A stretch of 64,000 bases of DNA from Tachypleus tridentatus. Lineage: Eukaryota; Arthropoda; Merostomata; Xiphosura; Limulidae. The translations under genes and the position numbers were made by a program. This document shows, piece after piece, positions 1 to 64,000 of this stretch. The stretch covers positions 160,125,310 to 160,189,309 of the forward strand of contig NC_134837.1 of the NCBI RefSeq assembly GCF_004210375.1, read 5' to 3'. Numbering within the stretch: the stretch's first letter is position 1; each line of letters starts with the position of its first letter. Under the pieces are notes generated by a model, which did not search any database, was not told the DNA's origin, and saw only the letters and a list, made by a program, of their open reading frames with translations.

Positions 1-385
1 GATGATGAGAAACCCACTTGAAGTAAAAATGCATCTCAAGATGGCTGGTATAGGTATTAACACTTTTACTAATAAAGCAAAGAACAACATTTAGACCTTA
101 GATCATCTTCAGGTTAACAAAGAGAGAGTCAGTTTGCAACTGACCGTAGCCAGGCACATGTCTTAGAGACGAGAGTGTAAACGGGCACGGGATTGTAAGG
201 GATGTTGCAGTTAGATGTTAGGTTAATAATTAGTATAAGTATAAAGGTGTTCCTTTATATTGGTTTAATTTTGGTTTTAGTTGTTCTATAAATACGGCTT
301 CTTTGATTTTGCGTTTGTTTATATTTGTTTCCCTATTTAGTATCTGGGTGTATTCTATGGTTGTGTTGTGTTTCTTTTATTTGTG
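1..385 (-). mobile_element. Penelope-like element, 3' fragment (GIY-YIG C-terminus plus terminal repeat)
   Basis: Read on the minus strand, an open frame ends with a TAA at 230-232. Its last ~47 codons carry IEYTQILNRE, then KRKIKEAVFIEQLKPKLN, then a short Leu/Tyr tail. This is the pattern of the GIY-YIG endonuclease end of Penelope-like retroelements (W/Y..I.....R..KEA.FI....P.LN). A TAA lies in frame just upstream (around 378), so only the last piece is open and the copy is dead. Downstream on the same strand (1-115) comes a CTGAAGA motif, a small stem, and a tail that recurs at 61.0 kb. The start is set by the window edge and the upper limit is approximate. Confidence 0.7.
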
Positions 386-914
386 GTTTTTCCAAAGTAT
401 AAAAAGTTACCTGTTCTCTCCACAGGAATATTACAAGATTTAATGCTTACCAGTTACTGGGAGGGAAGCACATGTAAGCAATACACCCGACTAATAAGAG
501 AACAAAAATTATAATATTTCGTTTCATGTTTTATTAAAATGAAAATTAAAAAAAAAACAACTGAGGATATAAAATTGTTTTTGACCCCACAGAAACCGTG
601 TGATAAGCTTGCGTTCGAATTGAATACTATTTGTTTAAGATTTCGTGCATACTTAATTAGCTTACAACTATTATAGTTTTTACGTTTTGAAGGATGTTGA
701 AGAAATGAAATTTTGATTAATAGTTGATCGTTTTTTGTGAAATCGGACACAATAATTATTCATTTCAATGTATATTTTACAATAACAAACAATAAATACT
801 TTGAAACTGAAGCAGTAATTTGTGTGCAATGAATTAAGCTACATTAAAGCAATTATTGTTTTTTACAAGTTTGAAGAAATTTACAACTAGAAGTAAAACT
901 TTTTATTGTTTCAG
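386..914. other. Intron/intergenic, nothing else recognised
   Basis: AT-rich sequence between the Penelope-like fragment and the GGT-like exon. It ends in a good 3' splice site (pyrimidine-rich TTTTATTGTTTCAG, AG at 913-914), so at least its right part is intron of the gene that follows. No other coding exon was recognised here. Confidence 0.6.
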
Positions 915-1155
915 GTCAACTATGGATCATGTGCTCGCTGAGGAAGGAATTCTATCAAGTACATTACAAGAATTAAAAGATATGGGACACATTATATCTG
1001 GCCCTATATCAGGCTTTCAAAGAAGAGATTTTGGCGTTGGTCACATTATTTCCAGAGGTCAATGGTGGAATCCTATCAAGGAAGGCTATCGTATGAAAAA
1101 CGTTCTGTGGGCTGGAACTGACCCTCGTTGTGATGGAATAGCGATTGGTTTTTGA
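915..1155 (+). CDS. Gamma-glutamyltranspeptidase-like (YwrD-type) protein, terminal coding exon
   Basis: This is the last coding exon of a member of the gamma-glutamyltransferase family, enzymes that cleave the gamma-glutamyl bond of glutathione and related compounds. The exon begins after the acceptor AG at 913-914 with the third base of a codon and runs to TGA at 1153-1155, about 79 codons. Visible family features are EEGI, a LKDMGH helix, GPISGF, GHIISRG.WW and the C-terminal LWAGTDPRCDGIAIGF, matching the small-subunit end (G-SDPR-DG-A-G) of YwrD-type hydrolases as I remember them. The catalytic Thr lies further upstream and is not in the window. The frame is intact, so the gene could be live. 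A Met 59 bases upstream of the acceptor is intronic and is not a start. Secretion or membrane anchoring cannot be judged from this piece. Confidence 0.78.
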
Positions 1156-1472
1156 TAAAAGAGCATTTCATCTTTAAAATATGTAACGTTTATTTTATTG
1201 AAATCTACATAAACATAATAGTGTTGTCTGTTGTGTGTCAATGTGACTACTTGGCAGAGTATTATGGATCTTCATCAAAATTGGTATGAATGCTCTTTAG
1301 GACCTAGTGGGGTACATACAAGTTGTATATTTTATATTTTCAGTTTTTATGGGCGTTTTGTGTTTTATACAATTGCATATAAGGGAAACAACTATTCATG
1401 TGCTGAGATAACCTTTCACCAATTATGAATGTACATAGCGTCCGTCCAGGAGACGAATACTCCTTCTAGTAT
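1156..1472 (+). other. 3' UTR/flank of the GGT-like gene
   Basis: Follows the stop codon directly and is AT-rich. No canonical AATAAA was found before the SINE. The first clear one, AATAAA at 1731-1736, lies in the tail of the inserted SINE, which could have supplied a poly(A) signal; that is speculation. Confidence 0.4.
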
Positions 1473-1746
1473 AGCCCGGCGTGGTCAGGTGGTTAAGGCA
1501 CTCGACTGGTAATTTGTAGGTCGCGGGTTCGAATCCCCATCACACCAAAACTCGCCCTTTCAGCCTTGGGGCGTTATAATGGGATGGTCAATCCCACTAT
1601 TCGTTGGTAAAAGAGTAGCCCAAGAGTTGGCAGCGGGTGGTGATGACTAGCTGCCTTCCCTTTAGTCTTACACCGCTAAATTAGGGACGACTAGCGCAGA
1701 TAGCTCTTGTGTAGCTTTGCATGAAATTCAAATAAAGAAACCAAAA
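1473..1746 (+). repeat. tRNA-derived SINE, family 1 (Thr-like head)
   Basis: Starts with a tRNA-like head (GCCCGGC..GGTTAAGGC..., box-B-like GGTTCGAATCC around 1529-1539). The body follows with GGTAAAAGAGTAGCCCAAGAG and CTAAATTAGGGACG, then a tail with CAGATAGC..TGTAGCTTTGC and an A-rich end. It is flanked by an 11-bp TSD with one mismatch: CCTTCTAGTAT at 1462-1472 and CCTCCTAGTAT at 1747-1757. The better-preserved copies have a CTCGTAA anticodon loop (CGT), hence Thr-like. Confidence 0.9.
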
Positions 1747-1899
1747 CCTCCTAGTATTATAATATAATACAAGTAATTACTTTTCTACCAAATGTTTAAT
1801 TATAATGTTTGATAGAAAGAAATTACTATGAACAACGACATCATCATTTTCAAATAAAGTTCTGATTATTCTCAGTGTAGATAAAACTGTAATTTCATC

Positions 1900-2003
1900 A
1901 TTGCCTCTCGCTAGTATAGCGGTAAGTCTACGGATTTGCAACGCTATAATTCGGGGTTCGATTCCCCTCGGTAGACTCAGAAGATAGCCTGATGTGGCTC
2001 TGC
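1900..2003 (+). repeat. tRNA-derived SINE, family 2 (Cys-like head)
   Basis: A short element whose head has box A-like TAGCGGTAAG, a GGATTTGCAACGC anticodon arm (GCA, Cys-like) and box B GGGTTCGATTCCC. It is followed by the short tail AGATAGCCTGATGTGGC. A possible 8-bp TSD ATTTCATC lies at 1892-1899 and 2004-2011. The arms are too degenerate for a working tRNA. Confidence 0.8.
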
Positions 2004-2180
2004 ATTTCATCGGCTAATAATTATGAAAGATGTGACAATGCTATTAGCACATGATTTATATACTATACCTTACAACAATAATACACTTACAGACAAGTCG
2101 CGAAAAAAAAAACTGTCTTTTGTAGCATTATGATATTCCTTAAAAATAACAACTTGTATTATTGCACCATGAAGTTTTGT

Positions 2181-2297
2181 GTGTACGTTTTCTTATAGCA
2201 AAGCCACATCGAGCTATCTGCTGAGTCCACCGAGGGAAATAGCACCCCTGATTTTAGCGTTGTTAATCCGTAGACTTACCGCTGTACAAGCTGGGGA
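2181..2297 (-). repeat. tRNA-derived SINE, family 2 (Cys-like head)
   Basis: A minus-strand copy of the element at 1900-2003. Read in reverse it has the GCGGTAAG box A region, the TTAACAACGC arm and the tail CAGATAGCTCGATGTGGC. Box B is damaged by base changes. Confidence 0.78.
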
Positions 2298-4714
2298 CTG
2301 AAGTTTTGTCATTTAGAACCCAGTGTACTTAATCACTCCAAGCAATTAAAAGAACGAGACTATCATCAAATTATTGTTAAAACAAATTAAGAAGCAGAAA
2401 ATAGTATATTATAAGAGCAACATTTATTTCCTGAATACAATAATAAACCAGTTTAATTACTAGTACTGTCAAATTCATGTGATAAGAATTAATTTCAAAC
2501 TGAACTAACCTGTCTGAAAGGTCATATTTATGAAAACGATATATTAATTAACAAACATTTCCTTACTTGCATTCATACAATGTTTGCATCTGCGAGGAAG
2601 GTAGCGGTTCTTTCATATTCTGCTATCACTGTAATGCTAATTATTGCATTTACTCTTCTGAAACCAGTATGTATAATGATTTATTTAATTGTGGACGAGC
2701 AATTCGTAATGACCATGTCGTATAGTTAGCAGTTATTGCATGATATAGTTTATCTTCCAGACATTGTCCAGGCTGCTTGGTGTGCAGGCCAATTTTTTAT
2801 TCTTAAAAAAATTAAGGGTTTACATATAAATATTCTTCCGTGTTTGTGTGTTTTTTTATGTGAAATCCCACGAACTGGTGGTGGAGAAATACTAGTTCAA
2901 GCGACATCTGTAGTTTGCTCCTGAATGAGGATATTCCAAGAAATGTTATTTGACCTTGTTCTTGGGTTATAGGGGAAGATACAATGTTGTTAAATGTACA
3001 ACATAATTTGATAGTATCAAAAGGTTTATTGTGGTTTGGATTGTACAACTGTGCAAAAAATATTCTAGGTCGTTTTGGACTAAATCAGGGGTCTCGAAGC
3101 ATCATCATTATTTGAACTAGAGTAAATTAGGTTATCTAATGAACTTTAGTTTGGAACATTGTTAGAGTAGTACAGTTGATAGAAGAAAAGATGTTTTCCA
3201 GCTCTTGAGAGTCAACAGTACACGATTTTGCATTTCGATAATTTAAATATACAGTGATTCATTGTATCTCTTTATATGCTTACTTCCTAACTTTAAATGA
3301 TGTAGTTTATTATTTGTTTATGCTGTTCTTTAATCAAGTTATAGTTATTGTAGATAATAAGAAACAAACTTTTCAAACGTCTCCGTTTGGCAAAGAAAAA
3401 CTTAACTTTCTCTAGGAGCATGAGGTAGATTCTTATATCTCAAAAACAAAATGCATTTATTCTGAAGTTACTAATATGGATAAGTTCTGATACTAGAGCT
3501 ACGTTTGTCTCAGTTTAATCTAACTACACATTTGTTTTCAGTAAATATAGTAAAGTTACTATTTTATGAAACGAACTTTTTGTAATTTATTTTCCTATAA
3601 ATTCACCAGGATTATTGCAAACTTCAAAATTACTTTCCAACACTAATTTATCTTAAACTTTCTAGTTGACGTTGTCATTTTTGTGTTATGTATTCTCTGA
3701 AGAAGAACACCATAATAAAATGGAGGGCTTCTGTTGGGTTAAGGAACTAGGAATTAAACTTAGTTCGAACTAAAGATCTTGATAGAACCAGAACACAGAA
3801 TAAGTTAAGGCTGCTGTTCAAAGAGTATCGATGCTGTGGCTAAGAAACCATCATGATAATCAACGTGGCCCTATGATGATGAAGACCTTTTAGTTTGTTT
3901 TTTAGTGTAAAGTGCTTTACTCAGTAATGAGGCATATTGCTCCAGTGTCAGTTGAAGGAATTTTTAAACTCAGTAAGCGTGGGCATAATGCAGATAAATC
4001 ATTCTAGACATGAAGTTAGCAATACCTGTTAACAAATTTTGAAGCCATCAGGTTTGTTTATTAATATAGTTGAGGTTGTACACTTTTGTCAATAACAACT
4101 GAGTTAACAACCGGCAGAGTTTGGATACTTGCTATCCCTAGGTCAATCTAGATGTGCCCCTTTTTGCCCCTCCCTCTACGTTTACTCTATTCTTTGATCA
4201 CAAGCAAACTACAACACTTAATTACATTAACGTTATTCAAATAAAATATCCAACACTGTGATAAGTTCGTAGATCCAACGCTTCAGTCTCATTTTGTGCT
4301 TTGCAAACTGGTTTATGGCTTTTTCATAGTTTGTAGAGACTACGAGATCTTTGTCAATCATTAGCAATACAAGTGTGTTAAGTCGATTTTGTGGCATAGT
4401 AAATAGTTCTTGTCACGTTTTAACATAAAGAAGGAACGTTTATCTGATAACTGATGTGTACAAAAATATTATGGTGATGTCATTGTCGGGATAAACTATG
4501 TATAGTTATTTGTCTCGTACCATGTTGCACTTATGACTAAAACATGCCAGTGATGCTTGGAAGGTGTGCTCGAAAGTAAAAACATTCCTTAACGAAAGAA
4601 GGCTCCAAGTCGTTCTTGTGGCAGGCAAGTAATTTTTGACGCCCTTTTGCAGTTTTTAAAGCTCAAACCAAGCTAAGTTGAAAATAAATTCAAAATTTCC
4701 ATAGAAGTTTTCAT
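2298..4714. other. No gene recognised
   Basis: AT-rich unique-looking sequence with only short spurious reading frames. No recognisable repeat, RNA gene or conserved protein was seen on either strand. Confidence 0.5.
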
Positions 4715-4936
4715 TTGCAGTTTTCCGGATTCTGCGCTTGGAGAGGGTAAAGGAAGGACATGCCTCTGAAAGGCTCTTGATTTCTACGTATACAACCCAT
4801 ATTTCGCTTCATATTTTGGTAGTGTTTTTACTATTCACTTTGAGTTTTACGCCAGTAGACACAAAGACAGAAGACCTTATTACCATTTGAATTAGCCCAA
4901 GACAGGAAGTACAACTTCGCTAAACAACGAGGCGAC

Positions 4937-6498
4937 ATGCCGGCCGGGGAGTCGGAGACCAGGGAAAGCGATGTAGCGTCTGAGACTGAGGGAGCAAGCC
5001 CGTCTGTTTAAGGGACAAAAAGTAAGTCTAGTGACTGTGGCCAAATAGATAATGAGGATGTAAAATTAAAATCTTTAATGTTCGTAGCGGAAAAGGAACT
5101 AAAAGCAAGGTTAGCGCCTATTAAAGAAAATACTATTAGGACTAGAAAAAAAAGAAAGCAAGTAAAAGATATTATGCCTTCAACATCTGAAGATAGTGTA
5201 GCTAAGACTACGGTTAAAGACTATAATATGCCAACAACTAGCAGTTCTAGCAACCCAAACCCCACCCTGGATATTCCACAACAAACAAGTTCAGACAAAG
5301 ACGAAGTTCTTTCTGACGACGAAGGAATCATGCTTGTGCAGATTCGAAGTCAGAAAAAACAAATTAAACAAAGACCAACCACCACAGACACACATACACA
5401 ACTCGCACCAAAATCACCTAAGCACGCAATTATAATCCAAGGAGTTCCTGGTAGTTTCAACCAACCACAATTAGCCAAAGAAATATACAGGTGCAAACCT
5501 AACACAAAGATTACTAATATTAAGCGTCTGCCCAGAGGCGGTGTTCTGGTTCAAGGACAGGAACCCGCTGACTTTAACAGTCTACTAAAAGCTTGGCCTT
5601 CAGACGCGTTCAAAACAGGAAACATTACAATACACCTACCAGGAACTAAACCAACACCGAAATCTTTTGTGATACGAGGTGTACATAATTCAATAGACAT
5701 AGAAGACATTAAGGAAGAGTTAAGTACACAAAACATAAAACATATTTCAGTAGACCGCATAATTTCAAATATTACTAAAAGACCCACAAACCTAATCAAA
5801 GTAGTCACAGACAACAGCCAGGATATTACACAATTCATTAATAATGGTATCACTATGTGGTATCAAAAGTACACAGTAGAACAAACAAAAACACCAGCAG
5901 TGGTTGTCACACAGTGCTACCAATGCCAAAGGTTTGGACATGTAGCAGCAGCATGCCAAGCAAATGCGCGTTGTGTGGGCTGTGGGGGAGAATCACCACA
6001 TTACACAGTGTACAAAACAGAACCCCAAACCCAAATGCTGCAATTGTGGGGAAGAACACACGGCAAATTATAAAGGTTGTCAGAAATATAAATCCATTAA
6101 AACATACTTATACGAAATTAAAAATCCCAACATGAACAAGCCGCCACTACCACGAACCATTAAGGAACCCACACCTACCACTCCAGCACCACAAAGTACA
6201 ACTACACAAATAAACACTTACGCTGCAGTGGTTAAAAATTCATCATCCCGACAGGAAAAAACCATCACCATGTGAAGAGGAAATACCAAAACCACCTCAA
6301 AATACACAAGCAACAACAATTGAAACAACACTGACATCTGCCATAACTTCCACTTTCTCGGAAATAATGGCAGAATATACAAACCCTACAAACACCAACA
6401 GTTTCACAGACATAATAGTTAAAATCATTTTGAAAAACATACACAAATTCCTGCCGCAAATTTTAACCTCCATCATAAACTCTACTAAACATGGATAA
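4937..6498 (+). pseudogene. LINE ORF1 (gag-like RNA-binding protein), outer copy, broken
   Basis: The nucleic-acid-binding ORF1 protein of the LINE. ATG 4937 is preferred because the frame is shared with the inner copy from its equivalent ATG (13027). In this copy a TAA at 5009-5011 cuts it after 24 codons, and a longer open stretch restarts at Met 5078. Order: charged/Ser-rich N-terminus; a tandem RRM-like region starting IIIQGVPGSF and continuing with RLPRGGVLVQ and FVIRGVHNSID (Jockey ORF1/PRE_C2HC type); then CCHC knuckles CYQCQRFGHVAAAC, CVGCG.NHHITQC and CCNCGEEHTANYKGC. Two apparent +1 errors (a G5 run at 5984-5988, an A6 run at 6256-6261) shift the frame. Allowing for both, the ORF ends at TAA 6496-6498, overlapping the ORF2 start. 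Confidence 0.85.
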
Positions 6499-8199
6499 CT
6501 TCACAGTTCTACACATCAATATCCAGGGTGCTCTTGCTTCCAGGAAACATGAGATTGAAGATACAACAAGCTCCATAAAACCTGATGTAATTATAATTAG
6601 TGAAACTCTCTTATATAACTACCATCGATTTAAAATAAACGGCTACTCCATTATTAGACATGACAGGAAGGATAATAGAGATCCAAACAGAGGTCTTTTA
6701 TTATTGCATAAAACTGAACTTATAGTTCAGGAACTTACTATCCATTCCAGTAATGAATCTATAATTATTAATGTAAAAACGCAAAATCATACAGACGTTA
6801 CTGTGGCGGGCATCTACTGCTCGCCTAGAACTGTGTTAGATGTAAATCTATTGAATATATTGTATAATAGCAACTGTAATCTTATTATTATCGGTGACCT
6901 AAACAGTAAACATATAGCATTCAACTGTCGTAGTACAAACGCAAATGGCAATTTACTTTTTCAATTTTTGGATGAATCAAATATGACTTTATTAAACGAT
7001 GCAACACCGACACATATCTCGTACGCACACGGCACCAGTGAAATACTGGACTTATGCCTGTGTTCGTCAAATATGAGTCGCAAATTCGTAAATTTTCATG
7101 TTGGTCACGATATAGATAGTGACCACCTCCCAGATTGGTGTATCTTCAATCTCACCCCCACTTAAATAAAATCATAGTGAGAGACCAACTGAACTACAAA
7201 AAAAGCTAATTGGCCAGTTTTCCAAACTATATTAAATGAAACCTTACCTCCAGAAGTACTACATATTGCCGCGGACGCATCAGATATAGATGCATACTGT
7301 CATATCATCTCTGAGTGTCTAAAACAGGCAGCCAACAGTTCGATACCGAAACAAAAACACTTCACAACAACTCATTCATGGCAACCACATAAAGACATAA
7401 TACACTTAATTAAAAACAGACGTATACTCCGCAGACAGTACATTCAAAATCGCAACCCCACACTTAAAACTCAGATAAACACAATAAGGAATAAAATACG
7501 AAACTTAATCAGAAACAGAAACAAGAAAACTGGGACACCTTCTGTTCCGATCTAAATCACAAAACTGATCCTAAACAATTCTGGACACACTTGAAAAGAT
7601 TTACATACACGGGAACAACAAACACAGTATATCCACCACTGGAACTGGATGGAGAAACAGCATACACTAACACAGAAAAAGCCGAGATATTTAAAAAACA
7701 CCTAGAAAACACGTTCAAAACACATCATGAACCAGACATGAACAGATACTTTTATAATACAGTCATAAACTTTATTGATCAAAACAGAAGCATTTTTACA
7801 CCTAAATTTCCAGTCAACACTATTACACACCAAGAAAAAACAAAAGACTGGAGCACTCATCAACTGATAAAACATATCACTGTAACAGAAGTCGTAACTG
7901 CTATTAACAACACAAAAAACAAAGCCCCTGGAGAAGATGGTATTCAAGCTATCCTCCTAAAACAAGGCACTCAGAGATTATATGAACTCCTAACAGCGTT
8001 ATTTAATCTCTCACTATCAGCTGGATATATCCCCGTTTCTTGGAAGGAAGCAATAGTATTAATGTTCCAGAAAGAAGGAAAGCCAGCGAATAAACCAAAC
8101 AACTACCGCCCGATTAGCTTAACCAGTTGTATTGGCAAAGTATTAGAGAGGATAATTAGTAATCGTCTGTCAGTTTACTTAGAAGAAAATTCAAAATTA
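6491..8199 (+). pseudogene. LINE ORF2, endonuclease and first half of RT, outer copy
   Basis: Starts at ATG 6491, which overlaps the ORF1 stop. The first ~224 codons are an APE-type endonuclease: LHINIQGA, II.SETL, VAGIYCSP, IIGDLNSKH and the C-terminal SDHLP. The frame is lost at a C5 run (7155-7159), then at an A7 run (7198-7204), and a third time around 7520. The RT then runs from the KRFT region near 7591 with KAPGEDGI, SWKEAIVL and NYRPISLTSCIGKVLERII. It stops where the inverted copy entered, right after EENSKL. In the live element ORF2 would cut target DNA and reverse-transcribe the RNA there. Confidence 0.88.
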
Positions 8200-8218
8200 G
8201 TTTGACTGTGTGGGTATT

Positions 8219-8244
8219 TGGGTATTGATGTTGTTAAATACCCA
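8219..8244 (-). other. 3'-terminal hairpin of the LINE, inner copy
   Basis: Perfect 8-bp arms TGGGTATT/AATACCCA around a 10-base loop, 19 bases from the element's 3' end. The same hairpin is at 14742-14767 in the outer copy. LINEs with non-poly(A) ends often use such a stem for recognition by their RT; the role here is inference. Confidence 0.7.
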
Positions 8245-8707
8245 GGAGGGTCAGGTACATTTGATCTCTTCCTCCCTCCCGAACGATTATAGCGTCTGTC
8301 TTTAGGGTTTTTTTTTTTTTTTTTTTTTTAAGCTTTGGGCCAGAGTAAAAGTATAACATCATACTCAGGTCCATTTCAGGGCTCAGTCCATGCATGGACG
8401 AACAAGAAGTTTTTTTTTTTTTCCATTTAATTTTTTTTTTGTATTTTCATATATATATATATTTTTGTATTTTTTCTCCTTTTTCTCGATTGAGAGAATG
8501 CTACTACTACTTGTAGTAACACAAACACTCACACAGAAAAGAAAGTAATAATAATTATTATTATTCAATACTTGAATAATAATTCAAAAAGAGAAGAGAA
8601 AAAATAATAATAATAATAATGATTAAAAAAAGAAAATAATAATTATAAAAATAAAAGAAACAAGGACTAAGTGTCTAGTGGATAGTGGCCAGCTTGTGTT
8701 ACATTTC

Positions 8708-11476
8708 TTAAATATATGTTAAAAGGAGAGGTATTTAGGACCATTTACATCATGTACGTGATATCTGTCGAGATCACACATTAAGTCATTTTGTGCCAAT
8801 TGTTATTGAAATATTTTAGAGAATTATGCAAGAGTCTTTCAGCTATTGTATCTATGTTTGCATACTTGTGCATGAATGTGGTTGAGGTGCTACGTGGTAC
8901 TTTGTATGCTGAAGTTAGTACAGAATTTTGTATACGTTGAAGTTTCTGTACATGTGTGGGTGCTATGTTAATCCAGGCAGGTGATGCATATTCTATTGTT
9001 GGTCTAATGTACGTTTTGTAGATTTTAAGTATGTTGTCTGGTGATGTTCCTTGATTTTACCTGAAAGACTTCTTGCATAGTTTGCTCTTTTCCAGATTCT
9101 TATCAGTACATTTTAATATGTGGTAGCCACGTTAATTTTGAGTCATAGGTTAGACCTAGAAATTTAGCAGAAGTAGCAGTCAGTAAAAGTGATCCATTCA
9201 TATAGAGTTTTGGTGGATCTTTTTTCAGCTTATTCAGTCTGCTGAATACTATGACTTGGGTTTTTGGAATATTAATTTTGATTCTGTATTTTTGGCAGTA
9301 TTCTTCGATGTTATTTAGGACTGGTTGTAGGTTCGTTGCTGCTATTGACGGAGTGGGGGCACTTTTCCAGACTGCTACATCGTCAGCGAACTGTGATGCA
9401 TAACCTAAATTTAGGTCCGACAGAGGCATATTACTCACGTACATGATAAATAATATAGGCTAACAACCCCTCCCTGCGGGACTCCTGCTTCGGGTGAAAA
9501 GGACCCTGAGTGGGCCCCATTTACATTTACTTTACACATTCTGTTATCCAGGAAGTTGGACAGCCAGCGAATAGTTTCCTGGGGTAATGCCATTTCAAGC
9601 AATCTATGTCTTAAGCCGTTATGCCACACTGTGTCAAATGCTTTCTCAATGTCGAGAAAGCAAGCTACAGTGCATTCTTTTTGTTGAAGCTGTCGGTAAT
9701 TGATTCTGTAAGTCGAATCAGGTGGTCTGTAGTTTGGCGGTTTTTTCGAAATCCGTTTTGAATTTCTGGTAATTTTGAATTTTCTTCTAAGTAAACTGAC
9801 AGACGATTACTAATTATCCTCTCTAATACTTTGCCAATACAACTGGTTAAGCTAATCGGGCGGTAGTTGTTTGGTTTATTCGCTGGCTTTCCTTCTTTCT
9901 GGAACATTAATACTATTGCTTCCTTCCAAGAAACGGGGATATATCCAGCTGATAGTGAGAGATTAAATAACGCTGTTAGGTGTTCATATAATCTCTGAGT
10001 GCCTTGTTTTAGGAGGATAGCTTGAATACCATCTTCTCCAGGAGCTTTGTTTTTTGTGTTTTTAATAGCAGTTACTACTTCTGTAACAGTGATATGTTTT
10101 ACCAGTTGATGAGTGCTCCAGTCTTTTGTTTTTTCTTGGTGTGTAATAGTGTTGACTGGAAATTTAGGTGTAAAAATGCTTCTATTTTGGTCAATAAAGT
10201 TTGTGACTGTATTATAAAAGTATCTGTTCATGTCTGGTTCATGATGTGTTTTGAACGTGTTTTCTAGGTGTTTTTTAAATATCTCGGCTTTTTCTGTGTT
10301 AGTGTATGCTGTTTCTCCATCCAGTTCCAGTGGTGGATATACTGTGTTTGTTGTTCCTGTGTTTGTAAATCTTTTCAAATGTGTCCAGAATTGTTTAAGA
10401 TCAGTTTTATGATTTAGATCGGAACAGAAGGTGTCCCAGTTTTCTTGTTTCTGTTGTCTGATTAAGTTTCGTATTTTATTCCTTATTGTGTTTATCTGAG
10501 TTTTAAGTGTGGGGTTGCGATTTTGAATGTACTGTCTGCGGAGTATACGTCTGTTTTTAATTAAGTGTATTATATCTTTATGTGGTTGCCATGAATGAGT
10601 TGTTGTGAAGTGTTTTTGTTTCGGTATCGAACTGTTGGCTGCATGTTTTAGACACTCAGAGATGATATGACAGTATGCATCTATATCTGATGCGTCCGCG
10701 GCAATATGTAGTACTTCTGGAGGTAAGGTTTCATTTAATATAGTTTGGAAAACTGGCCAATTAGCTTTTTGTAGTTCAGTTGGTCTCTCACTATGATTTT
10801 ATTTAAGTGGGGGTGAGATTGAATATACACCAAACTGGAAGGTGGTCACTATCTATATCGTGACCAACATGAAAATTTACGAATTTGCGACTCATATTTG
10901 ACGAACACAGGCATAGGTCCAGTATTTCACTGGTGCCATGTGCGTACGAGATATGTGTCGGTGTTGCATCGTTTAATAAAGTCATGTTTGATTCGTCCAG
11001 AAATTGATAAAGTAATTTGCCATTTGCGTTTGAGCAACGACAGTTGAATGCTATATGTTTACTGTTTAGGTCGCCGATAATAATAAGATTACAGTTGCTA
11101 TTATACAATATATTCAATAGATTTACATCTAACACGGTACTAGGCGAGCAGTAGATGCCCGCCACAGTAACGTCTGTCTGATTTTGCGTTTTACATTAAT
11201 AACTATAGATTCATTACTGGAAGGGATAGTAAGTTCCTGAACTATAAGTTCAGTCTTATACAATAATAAAAGACCTCTGTTTGGATCTCTATTATCCTTC
11301 CTGTCATGTCTAATAGTAGAGTAGCCGTTTAATTTAAATCTATGGTAGTTATATAGAAGAGTTTCACTAATTATGATTACATCAGGTTTTATGGAGCTTG
11401 TTGTATCTTCAATCTCATGTTTCTTGGAAGCAAGAGCACCCTGGATATTGATGTGTAGAACTGTGAAGTTATCCAT
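8708..11476 (-). pseudogene. LINE ORF2 (endonuclease-RT), inner copy, frameshifted
   Basis: Runs from ATG at 11476 down to a TAA at 8708-8710, roughly 920 codons. The endonuclease (LHINIQGA, SETL, GIYCSP, GDLNSKH, SDHLP) is followed by a linker and RT with KAPGEDGI, NYRPISLTS, FRKNRQTTDHLI, GVPQGGVVS and the catalytic FADD (about 9370). The C-terminal region contains KIYKTYIRPTIEYASPAW. Breaks are single-base and mostly in homopolymers: T4 at 11189-11192, G5 at 10809-10813, T5 at 10766-10770, T5 at 9678-9682, plus a missing base after VVS (9458-9459) and before the C-terminal domain (9111-9114). No domain is missing, so the family was competent recently. Confidence 0.88.
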
Positions 11477-13027
11477 GTCTAGTAGAGTTTATGATGGAGG
11501 TTAAAATTTGCGGCAAGAACTTGTGTATGTTTTTCAATATGATTTTAACAATTATGTCTGTGAGACTGTTGGTGTTTGTGGGATTTGTATATTCTGCCAT
11601 TATTTCCGAGAAAGTGGAAGTTATGGCAGATGTCAGTGTTGTTTCAATTGTTGTTGGTTGTGTATTTTGAGGTGGTTTTGGTATTTCCTCGTCACTTGGT
11701 AATGGTTTTCCTGTCGGGATGATGAATTTTAACCACTGCAGCGTATGTGTTTGTCTGTGTAGTTGTACTTTGTGGTGCTGGAGTGGTAGGTGTGGGTTCC
11801 TTAATTGTTCGTGGTGGTGGCGGCTTGTTCATGTTGGGATTGTTAATTTCGTATAAGTGTGTTTTTATGGATTTATATTTCTGGCAACCTTTATAATTTG
11901 CCGTGTGTTCTTCCCCACAATTGCAGCATTTGGGTTTGGGGTTCTGTTTTGTACAATGTGTAATGTGGTGATTCTCCCACAGCCCACACAACGCGCATTT
12001 GCTTGGCATGCTGCTGCTACATGTCCAAACCTTTGGCATTGGTAGCACTGTGTGACAACCACTGCTGGTGTTTTTGTTTGTTCTACTGTGTACTTATGAT
12101 ACCACATAGTGATACCATTATTAATGAATTGTGTAATATCCTGGCTGTTGTCTGTGACTACTTTGATTAGGTTTGTGGGTCTTTTAGTAATATTTGAAAT
12201 TATACGCTCAACTGAAATGTGTTTTATGTTTTGTGTACTTAACTCTTCCTTAACGTCTTCTATGTCTATTGAATTATGTACACCTCGTATCACAAAAGAT
12301 TTCGGTGTTGGTTTAGTTCCTGGTAGGTGTATTGTAATGCTTCCTGTTTTGAATGCGTCTGCAGGCCAAGCTTTTAGGAGACTGTTTAAGTCAGCGGGTT
12401 CCTGTCCTTGAACCAGAACACCGCCTCTGGGCAGACGCTTAATATTAGTAATCTTTGTATTAGGTTTGCACCTGTATATTTCTTTGGCCAATTGTGGTTG
12501 GTTGTAACTACCAGGAACTCCTTGGATTATAATTGCGTGCTCAGGTGATTTTGGTGCGAGTTGTGTATGTGTGTCTGTGGTGGTTGTTTTTTGTTTAATT
12601 TGTTTTTTTCTGACTTCGAGTCTGCACAAGCGTGAAGCCTTCGTCGTCAGAAAGAACTTCGTCTTTGTCTGAACATGTTTGTTTTTGAATATCCAGGGTG
12701 GGGTTTGGGTTGCTAGTACTGCTAGTTTTTGGCATATTAAAGTCTATAACCGTAGTCTTAGGTACATTGTCTTCACATGCTGAAATCATAATATCTTTTA
12801 CTAGTTTTCGTTTTTTTCGAGTCCTTACAGTATTTTCTTTAACCGGCGTTAACTTAGCTTTTAGTTCTTTTTCGGCTATGAACATTAAAGATTTTAATTT
12901 TAAATTATCATTATCTGTTTGGCCACAGTCACTAGACTTACTTTTTTGTCCCTGAAACAGACGGGCTTGCTCCCTCAGTCTCAGACGCTACATCGCTTTC
13001 CCTGGTCTCCGACTCCCCGACCGGCAT
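11469..13027 (-). pseudogene. LINE ORF1, inner copy, frameshifted
   Basis: Same protein as the outer ORF1. It starts at ATG 13027 (MPVGESETRESDV), where the outer copy has a TAA shortly after its own start; here that codon is TCA. The RRM-like region (IIIQGVPGSYNQPQL, RLPRGGVLVQ) and the CCHC knuckles (CYQCQRFGHVAAAC and two more) are present. Frame breaks: an extra A near 12945, an extra A near 12607, and one base too few at 11976-11978, 11706-11709 and about 11738. Once these are allowed for, the end falls on a TAA (11469-11471) overlapping the ORF2 ATG, exactly as in the outer copy. Confidence 0.85.
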
Positions 13028-13210
13028 GTCGCCTCGTTGTTTAGCGAAGGGGTATTTCCTGTCTTGGGCCAATTCAAATGGTAATAAGGTCTTCTGTCTA
13101 CTGGCGTAAAACTAAAATTCGAAGTGAAAAGTAAAAACACTAACAAAATATGAAGCAAAACACGTAGAAATCTAGAGCCTTTCAGAGGTATGTCTTTCCT
13201 TTACCTATTA

Positions 13211-14276
13211 CCAGAAATTCAAAACGGATTTCGAAAAAACCGCCAAACTACAGACCACCTAATTCGACTTACAGAATCAATTACCGACAGCTTCAACAAA
13301 AAAGAATGCACTGTAGCTTGCTTTCTCGACATTGAGAAAGCATTTGACACAGTGTGGCATAACGGCTTACGACATAGATTGCTTGAAATGGCGTTACTTC
13401 AGGAAACTATTCGCTGGCTGTCCAACTTTCTGGATAACAGAATGTGTAAAGTAAATGTAAATGGGGCCCACTCAGGGTCCTTTTCACCCGAAGCAGGAGT
13501 CCCGCAGGGAGGGGTTGTTAGCCTATATTATTTATCATGTACGTGAGTAATATGCCTCTGTCGGACCTAAATTTAGGTTATGCATCACAGTTCGCTGACG
13601 ATGTAGCAGTCTGGAAAAGTGCCCCCACTCCGTCAATAGCAGCAACGAACCTACAACCAGTCCTAAATAACATCGAAGAATACTGCCAGAAATACAGAAT
13701 CAAAATTAATATTCCAAAAACCCAAGTCATAGTATTCAGCAGACTGAATAAGCTGAAAAAAAATCCACCAAAACTCTATATGAATGGATCACTTTTACTG
13801 ACTGCTACTTCTGCTAAATTTCTAGGTCTAACCTATGACTCAAAATTAACGTGGCTACCACATATTAAAATGTACTGATACGAATCTGGAAAAGAGCAAA
13901 CTATGCAAGAAGTCTTTCAGGTAAAATCCAAGGAACATCACCAGACAACATACTTAAAATCTACAAAACGTACATTAGACCAACAATAGAATATGCATCA
14001 CCTGCCTGGATTAACATAGCACCCACACATGTACAGAAACTTCAACGTATACAAAATTCTGTACTAACTTCAGCATATAAAGTACCACGTAGCACCTCAA
14101 CCACATTCATGCACAAATATGCAAACATAGATACAATAGCTGAAAGACTCTTGCATAATTCTCTAAAATATTTCAATAAGAATTGGCATAAAAATGACTT
14201 AATGTGTGATCTCGACAGATATCACGTACATGATGTAAATGGTTCTAAATACCTCTCCCTTTTAACATATATTTAA
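13211..14276 (+). pseudogene. LINE ORF2, second half of RT and C-terminus, outer copy
   Basis: Continues the frame broken at 8199 with PEIQNGFRKNRQTTDHLIRL. Then come CFLDIEKAFDTVWH (RT motif A with catalytic Asp), GVPQGGVVS (motif B), a one-base loss at 13522-13523, QFADDVAVW (motif C), INIPKTQVIVFSR, LGLTYD, another one-base loss at 13867-13870, and the C-terminal region up to TAA 14274-14276. The A6 run after FNK is intact here, whereas the inner copy has lost one base. Confidence 0.88.
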
Positions 14277-14786
14277 GAAATGTAACACAAGCTGGCCACT
14301 ATGCACTAGACACTTAGTCCTTGTTTCTTTTATTTTATAATTATTATTTTCTTTTTTAATCATTATTATTATTTTTTTTTCTCTTTTTGAATTATTATTC
14401 AAGTATTGAATAATAATAATTATTATTACTTTCTTTTGTGTGTGTGTGTGTTACTACAAGTAGTAGTAGCATTCTCTCAATCGAGAAAAAGGAGAAAAAT
14501 ACAAAAAAAATATATATATGAAAATACAAAAAAATATATATATGGAAAAAAATTAAATGAAGAAAAAAAACAAAAAACTTCTTGTTCGTCCATGCATGGA
14601 CTGAGCCCTGAAATGGACCTGAGTATGATGTTATACTTTTACTCTGGCCCAAAGCTTTAAAAAAAACAAAAAAACAAACCCTAAAGACAGACGCTATAAT
14701 CGTTCGGGAGGGAGGAAGAGGTCAAATGTACCTGACCCTCCTGGGTATTTAACAACATCAATACCCAAATACCCACACAGTCAAAC
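14277..14786 (+). other. 3' UTR of the LINE, outer copy, with terminal hairpin
   Basis: Noncoding 510 bp: AT-rich simple repeats (about 14335-14560), then a more complex segment ending CCCACACAGTCAAAC. An 8-bp perfect stem with a 10-base loop sits at 14742-14767. There is no poly(A) tail. The end is fixed by the 12-bp TSD that follows. Confidence 0.8.
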
Positions 14787-14798
14787 TTGCAGTTTTCC

Positions 14799-15120
14799 CC
14801 TTTCCAGTTATGATCGTAGACTGTCAAGTATCGCAATAAATGTGTTGATTCTAAAGTTGTCGCGGCTTTTTTCATATTTTTGTAAAATTTTGTCGTTGAA
14901 TTTAAATGTTATTTTGAGTTTCACTTCATAATCCTTCGTATTGGACTTTTCCATGACCAGTCTCATACGCGTCGTACATTTCACGATAGTTCTTCACAAA
15001 CTAAACCAAAGAAGTGTAAAAATCTACTACAATACCAAGATGCAGGACAACACTTTATTGTTTCTTACTACGAGCATTAAACCTTTTTAGAAGGGTTCCC
15101 CAAAGGACAGCTATAATAAT
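14799..15120. other. Flank of the LINE insertion, nothing recognised
   Basis: AT-rich. It may be the far 3' part of the decayed ZMYM1-like unit to the right, but no frame is readable. Confidence 0.4.
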
Positions 15121-16985
15121 CGTTTACAATCGTTCAAACTGTTGCAGAAGTCCTGTCGCTTCGATACGTGCTGATGGCGTTTCGTCAGTACTGTTTTTGA
15201 ATGCTGATAAAGCATCAACTATTCTCTCCCAGCCTTGAATAAGACTTCTGCATTAATTTTTGCATGCTGACCAGCATTTATCAGACAGCTTCTTCATGGA
15301 TACTGTATGAGCGGATTTATAAATATAGGTTTGCAAAGTTTCCTTCCAGTGAATGGACGTCATATAAAACCTACATAGTTGCAGAAAGATATTGAAGAAG
15401 AAATATACAGCATTATATGCTCATACCAGTTAGAATGATTATGTTGAGCATGGTAAATATATATACAGCGAGTGAATTATTTCCTTTAATTCTAGATTGT
15501 AAGTCACTATAATGACCAGGTACATTGCTTGCATTGTCATATGGCTGTCCTCGACAATTGATGAGATTGAGTTCATGCAATTGGAGAGTGATGAATACTG
15601 CGTCAGAAACCTCTTCTGCTTGATGACTTACATTTGGGATGAAGCAGAAAAATCGTTCAACAGGAGATCCGTCGTCCTTTACGTGTCGTAATATGATGAA
15701 AAGTTCATCAACATGAGAGACACCAGGTGTTGAATCAACGCTGATGGGAAAATTATTTAGCGTACTTTGTTTTCTTAATAATTTCTTTTTTCACCATTTC
15801 CACCATTAATTGAATACATTTTTCACAAGTATAACACGAAAGGTAGGATGTGTCTCCTTTTCCTTTATTTCCAAAATGCAAATTATGTTCAGCCAAAAAC
15901 AGATCACATTCAGTAATAAGTTTAAGTGGCATTGCATAGTTTCCATTATGCAATGAATCAGATCGCTCATCTGCCCTAATGAAAGGAAAGCTCTGTGCAA
16001 AAAGTTATTTAACGACAGTAACCATTCGGTTAAGTATATTCCTCTAGTAATTTATCTTGTGATCTACTTGCTAGGAAATATTTACATATATTCTGCTCAA
16101 GACATTTCCTCTTTTTTTCAGAGTTATCACACACATAATCTGTACTCAAATGAACTTTCGTGTTCATTCAAACGAGCGATGCCATTTTTCCAGTTCTTGA
16201 TGCCTTCCTTTGCTATTTGGGTTTTTCCACCAAATGAATGACTTGTAGTGCAGATTACTTCCCAATATTTTTGAAATATACTAGATAGCTATATTTGTGT
16301 ATCTCCCTCCATTCAGCATCTGTGACCTCTGTAATGCCTCTTGGAAAATGAGAAACCATCGTTTTGCACAACTCCATGAACAGCCACATAATCTCAAATA
16401 AGGTTATTCATAATCCACTCAGTTGCTTGTTTGTTTGTTTGTTTTTGAATTTCGCACAAAGCTACTCGAGGGCTATCTGTGCTAGCCGTCCCTAATTTAG
16501 CAGTGTAAGACTAGAGGGAAGGCAGTTAGTTGTCACCACCCACCGCCAACTCTTGGGCTACTCTTTTACCAACGAATAGTGAGATTGAGCGTAACATTAT
16601 AACGACCTCAAGGCTAAAAGGGCGAGCATGTTTGGCGCAACGGAGATGCGAACCCACGATCCTCAGATTACGAGTCGCACGCCTTAACACGCTTGGCCAT
16701 GCCGGGTCCCATTCAGTTGCATCAGTGCTAATACCAATGTTCGAAATTTCATCATGTTTGCTTGTGCTTACAGATAATTTAATATTTTCCTCAATCTTTA
16801 AAACACTAACATTTTGGTAACTTCCACCTTTAAGAAAATAGTCTGTAGACGTGTTTTCGGCCCATGTATTAAGCTCAACGTTGCTTATGTCGCAGTAAAG
16901 CAAAATACCTACTGCCCACGTAGGTCTAATTTCCATTTCAGTATGTTCAACATTACACACATTTTTCGACTGCTTTGTCACGTTT
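15121..16985 (-). pseudogene. ZMYM1-like/DUF4371 hAT-related gene relic 1
   Basis: Pieces of a zinc finger MYM-type-1-like protein (domesticated or mobile hAT-transposase relative) appear in the correct order on the minus strand. An N-terminal region with TWAVGILLYCDISNV is at ~16860-16950. A TTF-type zinc-finger segment (GIKNWKNGIARLNEHESS) is at ~16170-16230. LITECDLFLAEHN is at ~15900, followed by ISVDSTPGVSHVDELFIILRH (~15690-15740), NCRGQPYDNASN (~15530-15560) and NSTDETPSARIEATGLLQQF (~15130-15190). Stops and frameshifts lie between the pieces, and a SINE (16427-16709) interrupts it. The function is lost. The family is recognised from memory of the DUF4371 hallmarks ISVD.T.D.SH and CRGQ.YD.A..M.G. 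Confidence 0.75.
16427..16709 (-). repeat. tRNA-derived SINE, family 1, inside the ZMYM1-like relic
   Basis: A well-preserved copy in reverse: oligo(TTTG) tail at 16427-16446, body with CTCTTTTACCAACGAATAGT, head ending GGCCATGCCGGG. An 11-bp TSD with one mismatch (CACTCAGTTGC 16416-16426 / CATTCAGTTGC 16710-16720) shows it entered the relic after the relic existed. Confidence 0.92.
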
Positions 16986-17084
16986 GTGAATCAAGTTTAG
17001 CGGTTTTTGCAAGATTACAATCATTCCTTCATTATAGATGTATAATGTGTAGTACAACAGGGATAAGATTTCGTTTAGTTATGT

Positions 17085-18177
17085 CTGTTAAGAGTGTTAA
17101 TCCTTCGGTATTGTTTTAAGGGTTCTTGTACTGTCGTGCGAATTGTACGAATGCATTTATGATTGCCTTGACTATGAAATTTGTCTCAGTCTCATTTACT
17201 GTGATTTGTTGTTTCTGAATTTGTTTTATTGGCATTTTCATGTGATGTGTTCTTGGGGCCTGTGCATACATATTATTTTTAGTTTGTACCGGTGCATTTT
17301 GTACTATTGGCATAGGTAATAGTGGTGTTTCTTCAGTGTAATTGGTTTGTTGATTTAATGTGCCTGTTTCAGTTTGCTTTGTATATATGTTTTATTCTAA
17401 TTTTGATATCCTTATATTTAGAATATCCTTTAAAGTTAGCTGTCAGCAATTATAGCATAGTGAGTTTTTGTGTTGTTGTGAGCATTATGAGTTGTGGTGG
17501 TCCCCATCACAGCTCACACATCAATTTGTTGCTTCCTCCACCCGAAATCTCTGGTACCACAATATAATACCCTCAGATAATTATACTGTGGATGTGCTGT
17601 AATTATGTTATGCTTTGATCATGTTGATTGATTGTTGTATTTTACTAGAAATAACGCGCTCTATTTTTGTGTATATGATGTTCCTGTCTCTTAGTATTTT
17701 TTTTCTGTGTCTATTCTTATATTTAGATCTTTGGATACAAACGTTTCTGTATGTGTACTATGATATTTTCTCAAGCCATTGTTGCAGAACTCTTTTAAGG
17801 TCAATGCCCTCTGTTCCCCTACTACCGAAGATACCACCTTTGAGTAACCTTTGAAGGCTGCTATTTTTACTTCTAGTTTCAAGCGTTTAATTTCTTTTCT
17901 AAGTTGTGGTTCTTTGTAACTACCTGCGACGCCTTGTAATATAAAGACAAATTTTGGTTGTTGTGTGTATTGATTTGATGACTTTGGTTTTTTTTTTGTA
18001 GTTTGTTTGTTCTGTTTTGATTGTTCTTTTGGCGTTACTAGAATGAAATAATTTTTATTTGATGTTTATGTTGGTTCTGTGCATGTTATCTGTTTCTTTA
18101 TAGGTCTGATATATTTGTTCCTCTTGAACTTTGTCTTTGGTAGTATCTGGAGCAGCCATCTTAGTGCCTATGCTCAT
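17085..18177 (-). pseudogene. LINE ORF1 relic (Jockey-like), no ORF2
   Basis: A decayed homologue of the ORF1 at 4937-6498. From a probable start Met at 18177 (MSIGTKMAAPDTT) one reads KPKSSNQYTQQPKFVFILQGV, GSYKEPQLRKEI (RRM-like core), then the zinc-knuckle region CVSCDGDHHNS.CSQQHKNSLCYNC around 17420-17525, then a lysine-rich tail. Several in-frame stops and frameshifts. It is more diverged than the 4.7-14.8 kb copies, so it is an older insertion or a different subfamily. No endonuclease or RT follows; the sequence runs into the ZMYM1-like relic. Confidence 0.72.
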
Positions 18178-21100
18178 ATTTCTTTAATGTTCTTTTTAGT
18201 TTGTTTTTACTTTTAAAGTCTTCCTTTTTCTTTGGTTTTAATATTTTTTATAGATCATCTAGTAAAATGCTGCCTCCTAAATGTTGCCACCCTGTTTCAG
18301 TGCTTAGTTGGCCTATGCATAAATACGACTTTACCATCAGACAACCGTTTAGTTTGCGTTGTTGAAAACTTATCTGATGAATCACTACTACAATACCTTA
18401 ACTTATGAGATTTAGGTTTTGTATAAGGTTAAAACCAAATATAAGGCATATAAGCAAATTGAAATGATATGTTGTTAATGTAGCTCTGTTATGTTTGCTT
18501 GATCAACCTTGCTGAGAGTTGATCAAGGAGTCAGCCCTTCATGACTGCAATAAGTGCTGGAAAAACACAAACCATGGTGTACTAACCCTAAGAAGAGAGA
18601 GATCACACTGAATAATGGGTATGACATAACATTGTCAGAGATTAAAAATAATGTTTCTCGAGTAGGAAAATTAATTAATTGCCTCACTAATAGGGTATTG
18701 GAAATTAACTATATGTTTGAGGTGTTTGCGCAGCTGTGAACAGCAATGTTAAGTAATGAGGCAAAACCAAAGTCTGGATGAAGGAAATGGGAATACAAAA
18801 ATAATTTTCTATAATTATAGATATAGATAAGTCAATAGCAGGATATTTTATTTTATTGAGGTAAAAAGGTATTGTCCTACCATCAATCCCTTTTATTTAT
18901 CATAAAAGAATGTTTTGGTTCATAAAATTATTCAAGTGTCCATAAAAAAATGTTAAAGCAAAATAAGAAGACTTGTGCAGGTTTTAGCTATTTAGTTGAC
19001 ACTCTGTTCTGGGTATGAAGCTTGATAATTATAAAACGAAAGTCAATAACTGTATAAAGTAATAATTAAATATCACTCTCATACAGGTTAAGTAACACAA
19101 AAAATCTGGGGTTTCTTATGAGAGCAGTAGTAATTACAAGCATGTAACTGACAGGAACAATAAATATCCAGGATTGATTGGAAAGGATACTCATTTAACA
19201 CCATTTAGGCAACCTAACAAACCTTTGCTGACTCATGCTTTTGTAGAATTGCAGATGTCCTATAAATGACCAAAAATAAGTCAAAGTCAGGAAGTTGTCA
19301 TCACCAGTAAGAGCTTGTTGATCCAATCTTGTTCAAATGAGAAGATCACTATTGTGATTGCATTACTAACTGTGTTAACCCAGTCTGATTTTCAATGACT
19401 GAAAACCTAAACTTATTTACCTCCTGGAGACCTATTGGGTAAATAAAACCATAGTGCCAAGACAAAATTTCTAGAATACACCTTCTTTCATTGTGAAATA
19501 CACCTTCAAAGAAAGAAACAATTAACCGAAACTGCCAATCAACTATAAATTTAAATTCCCAAATTTATCAACCAAAACATTTTTATGGCTTATGGCACGA
19601 GAAACGTAATAGAAAAGAAACTTAGGATAAAAAGCAGGAAGAAGAAATGCCAACGATTTCAATTCTAGTTGTGGACTGTGACTAAAATATCATTTTGTAT
19701 TCTCTTTCGTAACACCTTGTATTCTTCATTCTCTACATACACAAGTAAAACATAAATCTGCACTTATGAAAACTTTAACTGTCTTTGTCCACAGACAAAT
19801 AACTGAAAACGTGGGTGAAAGAGAACCAAAATGCCTGTTAATTCAATATTGAGTTGTTTTTTTTCAACTGAGTGAAATACACTTATTTCAAACAAAAATG
19901 TTTTGTCTGTTTCTCAAAAACAAAATTATTAGGTTTAAAACATCAGATAATTTGGTATTATTACAATAATATTGCTTCTGTAATTATTCATTGATTAGTT
20001 AACTAACCTATTGCAACAGGAGTAATAGCAATTGTATGAGGTTTACAATTGGAGAACATTTCAAGTGGATTGATGTTAAGATTTGGTAAACGCGATATTA
20101 AACTATCTATTTAATTAATTCTATTAAATTATCAGAGTTACTTTTCGAGTATCATCCTAAACAACGCGTGAGTAATTTGGTTAGGTAGACTATTCTGTGA
20201 CATATCTTGTATAATATTTTTTAATTAGCCGATGATAATAATGCTCCGTAACAGAAATGTTATTTGGGAAGTTTGTTTGTCTGTCCATAACAGGTATTAT
20301 TGGGTTGCCTATTGATAAATAGAGATGAACTATCTTTCTGCACCTGTTTGAAGAGGTTATGCCTTCCCATGCCTTTTTATCCACCATCCATGAATTTCAT
20401 CTAAAAATAATATCAAACTTTAATTTGCAGTTATCTGGTAAAAATAGCAACAAACAACTTTTCAGTTGAACTAAAAATTTGACGTCTATGTTAACACACG
20501 AAGTAACGCGATATTTATAAAGAAGTGAAAAAAAAATGCAACATATATCGTCAAAAATAATTTTCGTAAAAACAGTTGTTTGAAATATTCCTAGTATATT
20601 TGATATACGACAAATGTATGTACAGGGTATTTCTTATTTATTCACACCCCTTTTCAATAAAAACTGCAATGGCTGGCCACTTTATCAGGACTCTGTCACA
20701 CACAGTTTTAAAACATTCCATTTATTTGCACATGCAAAAATAGACTGGACTGTTGATGTGTCAGGTAACTGATGAAGCCCTATACGCACAAAATGTTGTT
20801 ATTACACTATAGTTACTCAGCAAAACATTGGGTAAAACCGAGGATCTCTCTTGACTTAACACCATTAAAAAGTGGTTATTGACTATCAGTCACTAACCAA
20901 AGGAAAATATTACTAAGCAGACTTGTAAAATGCAAAAAGCATCAAACAATTTATCCACACATATATAGTTAAATATATGTCTGTCTGTCATGTTCTGTGT
21001 CTCATGAAAGATTAGTCGTGCAAAAAGCAGATATCAACATACACGAGTTCATTAAAGGAAAATTATTCTTTTTTTTTTGCAATTCCTAAAATTTCGTATC

Positions 21101-21878
21101 AATATCAATATTGATCCACCATTCTTCATATCTGTTAAATGGTTAATCTGGAAAAAATATTAAAAACAAAAATGTTTATTTTTTTATGAGGGAACTTCAC
21201 ACAAAAAAAAACAATAGAGTTTCCCTTGTCAACTAATTAAAGAGAAATGTATTTAAGTAGCTGTTCATTGTTGTTCGGTTTATATATACTTCTTATTTAT
21301 GTATAGTGCCAGTATTCTATACATGCACGATCTAATTTTACTATGACGAAAAAGTTGTTTTGAAATTAATTGAATATCTCCTCTTTGGCATTTCTCGTAT
21401 AAATGACAGTTGTTAAAAAAACTCACTTTTATAACGATTTTTTCTTGTGTTTATCAAATGATAAGGAGCAGTGATATCCAGCGATAAACATTCCAGTGAT
21501 TACTTAGCAAAACTGAGTGCTGTAACATGCTGGATGAATCCATTGGATCATAAACCAAATATTTTTGCCAACAGTGTCTTGTATTCAGCTTCCTTTACTT
21601 AAAACAAACGTAATACAAATGCAATTTTCGTTATTGAAAAAACTCATGGAATGACAACAAACATATGTAGGCGCAGTCAACAGACAATCATTTTGTATAT
21701 ACTCTTTAATCCAAGGAATTTAGTTTGCTGTACACTTAATATTTATTCATCCATGATGTTAGGAAAACACTTAAGTTCAAGAAGTCTTGATAGAAATGAA
21801 ATAAAAACTTATTACGAAATTAGTACACAAATAATATCTTTAAGCTTCTTTAACTTCTTTATTTGGTTTAATGTTGTT
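18178..21878. other. No gene recognised
   Basis: About 3.7 kb of AT-rich DNA with only short, unremarkable frames. No SINE or recognisable transposon protein was seen. A sequence beginning ACAGGGTATTTCTTATTTATTC near 20630 looks as if it could start a repeat, but I could not find a matching end. Confidence 0.45.
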
Positions 21879-21985
21879 TGGAATTGGCACAAAGCTACAC
21901 AATGAGCTATCTGTGCTCTGCTCACCATTGGTATCGAAACACGGTTTTTAGCGGTGTGATTCCGCAGACATACCGCTAGGGGACA
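21879..21985 (-). repeat. tRNA-derived SINE, family 2, degenerate
   Basis: Read in reverse: GCGGTATGTCTGCGGAATC near the head and a tail with CACAGATAGCTCATTGTGTAG. The tail here resembles the family 1 tail as much as that of family 2. Old, many changes. Confidence 0.6.
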
Positions 21986-22029
21986 CTTTTATTTAATATA
22001 ACCAACTTTGGCATCACTAACATTTTTAT

Positions 22030-22760
22030 GGCATCATAATTATGTATTATATAAAAGTATCTGGCGTAATATTATTCCATTTTTCTTGAAGCTAGGTCAA
22101 ACTAGTACATTATTAGCCTGGAATACAGCAAATCTAATATCTGTTCTATGGGATTAAGTTGCTGACTTTGTAGCGACCACTCCATTTTCCGGAGATTTCC
22201 TGAGCATTTTCATCTGTTAAATAAACTTCACACTTCCTGAAAACGTGTTTAGTGTCATGATTTTTTGAAATATGAAATTCTACACAAGCAATTTCTTTAC
22301 AAAGAAACCAGAACGATACACTTCTATATTGTGGTATTTATGCTAATTCATGACTACACCAATTCTGTGAAGGTAGCTAATATAATTTTCAAATATTGTG
22401 TCTCAAACTATCACAGAGCTGCCTGCATTCTTAACAGTTAGCACAATATGTTTTTCCTAAAACCTTTTATTGCTTTCTTGGAGTCAAAAGTTTCAAATTT
22501 AGTCTTATTTGCCCAAAACACTTCATGACATTGTTCAAAAGATCAAAATACATAATCTTTCACAAAAGCTAGTTCCTTAGCATAGTACAAACGATTTTGC
22601 TATTGTCTTCAATGATCACATTTCTGTGGAATTTATGAGACTATGTACTACTTGAAACATTATTTGTACATGAATTGTTAACGGCATCACAAGGATTTTC
22701 ACAGTTTTCCTTTGGATTTTAGGAAATTAACTTTTGTTAACTGAACTCTTTCTAAATCTG
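22030..22760 (-). pseudogene. Tc1-like transposase relic
   Basis: Minus-strand fragments match the layout of a Tc1-family DDE transposase: FW.NKTKFETFDSKKAIKGF (the W.DE..F region) near 22470-22530, NHDTKHVFRK (the DN..KHT region) near 22240-22265, then KWSGRYKVSNLIP (the W...SPDLNPIE region) near 22150-22190. Stops and frame changes throughout; no inverted repeats located. Dead copy. Confidence 0.6.
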
Positions 22761-23673
22761 TTTATATGTGTATTGCACTGTCCGCTATTATAAAAATGAA
22801 TTTCTTTTTTTATTAAAAATATGCTTGATTAATTCACAGCACTTACTTGAGGTATCTTGCAATTTTTCTTAATTTCTAACAACATTTTGTAAAGATTTTA
22901 TTTGAATCTGTCAGAGTATTAATTCTCTCCATTTTGTTATTTTAGTAGCAACACCACACTAGTACTGGATGTTTTAAAAGGGAAGAATTACCTCTGATAT
23001 ACTTACCTGCACCTGTAAGGAAAACTCATAATGTGAAAATTGCAAACTTATGTTGGTAATGATAGTCACAGAATTAAAAACAGCCATGTGTTGCACTACT
23101 TTGTATTTAACACAAGACAACTTTAACAACTTTAACAACTTTTGAAAACATAATAACCTTACTTGCTTTCTCTTTAATTTAAAATTAATGTGTTGCGAAT
23201 TCAAGTCACAAATAAAGTGAGAAATTTAATAACTTGCCTGTTTAAACCACTTTTCTATCATTTTATTTCATAGATACAACAAATTGAGACTACAGAAGCG
23301 GTAAGGTGTTCTGATAAATTTGCACACTACTATGTGACCCTACAAGTTGTTAAAGATGGTGTTATGTTATCAGATAAGTTCTCATGAGTAGGTTTTAATT
23401 TTTTGATTCATTTAAAAGAATGGATAACATCTAGGCTGCATCTGAAGATTACAGCCAATCATGTGTGCAACTCATAATGCAGCATTTTCACCCTGATTGG
23501 CAAAAGATCTGTCAAGATAATAATTAACTGAGCATCTGTGAAGTTGATCTTTGCCATCGCAATCCCTTAACAAACATTTGTGAACTGATATAAAACATAC
23601 TGCATACTAAATCCAAGCTATTTCTGTGGTGAATAAATCTGTTCAGAAACTGCTTATTTCGGTTGTAGGTAAG
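22761..23673. other. No gene recognised
   Basis: AT-rich sequence with no recognisable features except a short AACTTTAAC direct repetition near 23120. Confidence 0.45.
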
Positions 23674-23767
23674 CCTTCACTCTAGTCTATCACTTTTAAA
23701 TAAGAAACGGCTAACGTAGATAGTCTTCGTGTAGGTTTTGGAGAAATTCAAAAACAAACAAACAAAA
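23674..23767 (+). repeat. SINE family 1, 3' fragment
   Basis: Only the tail half is left: CTCTAGTCT, AACGGCTAACGTAGATAG, GTGTAGGTTTTGGAGAAATTC and an (AAAC)n end. 5'-truncated or eroded copy. Confidence 0.75.
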
Positions 23768-24187
23768 TCATTCAGGTTTTGGCGCCCCTTAATGCCACAC
23801 CATTGCATTGGCACTGCAGCAGCAGCCGATATAACCATAGAGTGAAAAACAAATGACAGAATGAAATCAGTGCAGTCATCACAATCAACAGTTGTATGCT
23901 ACAAGTCTATTAAGCACTACAAAGAACCCTCCTATATAACTCACACACGTGCTAAGTTAAGTCAGATAGTTTATATATGTAGGACTGTCAAATTCTCTTC
24001 ACCTCCACTCTTCATCCTCAACTCTTCTCATTCACCTGAAAACCCTAAATCTTGTAGTGTTAAAAATTACAATAGGCCTGATATTAATATCTAACCTCGG
24101 TCCGCAATGAAAGTAATGAATTAACTAAATCAGTTTCCGTCCACATTTATTTGTTTTACAGAACTAATTGTCTCGGAAATCAATTTT
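23768..24187. other. No gene recognised
   Basis: Contains one 77-codon frame (23861-24094) with no recognisable motif; probably chance. Confidence 0.45.
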
Positions 24188-24198
24188 CTGTTCATACG

Positions 24199-24470
24199 TT
24201 TGGTGTGTTCAAAATTTTGCATAAAGCTGCACGAGGCTATCTACGTCAACCTCCCCTAATCTAATAGTGATGGATTAGAAAGAATGCTGTTAGTCATAAC
24301 CATCCACTGTCAACTCTTGAGCTGCTCTTTTACCAACGAATAGTAAGATTTATCGTAACATTATAACGCCTCTAGACTGAAAAGGGGGCATATTTGGTGA
24401 GATGTGGATTCGAACCCAAGACCCGCAGATTGCAAGTCGAAGGCCCTAACTACCTGTCAATGCCAGACCC
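24199..24470 (-). repeat. tRNA-derived SINE, family 1, old copy
   Basis: All parts are present in reverse, but with many substitutions. Possible 11-bp TSD with two mismatches: CTGTTCATACG 24188-24198 / CTGTTCGTAAG 24471-24481. Confidence 0.85.
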
Positions 24471-24481
24471 CTGTTCGTAAG

Positions 24482-24870
24482 AACTCTTATGTTTTGTAAT
24501 TCGAGGACATTATTATGATGTAATACCGTTCAGCAAAGACAACAATGCAGGAGAAGGGCAATAGCTCAGGAAGTACAACTAAAGCTAGACAAAATAGCAT
24601 TTTGTTTTCTGTGCTTATATTTTTGAAGGCGTTTATAATTTATTTGGGGGAGACGAAGTCTAACTTATGTCATTGAGCTACTCAAAATTGAGTAGTAATA
24701 AATTATAACACATCGACAAAGGTTAAAATATAAATAGAATTAATTCTAAATAATGTTAAATTTTGTGAAAACAAATATTCGATTTTAATGTTTACATTGT
24801 AGCGCATGCTTTTATACGAATACTTGACGCTTATAAGGGCTACATAAAAAAGTCATTTTCAGGTTTTCAA
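24482..24870. other. No gene recognised
   Basis: AT-rich spacer between two oppositely oriented SINE copies. Confidence 0.5.
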
Positions 24871-25159
24871 GGCCCGGCATGGCCAAGCGTGTTAAGGCGT
24901 GCGACTCGTAATCTGAGGGTCGCAGGTTCGCATTCCCATCGCGCCAAACATGCTCGCCCTTTCAACCGTGGAGGCGTATAATGTGACGGTCAATCCCACT
25001 CGTCGTTGGTAAAAAGAGTAGCCCAAGATTTGGCGGTGGGTGGTGATGACTAGCTGCCTTCCCTCTAGTCTTACACTGCTAAATTAGGGACGGCTAGCAC
25101 AGATAGCCCTCGAGTAGCTTTGTGCGTAATTCCAAAACAAACAAACAAACAAGCAAATA
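24871..25159 (+). repeat. tRNA-derived SINE, family 1, well preserved
   Basis: Head GCCCGGCATGGCCAAG, anticodon-loop-like CTCGTAA, box B-like region, body CAAGATTTGGCGGTGGG and tail ending in (CAAA)n. No clear TSD found. Confidence 0.92.
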
Positions 25160-25879
25160 GTTCCTTATTTCATTGGAAATATTTATTCGTTGTATATACT
25201 TTAATATCCCTGAAGAAATTCCCCGTCTGAATTTGGCTGAATCCACTAATGAGTAAATTTAGGAAAACTTGAAACGACGTTTGGAATGTATATTCCCGTT
25301 TAATAATATAAGTGTTTAGGATTTTCACTGATGGAATACATTTAATCTGTTAGACAAAGATTTTCCAATGATACAAAATGTATCAGAGAATAGGAAAGCA
25401 TATCAATCACAAGTTATAAGACAGAATAAGGAATTGATCCGATTAAATTTATTTGCGCTTATCCATTACAGTCACCGACTTGTTTGTTTTTAATAAATAA
25501 ATAAAATATAAAAAGAATAAACAATGTTACCCAAACAATTTGTGTTCAGGTGCTGCTTTGTTTTGAAATGACAGTAATTTAGTTTCAAGAAAGAAGGTGC
25601 AAAAAAAGTTGTAGGCTCTTCTCAACTGGTCCTGCGTATCTGTCTGGTTTTTAACTACTGTGTAACTAGTGTTTTGAACTGAGTTAAAGTGAATTTCTAT
25701 TTCATTATATCGTGAGTTAACGAAAAAGTTATGACTTTACTTGGGGGTGGATAAAAGTTTATGGAAAGTCGCAAAGCAGACCATTGAATGTCCATGCGTC
25801 ATAATGTCCGAGTGTCTTCGTAGTTTTCTGCTATTATCCCTTCCTCCTTTCTATCCTATTCCCGGAACTTTAAAGTCCA
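25160..25879. other. No gene recognised
   Basis: AT-rich; may contain eroded 5' parts of the LINE relic that follows, but nothing is readable. Confidence 0.45.
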
Positions 25880-27010
25880 TTTTGACCTAACTAGAGACCA
25901 CCGTCCGATCTCCTTCAATATTTCACACAACAAACAGGAAGTACGAACGGGTCTACAATTACACAAGAACTGACTGACGACGTAGCTGTCTGAAGTGTGT
26001 CGTGCAACTCAATAATTGCAAGTAACAGAATTCAAGAATCACTACATTCCATCCTTAATTGGTGTAACGACTAGCGATTCCTCCTAAATCTGCACAAAAC
26101 AACTGCCATCGCATTCAGACGCAACCTAAACAAACATCACATGAACCAGAAAAAGTAAACCTTAAACTAAACAACAGCATAATAAAGCTAAGCCCCTATG
26201 CAAAATGTCTAGGAATAACGTTTGACACACGATTCTCCTGGATATAACATTTCAAAATCATAAACAAATCAGTTAACAAGGGAATCTATCACTTAAAACT
26301 TATTACAGAAGACAATAAAGGATGCACACCTAATACCATCATTAATATCTATAAAACCTACATTTATCCTCTAATCGAAAATGGCTCTCAAGTCACGTAC
26401 AGCATGCAAAAAAGCATCACTAGAACACCACAACTCTAACAAAAGAGAGCCCTCATAGTGGATCTTAAGCTACCCAAACTTACTCCAATTCAACTACAAG
26501 CATGAAGCTTGCAACATTCCCCGACTCAAGGTCCAATTAAAAACATTAGCTCACAACTATTATCAAATAGCGGAAAAAAGAAACTCCTTAGCTGCCAAGC
26601 TACAAACCATGACAAGCGCGCCACACAAAACATATACATGGCCTCCAAGACATCATAAAACAATAACAAACCACACTTCACAAACACACCATCTCAGGTA
26701 CTAATCTTTATTTATGTTTATCTTTATCTCAGCTTTGGGCACAGAACAGGTAGAACATTCTGCGCCTGTTTTGTGAAAGTGGGGTTTCTCAGGTTACTCC
26801 GTCTCTCCTACAGCAGATTCTGAGGCACTTGAATTTACTGATCCCAACCATTCCTTGACCCTGATCACGGGACGTTTAATGGATGTCCGTTGTCTTGTTT
26901 CTTTTCGTTCTTCTGTCAAGTCATGCCACCGACCTACACGGACATTGTCGGTCCAACGGCCCTTATTGCCTTCTCTCGGTCTTCTTGTTCCAACTAGACT
27001 ACTTTATATG
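25880..27010 (+). mobile_element. LINE relic: RT C-terminal part and 3' UTR
   Basis: Plus-strand remains of a LINE RT: a short HRPISF-like piece near 25900, then TDDVAV (eroded .ADD motif) at ~25973. Next are LHSILNWC, LHKTTAIAFRRNLNK (the IN..KT....F. region) at ~26090-26130, YAKCLGI, IYKTYIYPLIENGS (~26350-26390) and a C-terminal stretch to ~26690. Many stops and an internal deletion between the first two pieces. The 3' UTR (~26700-27010) contains GTGGGGTTTCTC and GTTACTCC at 26779-26800, homologous to blocks in the half-LINEs to its right. The half-LINE at 27024-30507 is inserted in or at the end of this UTR. Confidence 0.65.
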
Positions 27011-27733
27011 CACTTTTTTGAAATGAAATGCTTGATAGGTATTTAGGTTAATTTATAATTTCGTTCCCCAAAGGTGAACGAAAAATAGCCAGGGGCGGTC
27101 AGAAACTATTGTTTCTCTTCACCCCACACGAGGCAAGAATAAATTAGTCAACTGATCACGAAGATAATTAAGTGAATTGGAGTAGCATGTTGGTTGTTAA
27201 TCAAGAGCGATGGTCACTAATGACCTTGAAGTTGACAGTTTTATGTATCTAACTGAGGAGCGTCGGGAAACAGCTGAGAAGTGGACCGACGAGCCTGAGA
27301 GAAAACGAAGAACGAAAGGAAAAGGTTCAACACAACATTCACAAGCGTCTGAAGAATTACGTGGTGTAAATATTGTCGAAGTGAAGGGAGCAGAGAGATG
27401 CAAACACAGTACGCCGACATAATGAGGACTCATGACTTGGATTAACTAGACTTTAAACACTTAAAATTTAGGTACTAAAGAACGGACCACTTTTCAGGGA
27501 TGGGATCTATAGATCCTATGAAACGGAACTTTTGCTGTGGGGAAAACGGGAGTACCCCGAGAAAACCCACTTGCGCGACCAGGGCGCCGAATATAGGTCC
27601 TGACCGTGTCTGGAAGAAGAGCTGTAAGGAAAGAAAAATACAAGGATTAATTACAAGGAACATACAGTAGCACTTACAATAACAAAGCAAATGACAATAA
27701 TAAACAAAGGTTGCAACTAGGATACGTTTAAAA

Positions 27734-28061
27734 CTAAGAAGACGAATGTTCTGAAGGACATGGCGGATCATCTGTGATGCATAGGTCTGATTTTAGCTTG
27801 GACGAAGGAGGATAGATGAGGAAATTCTTGTTTCTAGGCAGAATGTTTCTAATCTGGAGTTCTTTCTGTGCTAACTTGCTGGATGCTCTCGTGAATCGCA
27901 TGTCTCCAGGATACTGGGTTTCTTGATTAATCATGGCTTTAAGAAACAGCGTCTGCTATTTGGACATTATCGGTCGAAGCATAGGTTTCACAAGTTTTAG
28001 TCTCTTCAGTGGTGGTTTGGGTGCTCTGGCATATTTTGTTACCGAAATCTGTTTGGAAACA
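27734..28061 (-). pseudogene. Half-LINE ORF1, C-terminal part, outer copy
   Basis: Continues the frame cut at 29833: QTDFGNK, CQSTQTTTEETKTCE, STDNVQIADAVS. A stop and small deletion follow near 27940, then the final stretch NQETQYPGDMRF...PSSKLKSDL, ending at the stop 27734-27736. The TQT motifs match the inner copy. Confidence 0.75.
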
Positions 28062-29832
28062 GACAGACAGACAGACTTGGTAGGTATTTAGGCTAAATTA
28101 TTCTTTCGTTCTCCAAAAGTCGAACGAAAAATAACCAGGGGCGGTCAGAAACTATTGTTTCTCTTCACCCCACACAAGGCAAGAATAAATTAGTTAATTG
28201 ATTATGGAGTAAGTTATATGGACAGGAGTGGCATGTTAGTTATTCATCTAACGTGATGGTCACGAATGACCTAGAAGTTGATAGTTTGTTGAATTTAATT
28301 GAGGGGCGACGGGAAAAGCTGAGAAGAGTTCCTGCCGACCGGAGAGACAACGAAGAAAGATGAGGAAGGTTCAGCACAACACCCACAAGCGTCCGAGGAG
28401 TTATGATGTGAGAATATAGTTGACATGGAGAGAGCCGAGAGATGCAAACACGGTACCCGACATGATTAGGTCTCGTGACTTGAATGTTTTAGCCTTTAAA
28501 CATTTAGAATTTTGGATATTTAAAATTTAGATACTAATTTAAAATTTAGATACCAAAGTGACGTACCTCTTTTCAGGGCTGGGATCTATAGATCCTACGA
28601 TACGGAACTTTTGCTGTGGGGGGAAACGGGAGTGCCCCGAGAAAACCCACTTTTACGACCAGGGCGCCGAATATAGGCCGTGGTCGTGCCCGGAAGAGGA
28701 GCTGTAAGGAAAGAAATAACACAGATTAATAACAAGCAACATACGGTAACACTTAGAATAATAAAGCAAATTGTAATAATAAAACATAGAGGTAGTAACT
28801 AGGATGTGTTTCGATTCGAACTATAATAAAGACTGTTTTGAAGGATTTGGCGGATCTTCTGTGACGCATGGGTTGGATATTTGGTTGAACGGGGAGACAT
28901 GATGAAATTTCCTCTAATAAGCTGGAGATTATTCAGTATAATCTTTGTGGATGCTTTCGTGGTGCGTAGATCTTCAGGATACTGGGTATTTTGATTAATC
29001 GTGTCTGTCTTAGTTTGAGAAACCGCGTCTGCTGTTTGGATATTATCAGTCGAGGTGGAGGATTCACAAGTTTTTGATCCTTCGTTGATGGTTTGTGTGC
29101 CCTGGGATATTTTGTTTTCAAAATCTGTTTGGGTAAACTCTTCTGATGTTTGGTTTTCAGTTAGCGGGGTGGCTGTGGGCATATTGGATATTCCGCTAGG
29201 CTGTGGTACAGGTGTAGGTTGCTTAGGAGTTTTAGGTTTAGTTGGACGGCGTTGGGGGCGTTCGGCACTATTATGGAAAATATGGTAGTAGCAGCCATTC
29301 CGTAGAATGGTATCGGCGATGGGTTTACTGGTTGTTACAATCTTCATGAAGTTAGTGGCTTGACGGGAGGATTTTGAATAAATCCGGTGAACAGCGTAAA
29401 TCACTGATTGGGTCTGGTTTTCAACAGCGCATTTAATTTCATACGGTTGAATGGAGTGGTGCACTCCTTTAAGAAAACTGTGAATAGGCTAGTAGGGCTT
29501 TTCGTGGGAGCACAACTAATTTTCATCGGGGTATTCCATGGCTTACAGAGATAGGACAAATCTTCAGGCGTAGACGGCTGGAGAAGGATTCCCCCTCGGC
29601 GTAGAATTCGTATTCTTGACGGGTCAATGGAAGCGCCGGGCTTAGCCTGCGCAATGAATGTGGCGATTTGAAGAGGCGAAAGGTGAGGCGGTAAGCCGTC
29701 GACGATTACCGGCGGGACAGTTGGCGGGATCGGCACAGCAGGACCAGGTAATGACAACGTCATTATGGTATAGCAGGAGCAATGTAGAAACACGTCTGAC
29801 TAGCATGGAGTCAAAGCTGGGCTCGTAAGGTG
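28062..29832 (-). mobile_element. Half-LINE, inner copy, complete
   Basis: A 1771-bp copy of the same family in the same orientation, inserted in ORF1 of the outer copy. 13-bp TSD with one mismatch: CTGTTTGGAAACA 28049-28061 / CTGTTTGGGAACA 29833-29845. The 5' leader begins CACCTTACGAGCC (29832 downwards). The 3' end is a (GTCT)n simple-repeat tail (28062-28076) after CCTACCAA. The 3' UTR holds a 14-bp perfect palindrome GGATCTATAGATCC (28582-28595), the GTGGGTTTTCTC block (~28610-28650) and a hairpin with TTTCGTTC/GAACGAAA arms at 28104-28129. Confidence 0.85.
28799..29763 (-). pseudogene. Half-LINE ORF1, inner copy, one frameshift
   Basis: ATG at 29763, stop at 28799-28801; ~321 codons once a single missing base near 29475 is allowed for. 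Order: Pro-rich N-terminus (SLPGPAVPIPPTVPPVIVDG); an RRM-like region (ATFIAQAKPGASIDPSRIRILRRGGILLQ) parallel to RLPRGGVLVQ of the Jockey-like ORF1; a second RRM-like part (LFTVFLKGVHHSIQPYEIK ... RIYSKSS.QATNFMKIVT); a basic linker (ERPQRRPTKPK); then a Ser/Thr/Gln-rich tail with TQT twice (EEFTQTDFE, SQGTQTIN). No CCHC knuckles. Probably an RNA-binding chaperone acting in retrotransposition (inference from the homologous region). Confidence 0.75.
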
Positions 29833-30460
29833 CTGTTTGGGAACACTTATCGGTTGATTGATTTATAGCTTGCTGAGGGTCGATGGGCGGAGTGGATATT
29901 CCGTTAGGTTGCAAGACAGGTTCAGGTTGCTTAGGTGTACTTGGTTTGGTTGGGTGGCGTCGGGGGCGTTCGGCACTAAAATGAAAGATATGATAATAGC
30001 AGCCATTCCGTAGAACGGTATCGGCAATATGTTTACCGGGTGTTACAATTTTCATGAATTTGGTAGCTTGTTGGGAGGATTTCGAGTAAATCCTGTGCAC
30101 GGCGTATATAACTGACTTAGTTTGGTTTTCAACGGCGCATTTGATTTCACTTGGTTGAATGAAGTGCTGTACTCCTCTCAGGAAAACAGTGAACAGGTTA
30201 GTAGGTCTCTTGGTGGGTGCACATCTGATTTTAATAGGGGTATTCCATGGCTCACAAAAGTAGGATAAGTTTTCAGGCGTAGACGGCTGGAGGAGAATTC
30301 CCCCTCCGCGTAGAATTCGCGTTCTGGAAGGGTCTAAGGAGGCGCCAGGCTTAGCCTGCGCAATAAACGTGGCAATTTGAAGAGGCGATAGGCCGTCGAC
30401 GATTACCGGCGGGACCGTTGGCGGGATCGGCACAGCAGGACCAGGTAATGAGAACGTCAT
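29833..30460 (-). pseudogene. Half-LINE ORF1, N-terminal part, outer copy
   Basis: ATG at 30460. The same protein as the inner copy with a small deletion after VDGL. It runs open through the RRM-like region to DKCSQT, where the inner copy inserted. The frame joins correctly to QTDFGNK of the 27.7-28.06 kb part when the TSD is counted once. Reading on across the junction gives a spurious C-terminus from the inner copy's leader. Confidence 0.78.
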
Positions 30461-30520
30461 TCTTGTATAGCAGGAGGAAAAAAAAAAAAAAAAAAACACG
30501 TCTGACTCACTTTTTTGAAA

Positions 30521-31290
30521 CAACTAGGATCTCAAATATCAACTGAGCAAAACAAAACTAATTCACACTCAGGAAAAAAAAAAAAATTATCCCGCAAGCA
30601 GGGCGAAGGGGAGTATTAATATCCCTGAACACCCAAGTTGGGAAACTCTAGTTTCCTTCAAAACTAAACTACTGCTACGAAATTTCTTCCTTCCTTTCGG
30701 TTTCTGTGGATGTGATGATTTATATTATTTTCTTCATTGAAAGGTACCTTAAGCATGCAACCAAAACTGCTAGTCCAATACGTATATTTCATAACAACAG
30801 TTAATCGCATAGGCGACAAATATATCAAAATTAAAATAGGTTAAATAATCGTGAAGTGTTGTTTTTCATATATATATACATACATTTATATTTGAGTAGT
30901 TCTAGCTCGAAACGTTATTCTCTTGAAATATACATATATTTAAAAACTTATCGTTTGTTTAACCTATTCTTTAATTGGGATTAATCAATAAGGTTTTTGG
31001 AATCAGGAGTGATGTATCGTGCCAATTTAAGTATTTGACTGAAAATATATAGATTTATATGAAGGGAATGAAAAGGAACTCACGAATAGTGCCTATCTCT
31101 TGGCAAGTATTTCGATTTTAAATCTTTTAAGCCTCTTCAAGACCTGAAAGTCAATCACGATCGCTAAGAAAGCGAAAGTCCTGTTTTATTTTTACGAATT
31201 TTTTGATATAACTGCAACTAATTATTATCGGACATGTAGTTCACAAAAACAAAGTCAAAAACCTTGTAAAAACGGGATTGAGATGGCTGA
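30521..31290. other. Mostly unrecognised; short repeat remnants
   Basis: Right after the TSD comes A-rich DNA and then AT-rich sequence. Near 30915-30935 CTCGAAACGTTATTCTCTTG resembles part of the Penelope-like terminal repeat seen at 61.0 kb, but the CTGAAGA half is missing. No gene. Confidence 0.4.
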
Positions 31291-31297
31291 AATACAT

Positions 31298-31413
31298 CCA
31301 ATCAAATTTCTTATTTATCAACGAATTGGGCCACTGAAACAACAAAATTATCCAATCGTATTTTAGCTTTAGAAACCCAATAACAGGAAACATTACAATC
31401 CTTTTAGCCAATC
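31298..31413 (+). promoter_or_regulatory. CCAAT-box cluster, candidate H3.3 promoter
   Basis: Four CCAAT motifs on the plus strand (31298, 31352, 31377, 31408) and one inverted ATTGG (31325) lie within ~115 bp. NF-Y-type CCAAT boxes are common in histone promoters. No TATA box in a convincing position. The link to the H3.3 gene is inference from direction and a downstream donor. Confidence 0.35.
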
Positions 31414-31469
31414 ATAAGACGGATATTATCAAGCATAGTACCCATCCTCCTTTTCGAGAAAGCGTGAGA

Positions 31470-31563
31470 TAGTTTTGTTCGAATTGTTGATTATTTGGAT
31501 ATTTTCAAGCTTGAAATTATATCTAGGCATTAGTGGGCATAACGTACTGGGAAATTGTTAAGT
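31470..31563 (+). other. Candidate noncoding leader exon of H3.3
   Basis: Sequence downstream of the CCAAT cluster ends at a strong 5' splice site (donor GTAAGTAAC at 31564). Metazoan H3.3 genes normally have a noncoding first exon, and the acceptor is present at 41035-41036. Start arbitrary, no transcript evidence. Confidence 0.3.
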
Positions 31564-33314
31564 GTAAGTAACTTACGAAATTTAAGACACAGTAAAATTA
31601 AATTGTAACCAATATTCTTTAAGTTTAACTTTCCTGGTCATTTGATTATAACTATTATAAGACATTTAACTTCACTTTTAGGGTTGTCGAATTTAAAGTA
31701 AATTATGTTCGTGCAACGTGTTTTTATCATATTTGTTAATTCATAATAATAATATAATTAATAGTGTTAATGTTACGCTACATATTTGTGAGTTACTGAG
31801 TAATAAGTTCAAACTTATTAGTTTAAAACTTAAAATTTAGGTTTAAATTAAAGTTTGATTAATGTTATATTCAGTGTGTTTAACTTTGACACAGTTTAAG
31901 TTAGTTACATTACTTAAATTTAAAACACGAGATCTCGCAGTTAAATGTAATTTATAAGAATGCTAAGTGAATTCCGATTTTCTTTCATTTTAACAACAGC
32001 CTTTCACTTTATACTGAGATATATTTATACTTAATGTAACTGACTATAGAACTGGCAACATACAGATATTTTTACATTTATTACAACGTTTCTTTATTAG
32101 CAATGTTACTAAGCTGTATAAGTTATACAGTGCCAAGACTGATGATTGTCATAATTATAACAAACAGTAATACATTAGAGCATACTTCAACAAATATTTT
32201 CAAATCTAGCAGCCAACCTGAAAAGTTAAACTCTTGAACCATGTGTACCTAACCTAACTTTTCAACTGTCTGTAATTTTAGTTTATCAGGTAATGTTTGC
32301 CTAGTTTCATTAACTAGGTGTGATTAACCACTTGCAGTGATTTCTATCAACACTAGAGTAGAATCAGGGTCATTCTTAAGGTTGGTAATTACAAAACTAT
32401 CCCTCCAGCAATGCACTGTTTTCTTAGCATGATGGAGAAATTTCATTCACTCTGTACACTTGACCACAATTGTATTTGTGACAAAAAATAATTGTTTTGT
32501 ATTTAGTTGCATCAACAATAAGTTGAAAATACTTGAACTTCTATTGTATATTCAGTCAGGTTACTGAAAAGAAGTGTTTTGTGCCTGAAGGCATTAAACT
32601 GCAGAGCACAGAAAGCTGTGAGAGTCAAACGTCTGACTATAATTGTGTGTTTGATCATTTTATGTAAATGTTGTCTTCCAATTTCGTTTTAACCCTTTTG
32701 CAGTGGGTTAGAGGCTATGTCATTGTGTTTATTGGTTTGCATTCAAAATTTTATTGAATTACTCTAACGTATGGAAGTAAGTTTGGAATCAAATTGTAAA
32801 TTATAATTCAGACTTCATACACAAGTTAATTTCTTAATATAAAAGCAAATACTATAAGAGCACACTAAAGCAAAGATTTTATTGAGTCACCTGGTATGTT
32901 GAATGCAGCACTGTTTTAAATTAGATGTTTGTGATGCCAAATTGCTAATGTTATCAAGCTAGAATATAATGTAAGAATCTTGTATCTTTTTGTTTTGCTG
33001 AGATATGGCTTATGTACTGAATCAAACACTGGCCCCTTTCACTTCTTTTTAATTTTTGGAAACTGTCCCTTACATACACTTATTTCAATATATGATGTGA
33101 ATAACCAGTTGACAGTTTAGAATATACCCTCAATGGTTTTCTCAGCCATTCTATGAAAAGACTGCAAAATTTTCAAGAAGATAGGTTGTGTCTTTAGTTA
33201 GCTTGAAGTTTTTTGTTTGTTTTTTAACATAAATACATCATAGTTACTCAGCATAATAAATTAGTGTAATCCTATGGTATTAGTATAGTTTTTGTGAATT
33301 TTTGGTTCTTCAGT

Positions 33315-33341
33315 TGTGTGTGTGTGTGTGTGTGTGTGTGT
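33315..33341. repeat. (GT)n microsatellite
   Basis: Thirteen uninterrupted GT units. Confidence 0.95.
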
Positions 33342-35414
33342 ATAAAACCTAAAGAAATTGTTTGATACCCTACACATGCAAAATTTTAAAAGGCTGAGCT
33401 GTCTATATCTCGCAGTAACAGAGTTCAAAAGTCGTAGCTAAAAAGTGGTAATTGCTTGCTTTACTTCATGATTTATTGTTTTATTTTTTAAGAAAAATGT
33501 TTAATAATTTATATCTAAAGATATGTATATATTGATGTATAATAATTTAAACATAACTGTATATTTCAAATACTAGTCCACTAAAGCCCAGCAAAAACTG
33601 AAGACAAGGTCAGTTTAATATTATAGGATACATGAGTGCACGAGTTTTGTCAATGTAACTTGTATAATGTTAGTTAGACATGACTGGAACATCAGTACAA
33701 TAACATAAATAACATTATGAGACTTAAGCTGCTTAGACTAAACGTTTGTATTTTCATGTTGTCATTCTAGCACAAAAAAGCATGATTTATATTTATTTAC
33801 TTTTTTTATGGTTATGATGTTAGTCAGGTGACAGACTCCACATAGGGTGTAGAAAATAATATAAAATATAAAGTCTTATTGAAAACAAACATTTGAAATG
33901 TATTTAGGATGTTTTAGAGATTACACAAATAATGACATTTTAGACAAAGAATAGTTTTAATTAGAACAGTAAAAAACATTTTGCATTCAAACTAGTTACA
34001 AAACAGACCCAATATGTTCACAAAAGAAAATTTTTTAAAACATTTCATTAAAAAAATCTGATTTTTTTTGTATGGAAAAGAATTGTAATCTTTACTAAAA
34101 GTCTACCAAATTTTGTAAAGGTATGCTGTGTCAAAATACAATGCAAATACTTTACCATGTGCAAGCATATAGATGAACTTGTATATTATAATGAGCCCAT
34201 TGCAAAAGGATTAACCCAAAGTAATTGTACACATCTGGATATTGTATACTGGGCCATTGTGTTCTTTTGTTGATCTGTGAATTGGCAGGGTGTTGGTAGG
34301 AGCAGGAATCAAACCCAGTTGTATTTTCTTTTTCACTAATGCCTCAGGCACAACTTCATGTAATGATAAGACATTGCAATTGGTAACTTGACCATTAAAT
34401 AATAATATGAATATTATAATTAAAGTACTTGCTCAGCAGTAACACGTGTATACAGTACCTATATCAGTTGTGTATGTGATATAGTTTGCCCATTTGTCAT
34501 GACAGAAATCTTGTTACCAAGCAAAATACAGGACTTTGATGACATCTTGCTGTCTTCAAGAATTGAGTTCTGTTTAGCTATTCCAGTAGTGGTCTTAAAT
34601 GGATTGCTACTAAGTTTAGTAAGTTCAGTAACTATAATTGGAGTTTTGTGATTTATGGTTCACAAATTGGCATATTGTGCCCATGTGTCTTTAATACTAC
34701 CTGTATTTATGAAACCAGAAGTTTACATGAACCAGAATAAATCCATTGCATTAAAAAAGAAAAATATATCACAAAGTCCAAATCATTCATGGCTCTCAAA
34801 CTACTTAAATAACACCATAACAGAAATTAGGGAGTGCTTTTAACTGATCATATTATGAGATGCAGAGAACAATAAAAGTGGATTATTTGGGAGGTGAATG
34901 AAATAGTCATATAAAAATATACAATTTTTAAATAAGGTATATCAATTTTAGTTGTAGCAGACATGTTCATAAGTGGCTTTTATTCAAAGTATGCTATATT
35001 ATAATACATATGAATAAAATTGAAAATATACACCAGTTAATGTATTTAATTAAGTATATTTTTCAAACTATGTTATATATAGCAAATTATACTTTAAACT
35101 TTGGAGAGCAGTCACCTTCCCACAACTCTCTTCAGAGAGTGAAGAGTGAAATAGATGTGGGACATTTGGGCTTCAACATCCACATCTTGCTTTTCTGATT
35201 TCTATTCCTTTGCTTATTTTATTTCATTATTTAATAATTTTTATGTGAAATTGGCAAACGGAGGTTAAGACTGGAAGACAGGGTCTAACTGCTGCAGAGT
35301 GAGTCCTATAGTTATCTCCAAAACCTAGGGTGATTTTATATTCTACATACTGTACACTGGGGATCCTTTCAAATGGTGCATTGATTTCTATTTTTTGTTT
35401 TTGTTTGTATCAAA

Positions 35415-35435
35415 TGTGTGTGTGTGTGTGTGTGT
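35415..35435. repeat. (TG)n microsatellite
   Basis: About ten TG units followed by TATGTATA. Confidence 0.95.
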
Positions 35436-35696
35436 ATGTATATTGTATAACTTACAACATGATAATATAATTCTTGGTTTTTCCAGTCGTATTTAAACTT
35501 TCTTTATAGCTCTTTCAAAAGCTGTGTTTTATTCATAAGTGATTAAATCAGATGATATGATTTCAAAATGAAGGATAATACTTGAAAATCAAAGGATAAC
35601 ATTCTCATGGAGTGATAGGTTCTTAAGTAAAATGGTTATTATTTGAGAAATAATTGTGGACTGAGTTTTTTGTTAGGTGGATTGTTTTCTTTAGAA

Positions 35697-38049
35697 TGGG
35701 GTGAGCAACACATTTTTCATAGTGGCCACAACTGTGGCTAATGAAAACAGTGTTTACCACATTCAAAAAGAAAGATGTTAGTTTAATCAAAATAATTGCA
35801 TTTCAACTAATCTTCAGTGTGAAAAATGGTGGGGGTTTTCATCAACAAGTTTCACGAAATTTGGCTTAATATCTATGCTCAATGAACATCTTAGCTCTGC
35901 CTCTAAATTTGTCAGTTAGTTGAGATCTGTATCTAGATTTGAGAAATTCTAGCGTAGAAGATGTTGATTCACACACCTGTGTGTATCTAAACATGGAAAA
36001 TAATTTTGAAATTGTAATCTTTCAATTGGGAAGACTCATTTATCAGAACAGTGAGCCACATCTCTCCGGTAGAACATTTGTGTTTACCTTTTATGTGTTC
36101 TACACTTTGTAGGGTAAGCATCTTGTCTTCAAATCCACACTTATCCAAAGACAAAAAAGATGTAATTTCCTTACTGAAATTTTCTAAGTCAAATTGAAAT
36201 GGATCATGCAAAAATTCAAATTTTTAAATTCAGAGAAATGAGATTCAAATTTTTGAGATAATTTTGATCCAGTTTACATGGAGGTCATCTTTAGCATCAG
36301 AGAAATAATAGCCCTTATTATTTTCTAGAAAACTATTCAACTTTGCAAAATGTGTCAAATCATTCTTTTGTAATTGTTCCACAAGGAGGTTTAGCTTTAA
36401 TTGAAATTCAGGAATACTGTGATAATTCACTTATTATTTTACCTTTTCCCTGAAGCTTCATATTCAAATTATTCAGATACGTTATCATGTTGCACAGAAA
36501 GTGCAAATCACACTGCCATGACAAAGTTTCAGTTTCAAGGAAATTTTCAATCTTACCTTTTTTAACAAGATACTCATTTATTTGAGGAAATAAGGAAGTA
36601 AATCATTCCAAGACTTTTCTTCTACTTAGCCATCTTTCATTTGCAAAATCAGTAAGATCATCGAAAGTACAGTTACTGCTTTTCTTCAAAGGCTTAACAA
36701 ACTGGCAATGGATGAAAGAGCTTCCACTTCTAATATAATTCACAATTTTCACAACAATGTCCATTAAATGTTTCAATTTATCACTTTTAGACATGTAAAG
36801 ATGGCAGTGTGGGCTTCATATTATTTTCATTTTAAATGCTGCTTTAAAATAAAAAGCAAGTCTTGATTTTGCCCCAGTCATGGTGGGAGCACTGTCTGTT
36901 GTGACAGAAACCAATTTTTTAAAATCTAGATTGAATTTTTTTGACATTTCAAGAAATTTTTCAAAGATGTTTTTCCACATGTTTGATCTCATAATCTACA
37001 AAGGCCAAGCATTTCTTCCCACCTGGAGGTCTGAAGTTACATATCAGACCCAAAATATCAACTGTGCAGTGTCACTAACATCTATTGACTCATCTAGCAC
37101 TAAAGAAAAATATAAACAGTCTTTTAGTTATTCAAAACACTGATTTTCTGTCTTTTGTTAACTCTTAACATTCTGCGGACAGTTGTTCTTCGACTTAATT
37201 GCAAATTATTTGTGTTTAGAAGAATATCTTTTATTTTTGAATCATAATTTTCTAAAGGAGTTTCAGTGACCACAATCAATATTTCTTTCACTAGTTGAGC
37301 ATCAAAAAATGATTTCTTTTTTTAAGCTAGGATCCAAGCTGCTTTATAGCTAGCAAATGTAACTAGTTCTATCAGTGATAAAAATATTTTTAGGCATCTC
37401 TTTCATTCATGAAGTTGTGCTTTCAGATGGCTAATTTCATTCATATAATTTTTATTCTTAACTGGAAATTTTGCATCAAATTCGTTGTTAAAATTGTTAG
37501 TGTTGCTCAAGGTTGTATACTTTATTATTCCTAAAAATGTTGTTACACAAAAGATACACTGGCTTATTATTTGCTTCAATCACTGCAAATTTCAACTTTC
37601 AATAAATTCTCATTTCACATTTTTCCAGTCATGTGCCATACTCTTTTCAGTAGTGACACCAGAATCAATTAAATTGTCTTTACTAAGTGTTTGCCATCAT
37701 CTGGATTCTTTTGTTTCCAAATTATCCACTTATCTATATTATGGGATTAAAAACAAAATATATTTAAACACTTCAAAGTTGCACAATAAAAATATGTTTG
37801 CAAGTGCATGCAAAACAATGCATTTTATAACAAACATCTAAACTAGACTGATGTTACAAAATGGGCTGAGTCTGTGGCAGTGATGAAACTTGTAACATTA
37901 ACAATGATATGAGGCAGTGCAGTTGCTGATTACCAAATTTGTGATAAAAAATAAATGATAGAAAAGGTTGATTGTTAAACCTGAGCTGACCACAATTGTG
38001 CTATTCACTGGTCACATGTGGCCAGTGGCCATGAAGTTGCCCACCCCTG
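35697..38049 (-). mobile_element. hAT DNA transposon, GTF2IRD2-like transposase, decayed
   Basis: Exact 8-bp TSD CTTTAGAA at 35689-35696 and 38050-38057, the length typical of hAT elements. Terminal inverted repeats: TGGGGTGAGCAAC at the left, and at the right CAGGGGTGGGCAAC read in reverse. Total 2353 bp. Both ends also share a GTGGCCAC/TGGCCACATGTG-like subterminal block. The transposase is on the minus strand and is broken (see next entry). It lies in the presumed H3.3 leader intron. Confidence 0.88.
35840..37720 (-). pseudogene. hAT transposase relic (GTF2IRD2-like)
   Basis: Minus-strand pieces in family order: ASYKAAWILA (~37330-37370), AQLVKEILIVV then LSRRTTVRRM (~37170-37300), SDTAQL (~37060), the catalytic-region piece FEKFLEMSKKFNLDFKKLVSVTTDSAPTMTGAKSRLAF (~36865-36970). 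They continue with IVNYIRSGSSFIHCQFVKPL (~36680-36750), FANERWLSRRKVLE (~36603-36645), FSDAKDDLHVNW and the C-terminal dimerisation region CESTSSTLEFLKSRYRSQLTDKF (~35900-35970). Stops and frameshifts occur between most of them. The family is the hAT lineage that gave vertebrate GTF2IRD2 its C-terminus; recognised from memory. Confidence 0.72.
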
Positions 38050-38057
38050 CTTTAGAA

Positions 38058-38654
38058 GCAAAACTACTCGGAAGCTACAAAAAATGTTTTTATACTGTTT
38101 AGTGGCATATTTTACCAGTCTTTGTTTACAGACTTACCATAATTTTTTTTTCTCTAAGTTATTAAAATTATTTTATGCTTTCTCTGACATGGTTAAATAA
38201 GTGACAGGTATTGCTGTTTGTTACATTGGTGTATTGTGTGTTTATACCACTAGCCAGTGAGTTACAGAAACTGAAATATAGGCAGTTACATCACACCAAG
38301 GCAACCAAAGTTGAACAGTGATGGGCTAAAATTATCTTGTATTGAAGTTATAAGGCTCAAATGAATGGTATTTCTTGCTCTAAGCTATTTTAACTTTAGG
38401 GATGTGTATGTGCTGTGTTTTTCACTTTTTTCTGCAATTTTTTTTTGTCACGACATAACCACCCATTCACCATATAGTTAATGTTAGTTTAGTTGCCAGT
38501 ATCAGGTGAATTATCAGTTGCAATGGTAACCATGAAATCAGCTTACCAGATAAGTTAATCAGAAAATATGAAACTGTTTTTCTGGTCATCTATTCATATT
38601 CACAACTCAAACTAATATTGGTTTAGTAGTTTATCAAAGAGACTGTGATCTTCA
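38058..38654. other. Spacer between hAT and mariner, nothing recognised
   Basis: AT-rich, no frame or repeat of note. Confidence 0.5.
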
Positions 38655-38656
38655 TA

Positions 38657-39785
38657 TCAGGTCATCCTGTAAGTAATGTTGTTTGTAATGCTGAGATTTA
38701 AAAGGAAAAAAAGAACTCGGATAACATCTTTAATCAGTTATGTGTTTTCTATCGTTTTAATAACAATCTGCCAATGTCTCAAAATATTTTCAATACCACA
38801 TTTATAAAAATCAGGTGGTTTTTGAGACAAATAAGGTACAAAGGATACTTTTTAACTCATCCATAGAAGTAAACTGTTTTTCATTCAAATGATGTTGCAA
38901 GCTTCTAAAAAGATGGTAATCTGAAGGAGCAACATCAGGAGAATAAGGGGATGGAGAAGTTTCTCCTAGCCAAGCTCTTCGGTTTTTCTGGAAGTTATAT
39001 CAGTGTGAGAACATGCATTATCAGTGATTGTATGGTTTGACTGTAACAACTCAAACTGTATTACAGCACCTTTAATCCCACCAAACACTAAGCAAAACCT
39101 TCCTATATGCAGATTTTGTTTTGGCTGTGGTGTGACTGGTTCTGCACTGATCCACTGTCAGCAAGGCTTATTATTTTGATAGAGTACCTGTTTCTCATCT
39201 CTAGTTGCAAGGTGGTTCAAAAATGAAGATTGAAGTTCATGAGAGTGATGTGCAGATATCTACTCATTCTTTCAGATTATCAGCTGACAATTCATGTTTT
39301 ACCTGTTTTCCCAACTTTGAAACTATCAAGTTGTTGCAATTGTCAATGAACAGTGGAAGGAGATGAGTTTCTGAGCTAATTCTTCAACAGTTATACCACA
39401 GTTCTCTTCAGATGAAGCAGGATATTATCAAACTCAACAGGGTACATTTGTCAAACTGCAGTCACCAATTCTAAACTTATTGAGCCATCTTTAACACTTC
39501 CTCACATTCAGAATGCCATTGCCGTATGCTTCACGTAGTTTTGGCAGCTCTTTTCCCCTTTCTGAACTTCTAAAACATTATGCCTTATGTGCTCCTGATA
39601 CCTCCATGAGAGTTGGGATTTCTAAAATAAATAAAACAAAAAACTAGTAAGGAAATGAATTGGCTTAAACTTAATGCTATAAAGTCATCCAGTATAACTT
39701 CTATGACTGAGAGTAACTTATTTTAGCCAGGAAATATGCATTTAAACTTATCCAATTGCAAAAAAATATTTATGTGATGACCTGA
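38657..39785 (-). mobile_element. mariner-like transposon, decayed
   Basis: TA dinucleotides flank it (38655-38656, 39786-39787). The first ten bases of the inverted repeats are identical (TCAGGTCATC) and homology continues loosely. 1129 bp, slightly shorter than the usual ~1.3 kb. Minus-strand transposase pieces: GGIKGAVIQFELLQSNHTIT (~39030-39090), DNAC.H at the second catalytic Asp (eroded DNARPH, ~39010-39025), then PYSPDVAPSDYHLFRSLQHHL (~38885-38950), matching SPDLAPSDYHLF..L. Internal stops; dead. Confidence 0.85.
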
Positions 39786-39787
39786 TA

Positions 39788-41036
39788 CATTATGCTTTGA
39801 CAAACTGTCTGATATCATCAATCACCAATCCTATACATTTTTTGTGTAATAGGGTGTGCAGAAGAAAAATGTGATACTTTTTGTTGATGCATATTTGACA
39901 AAAAGATTTGCCTCTTTATGAAGAATAAAAGTTGATAACTATCCAATTCTTAAAGCAAGAAATTTGTAACTTAAACTGAAAATGTCTTTATAGGTATAGT
40001 GTGACGAAGAAAAGAGATATTGATACTCAGATCATAAAGTCTTTTTTTTCTTTAAAATTGTAATAAAAAAAAACTTCAGTCTCTTAGCACCCCTTGATAT
40101 TAATCTTTTATACTATTCAGTTATTGTTTGCTAGTTTATTGAAGGTATTATAGTATATGTACAGTCAGTAATAACTGTTTTGTAGTAAAGCATAGTATAC
40201 TAAATTAGAAGCATTAATAAAAAAAAAAAAAGTGGCCTCAGTATATAGACTGAAACTGGAGAAAAATGTTGAGACAACAATATTCTTATGAACAGCACAC
40301 ATTAACAGAATGATGAACCGTGTGATGAGTCAGAAGTTTGAGTTGTTACTTAAATTAGGAATTTGTAACAAAACTGCAACATAATAAAGCTATACTGTAG
40401 ATCAGTAATTTTTAAGAGAAAATTGATAATACCAGTTTAGAATATATATAATTTACTGAGCATTTCTGTTATTAACTTCACTGATGTGTTTGTTAATCAA
40501 TATTCACTTTGTCTTGATATACCCTGAAACCAGTATTAGAAAATTTGTGCTCAGCCAAGACAAGTGACAATTTTATTAAAGTTATTTTATTTCTGTAATA
40601 TATTGATTTATACTGATTCTAATGTTTTACAATAAATTCTTGTAGCTTATATGCACTTGAAGGGTAGGGAGCCCCATCTTTGACAGTTTTAGAATTTGAT
40701 GTAAGGTATAGTTGAGAAAAATTAAATCTAGCTTTTTAAAATTAGATTTAAAACTTAGCCACTTGACAGCATGTTGTCAGATTAGTTAATTAAATTTTCA
40801 CCAAGCAATGCCCAGGAAAAATTTTTAACTGAACAAAACTGTGTGTAGGTCTAGATTTATGTTAGTCCCAAAATTAATGTTAGTGCATCTGAGTTTGAAA
40901 TTAGGCATACTGCCAAGCATAGCAGTCCTGAGTTTAAGTTAATAGATCTATCACATTTAGGTACAAGTTGCCAAAGAAAACTTGAGTTGAAATGTTGCAT
41001 TATAAATACTATTAAAATATATATTTGTTTCTTTAG
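39788..41036 (+). other. Intron/upstream DNA of H3.3, no gene seen
   Basis: AT-rich. Ends in the acceptor TTTGTTTCTTTAG (AG at 41035-41036), which shows an intron in the 5' UTR of the H3.3 gene. Confidence 0.6.
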
Positions 41037-41044
41037 TGATTTGA

Positions 41045-43160
<2,116 letters not shown>

Positions 43161-43715
43161 GCACTCCATTGTCTCCAATATTGTACAAGCACATATGACT
43201 TTCATCATAACAGTTTAATCACATTTTCATGACCTGTCTTTTTCACAAAAAAAGTGATATCAGCAAAACCAAATCATTTTGTAATATGTAGGTTTGTAAA
43301 TTATTTTACTGCTCAAACAGCTAAGGTGGCAGTCTGGGGATCATTTTGTTGAGTTTTTTTTGTGACATTTACTTCACTGAATAATGTGGTCTATTGACTG
43401 AGGTTATGTGTAATATTAGTCTTCCCTGTATAGAAGTTGTATTATGTCCAGTAAGAGAAAAATTAAGTTTGGAAGCTTCTTTGTCATCCATTTTTGTTTA
43501 TAATTTGTAGCATGTGTTCAAGTTGTCGATCATATACGAGCTGAAACCTTGTAGAATTCAAAATATTGAAATTAGGTGAAGCACTAGTTCACTGCCAGAA
43601 ACAAATGTGCAACCCTCCATATACATCTCTTATTAAATGAAAGGTGAGAAGATATAAGGCAGTCAGTTTTATGTACAATGTTTTTATTAACTCAATAAAT
43701 GTTGATAAACATTAT
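43161..43715 (+). other. H3.3 3' UTR with AATAAA signal
   Basis: About 550 bp after the stop. AATAAA at 43694-43699, followed by a T-rich stretch, is the likely poly(A) site. The true end may differ by some tens of bases. No conserved histone stem-loop. Confidence 0.7.
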
Positions 43716-43807
43716 TTCATTGTCTTGTTATTTTGTCATGATTAAAAATTAGACCACTAAGTACAATCTTAATAAACTACTTAATTTTCTGTGATAATAT
43801 TTAACTA

Positions 43808-43924
43808 TACAAAATTCATAATGAGGTGGAGTATATTACTGACTTCTTGAAATATAAAGTTTGTGTACAAGTGAAAATAAACATGCCTATATAAAAATAC
43901 ATTTATCAGGAAGTAAACCATTGT
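43808..43924 (+). repeat. Direct duplicate, copy 1
   Basis: Shares ACAAAATTCATAAT, AATTTGTGTACAA-like, GAAAATAAA and ATACATTTATCAGGAAG..AACCATT with 45084-45204, in the same order. Noncoding; nature unknown. Confidence 0.65.
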
Positions 43925-45083
43925 TTTAAGAGAATGCAACATGAAGCAGGTGGCTAAATTTGTGCTCTTTTATATTGTTGTTTATGTAAAAATAAGTTTT
44001 TTCCTACTTTTTTTTTTAATAAACATTTGTTATTTAATGTAGTTATTTGCACTCAAGACTCCAAATAGTTAATGATTTTTAATTTTAAAAAATATTTATT
44101 ATTATACAGTTTTTACACTTGCCATAATCTCAAGAATCCCTTGAATGAATATTAAAAGTTTTTGTCAGATACATACTTATTTTTCACTTTCTCTACCGTT
44201 TCACTAACTACCTATTATCACCAACTTACAGTACAATAAAGTGCTTAAAATTACAAAATAGAAATATGTACATACCTTATAACTCTACATTGAATAATCT
44301 TTACATATCTTTGGATCGTGTATGTACCATCATGTCTTTTTTTTTCAGCTTACAGTTTAATTTTAATGTTTTATTTAGCTTTTCTGTTCTTTGCTATTGG
44401 TTATTTATACACGTCACTGGGTGCCCACAGGCAAAAGAATAGTATGAACAGCAGATGCATTATCCTATGGCAAAATATTTTTGTATACACTTGGTATTGT
44501 AAGCTTTGTAGAGTGAAGGAAAGTTTTGGTTATTTTGTAAAAATTATTAAAACTTTCAAACATGATTTTTTCAAAATGTATAATTAACATATTAGTAAAA
44601 CCTAAATACAGTTTAACTGTATCTCCAATTATGGCATATTTAGGTAAGAAACGGTTGTAAAGATGTTACGAACAAAGCACCAATTTCAGAATAACTTGTT
44701 GGATTATAGTATAAAATGATTCTTTTCCAACGATTATAAACCTGTGTTGAAAACGTTAGAGCTGAATGTTAACTATGGAAGTGGGTGTGGTACCTGTGAG
44801 GAGTTGATAGTTTGTTTCAGCTGCATACAGCTTGAAAGCTCTCAAACATGTCAAAAGGACAAGTAAACTACATTGTCTAGACTTGCATGTGCATGGCTGC
44901 CCTCTTATGCTTCAAATTATACTTACCAAATTTTGACATAATTTATAACATTAAAATACATTGATAGTGTAAAGTGTTAATAACATTTTGAATATAACTT
45001 AGTGACATTTGGAGAAAGGAATTTGAAATTTGTTGTTATTAAAGGGTTCATAAACTATGCAGTTTTCTGCATTATATTTCACC
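43925..45083. other. No gene recognised
   Basis: AT-rich sequence between the two duplicates. An 89-codon frame at 44318-44587 is Leu/Phe/Tyr-rich, as expected by chance in this composition. Confidence 0.45.
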
Positions 45084-45204
45084 CTACAAAATTCATAATT
45101 TGAATTACATTATTTTCTTTCTTAAATGTAAAATTTGTGTACAAATGAAAATTAAATAACATGCTTAGGTAAAAATATACATTTATCAGGAAGGAAACCA
45201 TTAA
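45084..45204 (+). repeat. Direct duplicate, copy 2
   Basis: Second copy of the 43808-43924 segment, roughly 1.28 kb away. Confidence 0.65.
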
Positions 45205-45307
45205 GTAAATTTATCATAAAGAAGAAAGCTGGATTTAATGTTCTTGTGTATTGTGAAAATGTGGAACGTGTGAGATTATGTAATTTGTGATTACTCAACT
45301 TCATTAT

Positions 45308-45565
45308 CAGCCTGGCATGGCCAGGTGGTTAAGGCATTTGACTTGTAATCCGAAGGTTCGAACCCCTCCACACCAAACATGCACCACCATTCAGTTGTGG
45401 GGGCATTATACTGTGAGGGTCAATCCCACTAGCCATTGGTAAAAGAGTAGTCCAAGAGCTGGCAGTGGATGGTGTTGACAAGCTGTCATCCCAATAGTCT
45501 TACACTGCTAAATTAGGGATGGCAAGTGCAGATAGCCCTCATGTAGCTTTGTCCAAAATTCAAAC
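45308..45565 (+). repeat. tRNA-derived SINE, family 1
   Basis: Complete: head GCCTGGCATGGCCAGG, body, tail CAGATAGCCCTCATGTAGC. Exact 12-bp TSD CAACTTCATTAT at 45296-45307 and 45566-45577. A few bases are missing in the T-arm region. Confidence 0.93.
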
Positions 45566-45577
45566 CAACTTCATTAT

Positions 45578-46980
45578 TTTCTTTTTGATATGAATTAATG
45601 TGTTGTGTATTTTGTTATGTAAATTTTTCAGTATTGAATAACACAATATAATTGGCTAAACCATTGAAAACATGTAGGAAAGAATAAATTACAAATTGAT
45701 TCAAAATCTCAAAGAACAAAGTTTTTGGCAGTGCGTAATATACTGTTATGTGAAATTATAATTCCTTTGTTTTTATACTTGCGAATTTCTCATCGAAGTC
45801 TGAAGTGTTTATGTGTACGGGTGCCTGTAAAGGGTTATGGTAATTTTTTTCAATGAAAAACTTTGAAATATTTTGAAAACTACTGAGATAATCAGGAAAA
45901 AATGGAATCCAGATCTTGTGTACATGACTCGTTTTTGAAATATGCAGTAGCTGTGAAATATTTTCAAATTTATACAAGCAGTAAGTTTTTATATAAAACT
46001 CTTTAGATATAGTTATGTAATTTGTAAAACTATGAGAAGACAGGTTTTTTCTCTGAAAGAAACTGCTTGTAAGATTCAGTTTATTACGTGAAAGAAATAT
46101 ATTTATCAGTGTTTATGCTTCAAGACTTATTTCATTATTGTAATAGAGAAAGAAATGTTTGTTATTTTCAGTATAAATTTTATGAATATTATATGGTTTT
46201 TAGTTTTGTTCCCGATATTCCTAAGGAGGTTTATAAAACAACAGTCTCAGAGTAAAAATTAATTGTAAAATCAGGAATAATGACATGTTTTGTAGATAGG
46301 ACAATTTAACATGTTTTTAACGTTTAATATGTGTAGTATTTTCAGACTTTGTAGTGGAAGCAAAACAGTATTGAATTAGGAAACTACAAAGTATTCAGCT
46401 AATCTGAAGGTTAATATGTCAAATTCATAAAAAGCAGATGGTCAAGCATCTTCTAAATTGGCAAGAATGGGTTAGGAAGTGTTATTAGTGTAAAGAATGG
46501 TAATATGAAATAACTTGATGGAACAAAAAAAAGACCTTTCATGGAAAAAAATCTGAAGGGTGATTAACTAAAAATAATAAATAGATGTTTAAACTTTGCC
46601 ACAAAAAACATGATTTAAAGGTTTACATATCCTGTTCTTGCAGTTTTCTGAAACATAAAAGTTTTTCTAAAAAATTATTGTCCTGATCTGATCTAAACAT
46701 AAAGTCATGTTGTTGAGATAAAAGCAAGTAAAGTGACACCAACCATAGAAATGAAACCTGAACAAATATCCTGCATTGTAATTTATGCTATTTGGATGAA
46801 AGATGCTTCATGATATAAAAAGTACTTTTACCAATTAGTTTTCTTATTAATATGTTTTTTGTATTTATGAACCAAAATTGATCACTGTGAGTTGAAGAGA
46901 AAGACTATTTGATTACATTAGATGGTTAACCTGTATTTGTTGTTCTATTGCATCATATTCAGTGAAATGAGGTTTAGAAA
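45578..46980. other. No gene recognised
   Basis: AT-rich, only short chance frames. Confidence 0.5.
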
Positions 46981-46990
46981 ATCGAGTGCA

Positions 46991-47262
46991 TTGTTTGTTT
47001 GTTTTTTTGGAATTTCGCACAAAGCTACTCGAGGGCTATCTGTGCTAGCCGTCCCTAATTTAGCAGTGTAAGACTAGAGGGAAGGCAGCTAGTCATCACC
47101 ACCCACCGCCAACTCTTGGGCTACTCTTTTTACCAACGAAAAGTGGGATTGACCATCACATTATAACGCCCCCACGGCTGGGAGGGCGAGCATGTTTGGC
47201 GCGAACCCGCGACCCTCAGATTACGAAGCGCACGCCTTAACGCGCTAGGCCATGCCAGACCC
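46991..47262 (-). repeat. tRNA-derived SINE, family 1
   Basis: Well-preserved reverse copy with a (TTTG)n tail. 10-bp TSD with one mismatch: ATCGAGTGCA 46981-46990 / ATCGATTGCA 47263-47272. Confidence 0.92.
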
Positions 47263-47272
47263 ATCGATTGCA

Positions 47273-49557
47273 ACGCTGAGAAAAGTATGTTGTTGTTTTT
47301 TTTAAGTAATATTGGAAGTGTTTTGAGATACTTGCAGTTTTATATGGTTCTGGGGAAGGTTGCTGACTGTTATACAGTTGAAGAATGTGGTATTCATAAA
47401 GTTTCCAAGGATGCAGAATAAATTATCTGTTAAGAGTATGTCATTAAACCTTTTGCTAGAGGCCAAATTGATCAAGCCATGTGGGTTACAATAAACAAGA
47501 TATGGGACCCATATACTTTGATATTATTATTGGAAATCCATGTTAATCTAAGTAAGTGGACAATGTAAATGTACTAAGAATATATTTTATTGTTTCAGAA
47601 CAATAGTACAAAAATAGTATAACAATTTTTTAATGTGACAATTAAAATAACCTTGTAACTAAGATATATATTGTATCAACTTCTTGTTACCACATATGGA
47701 AACTATGCATCTATAGAAATAATGTAATTTATACACTTAGTATAGAGAATTAATACTTAATGCTACTGTTACGTAAAAGTTCCATGCTCTGCAATTTCTG
47801 AGTGGGACATTGTAATGTAATGGGCATAGATCTATGTAGTTCATATAATGGAGTAAATTAAACTGGTAATACAAGCCTAGATAAAAGGTCATATAATGGA
47901 GAAAACTGTTTTATTCTATTATAAACAAGTGGTGTCTAGTTGCCTTGTATTTGTGACTTCCACCCAATTCTAGCTCACATAGCTTAATGTAACTATCAAA
48001 ATGAAAGGTGTAGATCGTTTAAATAACAGGCCAACAAATAGCCCAAAAAATCCTATCAGAGCTACAGGCATGAGCCTACTGTTTAAACTCATGTAATAAT
48101 TCATACTCCAATCTTCAACGGCAGACTCTCACAACGATAACTTTCACTGATTCCAATTAAAAAAAGAGCATCTCTAAACATTTCCTATGATGTCTCAAAT
48201 AAAATGAGTTACACCTATTTATTTAATCATTATCTAGTTTATGTCAGAGGTTGTCATGTTTCCTTTGAAATTGTTGTTTTTGTTCACAGTAAGTGGAATG
48301 TTTTTCATAGTTTGCTAATTTATTTGTATATGGATAAACACATTTACCTTAAGATCAGAAATATAATTAACAAGGAAGGTATCCAAGTGATGAAACCATG
48401 TGCTATCATCTTTATAAGTATGAACTTAAAAAGGTGTATTTAATTAGCATTACTTATTACTGTTTTGTTTGTAATTTTTCTGTTAGTAGTTTTCTTTGAA
48501 CATTAGATAATTATTTGGTTGAGAGTCAATTTTTCGAAAAACTAAAACTGAAACAACTATTCAGTTAAGAGTAGCAGCATTATAGTTGTTGGGTCCTGAT
48601 GACAAGTTGCTTTCCCCTCAGTGCTTTAAAATTAGGGATGTCTATACCTAAATTTATATTAAGAATCTGACCTGGTCATTTTGATCATGTTGTATAAGGT
48701 GCCATTTGTGTCAAAAATACCATAATGTATATTTACTAATTTTTTATAATGCATAATTTTCATTTTATGAAATATTATTTCAGCTTCTCAGAATAAAATT
48801 TACAATTAATCAGTAAGAATGTTTTATCAGATGATGAAGGTAAAAAAAAAAAAAAAGGTAATGTTCTTAATTCTACAGTTGTTTGAATTTTCACAGATGT
48901 TATTGCTAGTATTTATAGTGTTCAATATTCTCTGCAATGTGAGTATGTTGTATTTTATTTTCATAATTGCTTAACAATCCATTTTAATTCTGAAGAATTT
49001 TCATTATGCTGAGCTCTTGAACAATTAATAATTGTGTTATATAAATCATTATATGCCTGAAAACAACAATATTGTAAAAGTTGTTTTTCATGGCTTTTGT
49101 TAAATTAATACTTTACTGTTACATTGAGGAACCTGGAACTTTTAAGAAGTACTCACATTTTTACCTTCTATTGTGTTATAATGTACAAAGGCTTAGCTTC
49201 TATATCTACTGTTACCACAAAACCATTTTTTGTTCCTTTCAGACATCCAGCTTTTATGGCATTCATTGTAGTCTGAAATATATTTGAATTATATCCCACA
49301 TATCCACTATTTTTTTAGCTAGTAGTCTGTACATGCTCAGAGAAAAATGTCTTTTTCGGTAATTTATTATTTTATGTGATAAACCAGTTGTGAAAAGAAA
49401 CTGATTTGTGTTTTAGAATTAAGAAAGATGGACTGCAGAAAGCATGGCCCCTATTAATTAGGGAAAGGTTATATTTATCCTGCAAAATCTAACCTGCAAG
49501 CAACTGAAGCAACTGCTTCAAGTCTTTCAAAGTTATTCCTTAAAGTGTGTAGTTGGT
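47273..49557. other. No gene recognised
   Basis: AT-rich. One short minus-strand frame (47970-48131) with a hydrophobic segment is discussed under findings. Nothing else of note. Confidence 0.45.
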
Positions 49558-51480
49558 TAGCTAACGACTCGTACAGATCTGCACGTTTTTAGGTTCACAT
49601 CCTCGTTTTGCAGAATTTGACTTGCTTTATGAAATTTTTGCAAAATCTCATCTGACATGATCAACATAAAAAATTCTAGTTCTTGCATCTTATTTGTAAT
49701 ACTGTCTGCTTCTCTTCTGGTGTCTCCCTTTTGTGACTGGTCTTCAACTAAACATTCTAAAGCTTCCAAAATCTTAAAGAAGGACTTCAAAATTGCTGTT
49801 GTTTCCATAGCATGTGCCTCCCATCTGATATCACAGAGGGATTTTTAACACACTTTCATTTCCACGACAAGCTTTTAAAAATTTTTCCACTGGCTGGAGT
49901 AAATGCATTGTAGAGAAAAAATTAACTCCCACTTTACAGCACTCTGGCCTACCAGATTTAGTGAATGAGCTGCACAGGACACATATATGCACACTTATCT
50001 TCTTCTAAAATCTTTTGCTGCATCCCCTTAAAACACCCAGACATGTTAGCAGCATTGTCGTAAGACTGACCCCTACATTTTGAAAAAAGTTTCCAAACTT
50101 AATGTAAGTACTGCAATACCTGGTTTGCCATTTCCTCACTGGCTTTTCAGTTCCAGAAAGGTTAAAAAGCATTCAATAGACTGCTCATCTTTAAGTATCG
50201 AAGTACAACACTTAACTGATCTATATGTGATAGATCTGGCATCGAGTCAACTGACAAACAAAATTAACCAGAAGAATTTACTTCATCAACAATGAATGCA
50301 TGGACTTTCTGAGCCATTGGTTTAATGAGTTCTTCACAGGTGGTTTTGGACAAGTAAGAAGGAAATCCTTTTCCAGAATTTTGTGAATTCAAAATGAGCC
50401 ATGCTAAAAATGGATCAAACTCACTTATGAGATCAAGCACTCCTAAAAAATTCCCATTCTGCAGGGAACCAAATTTTTCATCTATTCCTCGAAAAGCCAG
50501 GCCACGTTCAGCTAATGTACAAATAACAGCTATTAAATGCTCCAAGACATGCTCCCAGTAACTGCACTCTTGTTTTGTTTTTCAAACTCTTGTTGTAAGC
50601 CTAAACCTTGTCTGCGAGTTAAGTATTTTAGCATAGAGTCTTGGTGAGTAATGCTTATTTCATGATGATCAATTACAATAGTATTTCACCAGTCACTGAA
50701 CCCTTCTCTTTCAACAAAACAGGAAAATTTAGGAGCAAAAAGTTTACGAACAAAGCAGTAAGCTGACCCTGTTGATGGTGCATACAATAACCACTCTCTC
50801 TTGTATTGCTCACCATTGGCTTTTACCCCAAAGAAAAGTTTGCAAACAGTATCTCCTTGGTTTGCCAATACTGAAAGCCCAACAAGATTTGCCAAATGGC
50901 TCTTTGTGATGTTGATAGTCAGTGGATCCACAAGCAATCCAATAAGTCACATCATCAGCAGAGAAACTGAGCCACAATCCTGAATTTTTTGCTTTAGTTT
51001 CTTCATCTTTTGTAGACTGAAGCATTTTACCATAGTCCAGTAAATTTTCATATTCAGCAATTATTTCAACTTCAGACTGTCTTGTAGAGCAACTTGCATC
51101 AGCATTAATACTAAAAATATCAGGAGAATTTACTGGCAAAGTGAGGTCAGTTGTGAGTCTTGTGCGGGTTGGGCCATCTTATGATACCTCAACGTCAACA
51201 TGATGTTCTGACCTTGAAGTGGACAAAGTGGTACTTGTTGGTGTGGAGCTTGATTCAACTTTAATCTTGTCAGAGTCAGATGCAGTACAAGTGATTTCTA
51301 ATGGCAGAGATGGGTTTTGATTTGGAAGATCATGTTGTGTAAGTTGAGTGAAAAAAATTAGCTTTCCAACTTTGGCCACTAAATCCAAAGCCTTTTGTTG
51401 GTTCTTTTTTAACAGTTTTCTCTTTTGTGCACCACTTAATTTGAACAGGTTTCATCTTGCAGTCTGAAAAATACAGAAAC
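49558..51480 (-). pseudogene. ZMYM1-like/DUF4371 hAT-related gene relic 2
   Basis: The better preserved of two such relics. Minus-strand order: N-terminus KLSGAQKRKLLKKNQQKAL (~51390-51450), a Ser/Thr-rich stretch, then W.. YREWLLYAPSTGSAYCFVRKLF-like TTF zinc-finger region (~50730-50800). Next are LAERGLAFRGIDEKFGSLQNGNFLGVLDLISEFDPFLAW (~50400-50510), CRGQSYDNAANMSG (~50035-50080) and the C-terminal EALECLVEDQSQKGDTRREADSI region (~49650-49760). Frames change at least four times and stops intervene, including loss of the segment before CRGQ. One open stretch near 50264-50545 is a full exon-like block of DUF4371. No clear inverted repeats or TSD found. Confidence 0.8.
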
Positions 51481-51940
51481 AAAAATTAAAAAAACAACAA
51501 AAGAATATAGATCATATATAGTTATAATGGTTAAAAAACACTAAAATTCATAATGAAAAACGGTCAAACATACTAAACTCTTGATCTATATTTAGACAAA
51601 GATTGTCAGTAAGTTATCCTAGGCCCATCAGCACATAAACATGAATTAATAAATACTTTTATTGATTTGCTGCATTCTGATTGGTTGAAAACCATTCTAG
51701 ACTGACTTCAATTCATTTTAGGAGAATTAGTTTTCAATCATTGCAAAAGTTTCATTAAGGTTGTTGCTGTGGTAGCTGTACGCAAGAAGTAATGTCATTG
51801 GTAATATGCAAATCCATTGTGAGCCAAAAAGTATTCCAAAACAATTTGTGATCATCAATACTGGTACACGTACATAACATATAATCAATTGTAAACTGTA
51901 CTGCACATTGAACTACTAAATACTGGGTTAGGCCTAGGTT
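51481..51940. other. No gene recognised
   Basis: A-rich spacer between the ZMYM1-like relic and the RTE insertion. Confidence 0.5.
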
Positions 51941-51950
51941 AGGGTACCTT

Positions 51951-52878
51951 CTTCTTCTTCATGTGTCAAATCTGCGGCAGACATCGACGACCATGACATG
52001 CCAGACTTCTCTGCTGTCAAGCTTCCTTATCAACTCGATGTTGCTCATTGAGTTCTTGGTAACATAGTTATTGAGGTTGTCGATATATTTAGTTCTTTGA
52101 CACCCTCTGCTTTTCCTCCCTTCTATTTTTCCACATAGCATCTGTTTCTCTATCCCATTCTTCCTACAGATGTGTCCTAGAAATTTCATTTGTCTCTTTC
52201 TTATAGTTTTCCTGCCAGTTCCATGACTTCCACATTTGTTTTTCTTTCAGTCCATGATATTTTTAGCATCCTTCTAAGGAACCACATTTCAGCAGCTTCT
52301 AATCTCTTCTCTGTATCTTTGTTCAGTGTTCAGCTCTCACAGCCATATAAGAGAACAGACCATACATATGATTTCAAGGTGTTAATTTTAGTGACATTTG
52401 TTATGTTCCTGTTTGTGAATATGGACTTCATTTTATTGAAAGTATCCTTGGACATTGCAATTCTTTTCTTTATTTCTGTGTCACTCTTTGCATTTGATGT
52501 TATAGTATATCCAAGATATTTGAAGCTTTCGACTTGTTTTATTCTCACGTCCTTGCCGGTTATGCTACATGTGGGTGTAATTGATTGTTTTGAGATAACC
52601 ATGCACTCTGTTTTCTTTGCATTTAACTGTAAGCCTTTTTCTTCACTCTCGTCTACTGTTGTTGTGAGGAGAGTCTGTAGATTTCGTTTGGAGTCCGCAA
52701 TGAGGACTGTGTCATCAGCGTAGCGCAAGTTGTTGATTTGCATCCGCCTACTTTGACTCCCTGATGTTCATTGATGTTTCGTAGGATTATTTCGCTGTAT
52801 AAGTTAAAAAGATCTGGTGAAAATACACATCCCTGCCTCACCCCTCTTTCAATTGATCTATATTCACTCAATTCATTC
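51951..52878 (-). mobile_element. RTE-clade LINE, 5'-truncated, decayed RT
   Basis: Exact 10-bp TSD AGGGTACCTT at 51941-51950 and 52879-52888. Minus strand: RT motif B region [21 protein letters not shown] (~52780-52840), one-base frame break, then [14 protein letters not shown] (catalytic YADD, ~52690-52735). These are followed by GLQLNAKKTECMVISK, FKYLGYTITSN, and the C-terminal FLGHICRKNG...GRKSRGCQRTKY region after another break. The stop codon is followed almost at once by (GAA)n, the very short 3' UTR and trinucleotide tail typical of RTE elements. Confidence 0.88.
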
Positions 52879-52888
52879 AGGGTACCTT

Positions 52889-53956
52889 AATCCTAATCAA
52901 ATATCTGAAAAATGAGTTGTACCTCAACTGAGTTCAGTTTTGACCTGGGGGACTTTAGATGAACCAACAAACCATACATCAACAAAATAGGCATATGTCT
53001 GAAACTTTATCTACATGCCTGGATGCAAAGGCAAATTCAAAACGACAGCCTTAAATTGGGAATAGTCCACTTTATTATTCCAGGCTACAATAGCGTTTCC
53101 AGTGAACTTACACTAAACTAGTTATAGTTTTTAGGTCTAACGTTATTGTCACTTTGTTCTCAGATAACAACACTAACGTTAGGCCTAATGCTAATACATA
53201 TATTATTATGTTATATTCAATTACGCATGTATTATAAATTTCTTTTTTTTTCAGAGAAATATGACCGATGTAAGCCCATTTACACTTGAAGAGCGTATTG
53301 TGACAAGTATGTGGGTACTTATTACGCAGCGAGAATGATGGACAGCACGCAGATACACTGGATACATAAGATATATGGATGGGAGGGTCTGAGGCCATTT
53401 ACGTTAAGCTTAGTACTCGGTACTAACCTTGCTCACAAGAAATTGTTCAATTCATGCACTTTTTCAGACAATCCTAAATTTATTTTGTTGATTTGTCGGT
53501 TCATTACAGTATATTTGTATGACCATGGTAAGACAGTACTGTACTACTACTAGTTGTTAATATAGTGTATACAAAACAACGTTAAGAATCACGTTGTCAT
53601 ACACGTCCAGAAGTCTTACGCAATTTGACCTGAAAGGTAGAATTATCGCCTTTAGACTGCTCCGATCAGTTACTTGTTTTCTCAGCTTTTCAGAAATGTA
53701 ATAGAACAATACTGATCTGAATTTATAGTTGCCTAACAGTTGATTTACACCTAAAAGTTTGTAGTCGTTGTCTCTGTGTTTCTGTCTCGGATTGTTCGTT
53801 CGTCTCATAAAAAATATCACCAGAGGCCCGGGCCGGGCTGGGACATTATGACGTCAGGATAGGATCAAGGAAGAAGTAAGAAATATAAGATTGTGATCTA
53901 CATTTTGGGGTTTAAAAATGGCATACATGACAAAATTTTGTTACTTATTTATGAAT
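52889..53956. other. Unassigned; one short exon-like frame
   Basis: At 53261-53338 (+) a 25-codon frame MTDVSPFTLEERIVTSMWV... follows a pyrimidine-rich CAG acceptor-like site, then stops. The identity is unknown. A CRE-like palindrome TGACGTCA is at 53849-53856 next to a GC-rich patch (53825-53842). Confidence 0.35.
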
Positions 53957-54008
53957 AAAAGGGTGCCAGGTCCTAAATGTGATTTAAAACCGGGCACCCT
54001 TGTTTTTA
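53957..54008. other. Imperfect inverted repeat (hairpin)
   Basis: Arms AAAAGGGTGCCAGGT and ACCGGGCACCCTTGTTTT around a ~17-base AT-rich loop; the GGGTGCC.GGT core pairs over 11 bp with one mismatch. No protein or transposon assigned. Confidence 0.6.
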
Positions 54009-56367
54009 TCCCCTAAGTAAATCTTAGCTTCAAATCTGTTTATATTTTTACATAATCACAAGGGAATACATACATGCCCAAATACTCTTATAGGTTACAT
54101 GTAATCTATGAACGGTGACATTATTACAGTGGCATTCCTTTCTAATTTTTTTCTTGGTATGATAAATTTCAAAACTTGTACTCGCAAAGGAGGATTTTTA
54201 CAACAAGTTGTTTGAAGCCAAAAAATTACGGCTCAGAAAAGCTTCAGTGAGAAACACACTTGTAAAAATATTACAAAACACACATGAATAATGAATACAA
54301 TACTAACGCAAATAAAAGTAAAACAAACGAGACAATAACCCAAATATAACGTACAAAAACAGAAACTGAAAGAAACAAAACAAGCCACGTCTCTGTTCAC
54401 ATCTGTCGCCATTTCGTTTGATTTTGTTTCTGTGGTATTGTACTCTTATTTTTCTGTAGATATGACTGAATAAACCAGTAAAAGTTAAAACAAAGCAGTT
54501 CCACTGCCTATAATATCTTATAAATAGTCACAACAGAAGGAATGATTGAGAACAAATATTTCATCTTAAAAGCCAAACATCATAACATACGATCATCTTT
54601 TACCTGAAATTTTATCAACATTTTGTATTGCTTTTCACAGTAATCTTTCGCAAATCAATGACTTCTTACTTCAGATACATAATTTAGTAGTTTCACAATA
54701 CTTTAGTCACTCACCGAGCCAAAGAAATCGTTTTTCAACAATGCAGAATAAAACCAAACATGGCAGACAAGGACAATTACAAAAAAAAAATCAAAAAAAT
54801 CGACTAAAGTTGAGTGTGGCAGTGAAAGAGTTAAGGGCATGTATGATAGCTAGGGGAAAAACTGTGGTTTTCCCCTTCCCTTCGTAGCCTGAGGTCGTGC
54901 TTATTTTGCTTAATGGTTAATCCAGGCCTGACGCCACTGTTTTACACATCTAACTCTTTTTCTGTGAATTGTATACTGTTTATGCTGTCGTGTCTTTATG
55001 CTTAACTATTATGTATGTTTTGCATACTTCATCGTTTTCTCAGTTTGTGTTATCAAAACATAAATATGATTTGAGCTATTGTATCAGATTTATAATCTTC
55101 CAAATATCATTCAGGCTTTATTGTAGCTAGACCAGTGTCTTATTTCTGTTCTATATTTCATTAACTTATTCTTATTCCTTTATGTCACTTCACTGTATTT
55201 TCCTGTTTCATATGAGAAATTATGTTGTTTGTCTTTTGCTATCTGGACATTGACAGGTGATCTTGGTTTTAATTTGAGTGTTTGCCATAAGCTATTCAGG
55301 ATATATCACTTCAATAACATTTCATTTGGCATTCCTTTTAATGTACTGCTTAATATTAGATGAAATATTTTTATTTCACCTTAATGTAGTTTTAGTAATT
55401 GAATTTTATTTTTATGCATAGTTTTTATGCTTTAACGTTATTGCTCAAATATATGTATTGTCCTGAAGATTTTGTCTCATGTAGTTTTTTTTTATCTTCC
55501 ATAAATTTTTTCAAAGAAAGTACCACCTTGGAGTTTTCACTATCAAAATTGTATATTGTGATGAAAATATCAATATCTTTGTTTTGATTCTGTGGAACTT
55601 GTAGACTATAGTAGCTGATTATATTCTTCTCATCTCGTGCTTTCGTTTGGTAAAAAGACGTCATGGTTTCTCCAGGCTTCAATAACTTGCGTATCCTATA
55701 TTTCAAATACTCAAAATAATGCAGTAAACATAAGTTTCCAACTGCATTGTTAGTAATTTTTCAAACAACTAACCTGACAAATAAGGTCACTATCACCTGT
55801 AGACATTTTAAAGAAAAGGCAGCTGGAGTAAAATAAAACCTAAGAACCAGATCAAATGTTTATGGGATATTAAAACTGACTTGTGACATGCAGTGTATTA
55901 ACTGATCTACTTGTTTCTATTTCACGGACCACTGCCAGATAATTATAATGTGATCATGTTTTACACAAATGAGAGTATCTTCAAGTCAGAGACTGTTTCT
56001 GTCCACATTATAATCTTAGGGTGTTTGTAATAAATATTACTCTCTTTTACTGGTATTTATAATATATGCACACATCACATACATTCATTTTCTTAAGACA
56101 ATCAGTCTGTTGAGGGAAATAAAATTTAAAAGAAATGTTAACTTAAAAAATAACGTTATTAATAAATGTTTTTGAGTTATTTGCATTATGTTTCTCAATA
56201 CAAATAAACTATAACAAGCGTGTCAAAGCTGTGGTTTTCTTATTGAAATCTCCGACTAAAAGCTAACATTTAAAAGATCTAAAAGTAAGTCATTTACTTT
56301 TTGTTAGACTAAAAGTTATCATTAACGCCCTTAGAAAAGAATCATAGCAAATTCATACTAGCTTGTA
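54009..56367. other. No gene recognised
   Basis: AT-rich. A 93-codon minus-strand frame (55425-55706) has a fairly hydrophilic, non-repetitive sequence but no motif I know; left as chance. Confidence 0.4.
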
Positions 56368-56378
56368 CAAGCCTCTAT

Positions 56379-56646
56379 GAGCCCGACATGGCCAGGTGGT
56401 AAGGGTGCTCGACTCGTAATCTAAGGGTTTGAAACTCCGTTACATTAAACATAGTCGCTCTTTTATCAGTGGGTGAGTTATAATTTGACAGTTAATCCCA
56501 CTATTTGTTAGCGAAAGAGTAGTCCAAGAGCTGGCGGTAGGCGGTGGTGACTAGTTGCCTTTCCTCTAATCTTACACTGCTAAATTAGGGATGACGAGTA
56601 CAGATAGTTCTCGTGTAGCTTTGCGTGAAATTCAAAAACAAACATT
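56379..56646 (+). repeat. tRNA-derived SINE, family 1, older copy
   Basis: Head GCCCGACATGGCCAGG, diverged body, tail CAGATAGTTCTCGTGTAGC. 11-bp TSD with one mismatch: CAAGCCTCTAT 56368-56378 / CAAGCCTTTAT 56647-56657. Confidence 0.9.
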
Positions 56647-56764
56647 CAAGCCTTTATATCCCCCATTAAAATATGTATGACTCTACTTAAGAAAGGTGTG
56701 ATACACAAACAGCTACAAGGAAGTAATAAACCTTTGGAACATATTGTGACACGTAACATTTAGG

Positions 56765-57015
56765 GCTCGGCATGGTCAGGCAGTTACGATACTCAACTCG
56801 CAATATAGGGGTTAGAATCCCCGTCACACCAAACATGCTTGTCCTTTCAATTGTGGGGCGTTATAACGTTACGGTCTATCCCATTATTCATTGGTAAAAG
56901 AGTTGGTGGAGGGTGGTGATGACTAGCTGTCTTCCCTCTAGTCTTACACTGCTAAATTAGGGATGGCTTGCGCAGGTGGCCCTAGGGTAGCTTTGCGCAA
57001 AATTCAAAACAAAAG
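56765..57015 (+). repeat. tRNA-derived SINE, family 1, older copy with internal deletion
   Basis: The head is present (GCTCGGCATGGTCAGG), and part of the body around AAAGAGT..TTGGTGG is shortened. Tail CGCAGGTGGCCCTAGGGTAGC. No clear TSD. Confidence 0.85.
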
Positions 57016-57218
57016 CATTTCTGAGTGCTGCATTAGTAAAGCTACCAATCATCTCAAATTTTTGGAATAGACCTGATTTTAGGTAGCATGTCTCGGTATT
57101 CTTACAAGTTTCGTAAAATGTTAGTTTTGTCTTATTTTTGATTAGTTGCTTCGTTTGTCACTAATAGTCAGACGGTAGTTTAGCATGAGCCCGATTGAAT
57201 GATGTGAGTGGTTGTGGA

Positions 57219-57337
57219 GTGTGTGTTTTTCGTATAGCAAAGCCACAAAGGGCTATCTGCTCAGCCCACCGAGGGGAATCGAACCCCTGATTTTAGCGTT
57301 GTAGATCCGGAGACATACCGCTGTACTAGCGGGGGAT
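57219..57337 (-). repeat. tRNA-derived SINE, family 2 (Cys-like head), complete
   Basis: The best family 2 copy: read in reverse, GCTAGTACAGCGGTATG, box B GGGTTCGATTCCC, CGGTGGGCTGAGCAGATAG and the tail CTTTGTGGCTTTGCTATACG. Exact 11-bp TSD GTGGTTGTGGA at 57208-57218 and 57338-57348, so it is about 119 bp in total. Confidence 0.92.
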
Positions 57338-57348
57338 GTGGTTGTGGA

Positions 57349-58914
57349 ACTTCAGCTAATGGCATAACTCAACAAGACTTGTTGCAACTTCCGCCTATTA
57401 CATTTTGTTTCTTGGTAGTGGCTGTTTTTAGACGAGACAATTTTATTAAGCCAAGGTGAAGAAGACTTTTGAATTTGAAATAACACAATAAAAAAGGAAG
57501 TTTAAAATGAAGAATTACAAAAAAGAATATCCATTTAGTAAAAAGAAACAAAAGTTGGAAATGTTTCGCAATCATTGCAACTTGCAGTTCTCCGTCGTTT
57601 ATGGAGGTAAAACACATATAGTCATTAATGTTTAAACATCAGAGAGCTTAAGCAGCAGAAAAAACGGCACTTCAGTCTCAAACGTTTAAGTCAGTGCTCA
57701 AAGTTAGTGAAATGATGATTGAGATTAAGATTATATCAGTCATATTGAAACCAAAAGTGATGCAGTAGACTCGAATACTGGCTCCATTTTGTAAAAAAAA
57801 ACAACAACAAAAAAACTGCAGCAAAGATGAAAGAAGCGACATCTCTAAGTGCTGCGAAAGATCCCTCCAACCACAAGATGACTCCAGTTTTTGTGTGATG
57901 CTTCGTGTCAGTGGTATTCAAACTAAATTACTGGACTTTAGTAGTCTAACAGGAGAAAGAAAAGAAACACATTTTTAATTACTAATTACAATATTGAAAA
58001 TGCAAACACTGCGAATAAGTGTATAGTTCAGATGAAATCATTGTATACTTTAGAATTACCACTGGATCTTACAAAAATAATGTTTGATAAAAAGGGAGAA
58101 CTACAACAATACGAATATCCGTAGTACTGACTGCACAATTCAGATGATTCACAATATTTTGTAAATTAATGCTAATTGTTGTCTGTTTACATGGATTTCA
58201 CGCCTTCCAACTGCAATAATTTTATTTTTACAAGTTCACTGGAATGTGCCAAAATATATCATGAGACACAGCAACATTTTGGTTGTCATTGCTGCCAGCT
58301 GTTAGGTACTTAAATGATACCAAAAATACAATTCATTTCCCAAATAAATGCTCTATACCACTCCAGACGTTTATCAAAGAGTCATCTTCTGAGGTTTGGC
58401 TTTAATTTCTACATGGTCGACCGACGATTTCAACGCGATTGCCAAGAGAATTGGAACAAAAGTTGTATAACTGTTGAGGCAACTAAAGAGTTTCGGTCTT
58501 GGAAAAAGCTGCAAGAATTGAGGGAAGAGAACTTTACAAGATAAATGGAATGTTGAAGATCTTATTAGAAAAATGTGTTGTGTACAGTTGCAAATTTCTT
58601 AACCATGACAAACGTAAGACAAATGTAAGGTATTTGGAGAAAAGGGTCTTACTGACAGAGTATGGGAATTTCTCTTGGATCCTCTTAAACAATATTTGAC
58701 TGGGTGCTTGTGGAGGAGTGCTTCTTTTGCGTCACTTTCCAAACTTGTTTTATTTGATAAAATGTCACGTTACGAGCTATCCTAATCCTCTCGCATTTTT
58801 CAACTGGTGTAGTAACAAGACTCGACCATTTTTCAGATGGTTTGAGAACTCCGAGAACCTTCAGAATAAAGAAACCACATAAAAACCTTCTACCTATGAC
58901 TGAGTTTGCATTAT
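57349..58914. other. No gene recognised
   Basis: AT-rich with short frames only (for example 58314-58544, no motif). Confidence 0.45.
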
Positions 58915-58925
58915 CTCTACCTGTA

Positions 58926-59215
58926 TTGGCCTGGCATGGCCAAGCGCGTAAGGCGTGCGACTCGTAATCCGAAGGTCGCGGGTTCGCGCCCGCGTTGCGC
59001 TAAACATGCTCGCCCTCCCAGCCGTGGGGGTGTATAATGTGACGGTCAATCCCACTATTCGTTGGTAAAAGAGTAGCCCAAGAGTTGGCGGTGGGTGGTG
59101 ATTACTAGCTGCCTTCCCTCTAGTCTTACACTGCTAAATTAGGGACGGCTAGCACAGATAGCCCTCGAGTAGCTTTGTGCGAAATTCCAAAAACAAAACA
59201 AAACAAAACAACAAA
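58926..59215 (+). repeat. tRNA-derived SINE, family 1, near-consensus
   Basis: Exact 11-bp TSD CTCTACCTGTA at 58915-58925 and 59216-59226. Head, body and tail all close to consensus, (AAAAC)n end. One of the youngest copies here. Confidence 0.95.
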
Positions 59216-59311
59216 CTCTACCTGTAATCAGCAATTCAATGGATAGGTGTTTTTTGTTTTTTTTTATCTTGCGAGAAAGTGAACAAATGATTTATATCCT
59301 TCAACGGGATG

Positions 59312-59562
59312 GCCTGGCATGGCCAAGTGTGTTAAGGCGTTCGACTCGTAATCCGTGGATCGCGGGTTTGAATCTCGGTCGCACCAAACATGCTTGCCCT
59401 TTCAGCCGTGGGGGCGTTATAAAAGAGTAGCCCAAGAGTTGGCGGTGAGTGGTGATGACTAGCTGCCTTCCCTCTAGTCTTACATTGCTAAATTAGGGAA
59501 GGCTAGCGCAGATAGCTCTCGAGTAGATTTGCGTGAAATTCAAAAAACAAAGAAACAAACAA
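59312..59562 (+). repeat. tRNA-derived SINE, family 1, internal deletion
   Basis: Head GCCTGGCATGGCCAAG to GCACCAAACATGC is intact. The segment between GGGGCGTTATAA and AAGAGTAGCCC (about 35 bp in other copies) is missing; the tail is complete. Confidence 0.9.
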
Positions 59563-60272
59563 TATTTTACCGGGTTAATACTTAAAACAATGTTGTTGTT
59601 TAAATTAATTTTCAACACTCGTATTCTGATTTTTACGACAAACTGCTTCAGAACAAGGATATTTCAAAGGAAATACCTCTAGACTGTCTGTATCTCAATT
59701 ATATTGAGGAAACATATGAGATTGTTGCTAAGTTTTGGTCTCTAAGTATGTTTCATGTGTTTATATAGTTTGTCCTAATGCTTTTGTTTGGATAGATTTT
59801 TCTTACGTTGAAGACTTTCCATGCTGTTTATGACAATATTTTCAGTAATTTTGGAAGTTAGTGTTTCTCTTTTCAAAAAAAGCAAAGAAAGAAAAAAGTG
59901 AGAGTTATATATTATTATCTGCGAATCATGACCTGTTCTGGCTTTAGATTTTAAGAAAGTGATAACTTTAATAACTCCTTTAATATTTGTTCAGTTTTAA
60001 ACATATTTTCGAGGAATTAGGGAAAGATGTGAGCAGCTTGGACTGCGGTAATTTATTCTGTTCCATCTTCAGCAAGGTTTTAAATTATGTTAAAAATAAC
60101 GCATAGCTGACCGCATTGAGGACTTCGTCATTCTAAAGCTCTGGAAAACTGAAAATTAGAGTTTAAGTTTGAAAGATGGGACAAGATGACAAGAATGCGA
60201 TAGTTAACAGTGAATGTTGTGCTTACATAGCAAATCTATATAAATAGTACAGGTAACTACTTCGATGTAGAT
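59563..60272. other. No gene recognised
   Basis: AT-rich spacer. Confidence 0.5.
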
Positions 60273-60463
60273 TTTCACCAAAATTAATATGGAGATCCAA
60301 TAGGTCCATTCGAAGATGCATACAAATTTTTAGTTTTTCATTTTGCATTTTTATTGATGTTTTTTCATCACTACCTCATCTTCTTTAAATGAATCTTCAC
60401 CATATTTGATATGGATGTTTAGTGGGTCCATGGAGAGATGCATACAAATATTCAGTTTTGAGT
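60273..60463. repeat. Degenerate tandem repeat, period ~133 bp
   Basis: Two units with TTCACCA.A.TT.ATATGGA, GGGTCCAT-like and AGATGCATACAAAT..TCAGTTTT in the same order (60273-60335 and 60405-60463). A third weak unit may start near 60494 (TTTTTGCCAAATTTAAAACA). Confidence 0.6.
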
Positions 60464-60759
60464 TTTATACCCACACTTCACTCTGTTTATGGATTTTTGC
60501 CAAATTTAAAACATACATATACGTATGGTTTAAATATGCTATTTTTCACATCTTACTTAAATTGGGTGGTTAAAATCGAGAAACAGATATTTTCACTCTT
60601 AATAAATTTTGCATAACTATCCTTATATTTTGGCGAAAATTAACGGTTCTAATGAAAAATAAATAAATAATTAAAAATACATTGAACAGAAGCATAATAA
60701 AATGAAAAATGGTAAGAACGTAGCGATAGAGAGCTCTGCTTTTCACTGGGGTAAGGAAC

Positions 60760-61120
60760 ATGGCTCTACAAGGGAGGTTGGTTTGTCGTGGAATAATGCA
60801 CAATATGAAGATTTCCAGGACGTTTACTCATCACCCATCTACTCTAGCTTTTTTAAACACAAATGATATACACAGGAATACGTGGGAAAACAAATATTTG
60901 TTAAAACGTTCCTTACTTCGTGAAACGAATCAGGTAAGGGCAAATTAAGTCTTTCTTCGTTTGTTTGATGCTCTGTGAGAAGAGATCTGTGTTTATTATC
61001 AGGATAACCTGAAGATGACCTCAGAAGGTCGAAACGTTGTTCTGTACTTTATATTAATTAAAGTTTTAATACCCATACCAGCCGTCTTTAGAATACAGAT
61101 CCTTATCTAACTAAAAGTTT
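60760..61120 (+). mobile_element. Penelope-like element, 3' fragment
   Basis: A plus-strand frame ends at TAA 60946-60948 after FTHHPSTLAFLNTNDIHRN and TWENKYLLKRSLLRETN, the H....I.F...I.....W..R..KE..L spacing of the GIY-YIG end of Penelope-like elements. Downstream at 61010-61036 is CTGAAGA, a 4-bp stem GACC/GGTC and GAAAC, then a tail ACCCATACCAGCCGTC also found in reverse at window position ~35-60. 5'-truncated, so not autonomous. Confidence 0.6.
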
Positions 61121-64000
61121 GAGGCAAAACATTAAATAACTGCACTAACAGACATAGTTTGCTTAAAAAGTTTGAGAGAAACTTCAGAAAGTAATGTTAG
61201 TCCTTTGTCTGAAAGTTTAGTGTAACTTGCAAGGGCAGAATTTTAAAACTGAAACTCTGAAATACGTAGCTTAATACTTAAGCAGTTTCACTTATGTTTT
61301 ACTGATAGTTATAGCATTGCTATTACTAATACTACTTAAGTCAGGAAATCATGGAAATTAGACTTGATTAGAGAAGAACTCTCCTACTGTAATTTATATA
61401 AACTCGTAACTTACAAAACTAATACTGGTAGTAAGACCAAACCCTTAAAGTTATTCACTAATTCATATTTAGGTTAAAAATTATAATTCGTTGAACAGGA
61501 GTGTAATACTAATAACAGTAATTGAATCTAATTAAGACATGTTTGCTTTTTTCATTCTCAGTTGATGTTCTAAGCTACTGACACATCTATTCAACATTTA
61601 ACACTATCTGAGTAGTAAGTGAGAGTTTAGCTGTTTGATTTGGTGGATTTTCATTTGTATCGAGTGAGAGTTTTGTGTGGATACCTGTTATTTGAACATT
61701 GTTTCAGCTGACCCATTTGGAAGAGCACGAGTCTTTTAGACTGTTAAGTAATTTGTGAAATTAGATTGATTTAAAATGAATAATGTGTGAATATTTTTTC
61801 TATAATTTTTTAGTTTATGAAGGTAGAAGAGACTTTTTTTTGAGTTTTTCATTTATAAACATTTATCTTGCAACTCTATCACCTCTAGACCATATGAGAT
61901 TTAATTACTGTTATGGACTCAGAAAGTCAAACTATTTTAATTGATGTATTTAACAATGCCCAAGGTCTCATAAATTAATTATTCTAGTCCTGCCCTAAAG
62001 AATTTCAGTTTGAGAATAGGTGGTAGAGGTCGTGATGAGTAATAAAATTGAATCAGATGTACTCATGTCCCCATACTTGATATTACTGGCACACAAAAAT
62101 GTAGCTAATAAAAAGGAGGAAAAAAGTATTGTAGCTCAATTTTCTCTAAATCTTGCCTTAAAGAATTTCAAGTGCTAAAGCTGCTGGGGATTCTCTCTTG
62201 TTGTAGATGAGATTTACTTTTAGCATGGTAGTCACCACAGTCTAAAGAAATTCTCATTTACTGTGAGATTTGAATTGTGTATCAGTTTATATATATGGTA
62301 GAGCCAAGTGAACTTGTAAGCAACAGTGTTAAATATTGTTATTTAGTAAGATATCATGTTTACTCATCTACATTGTTGAATTTGCTCTGGGAATAATCAA
62401 ACTCTTCAAATTGATACACACTTGCTGGGTGAATAGTCACATACACAAATTTGGTACCCAAATATTGGCAAATAGACCCAGCCTTTGTAAAAATGTCCAA
62501 GTATTTGCAAAATAGTATGCAAGACTTAACAATTGCAAGTTTCATAAAATAAGTCTCAAATGTTTTTGTTAAGAAATTTTCTTGATGTGCAGAAGTAATT
62601 CATATAACTTACAAGTAGAGAGATCTGCTATAAATATCTGTTGAAAATCTTCAGATGTTTTGTTTAAATATGGAAATGGTGAACCAATTTTTTAGTAAAT
62701 TGGCAATCAGTGGTGAAGACTTAAGTATCTGATTTATTGTATGTAGTTATGTTATGAACAAACTGGACAGTTTGTGGAATTTAAATGTGAAACAGTACCT
62801 CAAGTCTAATTAAAATTGAAAATAACTTCACATGGAGACTAAGATCCATTTGAAATATCAAATGGGTCCACTTCAGAGAAGAAAAACTCTATAGTAAAAT
62901 TGAAATTGTAGTCTATTTAGCAGCTCTTAAATGGCTTTTTAGTCTTTCTTGTACAGAATAAAAAGTGATTCATCCACATAAATATCTTTACCAGTTTATC
63001 ACTTTAGTACTATAGTTCCTAGCGCACACTTTTTTTGAGGGGGGGATTAAACCCTCTAAGGTGTAGTCTAGATTGATCATAGTTAAATGAATCATTGGAA
63101 CTTTACTGTTTACTAATTCTGCTGACTGTATTACTCTCTCCATTGGTGTCAATAGATTGCATTTAATAATAATATTAAATATTTTTAATATAAAAGTTTA
63201 AGTTGATCATCAGTATAACTTTATACTGAGGTACCATACTTGGACATAAATATCTTGTTATAAACTTCTAATTGTTTAGCATTCCATCTGAAATTTGTTT
63301 TTAATGGGTATATTAGTAATGGTCACTCTGTAACTGTTCAATAGCTTTACCAAGAGCTTTTTCTACGTCATGAATTTTTCTACTGGTCCACAGTGTTGTT
63401 TATCACTTTAATTTTTCTGCAGTACAAGTTATAACTCCTTTTTCTACATTCTGCAGCCTGTTTTTATCATCATTGCCATAACTATTTTTATTGTCCTGTA
63501 GCTCATTTGCTTTCACTATTATAACAATATTCATCATTCTTTAGTTCGAGCCTTTAGTTGTAAATAATTTTAGGACAACCCAAACTGGTTATGTGTTTTC
63601 ACTTTATAGTAAGTTTCTTTTGATGCAGTGCTTTCTATAGGTCTTGTTTTCAATATATGGAAGCTTTCAACAAATTATGTTAGAATGTTGGCAGTGTTTA
63701 AAATGAGACTTAGTTTGCATTTAAAAATGGACAAAAAAACAATGTATAGATGACAACACTTGAACACCTTGGTTAACTAATAAAAATTATAAACTTGGTG
63801 TTACACTGTTCTAAATCAAATATCACACTAGAAAGCTCATAAACTGATTGCAAATTGATTTTATTGTGGAATTGTATGAGCAGAACATGACCATCCTCTC
63901 TTTGTCATACTTCAGCTACAACCACTTTATTAGGAATATTCTTTTACATTTGTTGTGATTCTATTTGCAATTGGCCTTTTGTTTCAAAGACTTTGTACCT
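61121..64000. other. No gene recognised
   Basis: 2.9 kb of AT-rich DNA to the end of the window. No SINE, transposon protein or conserved exon recognised on either strand. Confidence 0.45.

Follow-up and report, generated by a model that had tools for sequence, protein, structure and literature searches.

Two nested copies of a LINE-derived element that carries an ORF1 and a 3' UTR were found in a 64-kb stretch of Tachypleus tridentatus DNA (64,000 nucleotides, hereafter the window). This element, here called the half-LINE, is likely a non-autonomous, ORF1-only LINE derivative that encodes its own RNA-binding protein and borrows endonuclease and reverse transcriptase (EN/RT) in trans, probably within the Jockey superfamily. 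It is known from these two copies, one within the other, in 64 kb, and between them ORF1 has been under purifying selection.

Structure and boundaries of the two copies

The features of the half-LINE and of the other LINEs in the window are listed in Table 1. A preliminary description of the locus had proposed two copies, each with a leader, an ORF1 and a 3' UTR of ~0.7 kb and without EN/RT, and this was confirmed, as six pieces of LINE-A ORF2 used as queries detected no EN/RT in 27024-30507 (best E = 0.35); the lengths given there also hold. When the flanks of the insert are joined, the outer copy aligns continuously with the inner copy over the insertion point, with an identity of 81.5% (308 differences over 1,665 ungapped aligned bases) or, by blastn with gaps counted, of 80.7% for one part of the outer copy and 75.6% for the other. 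The copies are collinear from ORF1 into the 3' UTR, interrupted by short gaps only, and have one ORF1-to-3' UTR junction, without ORF2, in common.

Target site duplications (TSDs) of 13 bp had been claimed for both copies, and they agree fully for the outer copy (13/13) and with one mismatch for the inner copy (12/13); of 200,000 position pairs drawn at random from the window, 26 agreed at 12 or more of 13 bases when 3 nt of slack was allowed. Both copies have the same 3' end except for the last few bases. Neither tail is poly(A): it consists of (TCTG)n in the inner copy and of CAAGCATTTCA in the outer. The 5' start of the outer copy lies 31 nt further in than that of the inner copy, so a full 5' end is present in at most one of them. 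The TSDs, the 3' end and ORF2-less junction that both copies have, and the resemblance of their 3' UTR to that of LINE-B (see below) bear out the earlier proposal that the copies moved as ORF1-only units of LINE type. Two other classes of element were rejected: a processed pseudogene, since no 3' poly(A) tail is present, and a SINE, since the unit is 1.7 kb long with an ORF under selection and ARAGORN found no tRNA gene in the window.

Table 1. Coordinates of the half-LINE copies, their parts and the other LINEs within the window.
Feature	Position	Strand	Remark
Second LINE-A copy, host of the nested LINE-A	4746-8199 and 13207-14787
LINE-A, comparison element with EN+RT, ORF1 with RRMs + CCHC	8200..13205	-
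LINE-B remnant, C-terminal ORF2 fragments	26161..26704	+	31-36% to LINE-A ORF2
LINE-B 3' UTR stretch common with half-LINE, from ORF2 stop	26699..26849	+
TSD of outer copy, 3' side, CACTTTTTTGAAA	27011..27023	.	13/13
Outer half-LINE, with inner copy inside	27024..30507	-	1,700 nt without insert and one TSD copy
3'-terminal conserved block, outer copy, predicted stem-loops	27024..27154	-	z = -2.7
3' UTR hairpin domain, outer copy	27498..27649	-
TSD of inner copy, 3' side, CTGTTTGGAAACA	28049..28061	.
Inner half-LINE, within ORF1 of outer copy, same orientation	28062..29832	-	1,771 nt
3'-terminal conserved block, inner copy, predicted stem-loops	28062..28193	-	z = -3.1 for 28068-28197
3' UTR hairpin domain, inner copy, homologous to LINE-B 3' UTR	28577..28731	-
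ORF1 of inner copy after frameshift to stop, RRM2 + Q/T-rich tail	28799..29476	-
ORF1 of inner copy before 1-nt frameshift	29477..29763	-	shift site approximate
TSD of inner copy, 5' side, CTGTTTGGGAACA	29833..29845	.	12/13
ORF1 of outer copy, N-terminal part, predicted tandem RRM	29833..30460	-	open to insertion point
TSD of outer copy, 5' side, CACTTTTTTGAAA	30508..30520	.	13/13

Selection on ORF1 and its predicted protein

The ORF1 described earlier is present in both copies and intact in neither, as the inner one has a 1-nt frameshift near 29477 and the outer one is broken downstream of the insertion. Across 207 ORF1 codons dN/dS was 0.23 (0.15-0.35), with 22, 22 and 67 differences at the first, second and third codon positions (binomial p = 5e-9), while the other two frames of the region gave 2.0 and 1.5. 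A lower dN/dS of 0.14 (0.08-0.23) was obtained for the RRM part (163 codons of residues 1-165, a cut set after the alignment and the model had been seen). Of 11 windows, the four that begin at 0-450 nt all had triplet periodicity (p < 0.05) and the seven later ones lacked it, and past codon ~165, in the Q/T-rich tail, constraint was not detected (dN/dS of 0.66 (0.30-1.71), and also 0.86). The first 95 codons have 7 differences in 182 sites (3.8%) at positions 1 and 2 and 28 in 91 (31%) at position 3, which indicates that most of the divergence arose in active sources with a selected ORF1. The dS of ORF1 (0.54) well exceeds the JC divergence of 0.24 in the 3' UTR outside its conserved blocks and the value of 0.31 in the ORF tail, which could mean that parts of the two copies have different histories.

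The ORF1 protein probably contains two tandem RRMs, the first of them weakly predicted. Its AlphaFold model, of modest confidence (mean pLDDT 54.5), gave 49 Foldseek matches in the PDB with E <= 0.001 (prob 0.99-1.00), which are RRM proteins by title and include 6m75, presumably an RRM protein as well. Pfam called no RRM in four ORF1 pieces, with one match that was not significant (E = 0.22). Distant homology to the ORF1 of LINE-A was detected by BLASTP (E = 1e-7) and hhalign (91.6%, E = 8e-7). Strict or loose matches to CCHC zinc knuckles were absent from all six frames of both half-LINE copies, whereas each LINE-A copy has one strict and one or two loose matches. The CCHC knuckles of SART1 package RNA (PMC4120745), and the half-LINE protein, without them, may therefore not work as that of its parent did. 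According to the same source, the type I (IB) ORF1 of Jockey-lineage LINEs has two tandem RRMs, which the half-LINE is predicted to have too, and CCHC knuckles downstream of the RRM, which the half-LINE lacks; LINE-A ORF1 appears to fit this type, which has three CCHC knuckles. By its ORF1 type, the half-LINE probably belongs to the Jockey superfamily.

The 3' UTR, its resemblance to LINE-B and alternative origins

The half-LINE adjoins the remnant of another element, LINE-B, which carries C-terminal ORF2 sequence, unlike the half-LINE, and whose ORF1 was not found within the 64-kb window. About 155 nt of 3' UTR are common to the two, and the match begins at the LINE-B ORF2 stop (26702-26704, in the last ORF2 frame). 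Match scores of 78 and 76 compare with shuffle maxima of 45 and 43 (0/200 shuffles each), the reverse-complement control was negative, and nhmmer recovered the same match with E = 2.9e-5 and 9.2e-6. After the insertion site no match with LINE-B was found (score reached by 156/200 shuffles). In the first hairpin, LINE-B breaks 4 of 10 pairs on the alignment columns and forms a hairpin of its own only in its own register. Rfam gave no match at the gathering threshold. A plus-strand open frame in the 3' UTR (27210-27422), considered as a hidden ORF, was rejected, as its differences have no triplet periodicity. A conserved pair, GTATGT ... TTTCTTTCCTTACAG, where the 3' UTR starts looks, by eye, like an intron of ~50 nt.

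LINE-A was rejected as direct donor of the 3' UTR, the similarity not being above that of shuffles (39/200 reach the score). At the very 3' terminus, the score of half-LINE against LINE-A over 25 nt was reached by 21 (inner) and 766 (outer) of 20,000 shuffles, and over 40 nt by 237 and 2,089 of 20,000, a hint, from sequence similarity, that the last ~19 nt may weakly resemble the LINE-A terminus. LINE-B and LINE-A ends, with the LINE-B end placed provisionally, compare at chance level (9,492-12,868 of 20,000 shuffles).

These data bear on how ORF2 came to be missing. The copies could be recurrent ORF2-less products of an unseen full-length LINE, formed by RNA splicing from the end of ORF1 to the region of the ORF2 stop, so that the common junction would be a splice junction and the selection on ORF1 that of the full-length parent. 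Splicing would also yield a fixed junction in diverged copies, and the homology to LINE-B begins where this explanation would have it, at the ORF2 stop. However, both copies still have a pyrimidine tract with CAG (TTTCTTTCCTTACAG) immediately 5' of the hairpin domain, which indicates that this acceptor was unused, and nhmmer with the half-LINE as query found no full-length parent elsewhere in the 64-kb window; we consider such an origin unlikely. It is quite improbable that the copies, though genuine half-LINEs, are a by-product of minor importance, few in number and not an independent family: the window holds just the nested pair, but the excess of third-position over first- and second-position differences among the first 95 codons requires sources that stayed active for a long time. 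If a LINE ORF1 had been domesticated as a host gene, as with L1TD1, retrocopies of that gene mobilised as processed pseudogenes would account for the purifying selection and the compact coding unit, but the lack of poly(A), the 3' ends alike to the last few bases and the 3' UTR stretch common with a LINE make this explanation very improbable. The alternative named in the preliminary description, that a normal LINE underwent two separate accidents of internal deletion, is hardly credible, even though LINE copies are often broken and other LINE debris lies within the window, because collinear copies differing at 18.5% of positions have the same junction and their ORF1 is under purifying selection.

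Proposed mechanism and relation to HAL1 and HeT-A

As an ORF1-only derivative, the half-LINE would descend from a LINE that had a LINE-B-like 3' UTR and lost its ORF2. The half-LINE RNA would encode a small RNA-binding protein that has two predicted tandem RRMs, lacks zinc knuckles and may coat the very RNA from which it is translated. EN and RT would be provided in trans by a related LINE, whose enzyme may recognise the common domain of the 3' UTR, the non-poly(A) terminus or both; target-primed reverse transcription of the RNA would then give the ends and 13-bp TSDs observed. The selection observed on ORF1 would have acted during activity as an ORF1-only unit if ORF2 was lost once, as the common junction suggests.

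HAL1 of mammals, put forward earlier as the known precedent, does fit as an ORF1-only LINE derivative and is not the sole one, since HeT-A of Drosophila, like the half-LINE, is also a gag-only non-LTR element. HAL1 proper has a poly(A) tail and derives from L1, with an ORF1 of coiled coil, one RRM and CTD, whereas the half-LINE has no poly(A) and its ORF1, a predicted tandem RRM, is related to a CCHC-bearing ORF1; with two predicted RRMs, this homology and no poly(A), assignment to HAL1 proper was rejected. HeT-A Gag carries zinc knuckles, unlike the half-LINE ORF1. HAL1 is described as a non-autonomous LINE derivative that encodes only ORF1p and arose several times (PMC5753468, which cites Bao and Jurka 2010), and the ORF1 of L1 is of type II, with one RRM after a coiled coil (PMC4120745). 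HeT-A is a non-autonomous non-LTR element without pol and with a long 3' UTR, believed to rely on the TART or TAHRE enzyme, and forms head-to-tail arrays at chromosome ends (PMC5537684), whereas the half-LINE copies are nested and TSD-bounded among other repeats. The half-LINE is HAL1-like and HeT-A-like and a member of neither.

Searches beyond the window covered collections with hardly any animal DNA, so their misses say little: relatives of the half-LINE ORF1 numbered 0 among 13 pattern matches in viral_contigs and 0 among 67 in genome_contigs, and in viral_contigs the LINE-A RT gave one pattern match, not a relative, and the hairpin pattern none. Among the literature matches listed, no ORF1-only LINE was named for a horseshoe crab or other chelicerate in the titles and abstract openings.

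It is possible, though unlikely, that the half-LINE has long lived as a LINE parasite (or regulator), keeping a stripped two-RRM Gag without knuckles under selection. Such a Gag could join the RNPs of the partner LINE and redirect them to half-LINE RNA, or could instead damp transposition of the partner, as a truncated Gag controls Ty1. This would represent an arthropod division of labour between gag and pol like that of HeT-A and TART, but outside telomeres.

More generally, ORF1-only LINEs offer a natural way to ask if a LINE depends on having its own ORF1 protein in cis once its enzyme is supplied in trans. The precedents found are mammalian HAL1 and Drosophila HeT-A, and the half-LINE would be a third case. 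With a knuckle-free ORF1 whose RRM part is selected, it would demonstrate that such a way of life arises repeatedly and that the two RRMs can be all that is retained, and its 3' UTR domain may be a handle for the borrowed enzyme.

The nested half-LINE pair and other repeats

The half-LINE, an ORF1-only LINE derivative without detected endonuclease or reverse transcriptase (RT), is present as an older outer copy and a younger inner copy inserted into its ORF1. The alignment of the two copies is unbroken over the insertion point, showing the outer copy to be one continuous element, and comprises 308 differences in 1,665 aligned bases, gaps left out (81.5% identity). Both copies are bounded by TSDs; as a chance level, 26 of 200,000 position pairs drawn at random from the window matched at 12/13 or better with 3-nt slack. 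Relative to the inner copy, the outer one begins 31 nt further in, and no more than one of the two can therefore have a complete 5' end. Poly(A) is absent from both tails. The outer leader contains 19 consecutive A (plus strand, 30478-30496) that are missing from the inner copy.

Coordinates of the half-LINE copies and of other repeats in the window
Feature	Position	Strand	Remark
Nested half-LINE pair	27024-30507	minus	inner copy inside outer, both oriented alike
Inner half-LINE copy	28062-29832	minus	1,771 nt
Outer-copy TSD	27011-27023, 30508-30520		CACTTTTTTGAAA on either side
Inner-copy TSD	28049-28061, 29833-29845		CTGTTTGGAAACA/CTGTTTGGGAACA
ORF1 start, outer	30460	minus	
ORF1 start, inner	29763	minus	
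LINE-B, stop of last ORF2 frame	26702-26704	plus	
LINE-B 3' UTR stretch matching half-LINE 3' UTR	26699-26849	plus	
LINE-A, complete copy	about 13205-8200	minus	nested in second LINE-A copy
LINE-A, second (host) copy	4746-8199, 13207-14787		opposite orientation to nested copy
SINE-like copies	1474-1744, 16430-16706, 24213-24470, 24872-25150, 45310-45564, 46994-47256, 56381-56642, 56765-57013, 58929-59207, 59311-59562		
SINE-like copy, partial	23673-23766		

LINE-A, the comparison element, encodes an endonuclease and an RT (Pfam Exo_endo_phos_2, E = 5e-19; RVT_1, E = 9e-8). Its two copies are 95-96% identical, the nested one having a TSD of about 10 nt by eye (AAATTCAAAA), and their 3' ends lack poly(A). 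A fragment at 17850-17987 (minus; 44% over 50 aa to LINE-A ORF1, E = 6e-7) is probably a further LINE remnant, and 52333-52767 (minus) holds an RT fragment of another LINE (RVT_1, E = 3.4e-12), RTE-like by eye. The window also contains a SINE-like family of ~280 bp (about eleven copies including one partial, 68-91% alike), whose start appears tRNA-like by eye, and an ORF at 41045-41377 (plus) with, by eye, a histone H3-like beginning.

Selection on ORF1 and relatives of its protein

The outer ORF1 frame has no stop before the insertion point, and the inner frame is broken by one 1-nt frameshift. Differences between the copies at codon positions 1/2/3 number 22/22/67 in 207 aligned codons (p = 5e-9), first and second positions each differing by 10.6%. 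Across all 207 codons dN/dS was 0.23 (0.15-0.35), with 0.14 (0.08-0.23) for the 163 codons of residues 1-165, a cut chosen with the alignment and model already seen, and 0.66 (0.30-1.71) in the other 44; the C-terminal tail (105 codons) gave 0.86, and the two alternative frames of the same stretch 2.0 and 1.5. Triplet periodicity (p < 0.05) was found in half-LINE windows starting at 0, 150, 300 and 450 nt, and in none of the seven beyond.

In the first 95 codons, 7/182 differences fall at positions 1+2 (3.8%) and 28/91 at position 3 (31%). CpG sites were ruled out as the cause of this excess, as 29% versus 3.2% remains without them. Since post-insertion mutations hit all codon positions equally, the 3.8%, taken from the most conserved part of ORF1, is their rough bound; most of the third-position divergence must thus predate insertion, having accumulated in active sources with a selected ORF1. 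The dS of ORF1 (0.54), against JC values of 0.24 for the 3' UTR outside conserved blocks and 0.31 for the ORF tail, is about twice that 3' UTR divergence and is not easily fitted to this picture.

The half-LINE ORF1 has no significant Pfam match. By sequence comparison, LINE-A ORF1 is a distant relative (24% over 148 columns, E = 1e-7, BLASTP; 91.6% and E = 8e-7 by profile comparison, each side having three sequences and one half-LINE row extending past the frameshift). Confidence in the AlphaFold model for the outer copy's ORF1 is modest (mean pLDDT 54.5; 72-82 in residues 101-150, RRM2, and 49-60 across most of RRM1). Foldseek returned 49 matches at E <= 0.001 (probability 0.99-1.00), RRM proteins judging by their titles, with TM-scores of only about 0.2-0.35, which may reflect two domains not placed relative to each other. 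The LINE-A ORF1 model, which shares its alignment rows with the half-LINE model and is not independent of it, has a better RRM1 (pLDDT 78-91 in residues 1-70), a poor RRM2 and 46 matches at E <= 0.001, likewise RRM proteins by title except SerB2.

CCHC matches were absent from six frames of either half-LINE copy and present in LINE-A, where PRE_C2HC (0.018) and zf-CCHC (0.06) both fall below Pfam's curated cut-offs. Type I ORF1 of the Jockey-superfamily classification, as PMC4120745 describes it, has a knuckle after the RRM, whereas the half-LINE ORF1 matches it in the RRM half only and lacks the knuckle. Since type I ORF1 is reported from further clades too (PMC4120745), membership of the half-LINE in the Jockey superfamily is something we infer.

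A 3' UTR stretch shared with an ORF2-bearing LINE

LINE-B, a plus-strand remnant from the ORF2 C terminus of a different LINE (31% and 36% to LINE-A ORF2; E = 6e-5, 1.5e-4), neighbours the outer copy. Its 3' UTR matches that of the half-LINE with scores of 78 and 76 versus shuffle maxima of 45 and 43 (200 shuffles each) and nhmmer E-values of 2.9e-5 and 9.2e-6, the reverse-complement control being negative. As the match starts at the ORF2 stop, the half-LINE reads as a leader, ORF1, ~70 nt and then the 3' UTR of an ORF2-bearing LINE. The outer half-LINE inserted 174 nt beyond the matched stretch, in opposite orientation to LINE-B, at a site that would still lie within the LINE-B 3' UTR.

Divergence is 11.9% in the hairpin domain (the ~155-nt part matching LINE-B), 10.6% in the terminal block (the 3'-terminal ~130 nt) and 20.7% in the remaining UTR. 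A hairpin at the first position is predicted in each of the three sequences (the two copies and LINE-B) folded alone (-16.9, -9.5 and -18.3 kcal/mol), that of LINE-B in a different register, with 4/10 pairs broken on alignment columns. In the second hairpin, the five pairs of the outer stem are preserved in all three sequences, one as G-U, and this stem is not LINE-B's minimum-energy fold. Over the whole domain, folding better than that of shuffles is confined to the inner copy (z -3.5; outer 0.26, LINE-B -0.98); over the 3'-terminal 130 nt it is seen for both (z -3.1 and -2.7). The half-LINE 3' UTR begins with a conserved GTATGT ... TTTCTTTCCTTACAG pair (about 28700-28755 and 27620-27675, minus) that resembles, in sequence, the donor and acceptor of a ~50-nt intron.

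A possible mode of propagation

The preliminary description of two TSD-bounded ORF1-only units is borne out by TSDs on both copies and one common junction; to these are added selection on the RRM part of ORF1 and a 3' UTR stretch in common with an ORF2-bearing LINE remnant. The main rival explanation, splicing of a full-length parent LINE yielding ORF2-less copies, would be expected to leave identical signs. As an element in its own right, the half-LINE would work like mammalian HAL1 and HeT-A of Drosophila while being a member of neither; HAL1 encodes ORF1p alone and has several origins in mammals, according to PMC5753468, and excerpts of the horseshoe-crab genome paper mention LINEs only as a class (PMC7815833). 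ORF1p may bind the half-LINE's own RNA, and a related LINE may provide endonuclease and RT, acting through the 3' UTR. Such cis action of ORF1p would most simply explain why ORF1 is selected in an element unable to copy itself.

What the first reader, a model, noticed from the sequence alone, without database searches (positions are those of the whole stretch)
27024..30507. An ORF1-only 'half-LINE' family, two copies, both TSD-bounded
Two copies (outer ~1.7 kb once joined, inner 1771 bp) each have a leader, an ORF1 and a ~0.7 kb 3' UTR, with no endonuclease or RT. Both have 13-bp TSDs, so each is a whole unit that moved as such and not a random fragment. HAL1 in mammals is the known precedent for an ORF1-only LINE derivative. 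I know of no such element described for horseshoe crabs.
Basis: partly seen in the sequence, partly recalled or inferred. Interest (0 to 1): 0.75.

Follow-up and report, generated by a model that had tools for sequence, protein, structure and literature searches.

The report
ORF1-only half-LINE inserting at gene starts
Horseshoe-crab DNA carries a large family of half-size jumping genes that keep one protein, appear to borrow the copying enzyme of a full-size relative with a near-identical tail, and repeatedly land where histone and some other genes begin, so the enzyme source, the passengers and a precise landing site can be studied together.

Summary
On the minus strand lie an outer copy (27024-30507, 1700 bp once the insert is subtracted) and an inner one (28062-29832, 1771 bp), with 13-bp target-site duplications (13/13 and 12/13 matches). 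They belong to a real ORF1-only family: 150 genomic matches were scored, and none of 52 copies examined (not all independent) has a reverse transcriptase between ORF1 and the shared 3' block. ORF1 has two tandem RRM-like folds, no CCHC knuckles, and is under purifying selection. The likely helper was found: a LINE with RT and a CCHC-type ORF1 whose 590-bp 3' UTR is 98% identical to that of young half-LINEs. Both sit in sense orientation at the H2B start and at one position of a hAT-like gene; half-LINEs also at H2A, H3 and a U2 snRNA gene. Histone arrays (0.27% of the genome) hold 11 of 97, 21 of 53 and 11 of 58 copies of three groups, against 0 of 150 for an unrelated LINE. Some copies lie inside other LINEs' ORFs, and most sites show no good TATA box, so targeting of gene starts in general is only partly shown. 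ORF1-only LINEs are a known kind (HAL1, TRE5-A.2, HeT-A).

The parts
27024..30507 (-). outer half-LINE copy, interrupted by the inner copy; 1700 bp when the insert is subtracted; its 5' end (30507) lacks the first ~20 bp of the leader shared by other copies (31 bp of the inner copy's)
30508..30520 (.). outer TSD, 5' side of the element
   Evidence: 13/13 match
27011..27023 (.). outer TSD, 3' side of the element
28062..29832 (-). inner half-LINE copy, 1771 bp, inserted in the ORF1 of the outer copy in the same orientation
29833..29845 (.). inner TSD, 5' side of the element
   Evidence: 12/13 match
28049..28061 (.). inner TSD, 3' side of the element
29846..30460 (-). outer ORF1 (two RRM-type folds by homology to L014), from its ATG to the inner insertion
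   Evidence: fold of L014 ORF1
28799..29763 (-). inner ORF1, split over two frames
29764..29832 (-). inner 5' leader (CCCAGCTTTGACTCC...AGTCAGACGTG), matching the 5' end shared by genomic copies; the AGACGTG resembles a downstream promoter element (motif recalled)
28569..28719 (-). inner copy: polypyrimidine-CAG, hairpin and GGTTTTCTCGGGG block at the head of the shared 3' UTR (limits approximate)
27482..27636 (-). outer copy: the same conserved block (limits approximate)
28075..28656 (-). inner 3' UTR part shared with the autonomous LINE (inner query positions 1187-1768)
27031..27576 (-). outer 3' UTR part homologous to the same region

Best explanation
This is a long-lived family of ORF1-only non-LTR retrotransposons. 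Its RNA carries an RRM-type ORF1 that has been selected for, and a 3' UTR that matches the 3' UTR of an autonomous LINE ('RT-A'). RT-A's enzymes most likely recognise that 3' end and insert the RNA by target-primed reverse transcription, giving 10-13 bp TSDs. Insertion often falls, in sense, at the start of a Pol II gene (histone H2A/H2B/H3, U2 snRNA, a hAT-like gene, other TATA genes). Because the duplication restores the site, later insertions stack head to tail. Sitting at a gene start probably supplies the promoter for the next round. Shown: family, absence of RT in the copies examined, TSDs, selection on ORF1, shared 3' UTR, reused sites, stacking. Inferred: trans-mobilisation, recognition of the promoter complex rather than of sequence, transcription from the host promoter.
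For: Family: 150 scored matches of 2569 candidates; 0 of 52 copies with RT/EN before the 3' block. Helper: RT directly followed by the same 3' UTR in L039 and L040; the LINE 3' UTR in L123 is 98.3-98.8% identical over 590 bp to half-LINEs L017, L020, L023, which are 99.5-99.8% identical to each other at different sites. Selection: dN/dS 0.12-0.28 in 28 of 31 pairs with measurable dS. Structure: best PDB matches are tandem-RRM proteins; hairpin covariation 0.576 against 0.176 shuffled, 0/500. Targets: four element types at one H2B position to within a base or two (L029, L032, L117, L123); H3 L020; H2A L023 and L031; U2 L115 (Rfam 136.5 bits); one position of a hAT-like gene L004, L007, L011, L018, L041 and the LINE L040. 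Histone arrays: 11/97, 21/53, 11/58 against 0/150. TATA upstream of 8 of 69 sites against 5 of 207 control windows, p 0.005. Host promoter: between TSD and leader L107 carries 53 bp whose last 27 match the H2B start.
Against: No RNA, CAGE or protein data. Some copies are not at gene starts: L017/L022 and L084/L085 (downstream read as L119) lie inside ORF2 of other LINEs, L021/L027/L028 in the 3' UTR of another half-LINE, the inner window copy in ORF1 of the outer one; of 8 downstream stretches read, 2 showed a recognised gene (H2B, U2), 1 an unnamed ORF (L114), 1 a LINE ORF2, 4 nothing recognised. Most of 69 sites have no good TATA. Histone counts are inflated by amplification of whole units (several B copies at the same ~2.0 kb offset from H3). 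The window's Jockey-like LINE is also in histone arrays (14 of 150), so the preference is not exclusive to RT-A. TSS positions are inferred from promoter motifs. Helpers for subfamily B and the C-type tails were not identified.
Confidence: 0.72

Rival explanations
1. Internal-deletion accidents of a full LINE, amplified by chance: each copy lost ORF2 on its own.
For: The 3' UTR is shared with a full LINE.
Against: 0 of 52 copies with RT between; the block follows ORF1 at a similar distance (554-779 bp) in 36 of 52; the helper's ORF1 is of CCHC type, and the half-LINE ORF1 is only 23% identical to the CCHC-type ORF1 of the window LINE; subfamilies A, B and L035 are near saturation at synonymous sites yet the copies examined all lack RT.
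Confidence: 0.05
2. ORF1-only passenger family is right, but there is no promoter targeting: histone arrays are a haven where insertions persist and are multiplied by unit duplication, and TATA sites are chance.
For: Constant spacings show amplification; TATA signal modest; several copies lie inside other elements' ORFs or in unrecognised DNA.
Against: Four different element types at one H2B position; several insertions with matching 10-13 bp TSDs at one position of the hAT-like gene; sense orientation in the seven histone loci, six hAT-like loci and one U2 locus read; 0 of 150 for a neutral LINE.
Confidence: 0.22
3. Sequence-specific targeting by an endonuclease that recognises particular sites (R1/R2 or TRAS/SART style), not promoters as such.
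For: The same H2B and hAT-like sites are reused; head-to-tail stacking is usual for such elements (recalled; stacking of TRE elements is in PMC5391098).
Against: TSDs differ between targets (GCCCAAGTTTATT-type, GATCATTCTTAG, TCCTACTTCCATT, CACACGGTGACT, GCCTCATGAGACG) with no shared motif seen by eye; no motif search was run.
Confidence: 0.2
4. ORF1 has been taken over by the host and the copies are processed pseudogenes of a gene.
For: ORF1 is under purifying selection.
Against: TSD-bounded units whose non-coding 3' tails match a LINE's, with near-identical recent copies at different sites.
Confidence: 0.02

Closest known systems
TRE5-A.2 of Dictyostelium (non-autonomous TRE5-A; PMC5391098, abstract and passages seen)
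   Same: Lacks the whole ORF2, keeps ORF1, apparently mobilised in trans by the autonomous form, same integration behaviour as the helper, tandem stacking, insertion set by a transcription complex; TRE5-A ORF1 interacts with TBP in vitro and is said to mediate target detection
   Different: Targets Pol III genes ~47 bp upstream of tRNA genes and is a derivative of its helper. Here Pol II gene starts are hit and ORF1 is of another lineage than the helper's CCHC-type ORF1
HAL1 (half-L1) of mammals (PMC5322556, passages seen; Bao and Jurka 2010 only as cited there)
   Same: ORF1-only LINE derivative with TSDs that depends on a LINE's RT/EN
   Different: Has a poly(A) tail and an L1 ORF1; no gene-start insertion known to me (recalled)
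HeT-A of Drosophila (PMC5537684, passages seen)
   Same: No RT of its own, gag-type protein, head-to-tail arrays, relies on a relative's RT
   Different: Adds to chromosome ends without need of a nick; here internal insertions with TSDs
R1/R2, TRAS/SART and U2-targeting LINEs (recalled)
   Same: Insert at multicopy genes or arrays
   Different: Insert inside rRNA, telomeric repeat or snRNA sequences by sequence recognition; here at the upstream edge of genes with differing sequences

Membership tests
ORF1-only non-autonomous LINE (HAL1 kind) | many copies with ORF1 and no RT/EN | tested here: met
   0 of 52 copies examined; 26 of 29 loci collinear
ORF1-only non-autonomous LINE (HAL1 kind) | TSDs around whole units | tested here: met
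   window copies; read by eye in L007, L014, L018, L020, L026, L029, L035
ORF1-only non-autonomous LINE (HAL1 kind) | shared 3' end with an autonomous LINE | tested here: met
   98.3-98.8% over 590 bp for L017, L020, L023; 71-80% for other pairs
HAL1 proper | L1-derived ORF1 and poly(A) tail | tested here: not met
   tandem RRM-type ORF1 by its best PDB matches; tails are short repeats such as TCTG or TTCC, not poly(A)
TRE5-A.2-like | same insertion sites as the helper LINE | tested here: met
   both at the H2B and hAT-like positions; few LINE junctions were read (L040, L123)
TRE5-A.2-like | mobilised in trans by helper ORF2 | not testable with these tools
   needs a retrotransposition assay
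TRE5-A.2-like | targets Pol III genes | tested here: not met
   genes recognised next to copies are Pol II genes: histones, U2, hAT-like; tRNA genes were not scanned for
HeT-A | confined to chromosome ends | tested here: not met
   interspersed over many contigs, internal, with TSDs
SINE | non-coding, Pol III promoter | tested here: not met
   ORF1 of 329-330 codons in L014, L017, L020, L023, under purifying selection; Pol III promoter not tested

The most novel reading that the evidence does not exclude
A LINE group, with its ORF1-only passengers, that inserts at RNA polymerase II transcription start sites by recognising the promoter complex, so that each new copy captures a host promoter (histone, U2); the passenger's own RRM-type ORF1, kept under selection for a long time without any RT, would serve as the targeting or RNA-carrying partner in trans.
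Probability: 0.42. Interest if true: 0.88.

Novelty: new variant of a known kind. Interest (0 to 1): 0.73.

Why it matters
ORF1-only LINE derivatives raise a question: why keep ORF1 and drop the enzyme? Here a selected ORF1, a likely helper LINE with a near-identical 3' end, recent copies and a shared landing site occur in one genome, so the role of ORF1 in trans (targeting or RNA handling) becomes testable. Insertion of a LINE at Pol II starts, if it holds, would be a Pol II counterpart of the Pol III targeting of TRE5-A, would explain how such elements get transcribed, and bears on how histone and snRNA arrays evolve under such a load.

Tried and rejected
Pfam found nothing credible in ORF1 (0 families in three window frames; only matches far below the cut-offs). 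Rfam found nothing credible in the window element (two matches at E 0.17 and 0.39, below the families' cut-offs). The window's Jockey-like LINE (clade name recalled, not tested) was meant as a neutral control but is itself found upstream of H3 in histone units, so another LINE was used. The idea that TATA boxes mark all sites was rejected: only a minority do. The polypyrimidine-YAG tract before the 3' block looks like a 3' splice site (23 of 28 distinct block copies by pattern, one of them, in L022, without a pyrimidine tract), but no use for it was shown. My first reading of GCCCAAGTTTA as part of the LINE's own 5' UTR (L035) was dropped when L092 and L122 showed it in the H2B promoter. L087, L091 and L107 carry the H2B start sequence outside the histone clusters; for L107 the TSD shows that it is carried inside the element, for L087 and L091 this is inferred. 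The ORF1 model has mean pLDDT 54.6, only residues ~11-160 are usable, and the PDB matches have low TM-scores (query 0.19-0.30), so the relative placing of the two domains is not established.

Literature: searches (terms as logged) listed no paper on LINEs targeted to histone genes or Pol II starts, nor on an ORF1-only LINE in horseshoe crabs; I saw titles and starts of abstracts of the papers listed (for example 12 of 39, 12 of 52, 12 of 157), not the rest; most subscription journals are not held.
Full report
Observation. The TSDs, re-derived from the sequence, are 27011-27023/30508-30520 (13 of 13) and 28049-28061/29833-29845 (12 of 13); the inner copy is 1771 bp, the outer 1700 bp by subtraction. 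The inner copy lies inside the outer ORF1 in the same orientation. Neither window copy is intact. The outer copy lacks about 20 bp of the leader that other copies have.

A family. The outer ORF1 as a protein query gave 150 scored matches of 2569 first-look candidates in the window's own 2.17-Gb genome. By identity I split them into a group A (97 rows) and a group B (53 rows, about 54-58%). Of the 29 best loci other than the window, 26 align with the inner copy from position 79 or lower to 1702 or higher, in one to three pieces; some share flanks, and 57 five-prime flanks collapse to 34 distinct ones. In 42 loci 52 ORF1 copies were judged (the window's among them, some loci overlapping): in 36 the conserved 3' block follows ORF1 by 554-779 bp, in 16 no block was called (locus end or divergence; no RT/EN match on that strand either), and in 0 an RT or EN match lies between.

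ORF1. In 11 aligned ORF1s from A, B and L035, 71 of the first 170 positions are invariant. Of 45 pairs (10 copies chosen for long open frames), 31 have measurable dS; dN/dS is 0.12-0.28 in 28 of these and 0.30, 0.38 and 0.54 in three pairs of young copies; 14 pairs are saturated, among them most A-B pairs (Nei-Gojobori, large dS values are rough). AlphaFold2 gives two beta-alpha-beta units with usable confidence for residues ~11-160 only, mean pLDDT 54.6, and the best PDB matches are tandem-RRM proteins (HuD 6.7e-8, HuR 1.6e-7, UP1 2.4e-7; TM-scores low). The ORF1 of the window's own LINE at 5012-6073 aligns at 23% identity and carries CCHC-type knuckles, seen by eye, which the half-LINE ORF1 lacks.

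Helper. A search with the 3' end gave 40 scored matches of 523 candidates; of the 10 loci cut, 6 were half-LINEs, 2 (L039, L040) had an RT reading frame directly before the same 3' UTR, and 2 were truncated. The RT in L039 is PF00078 at 2.3e-26. An RT protein search gave 58 counted copies of this LINE ('RT-A') before families near 50% identity begin; the copy at C14:8520634 has an open frame of 934 codons. Its 3' UTR (L123) is 98.8, 98.8 and 98.3% identical over 590 bp to half-LINEs L017, L023 and L020 and 96.8% to L029; the half-LINE query finds nothing else in the stretches fetched of that copy (L122, L123; its middle was not fetched). L035 and L122 show that the RT-A ORF1 has CCHC knuckles (by eye; Pfam zf-CCHC 0.0062 in L035, below its cut-off). 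At the head of the shared 3' UTR lies a hairpin whose two arms change together: in 17 segments that I picked, 96.8% of cells pair, 35 cells are changed on both sides, covariation is 0.576 against 0.176 +/- 0.030 in shuffles, 0 of 500. Two of the five measures (pairs with a change on both sides, further pair types) do not exceed the shuffles clearly (145 and 50 of 500).

Where they land. L020 lies 5' of histone H3, L023 and L031 5' of H2A, L029, L032, L043 and L117 5' of H2B, all in sense. At H2B four element types (A half-LINE L029, B L032, a copy with a third kind of tail L117, and the RT-A LINE L123) end at the same position to within a base or two, directly before CCAAGTTTATTTTTCAACATG. L122 shows the upstream side: the divergent H2A gene, then CTATTGG and AATTTAAACG, then GGTCCAAGTTTA, then the LINE (5'-truncated in ORF1), and after the LINE GGTCCAAGTTTA again. 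L004, L007, L011, L018, L041 and the LINE L040 sit at one position of a repeated gene (read on one or both flanks), which in L041 encodes DUF4371 (1.5e-17; that this is a hAT-type domain is recalled), with TSDs such as TCCTACTTCCATT. L115 shows a U2 snRNA gene (Rfam 136.5 bits) starting a few bases behind the tail of another copy, near a U2 array. L003, L009, L010 and L110 share a CCAAT-TATA promoter of an unidentified repeat.

Not all are at gene starts. L017 and L022 lie inside the endonuclease frame of another LINE, L084/L085 inside a LINE ORF2 (L119), L021, L027 and L028 in the 3' UTR of another half-LINE, and the inner window copy in ORF1 of the outer. Of 8 downstream stretches read, 2 showed a recognised gene (H2B, U2), 1 an unnamed ORF behind a TATTTAA (L114), 1 the LINE ORF2, and 4 nothing I recognised.

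Statistics. Histone clusters were defined from 150 scored of 948 histone candidates (mostly H3; chained within 450 kb, three or more hits, 30 kb added): 5.8 Mb, 0.27% of the genome. They hold 11 of 97 A, 21 of 53 B, 11 of 58 RT-A and 14 of 150 copies of the window's Jockey-like LINE, against 0 of 150 for the RTE/L2-like LINE at window 52330 (the last count by eye; clade names recalled). Fisher p against that control is 2e-5, 2e-14, 4e-7 and 9e-5. Unit amplification inflates these counts: several B copies keep the same ~2.0 kb offset from H3. In 69 distinct 5' flanks a TATA matrix at 75% of its maximum hits the -75..-15 stretch in 8, against 5 of 207 control windows (p 0.005); at laxer settings 10 against 10 (p 0.011) and 18 against 24 (p 0.005). 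So most sites show no good TATA. By the patterns used there, 23 of 69 copies lie directly behind the 3' tail or a leader repeat of another element, the stacking expected when a restored site is hit again.

Host promoter. The L107 copy has the TSD TTGGGTTTGTTCC, and between it and the normal leader lie 53 bp, the last 27 of which are CTGAATTTTGCCCAAGTTTATTTTTTT, as in the H2B promoter and start but for the run of T. This is best read as a transcript that began in an H2B promoter and was reinserted elsewhere. L087 and L091 carry the same start sequence outside the clusters.

Mechanism. I take the half-LINE to be a trans-mobilised passenger: its RNA shows RT-A the 3' end it needs, RT-A nicks and copies, and the site is chosen with a promoter complex. 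TRE5-A.2 is the nearest worked example: it lacks ORF2, is apparently mobilised in trans, shares the helper's targets, and TRE5-A ORF1 interacts with TBP (PMC5391098, abstract and passages). HAL1 (PMC5322556, passages) and HeT-A (PMC5537684, passages) are the other ORF1-only LINEs compared. What is shown is anatomy, relatedness, selection and sites; trans-mobilisation, promoter recognition and host-driven transcription are inferred.

Verdict. ORF1-only LINE family: confirmed, a known kind with an old ORF1 lineage of its own. Insertion at Pol II gene starts: well supported for histone H2B and the hAT-like gene, indicated for H2A, H3 and U2, open for the majority of sites, including the two in the window (the inner one has CTATAAATC 47 bp upstream of its leader, which may be chance; the outer has nothing evident).

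Noticed in passing
window 5012-8205 (+), 9665-12987 (-), 13154-14276 (+): LINE copies (Jockey-like by recall) with CCHC-type ORF1 and EN/RT frames; 14 of the 150 best RT matches of this family lie in histone clusters, several at a constant ~1.75 kb upstream of H3 in the same orientation (by eye).
   Followed up: partly
window 26757-26815 (+): A relative of the conserved 3' block (74% over 61 bp), here on the + strand, again preceded by a polypyrimidine-CAG tract; probably the tail of another LINE type.
   Followed up: partly
L024, L025 upstream of the element: The 5' leader is present as a series of ~52-bp tandem units before the full element, like promoter monomers of rodent L1 (comparison recalled).
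   Followed up: no
28 distinct 3' blocks in the loci and window: A 3' splice-site-like polypyrimidine-YAG tract stands before the hairpin in 23 of 28 by pattern (one of the 23 without a pyrimidine tract); whether it is used is unknown.
   Followed up: partly
L119 (C4:48000350-48001250): A half-LINE with the third (C-type) tail is inserted inside the ORF2 of another LINE, TSD TTGGCACAACCC; the helper of the C-type tails remains unknown.
   Followed up: partly
C11:0.65-4.41 Mb: A histone-rich region with several frame-broken histone copies holds 21 of the 58 counted RT-A matches (by eye); looks like a decaying histone array colonised by these LINEs.
   Followed up: partly
window 52330-52767 (-): LINE RT (RTE/L2-like by recall) with 150 scored matches, none in the histone clusters; used as the neutral control.
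   Followed up: yes
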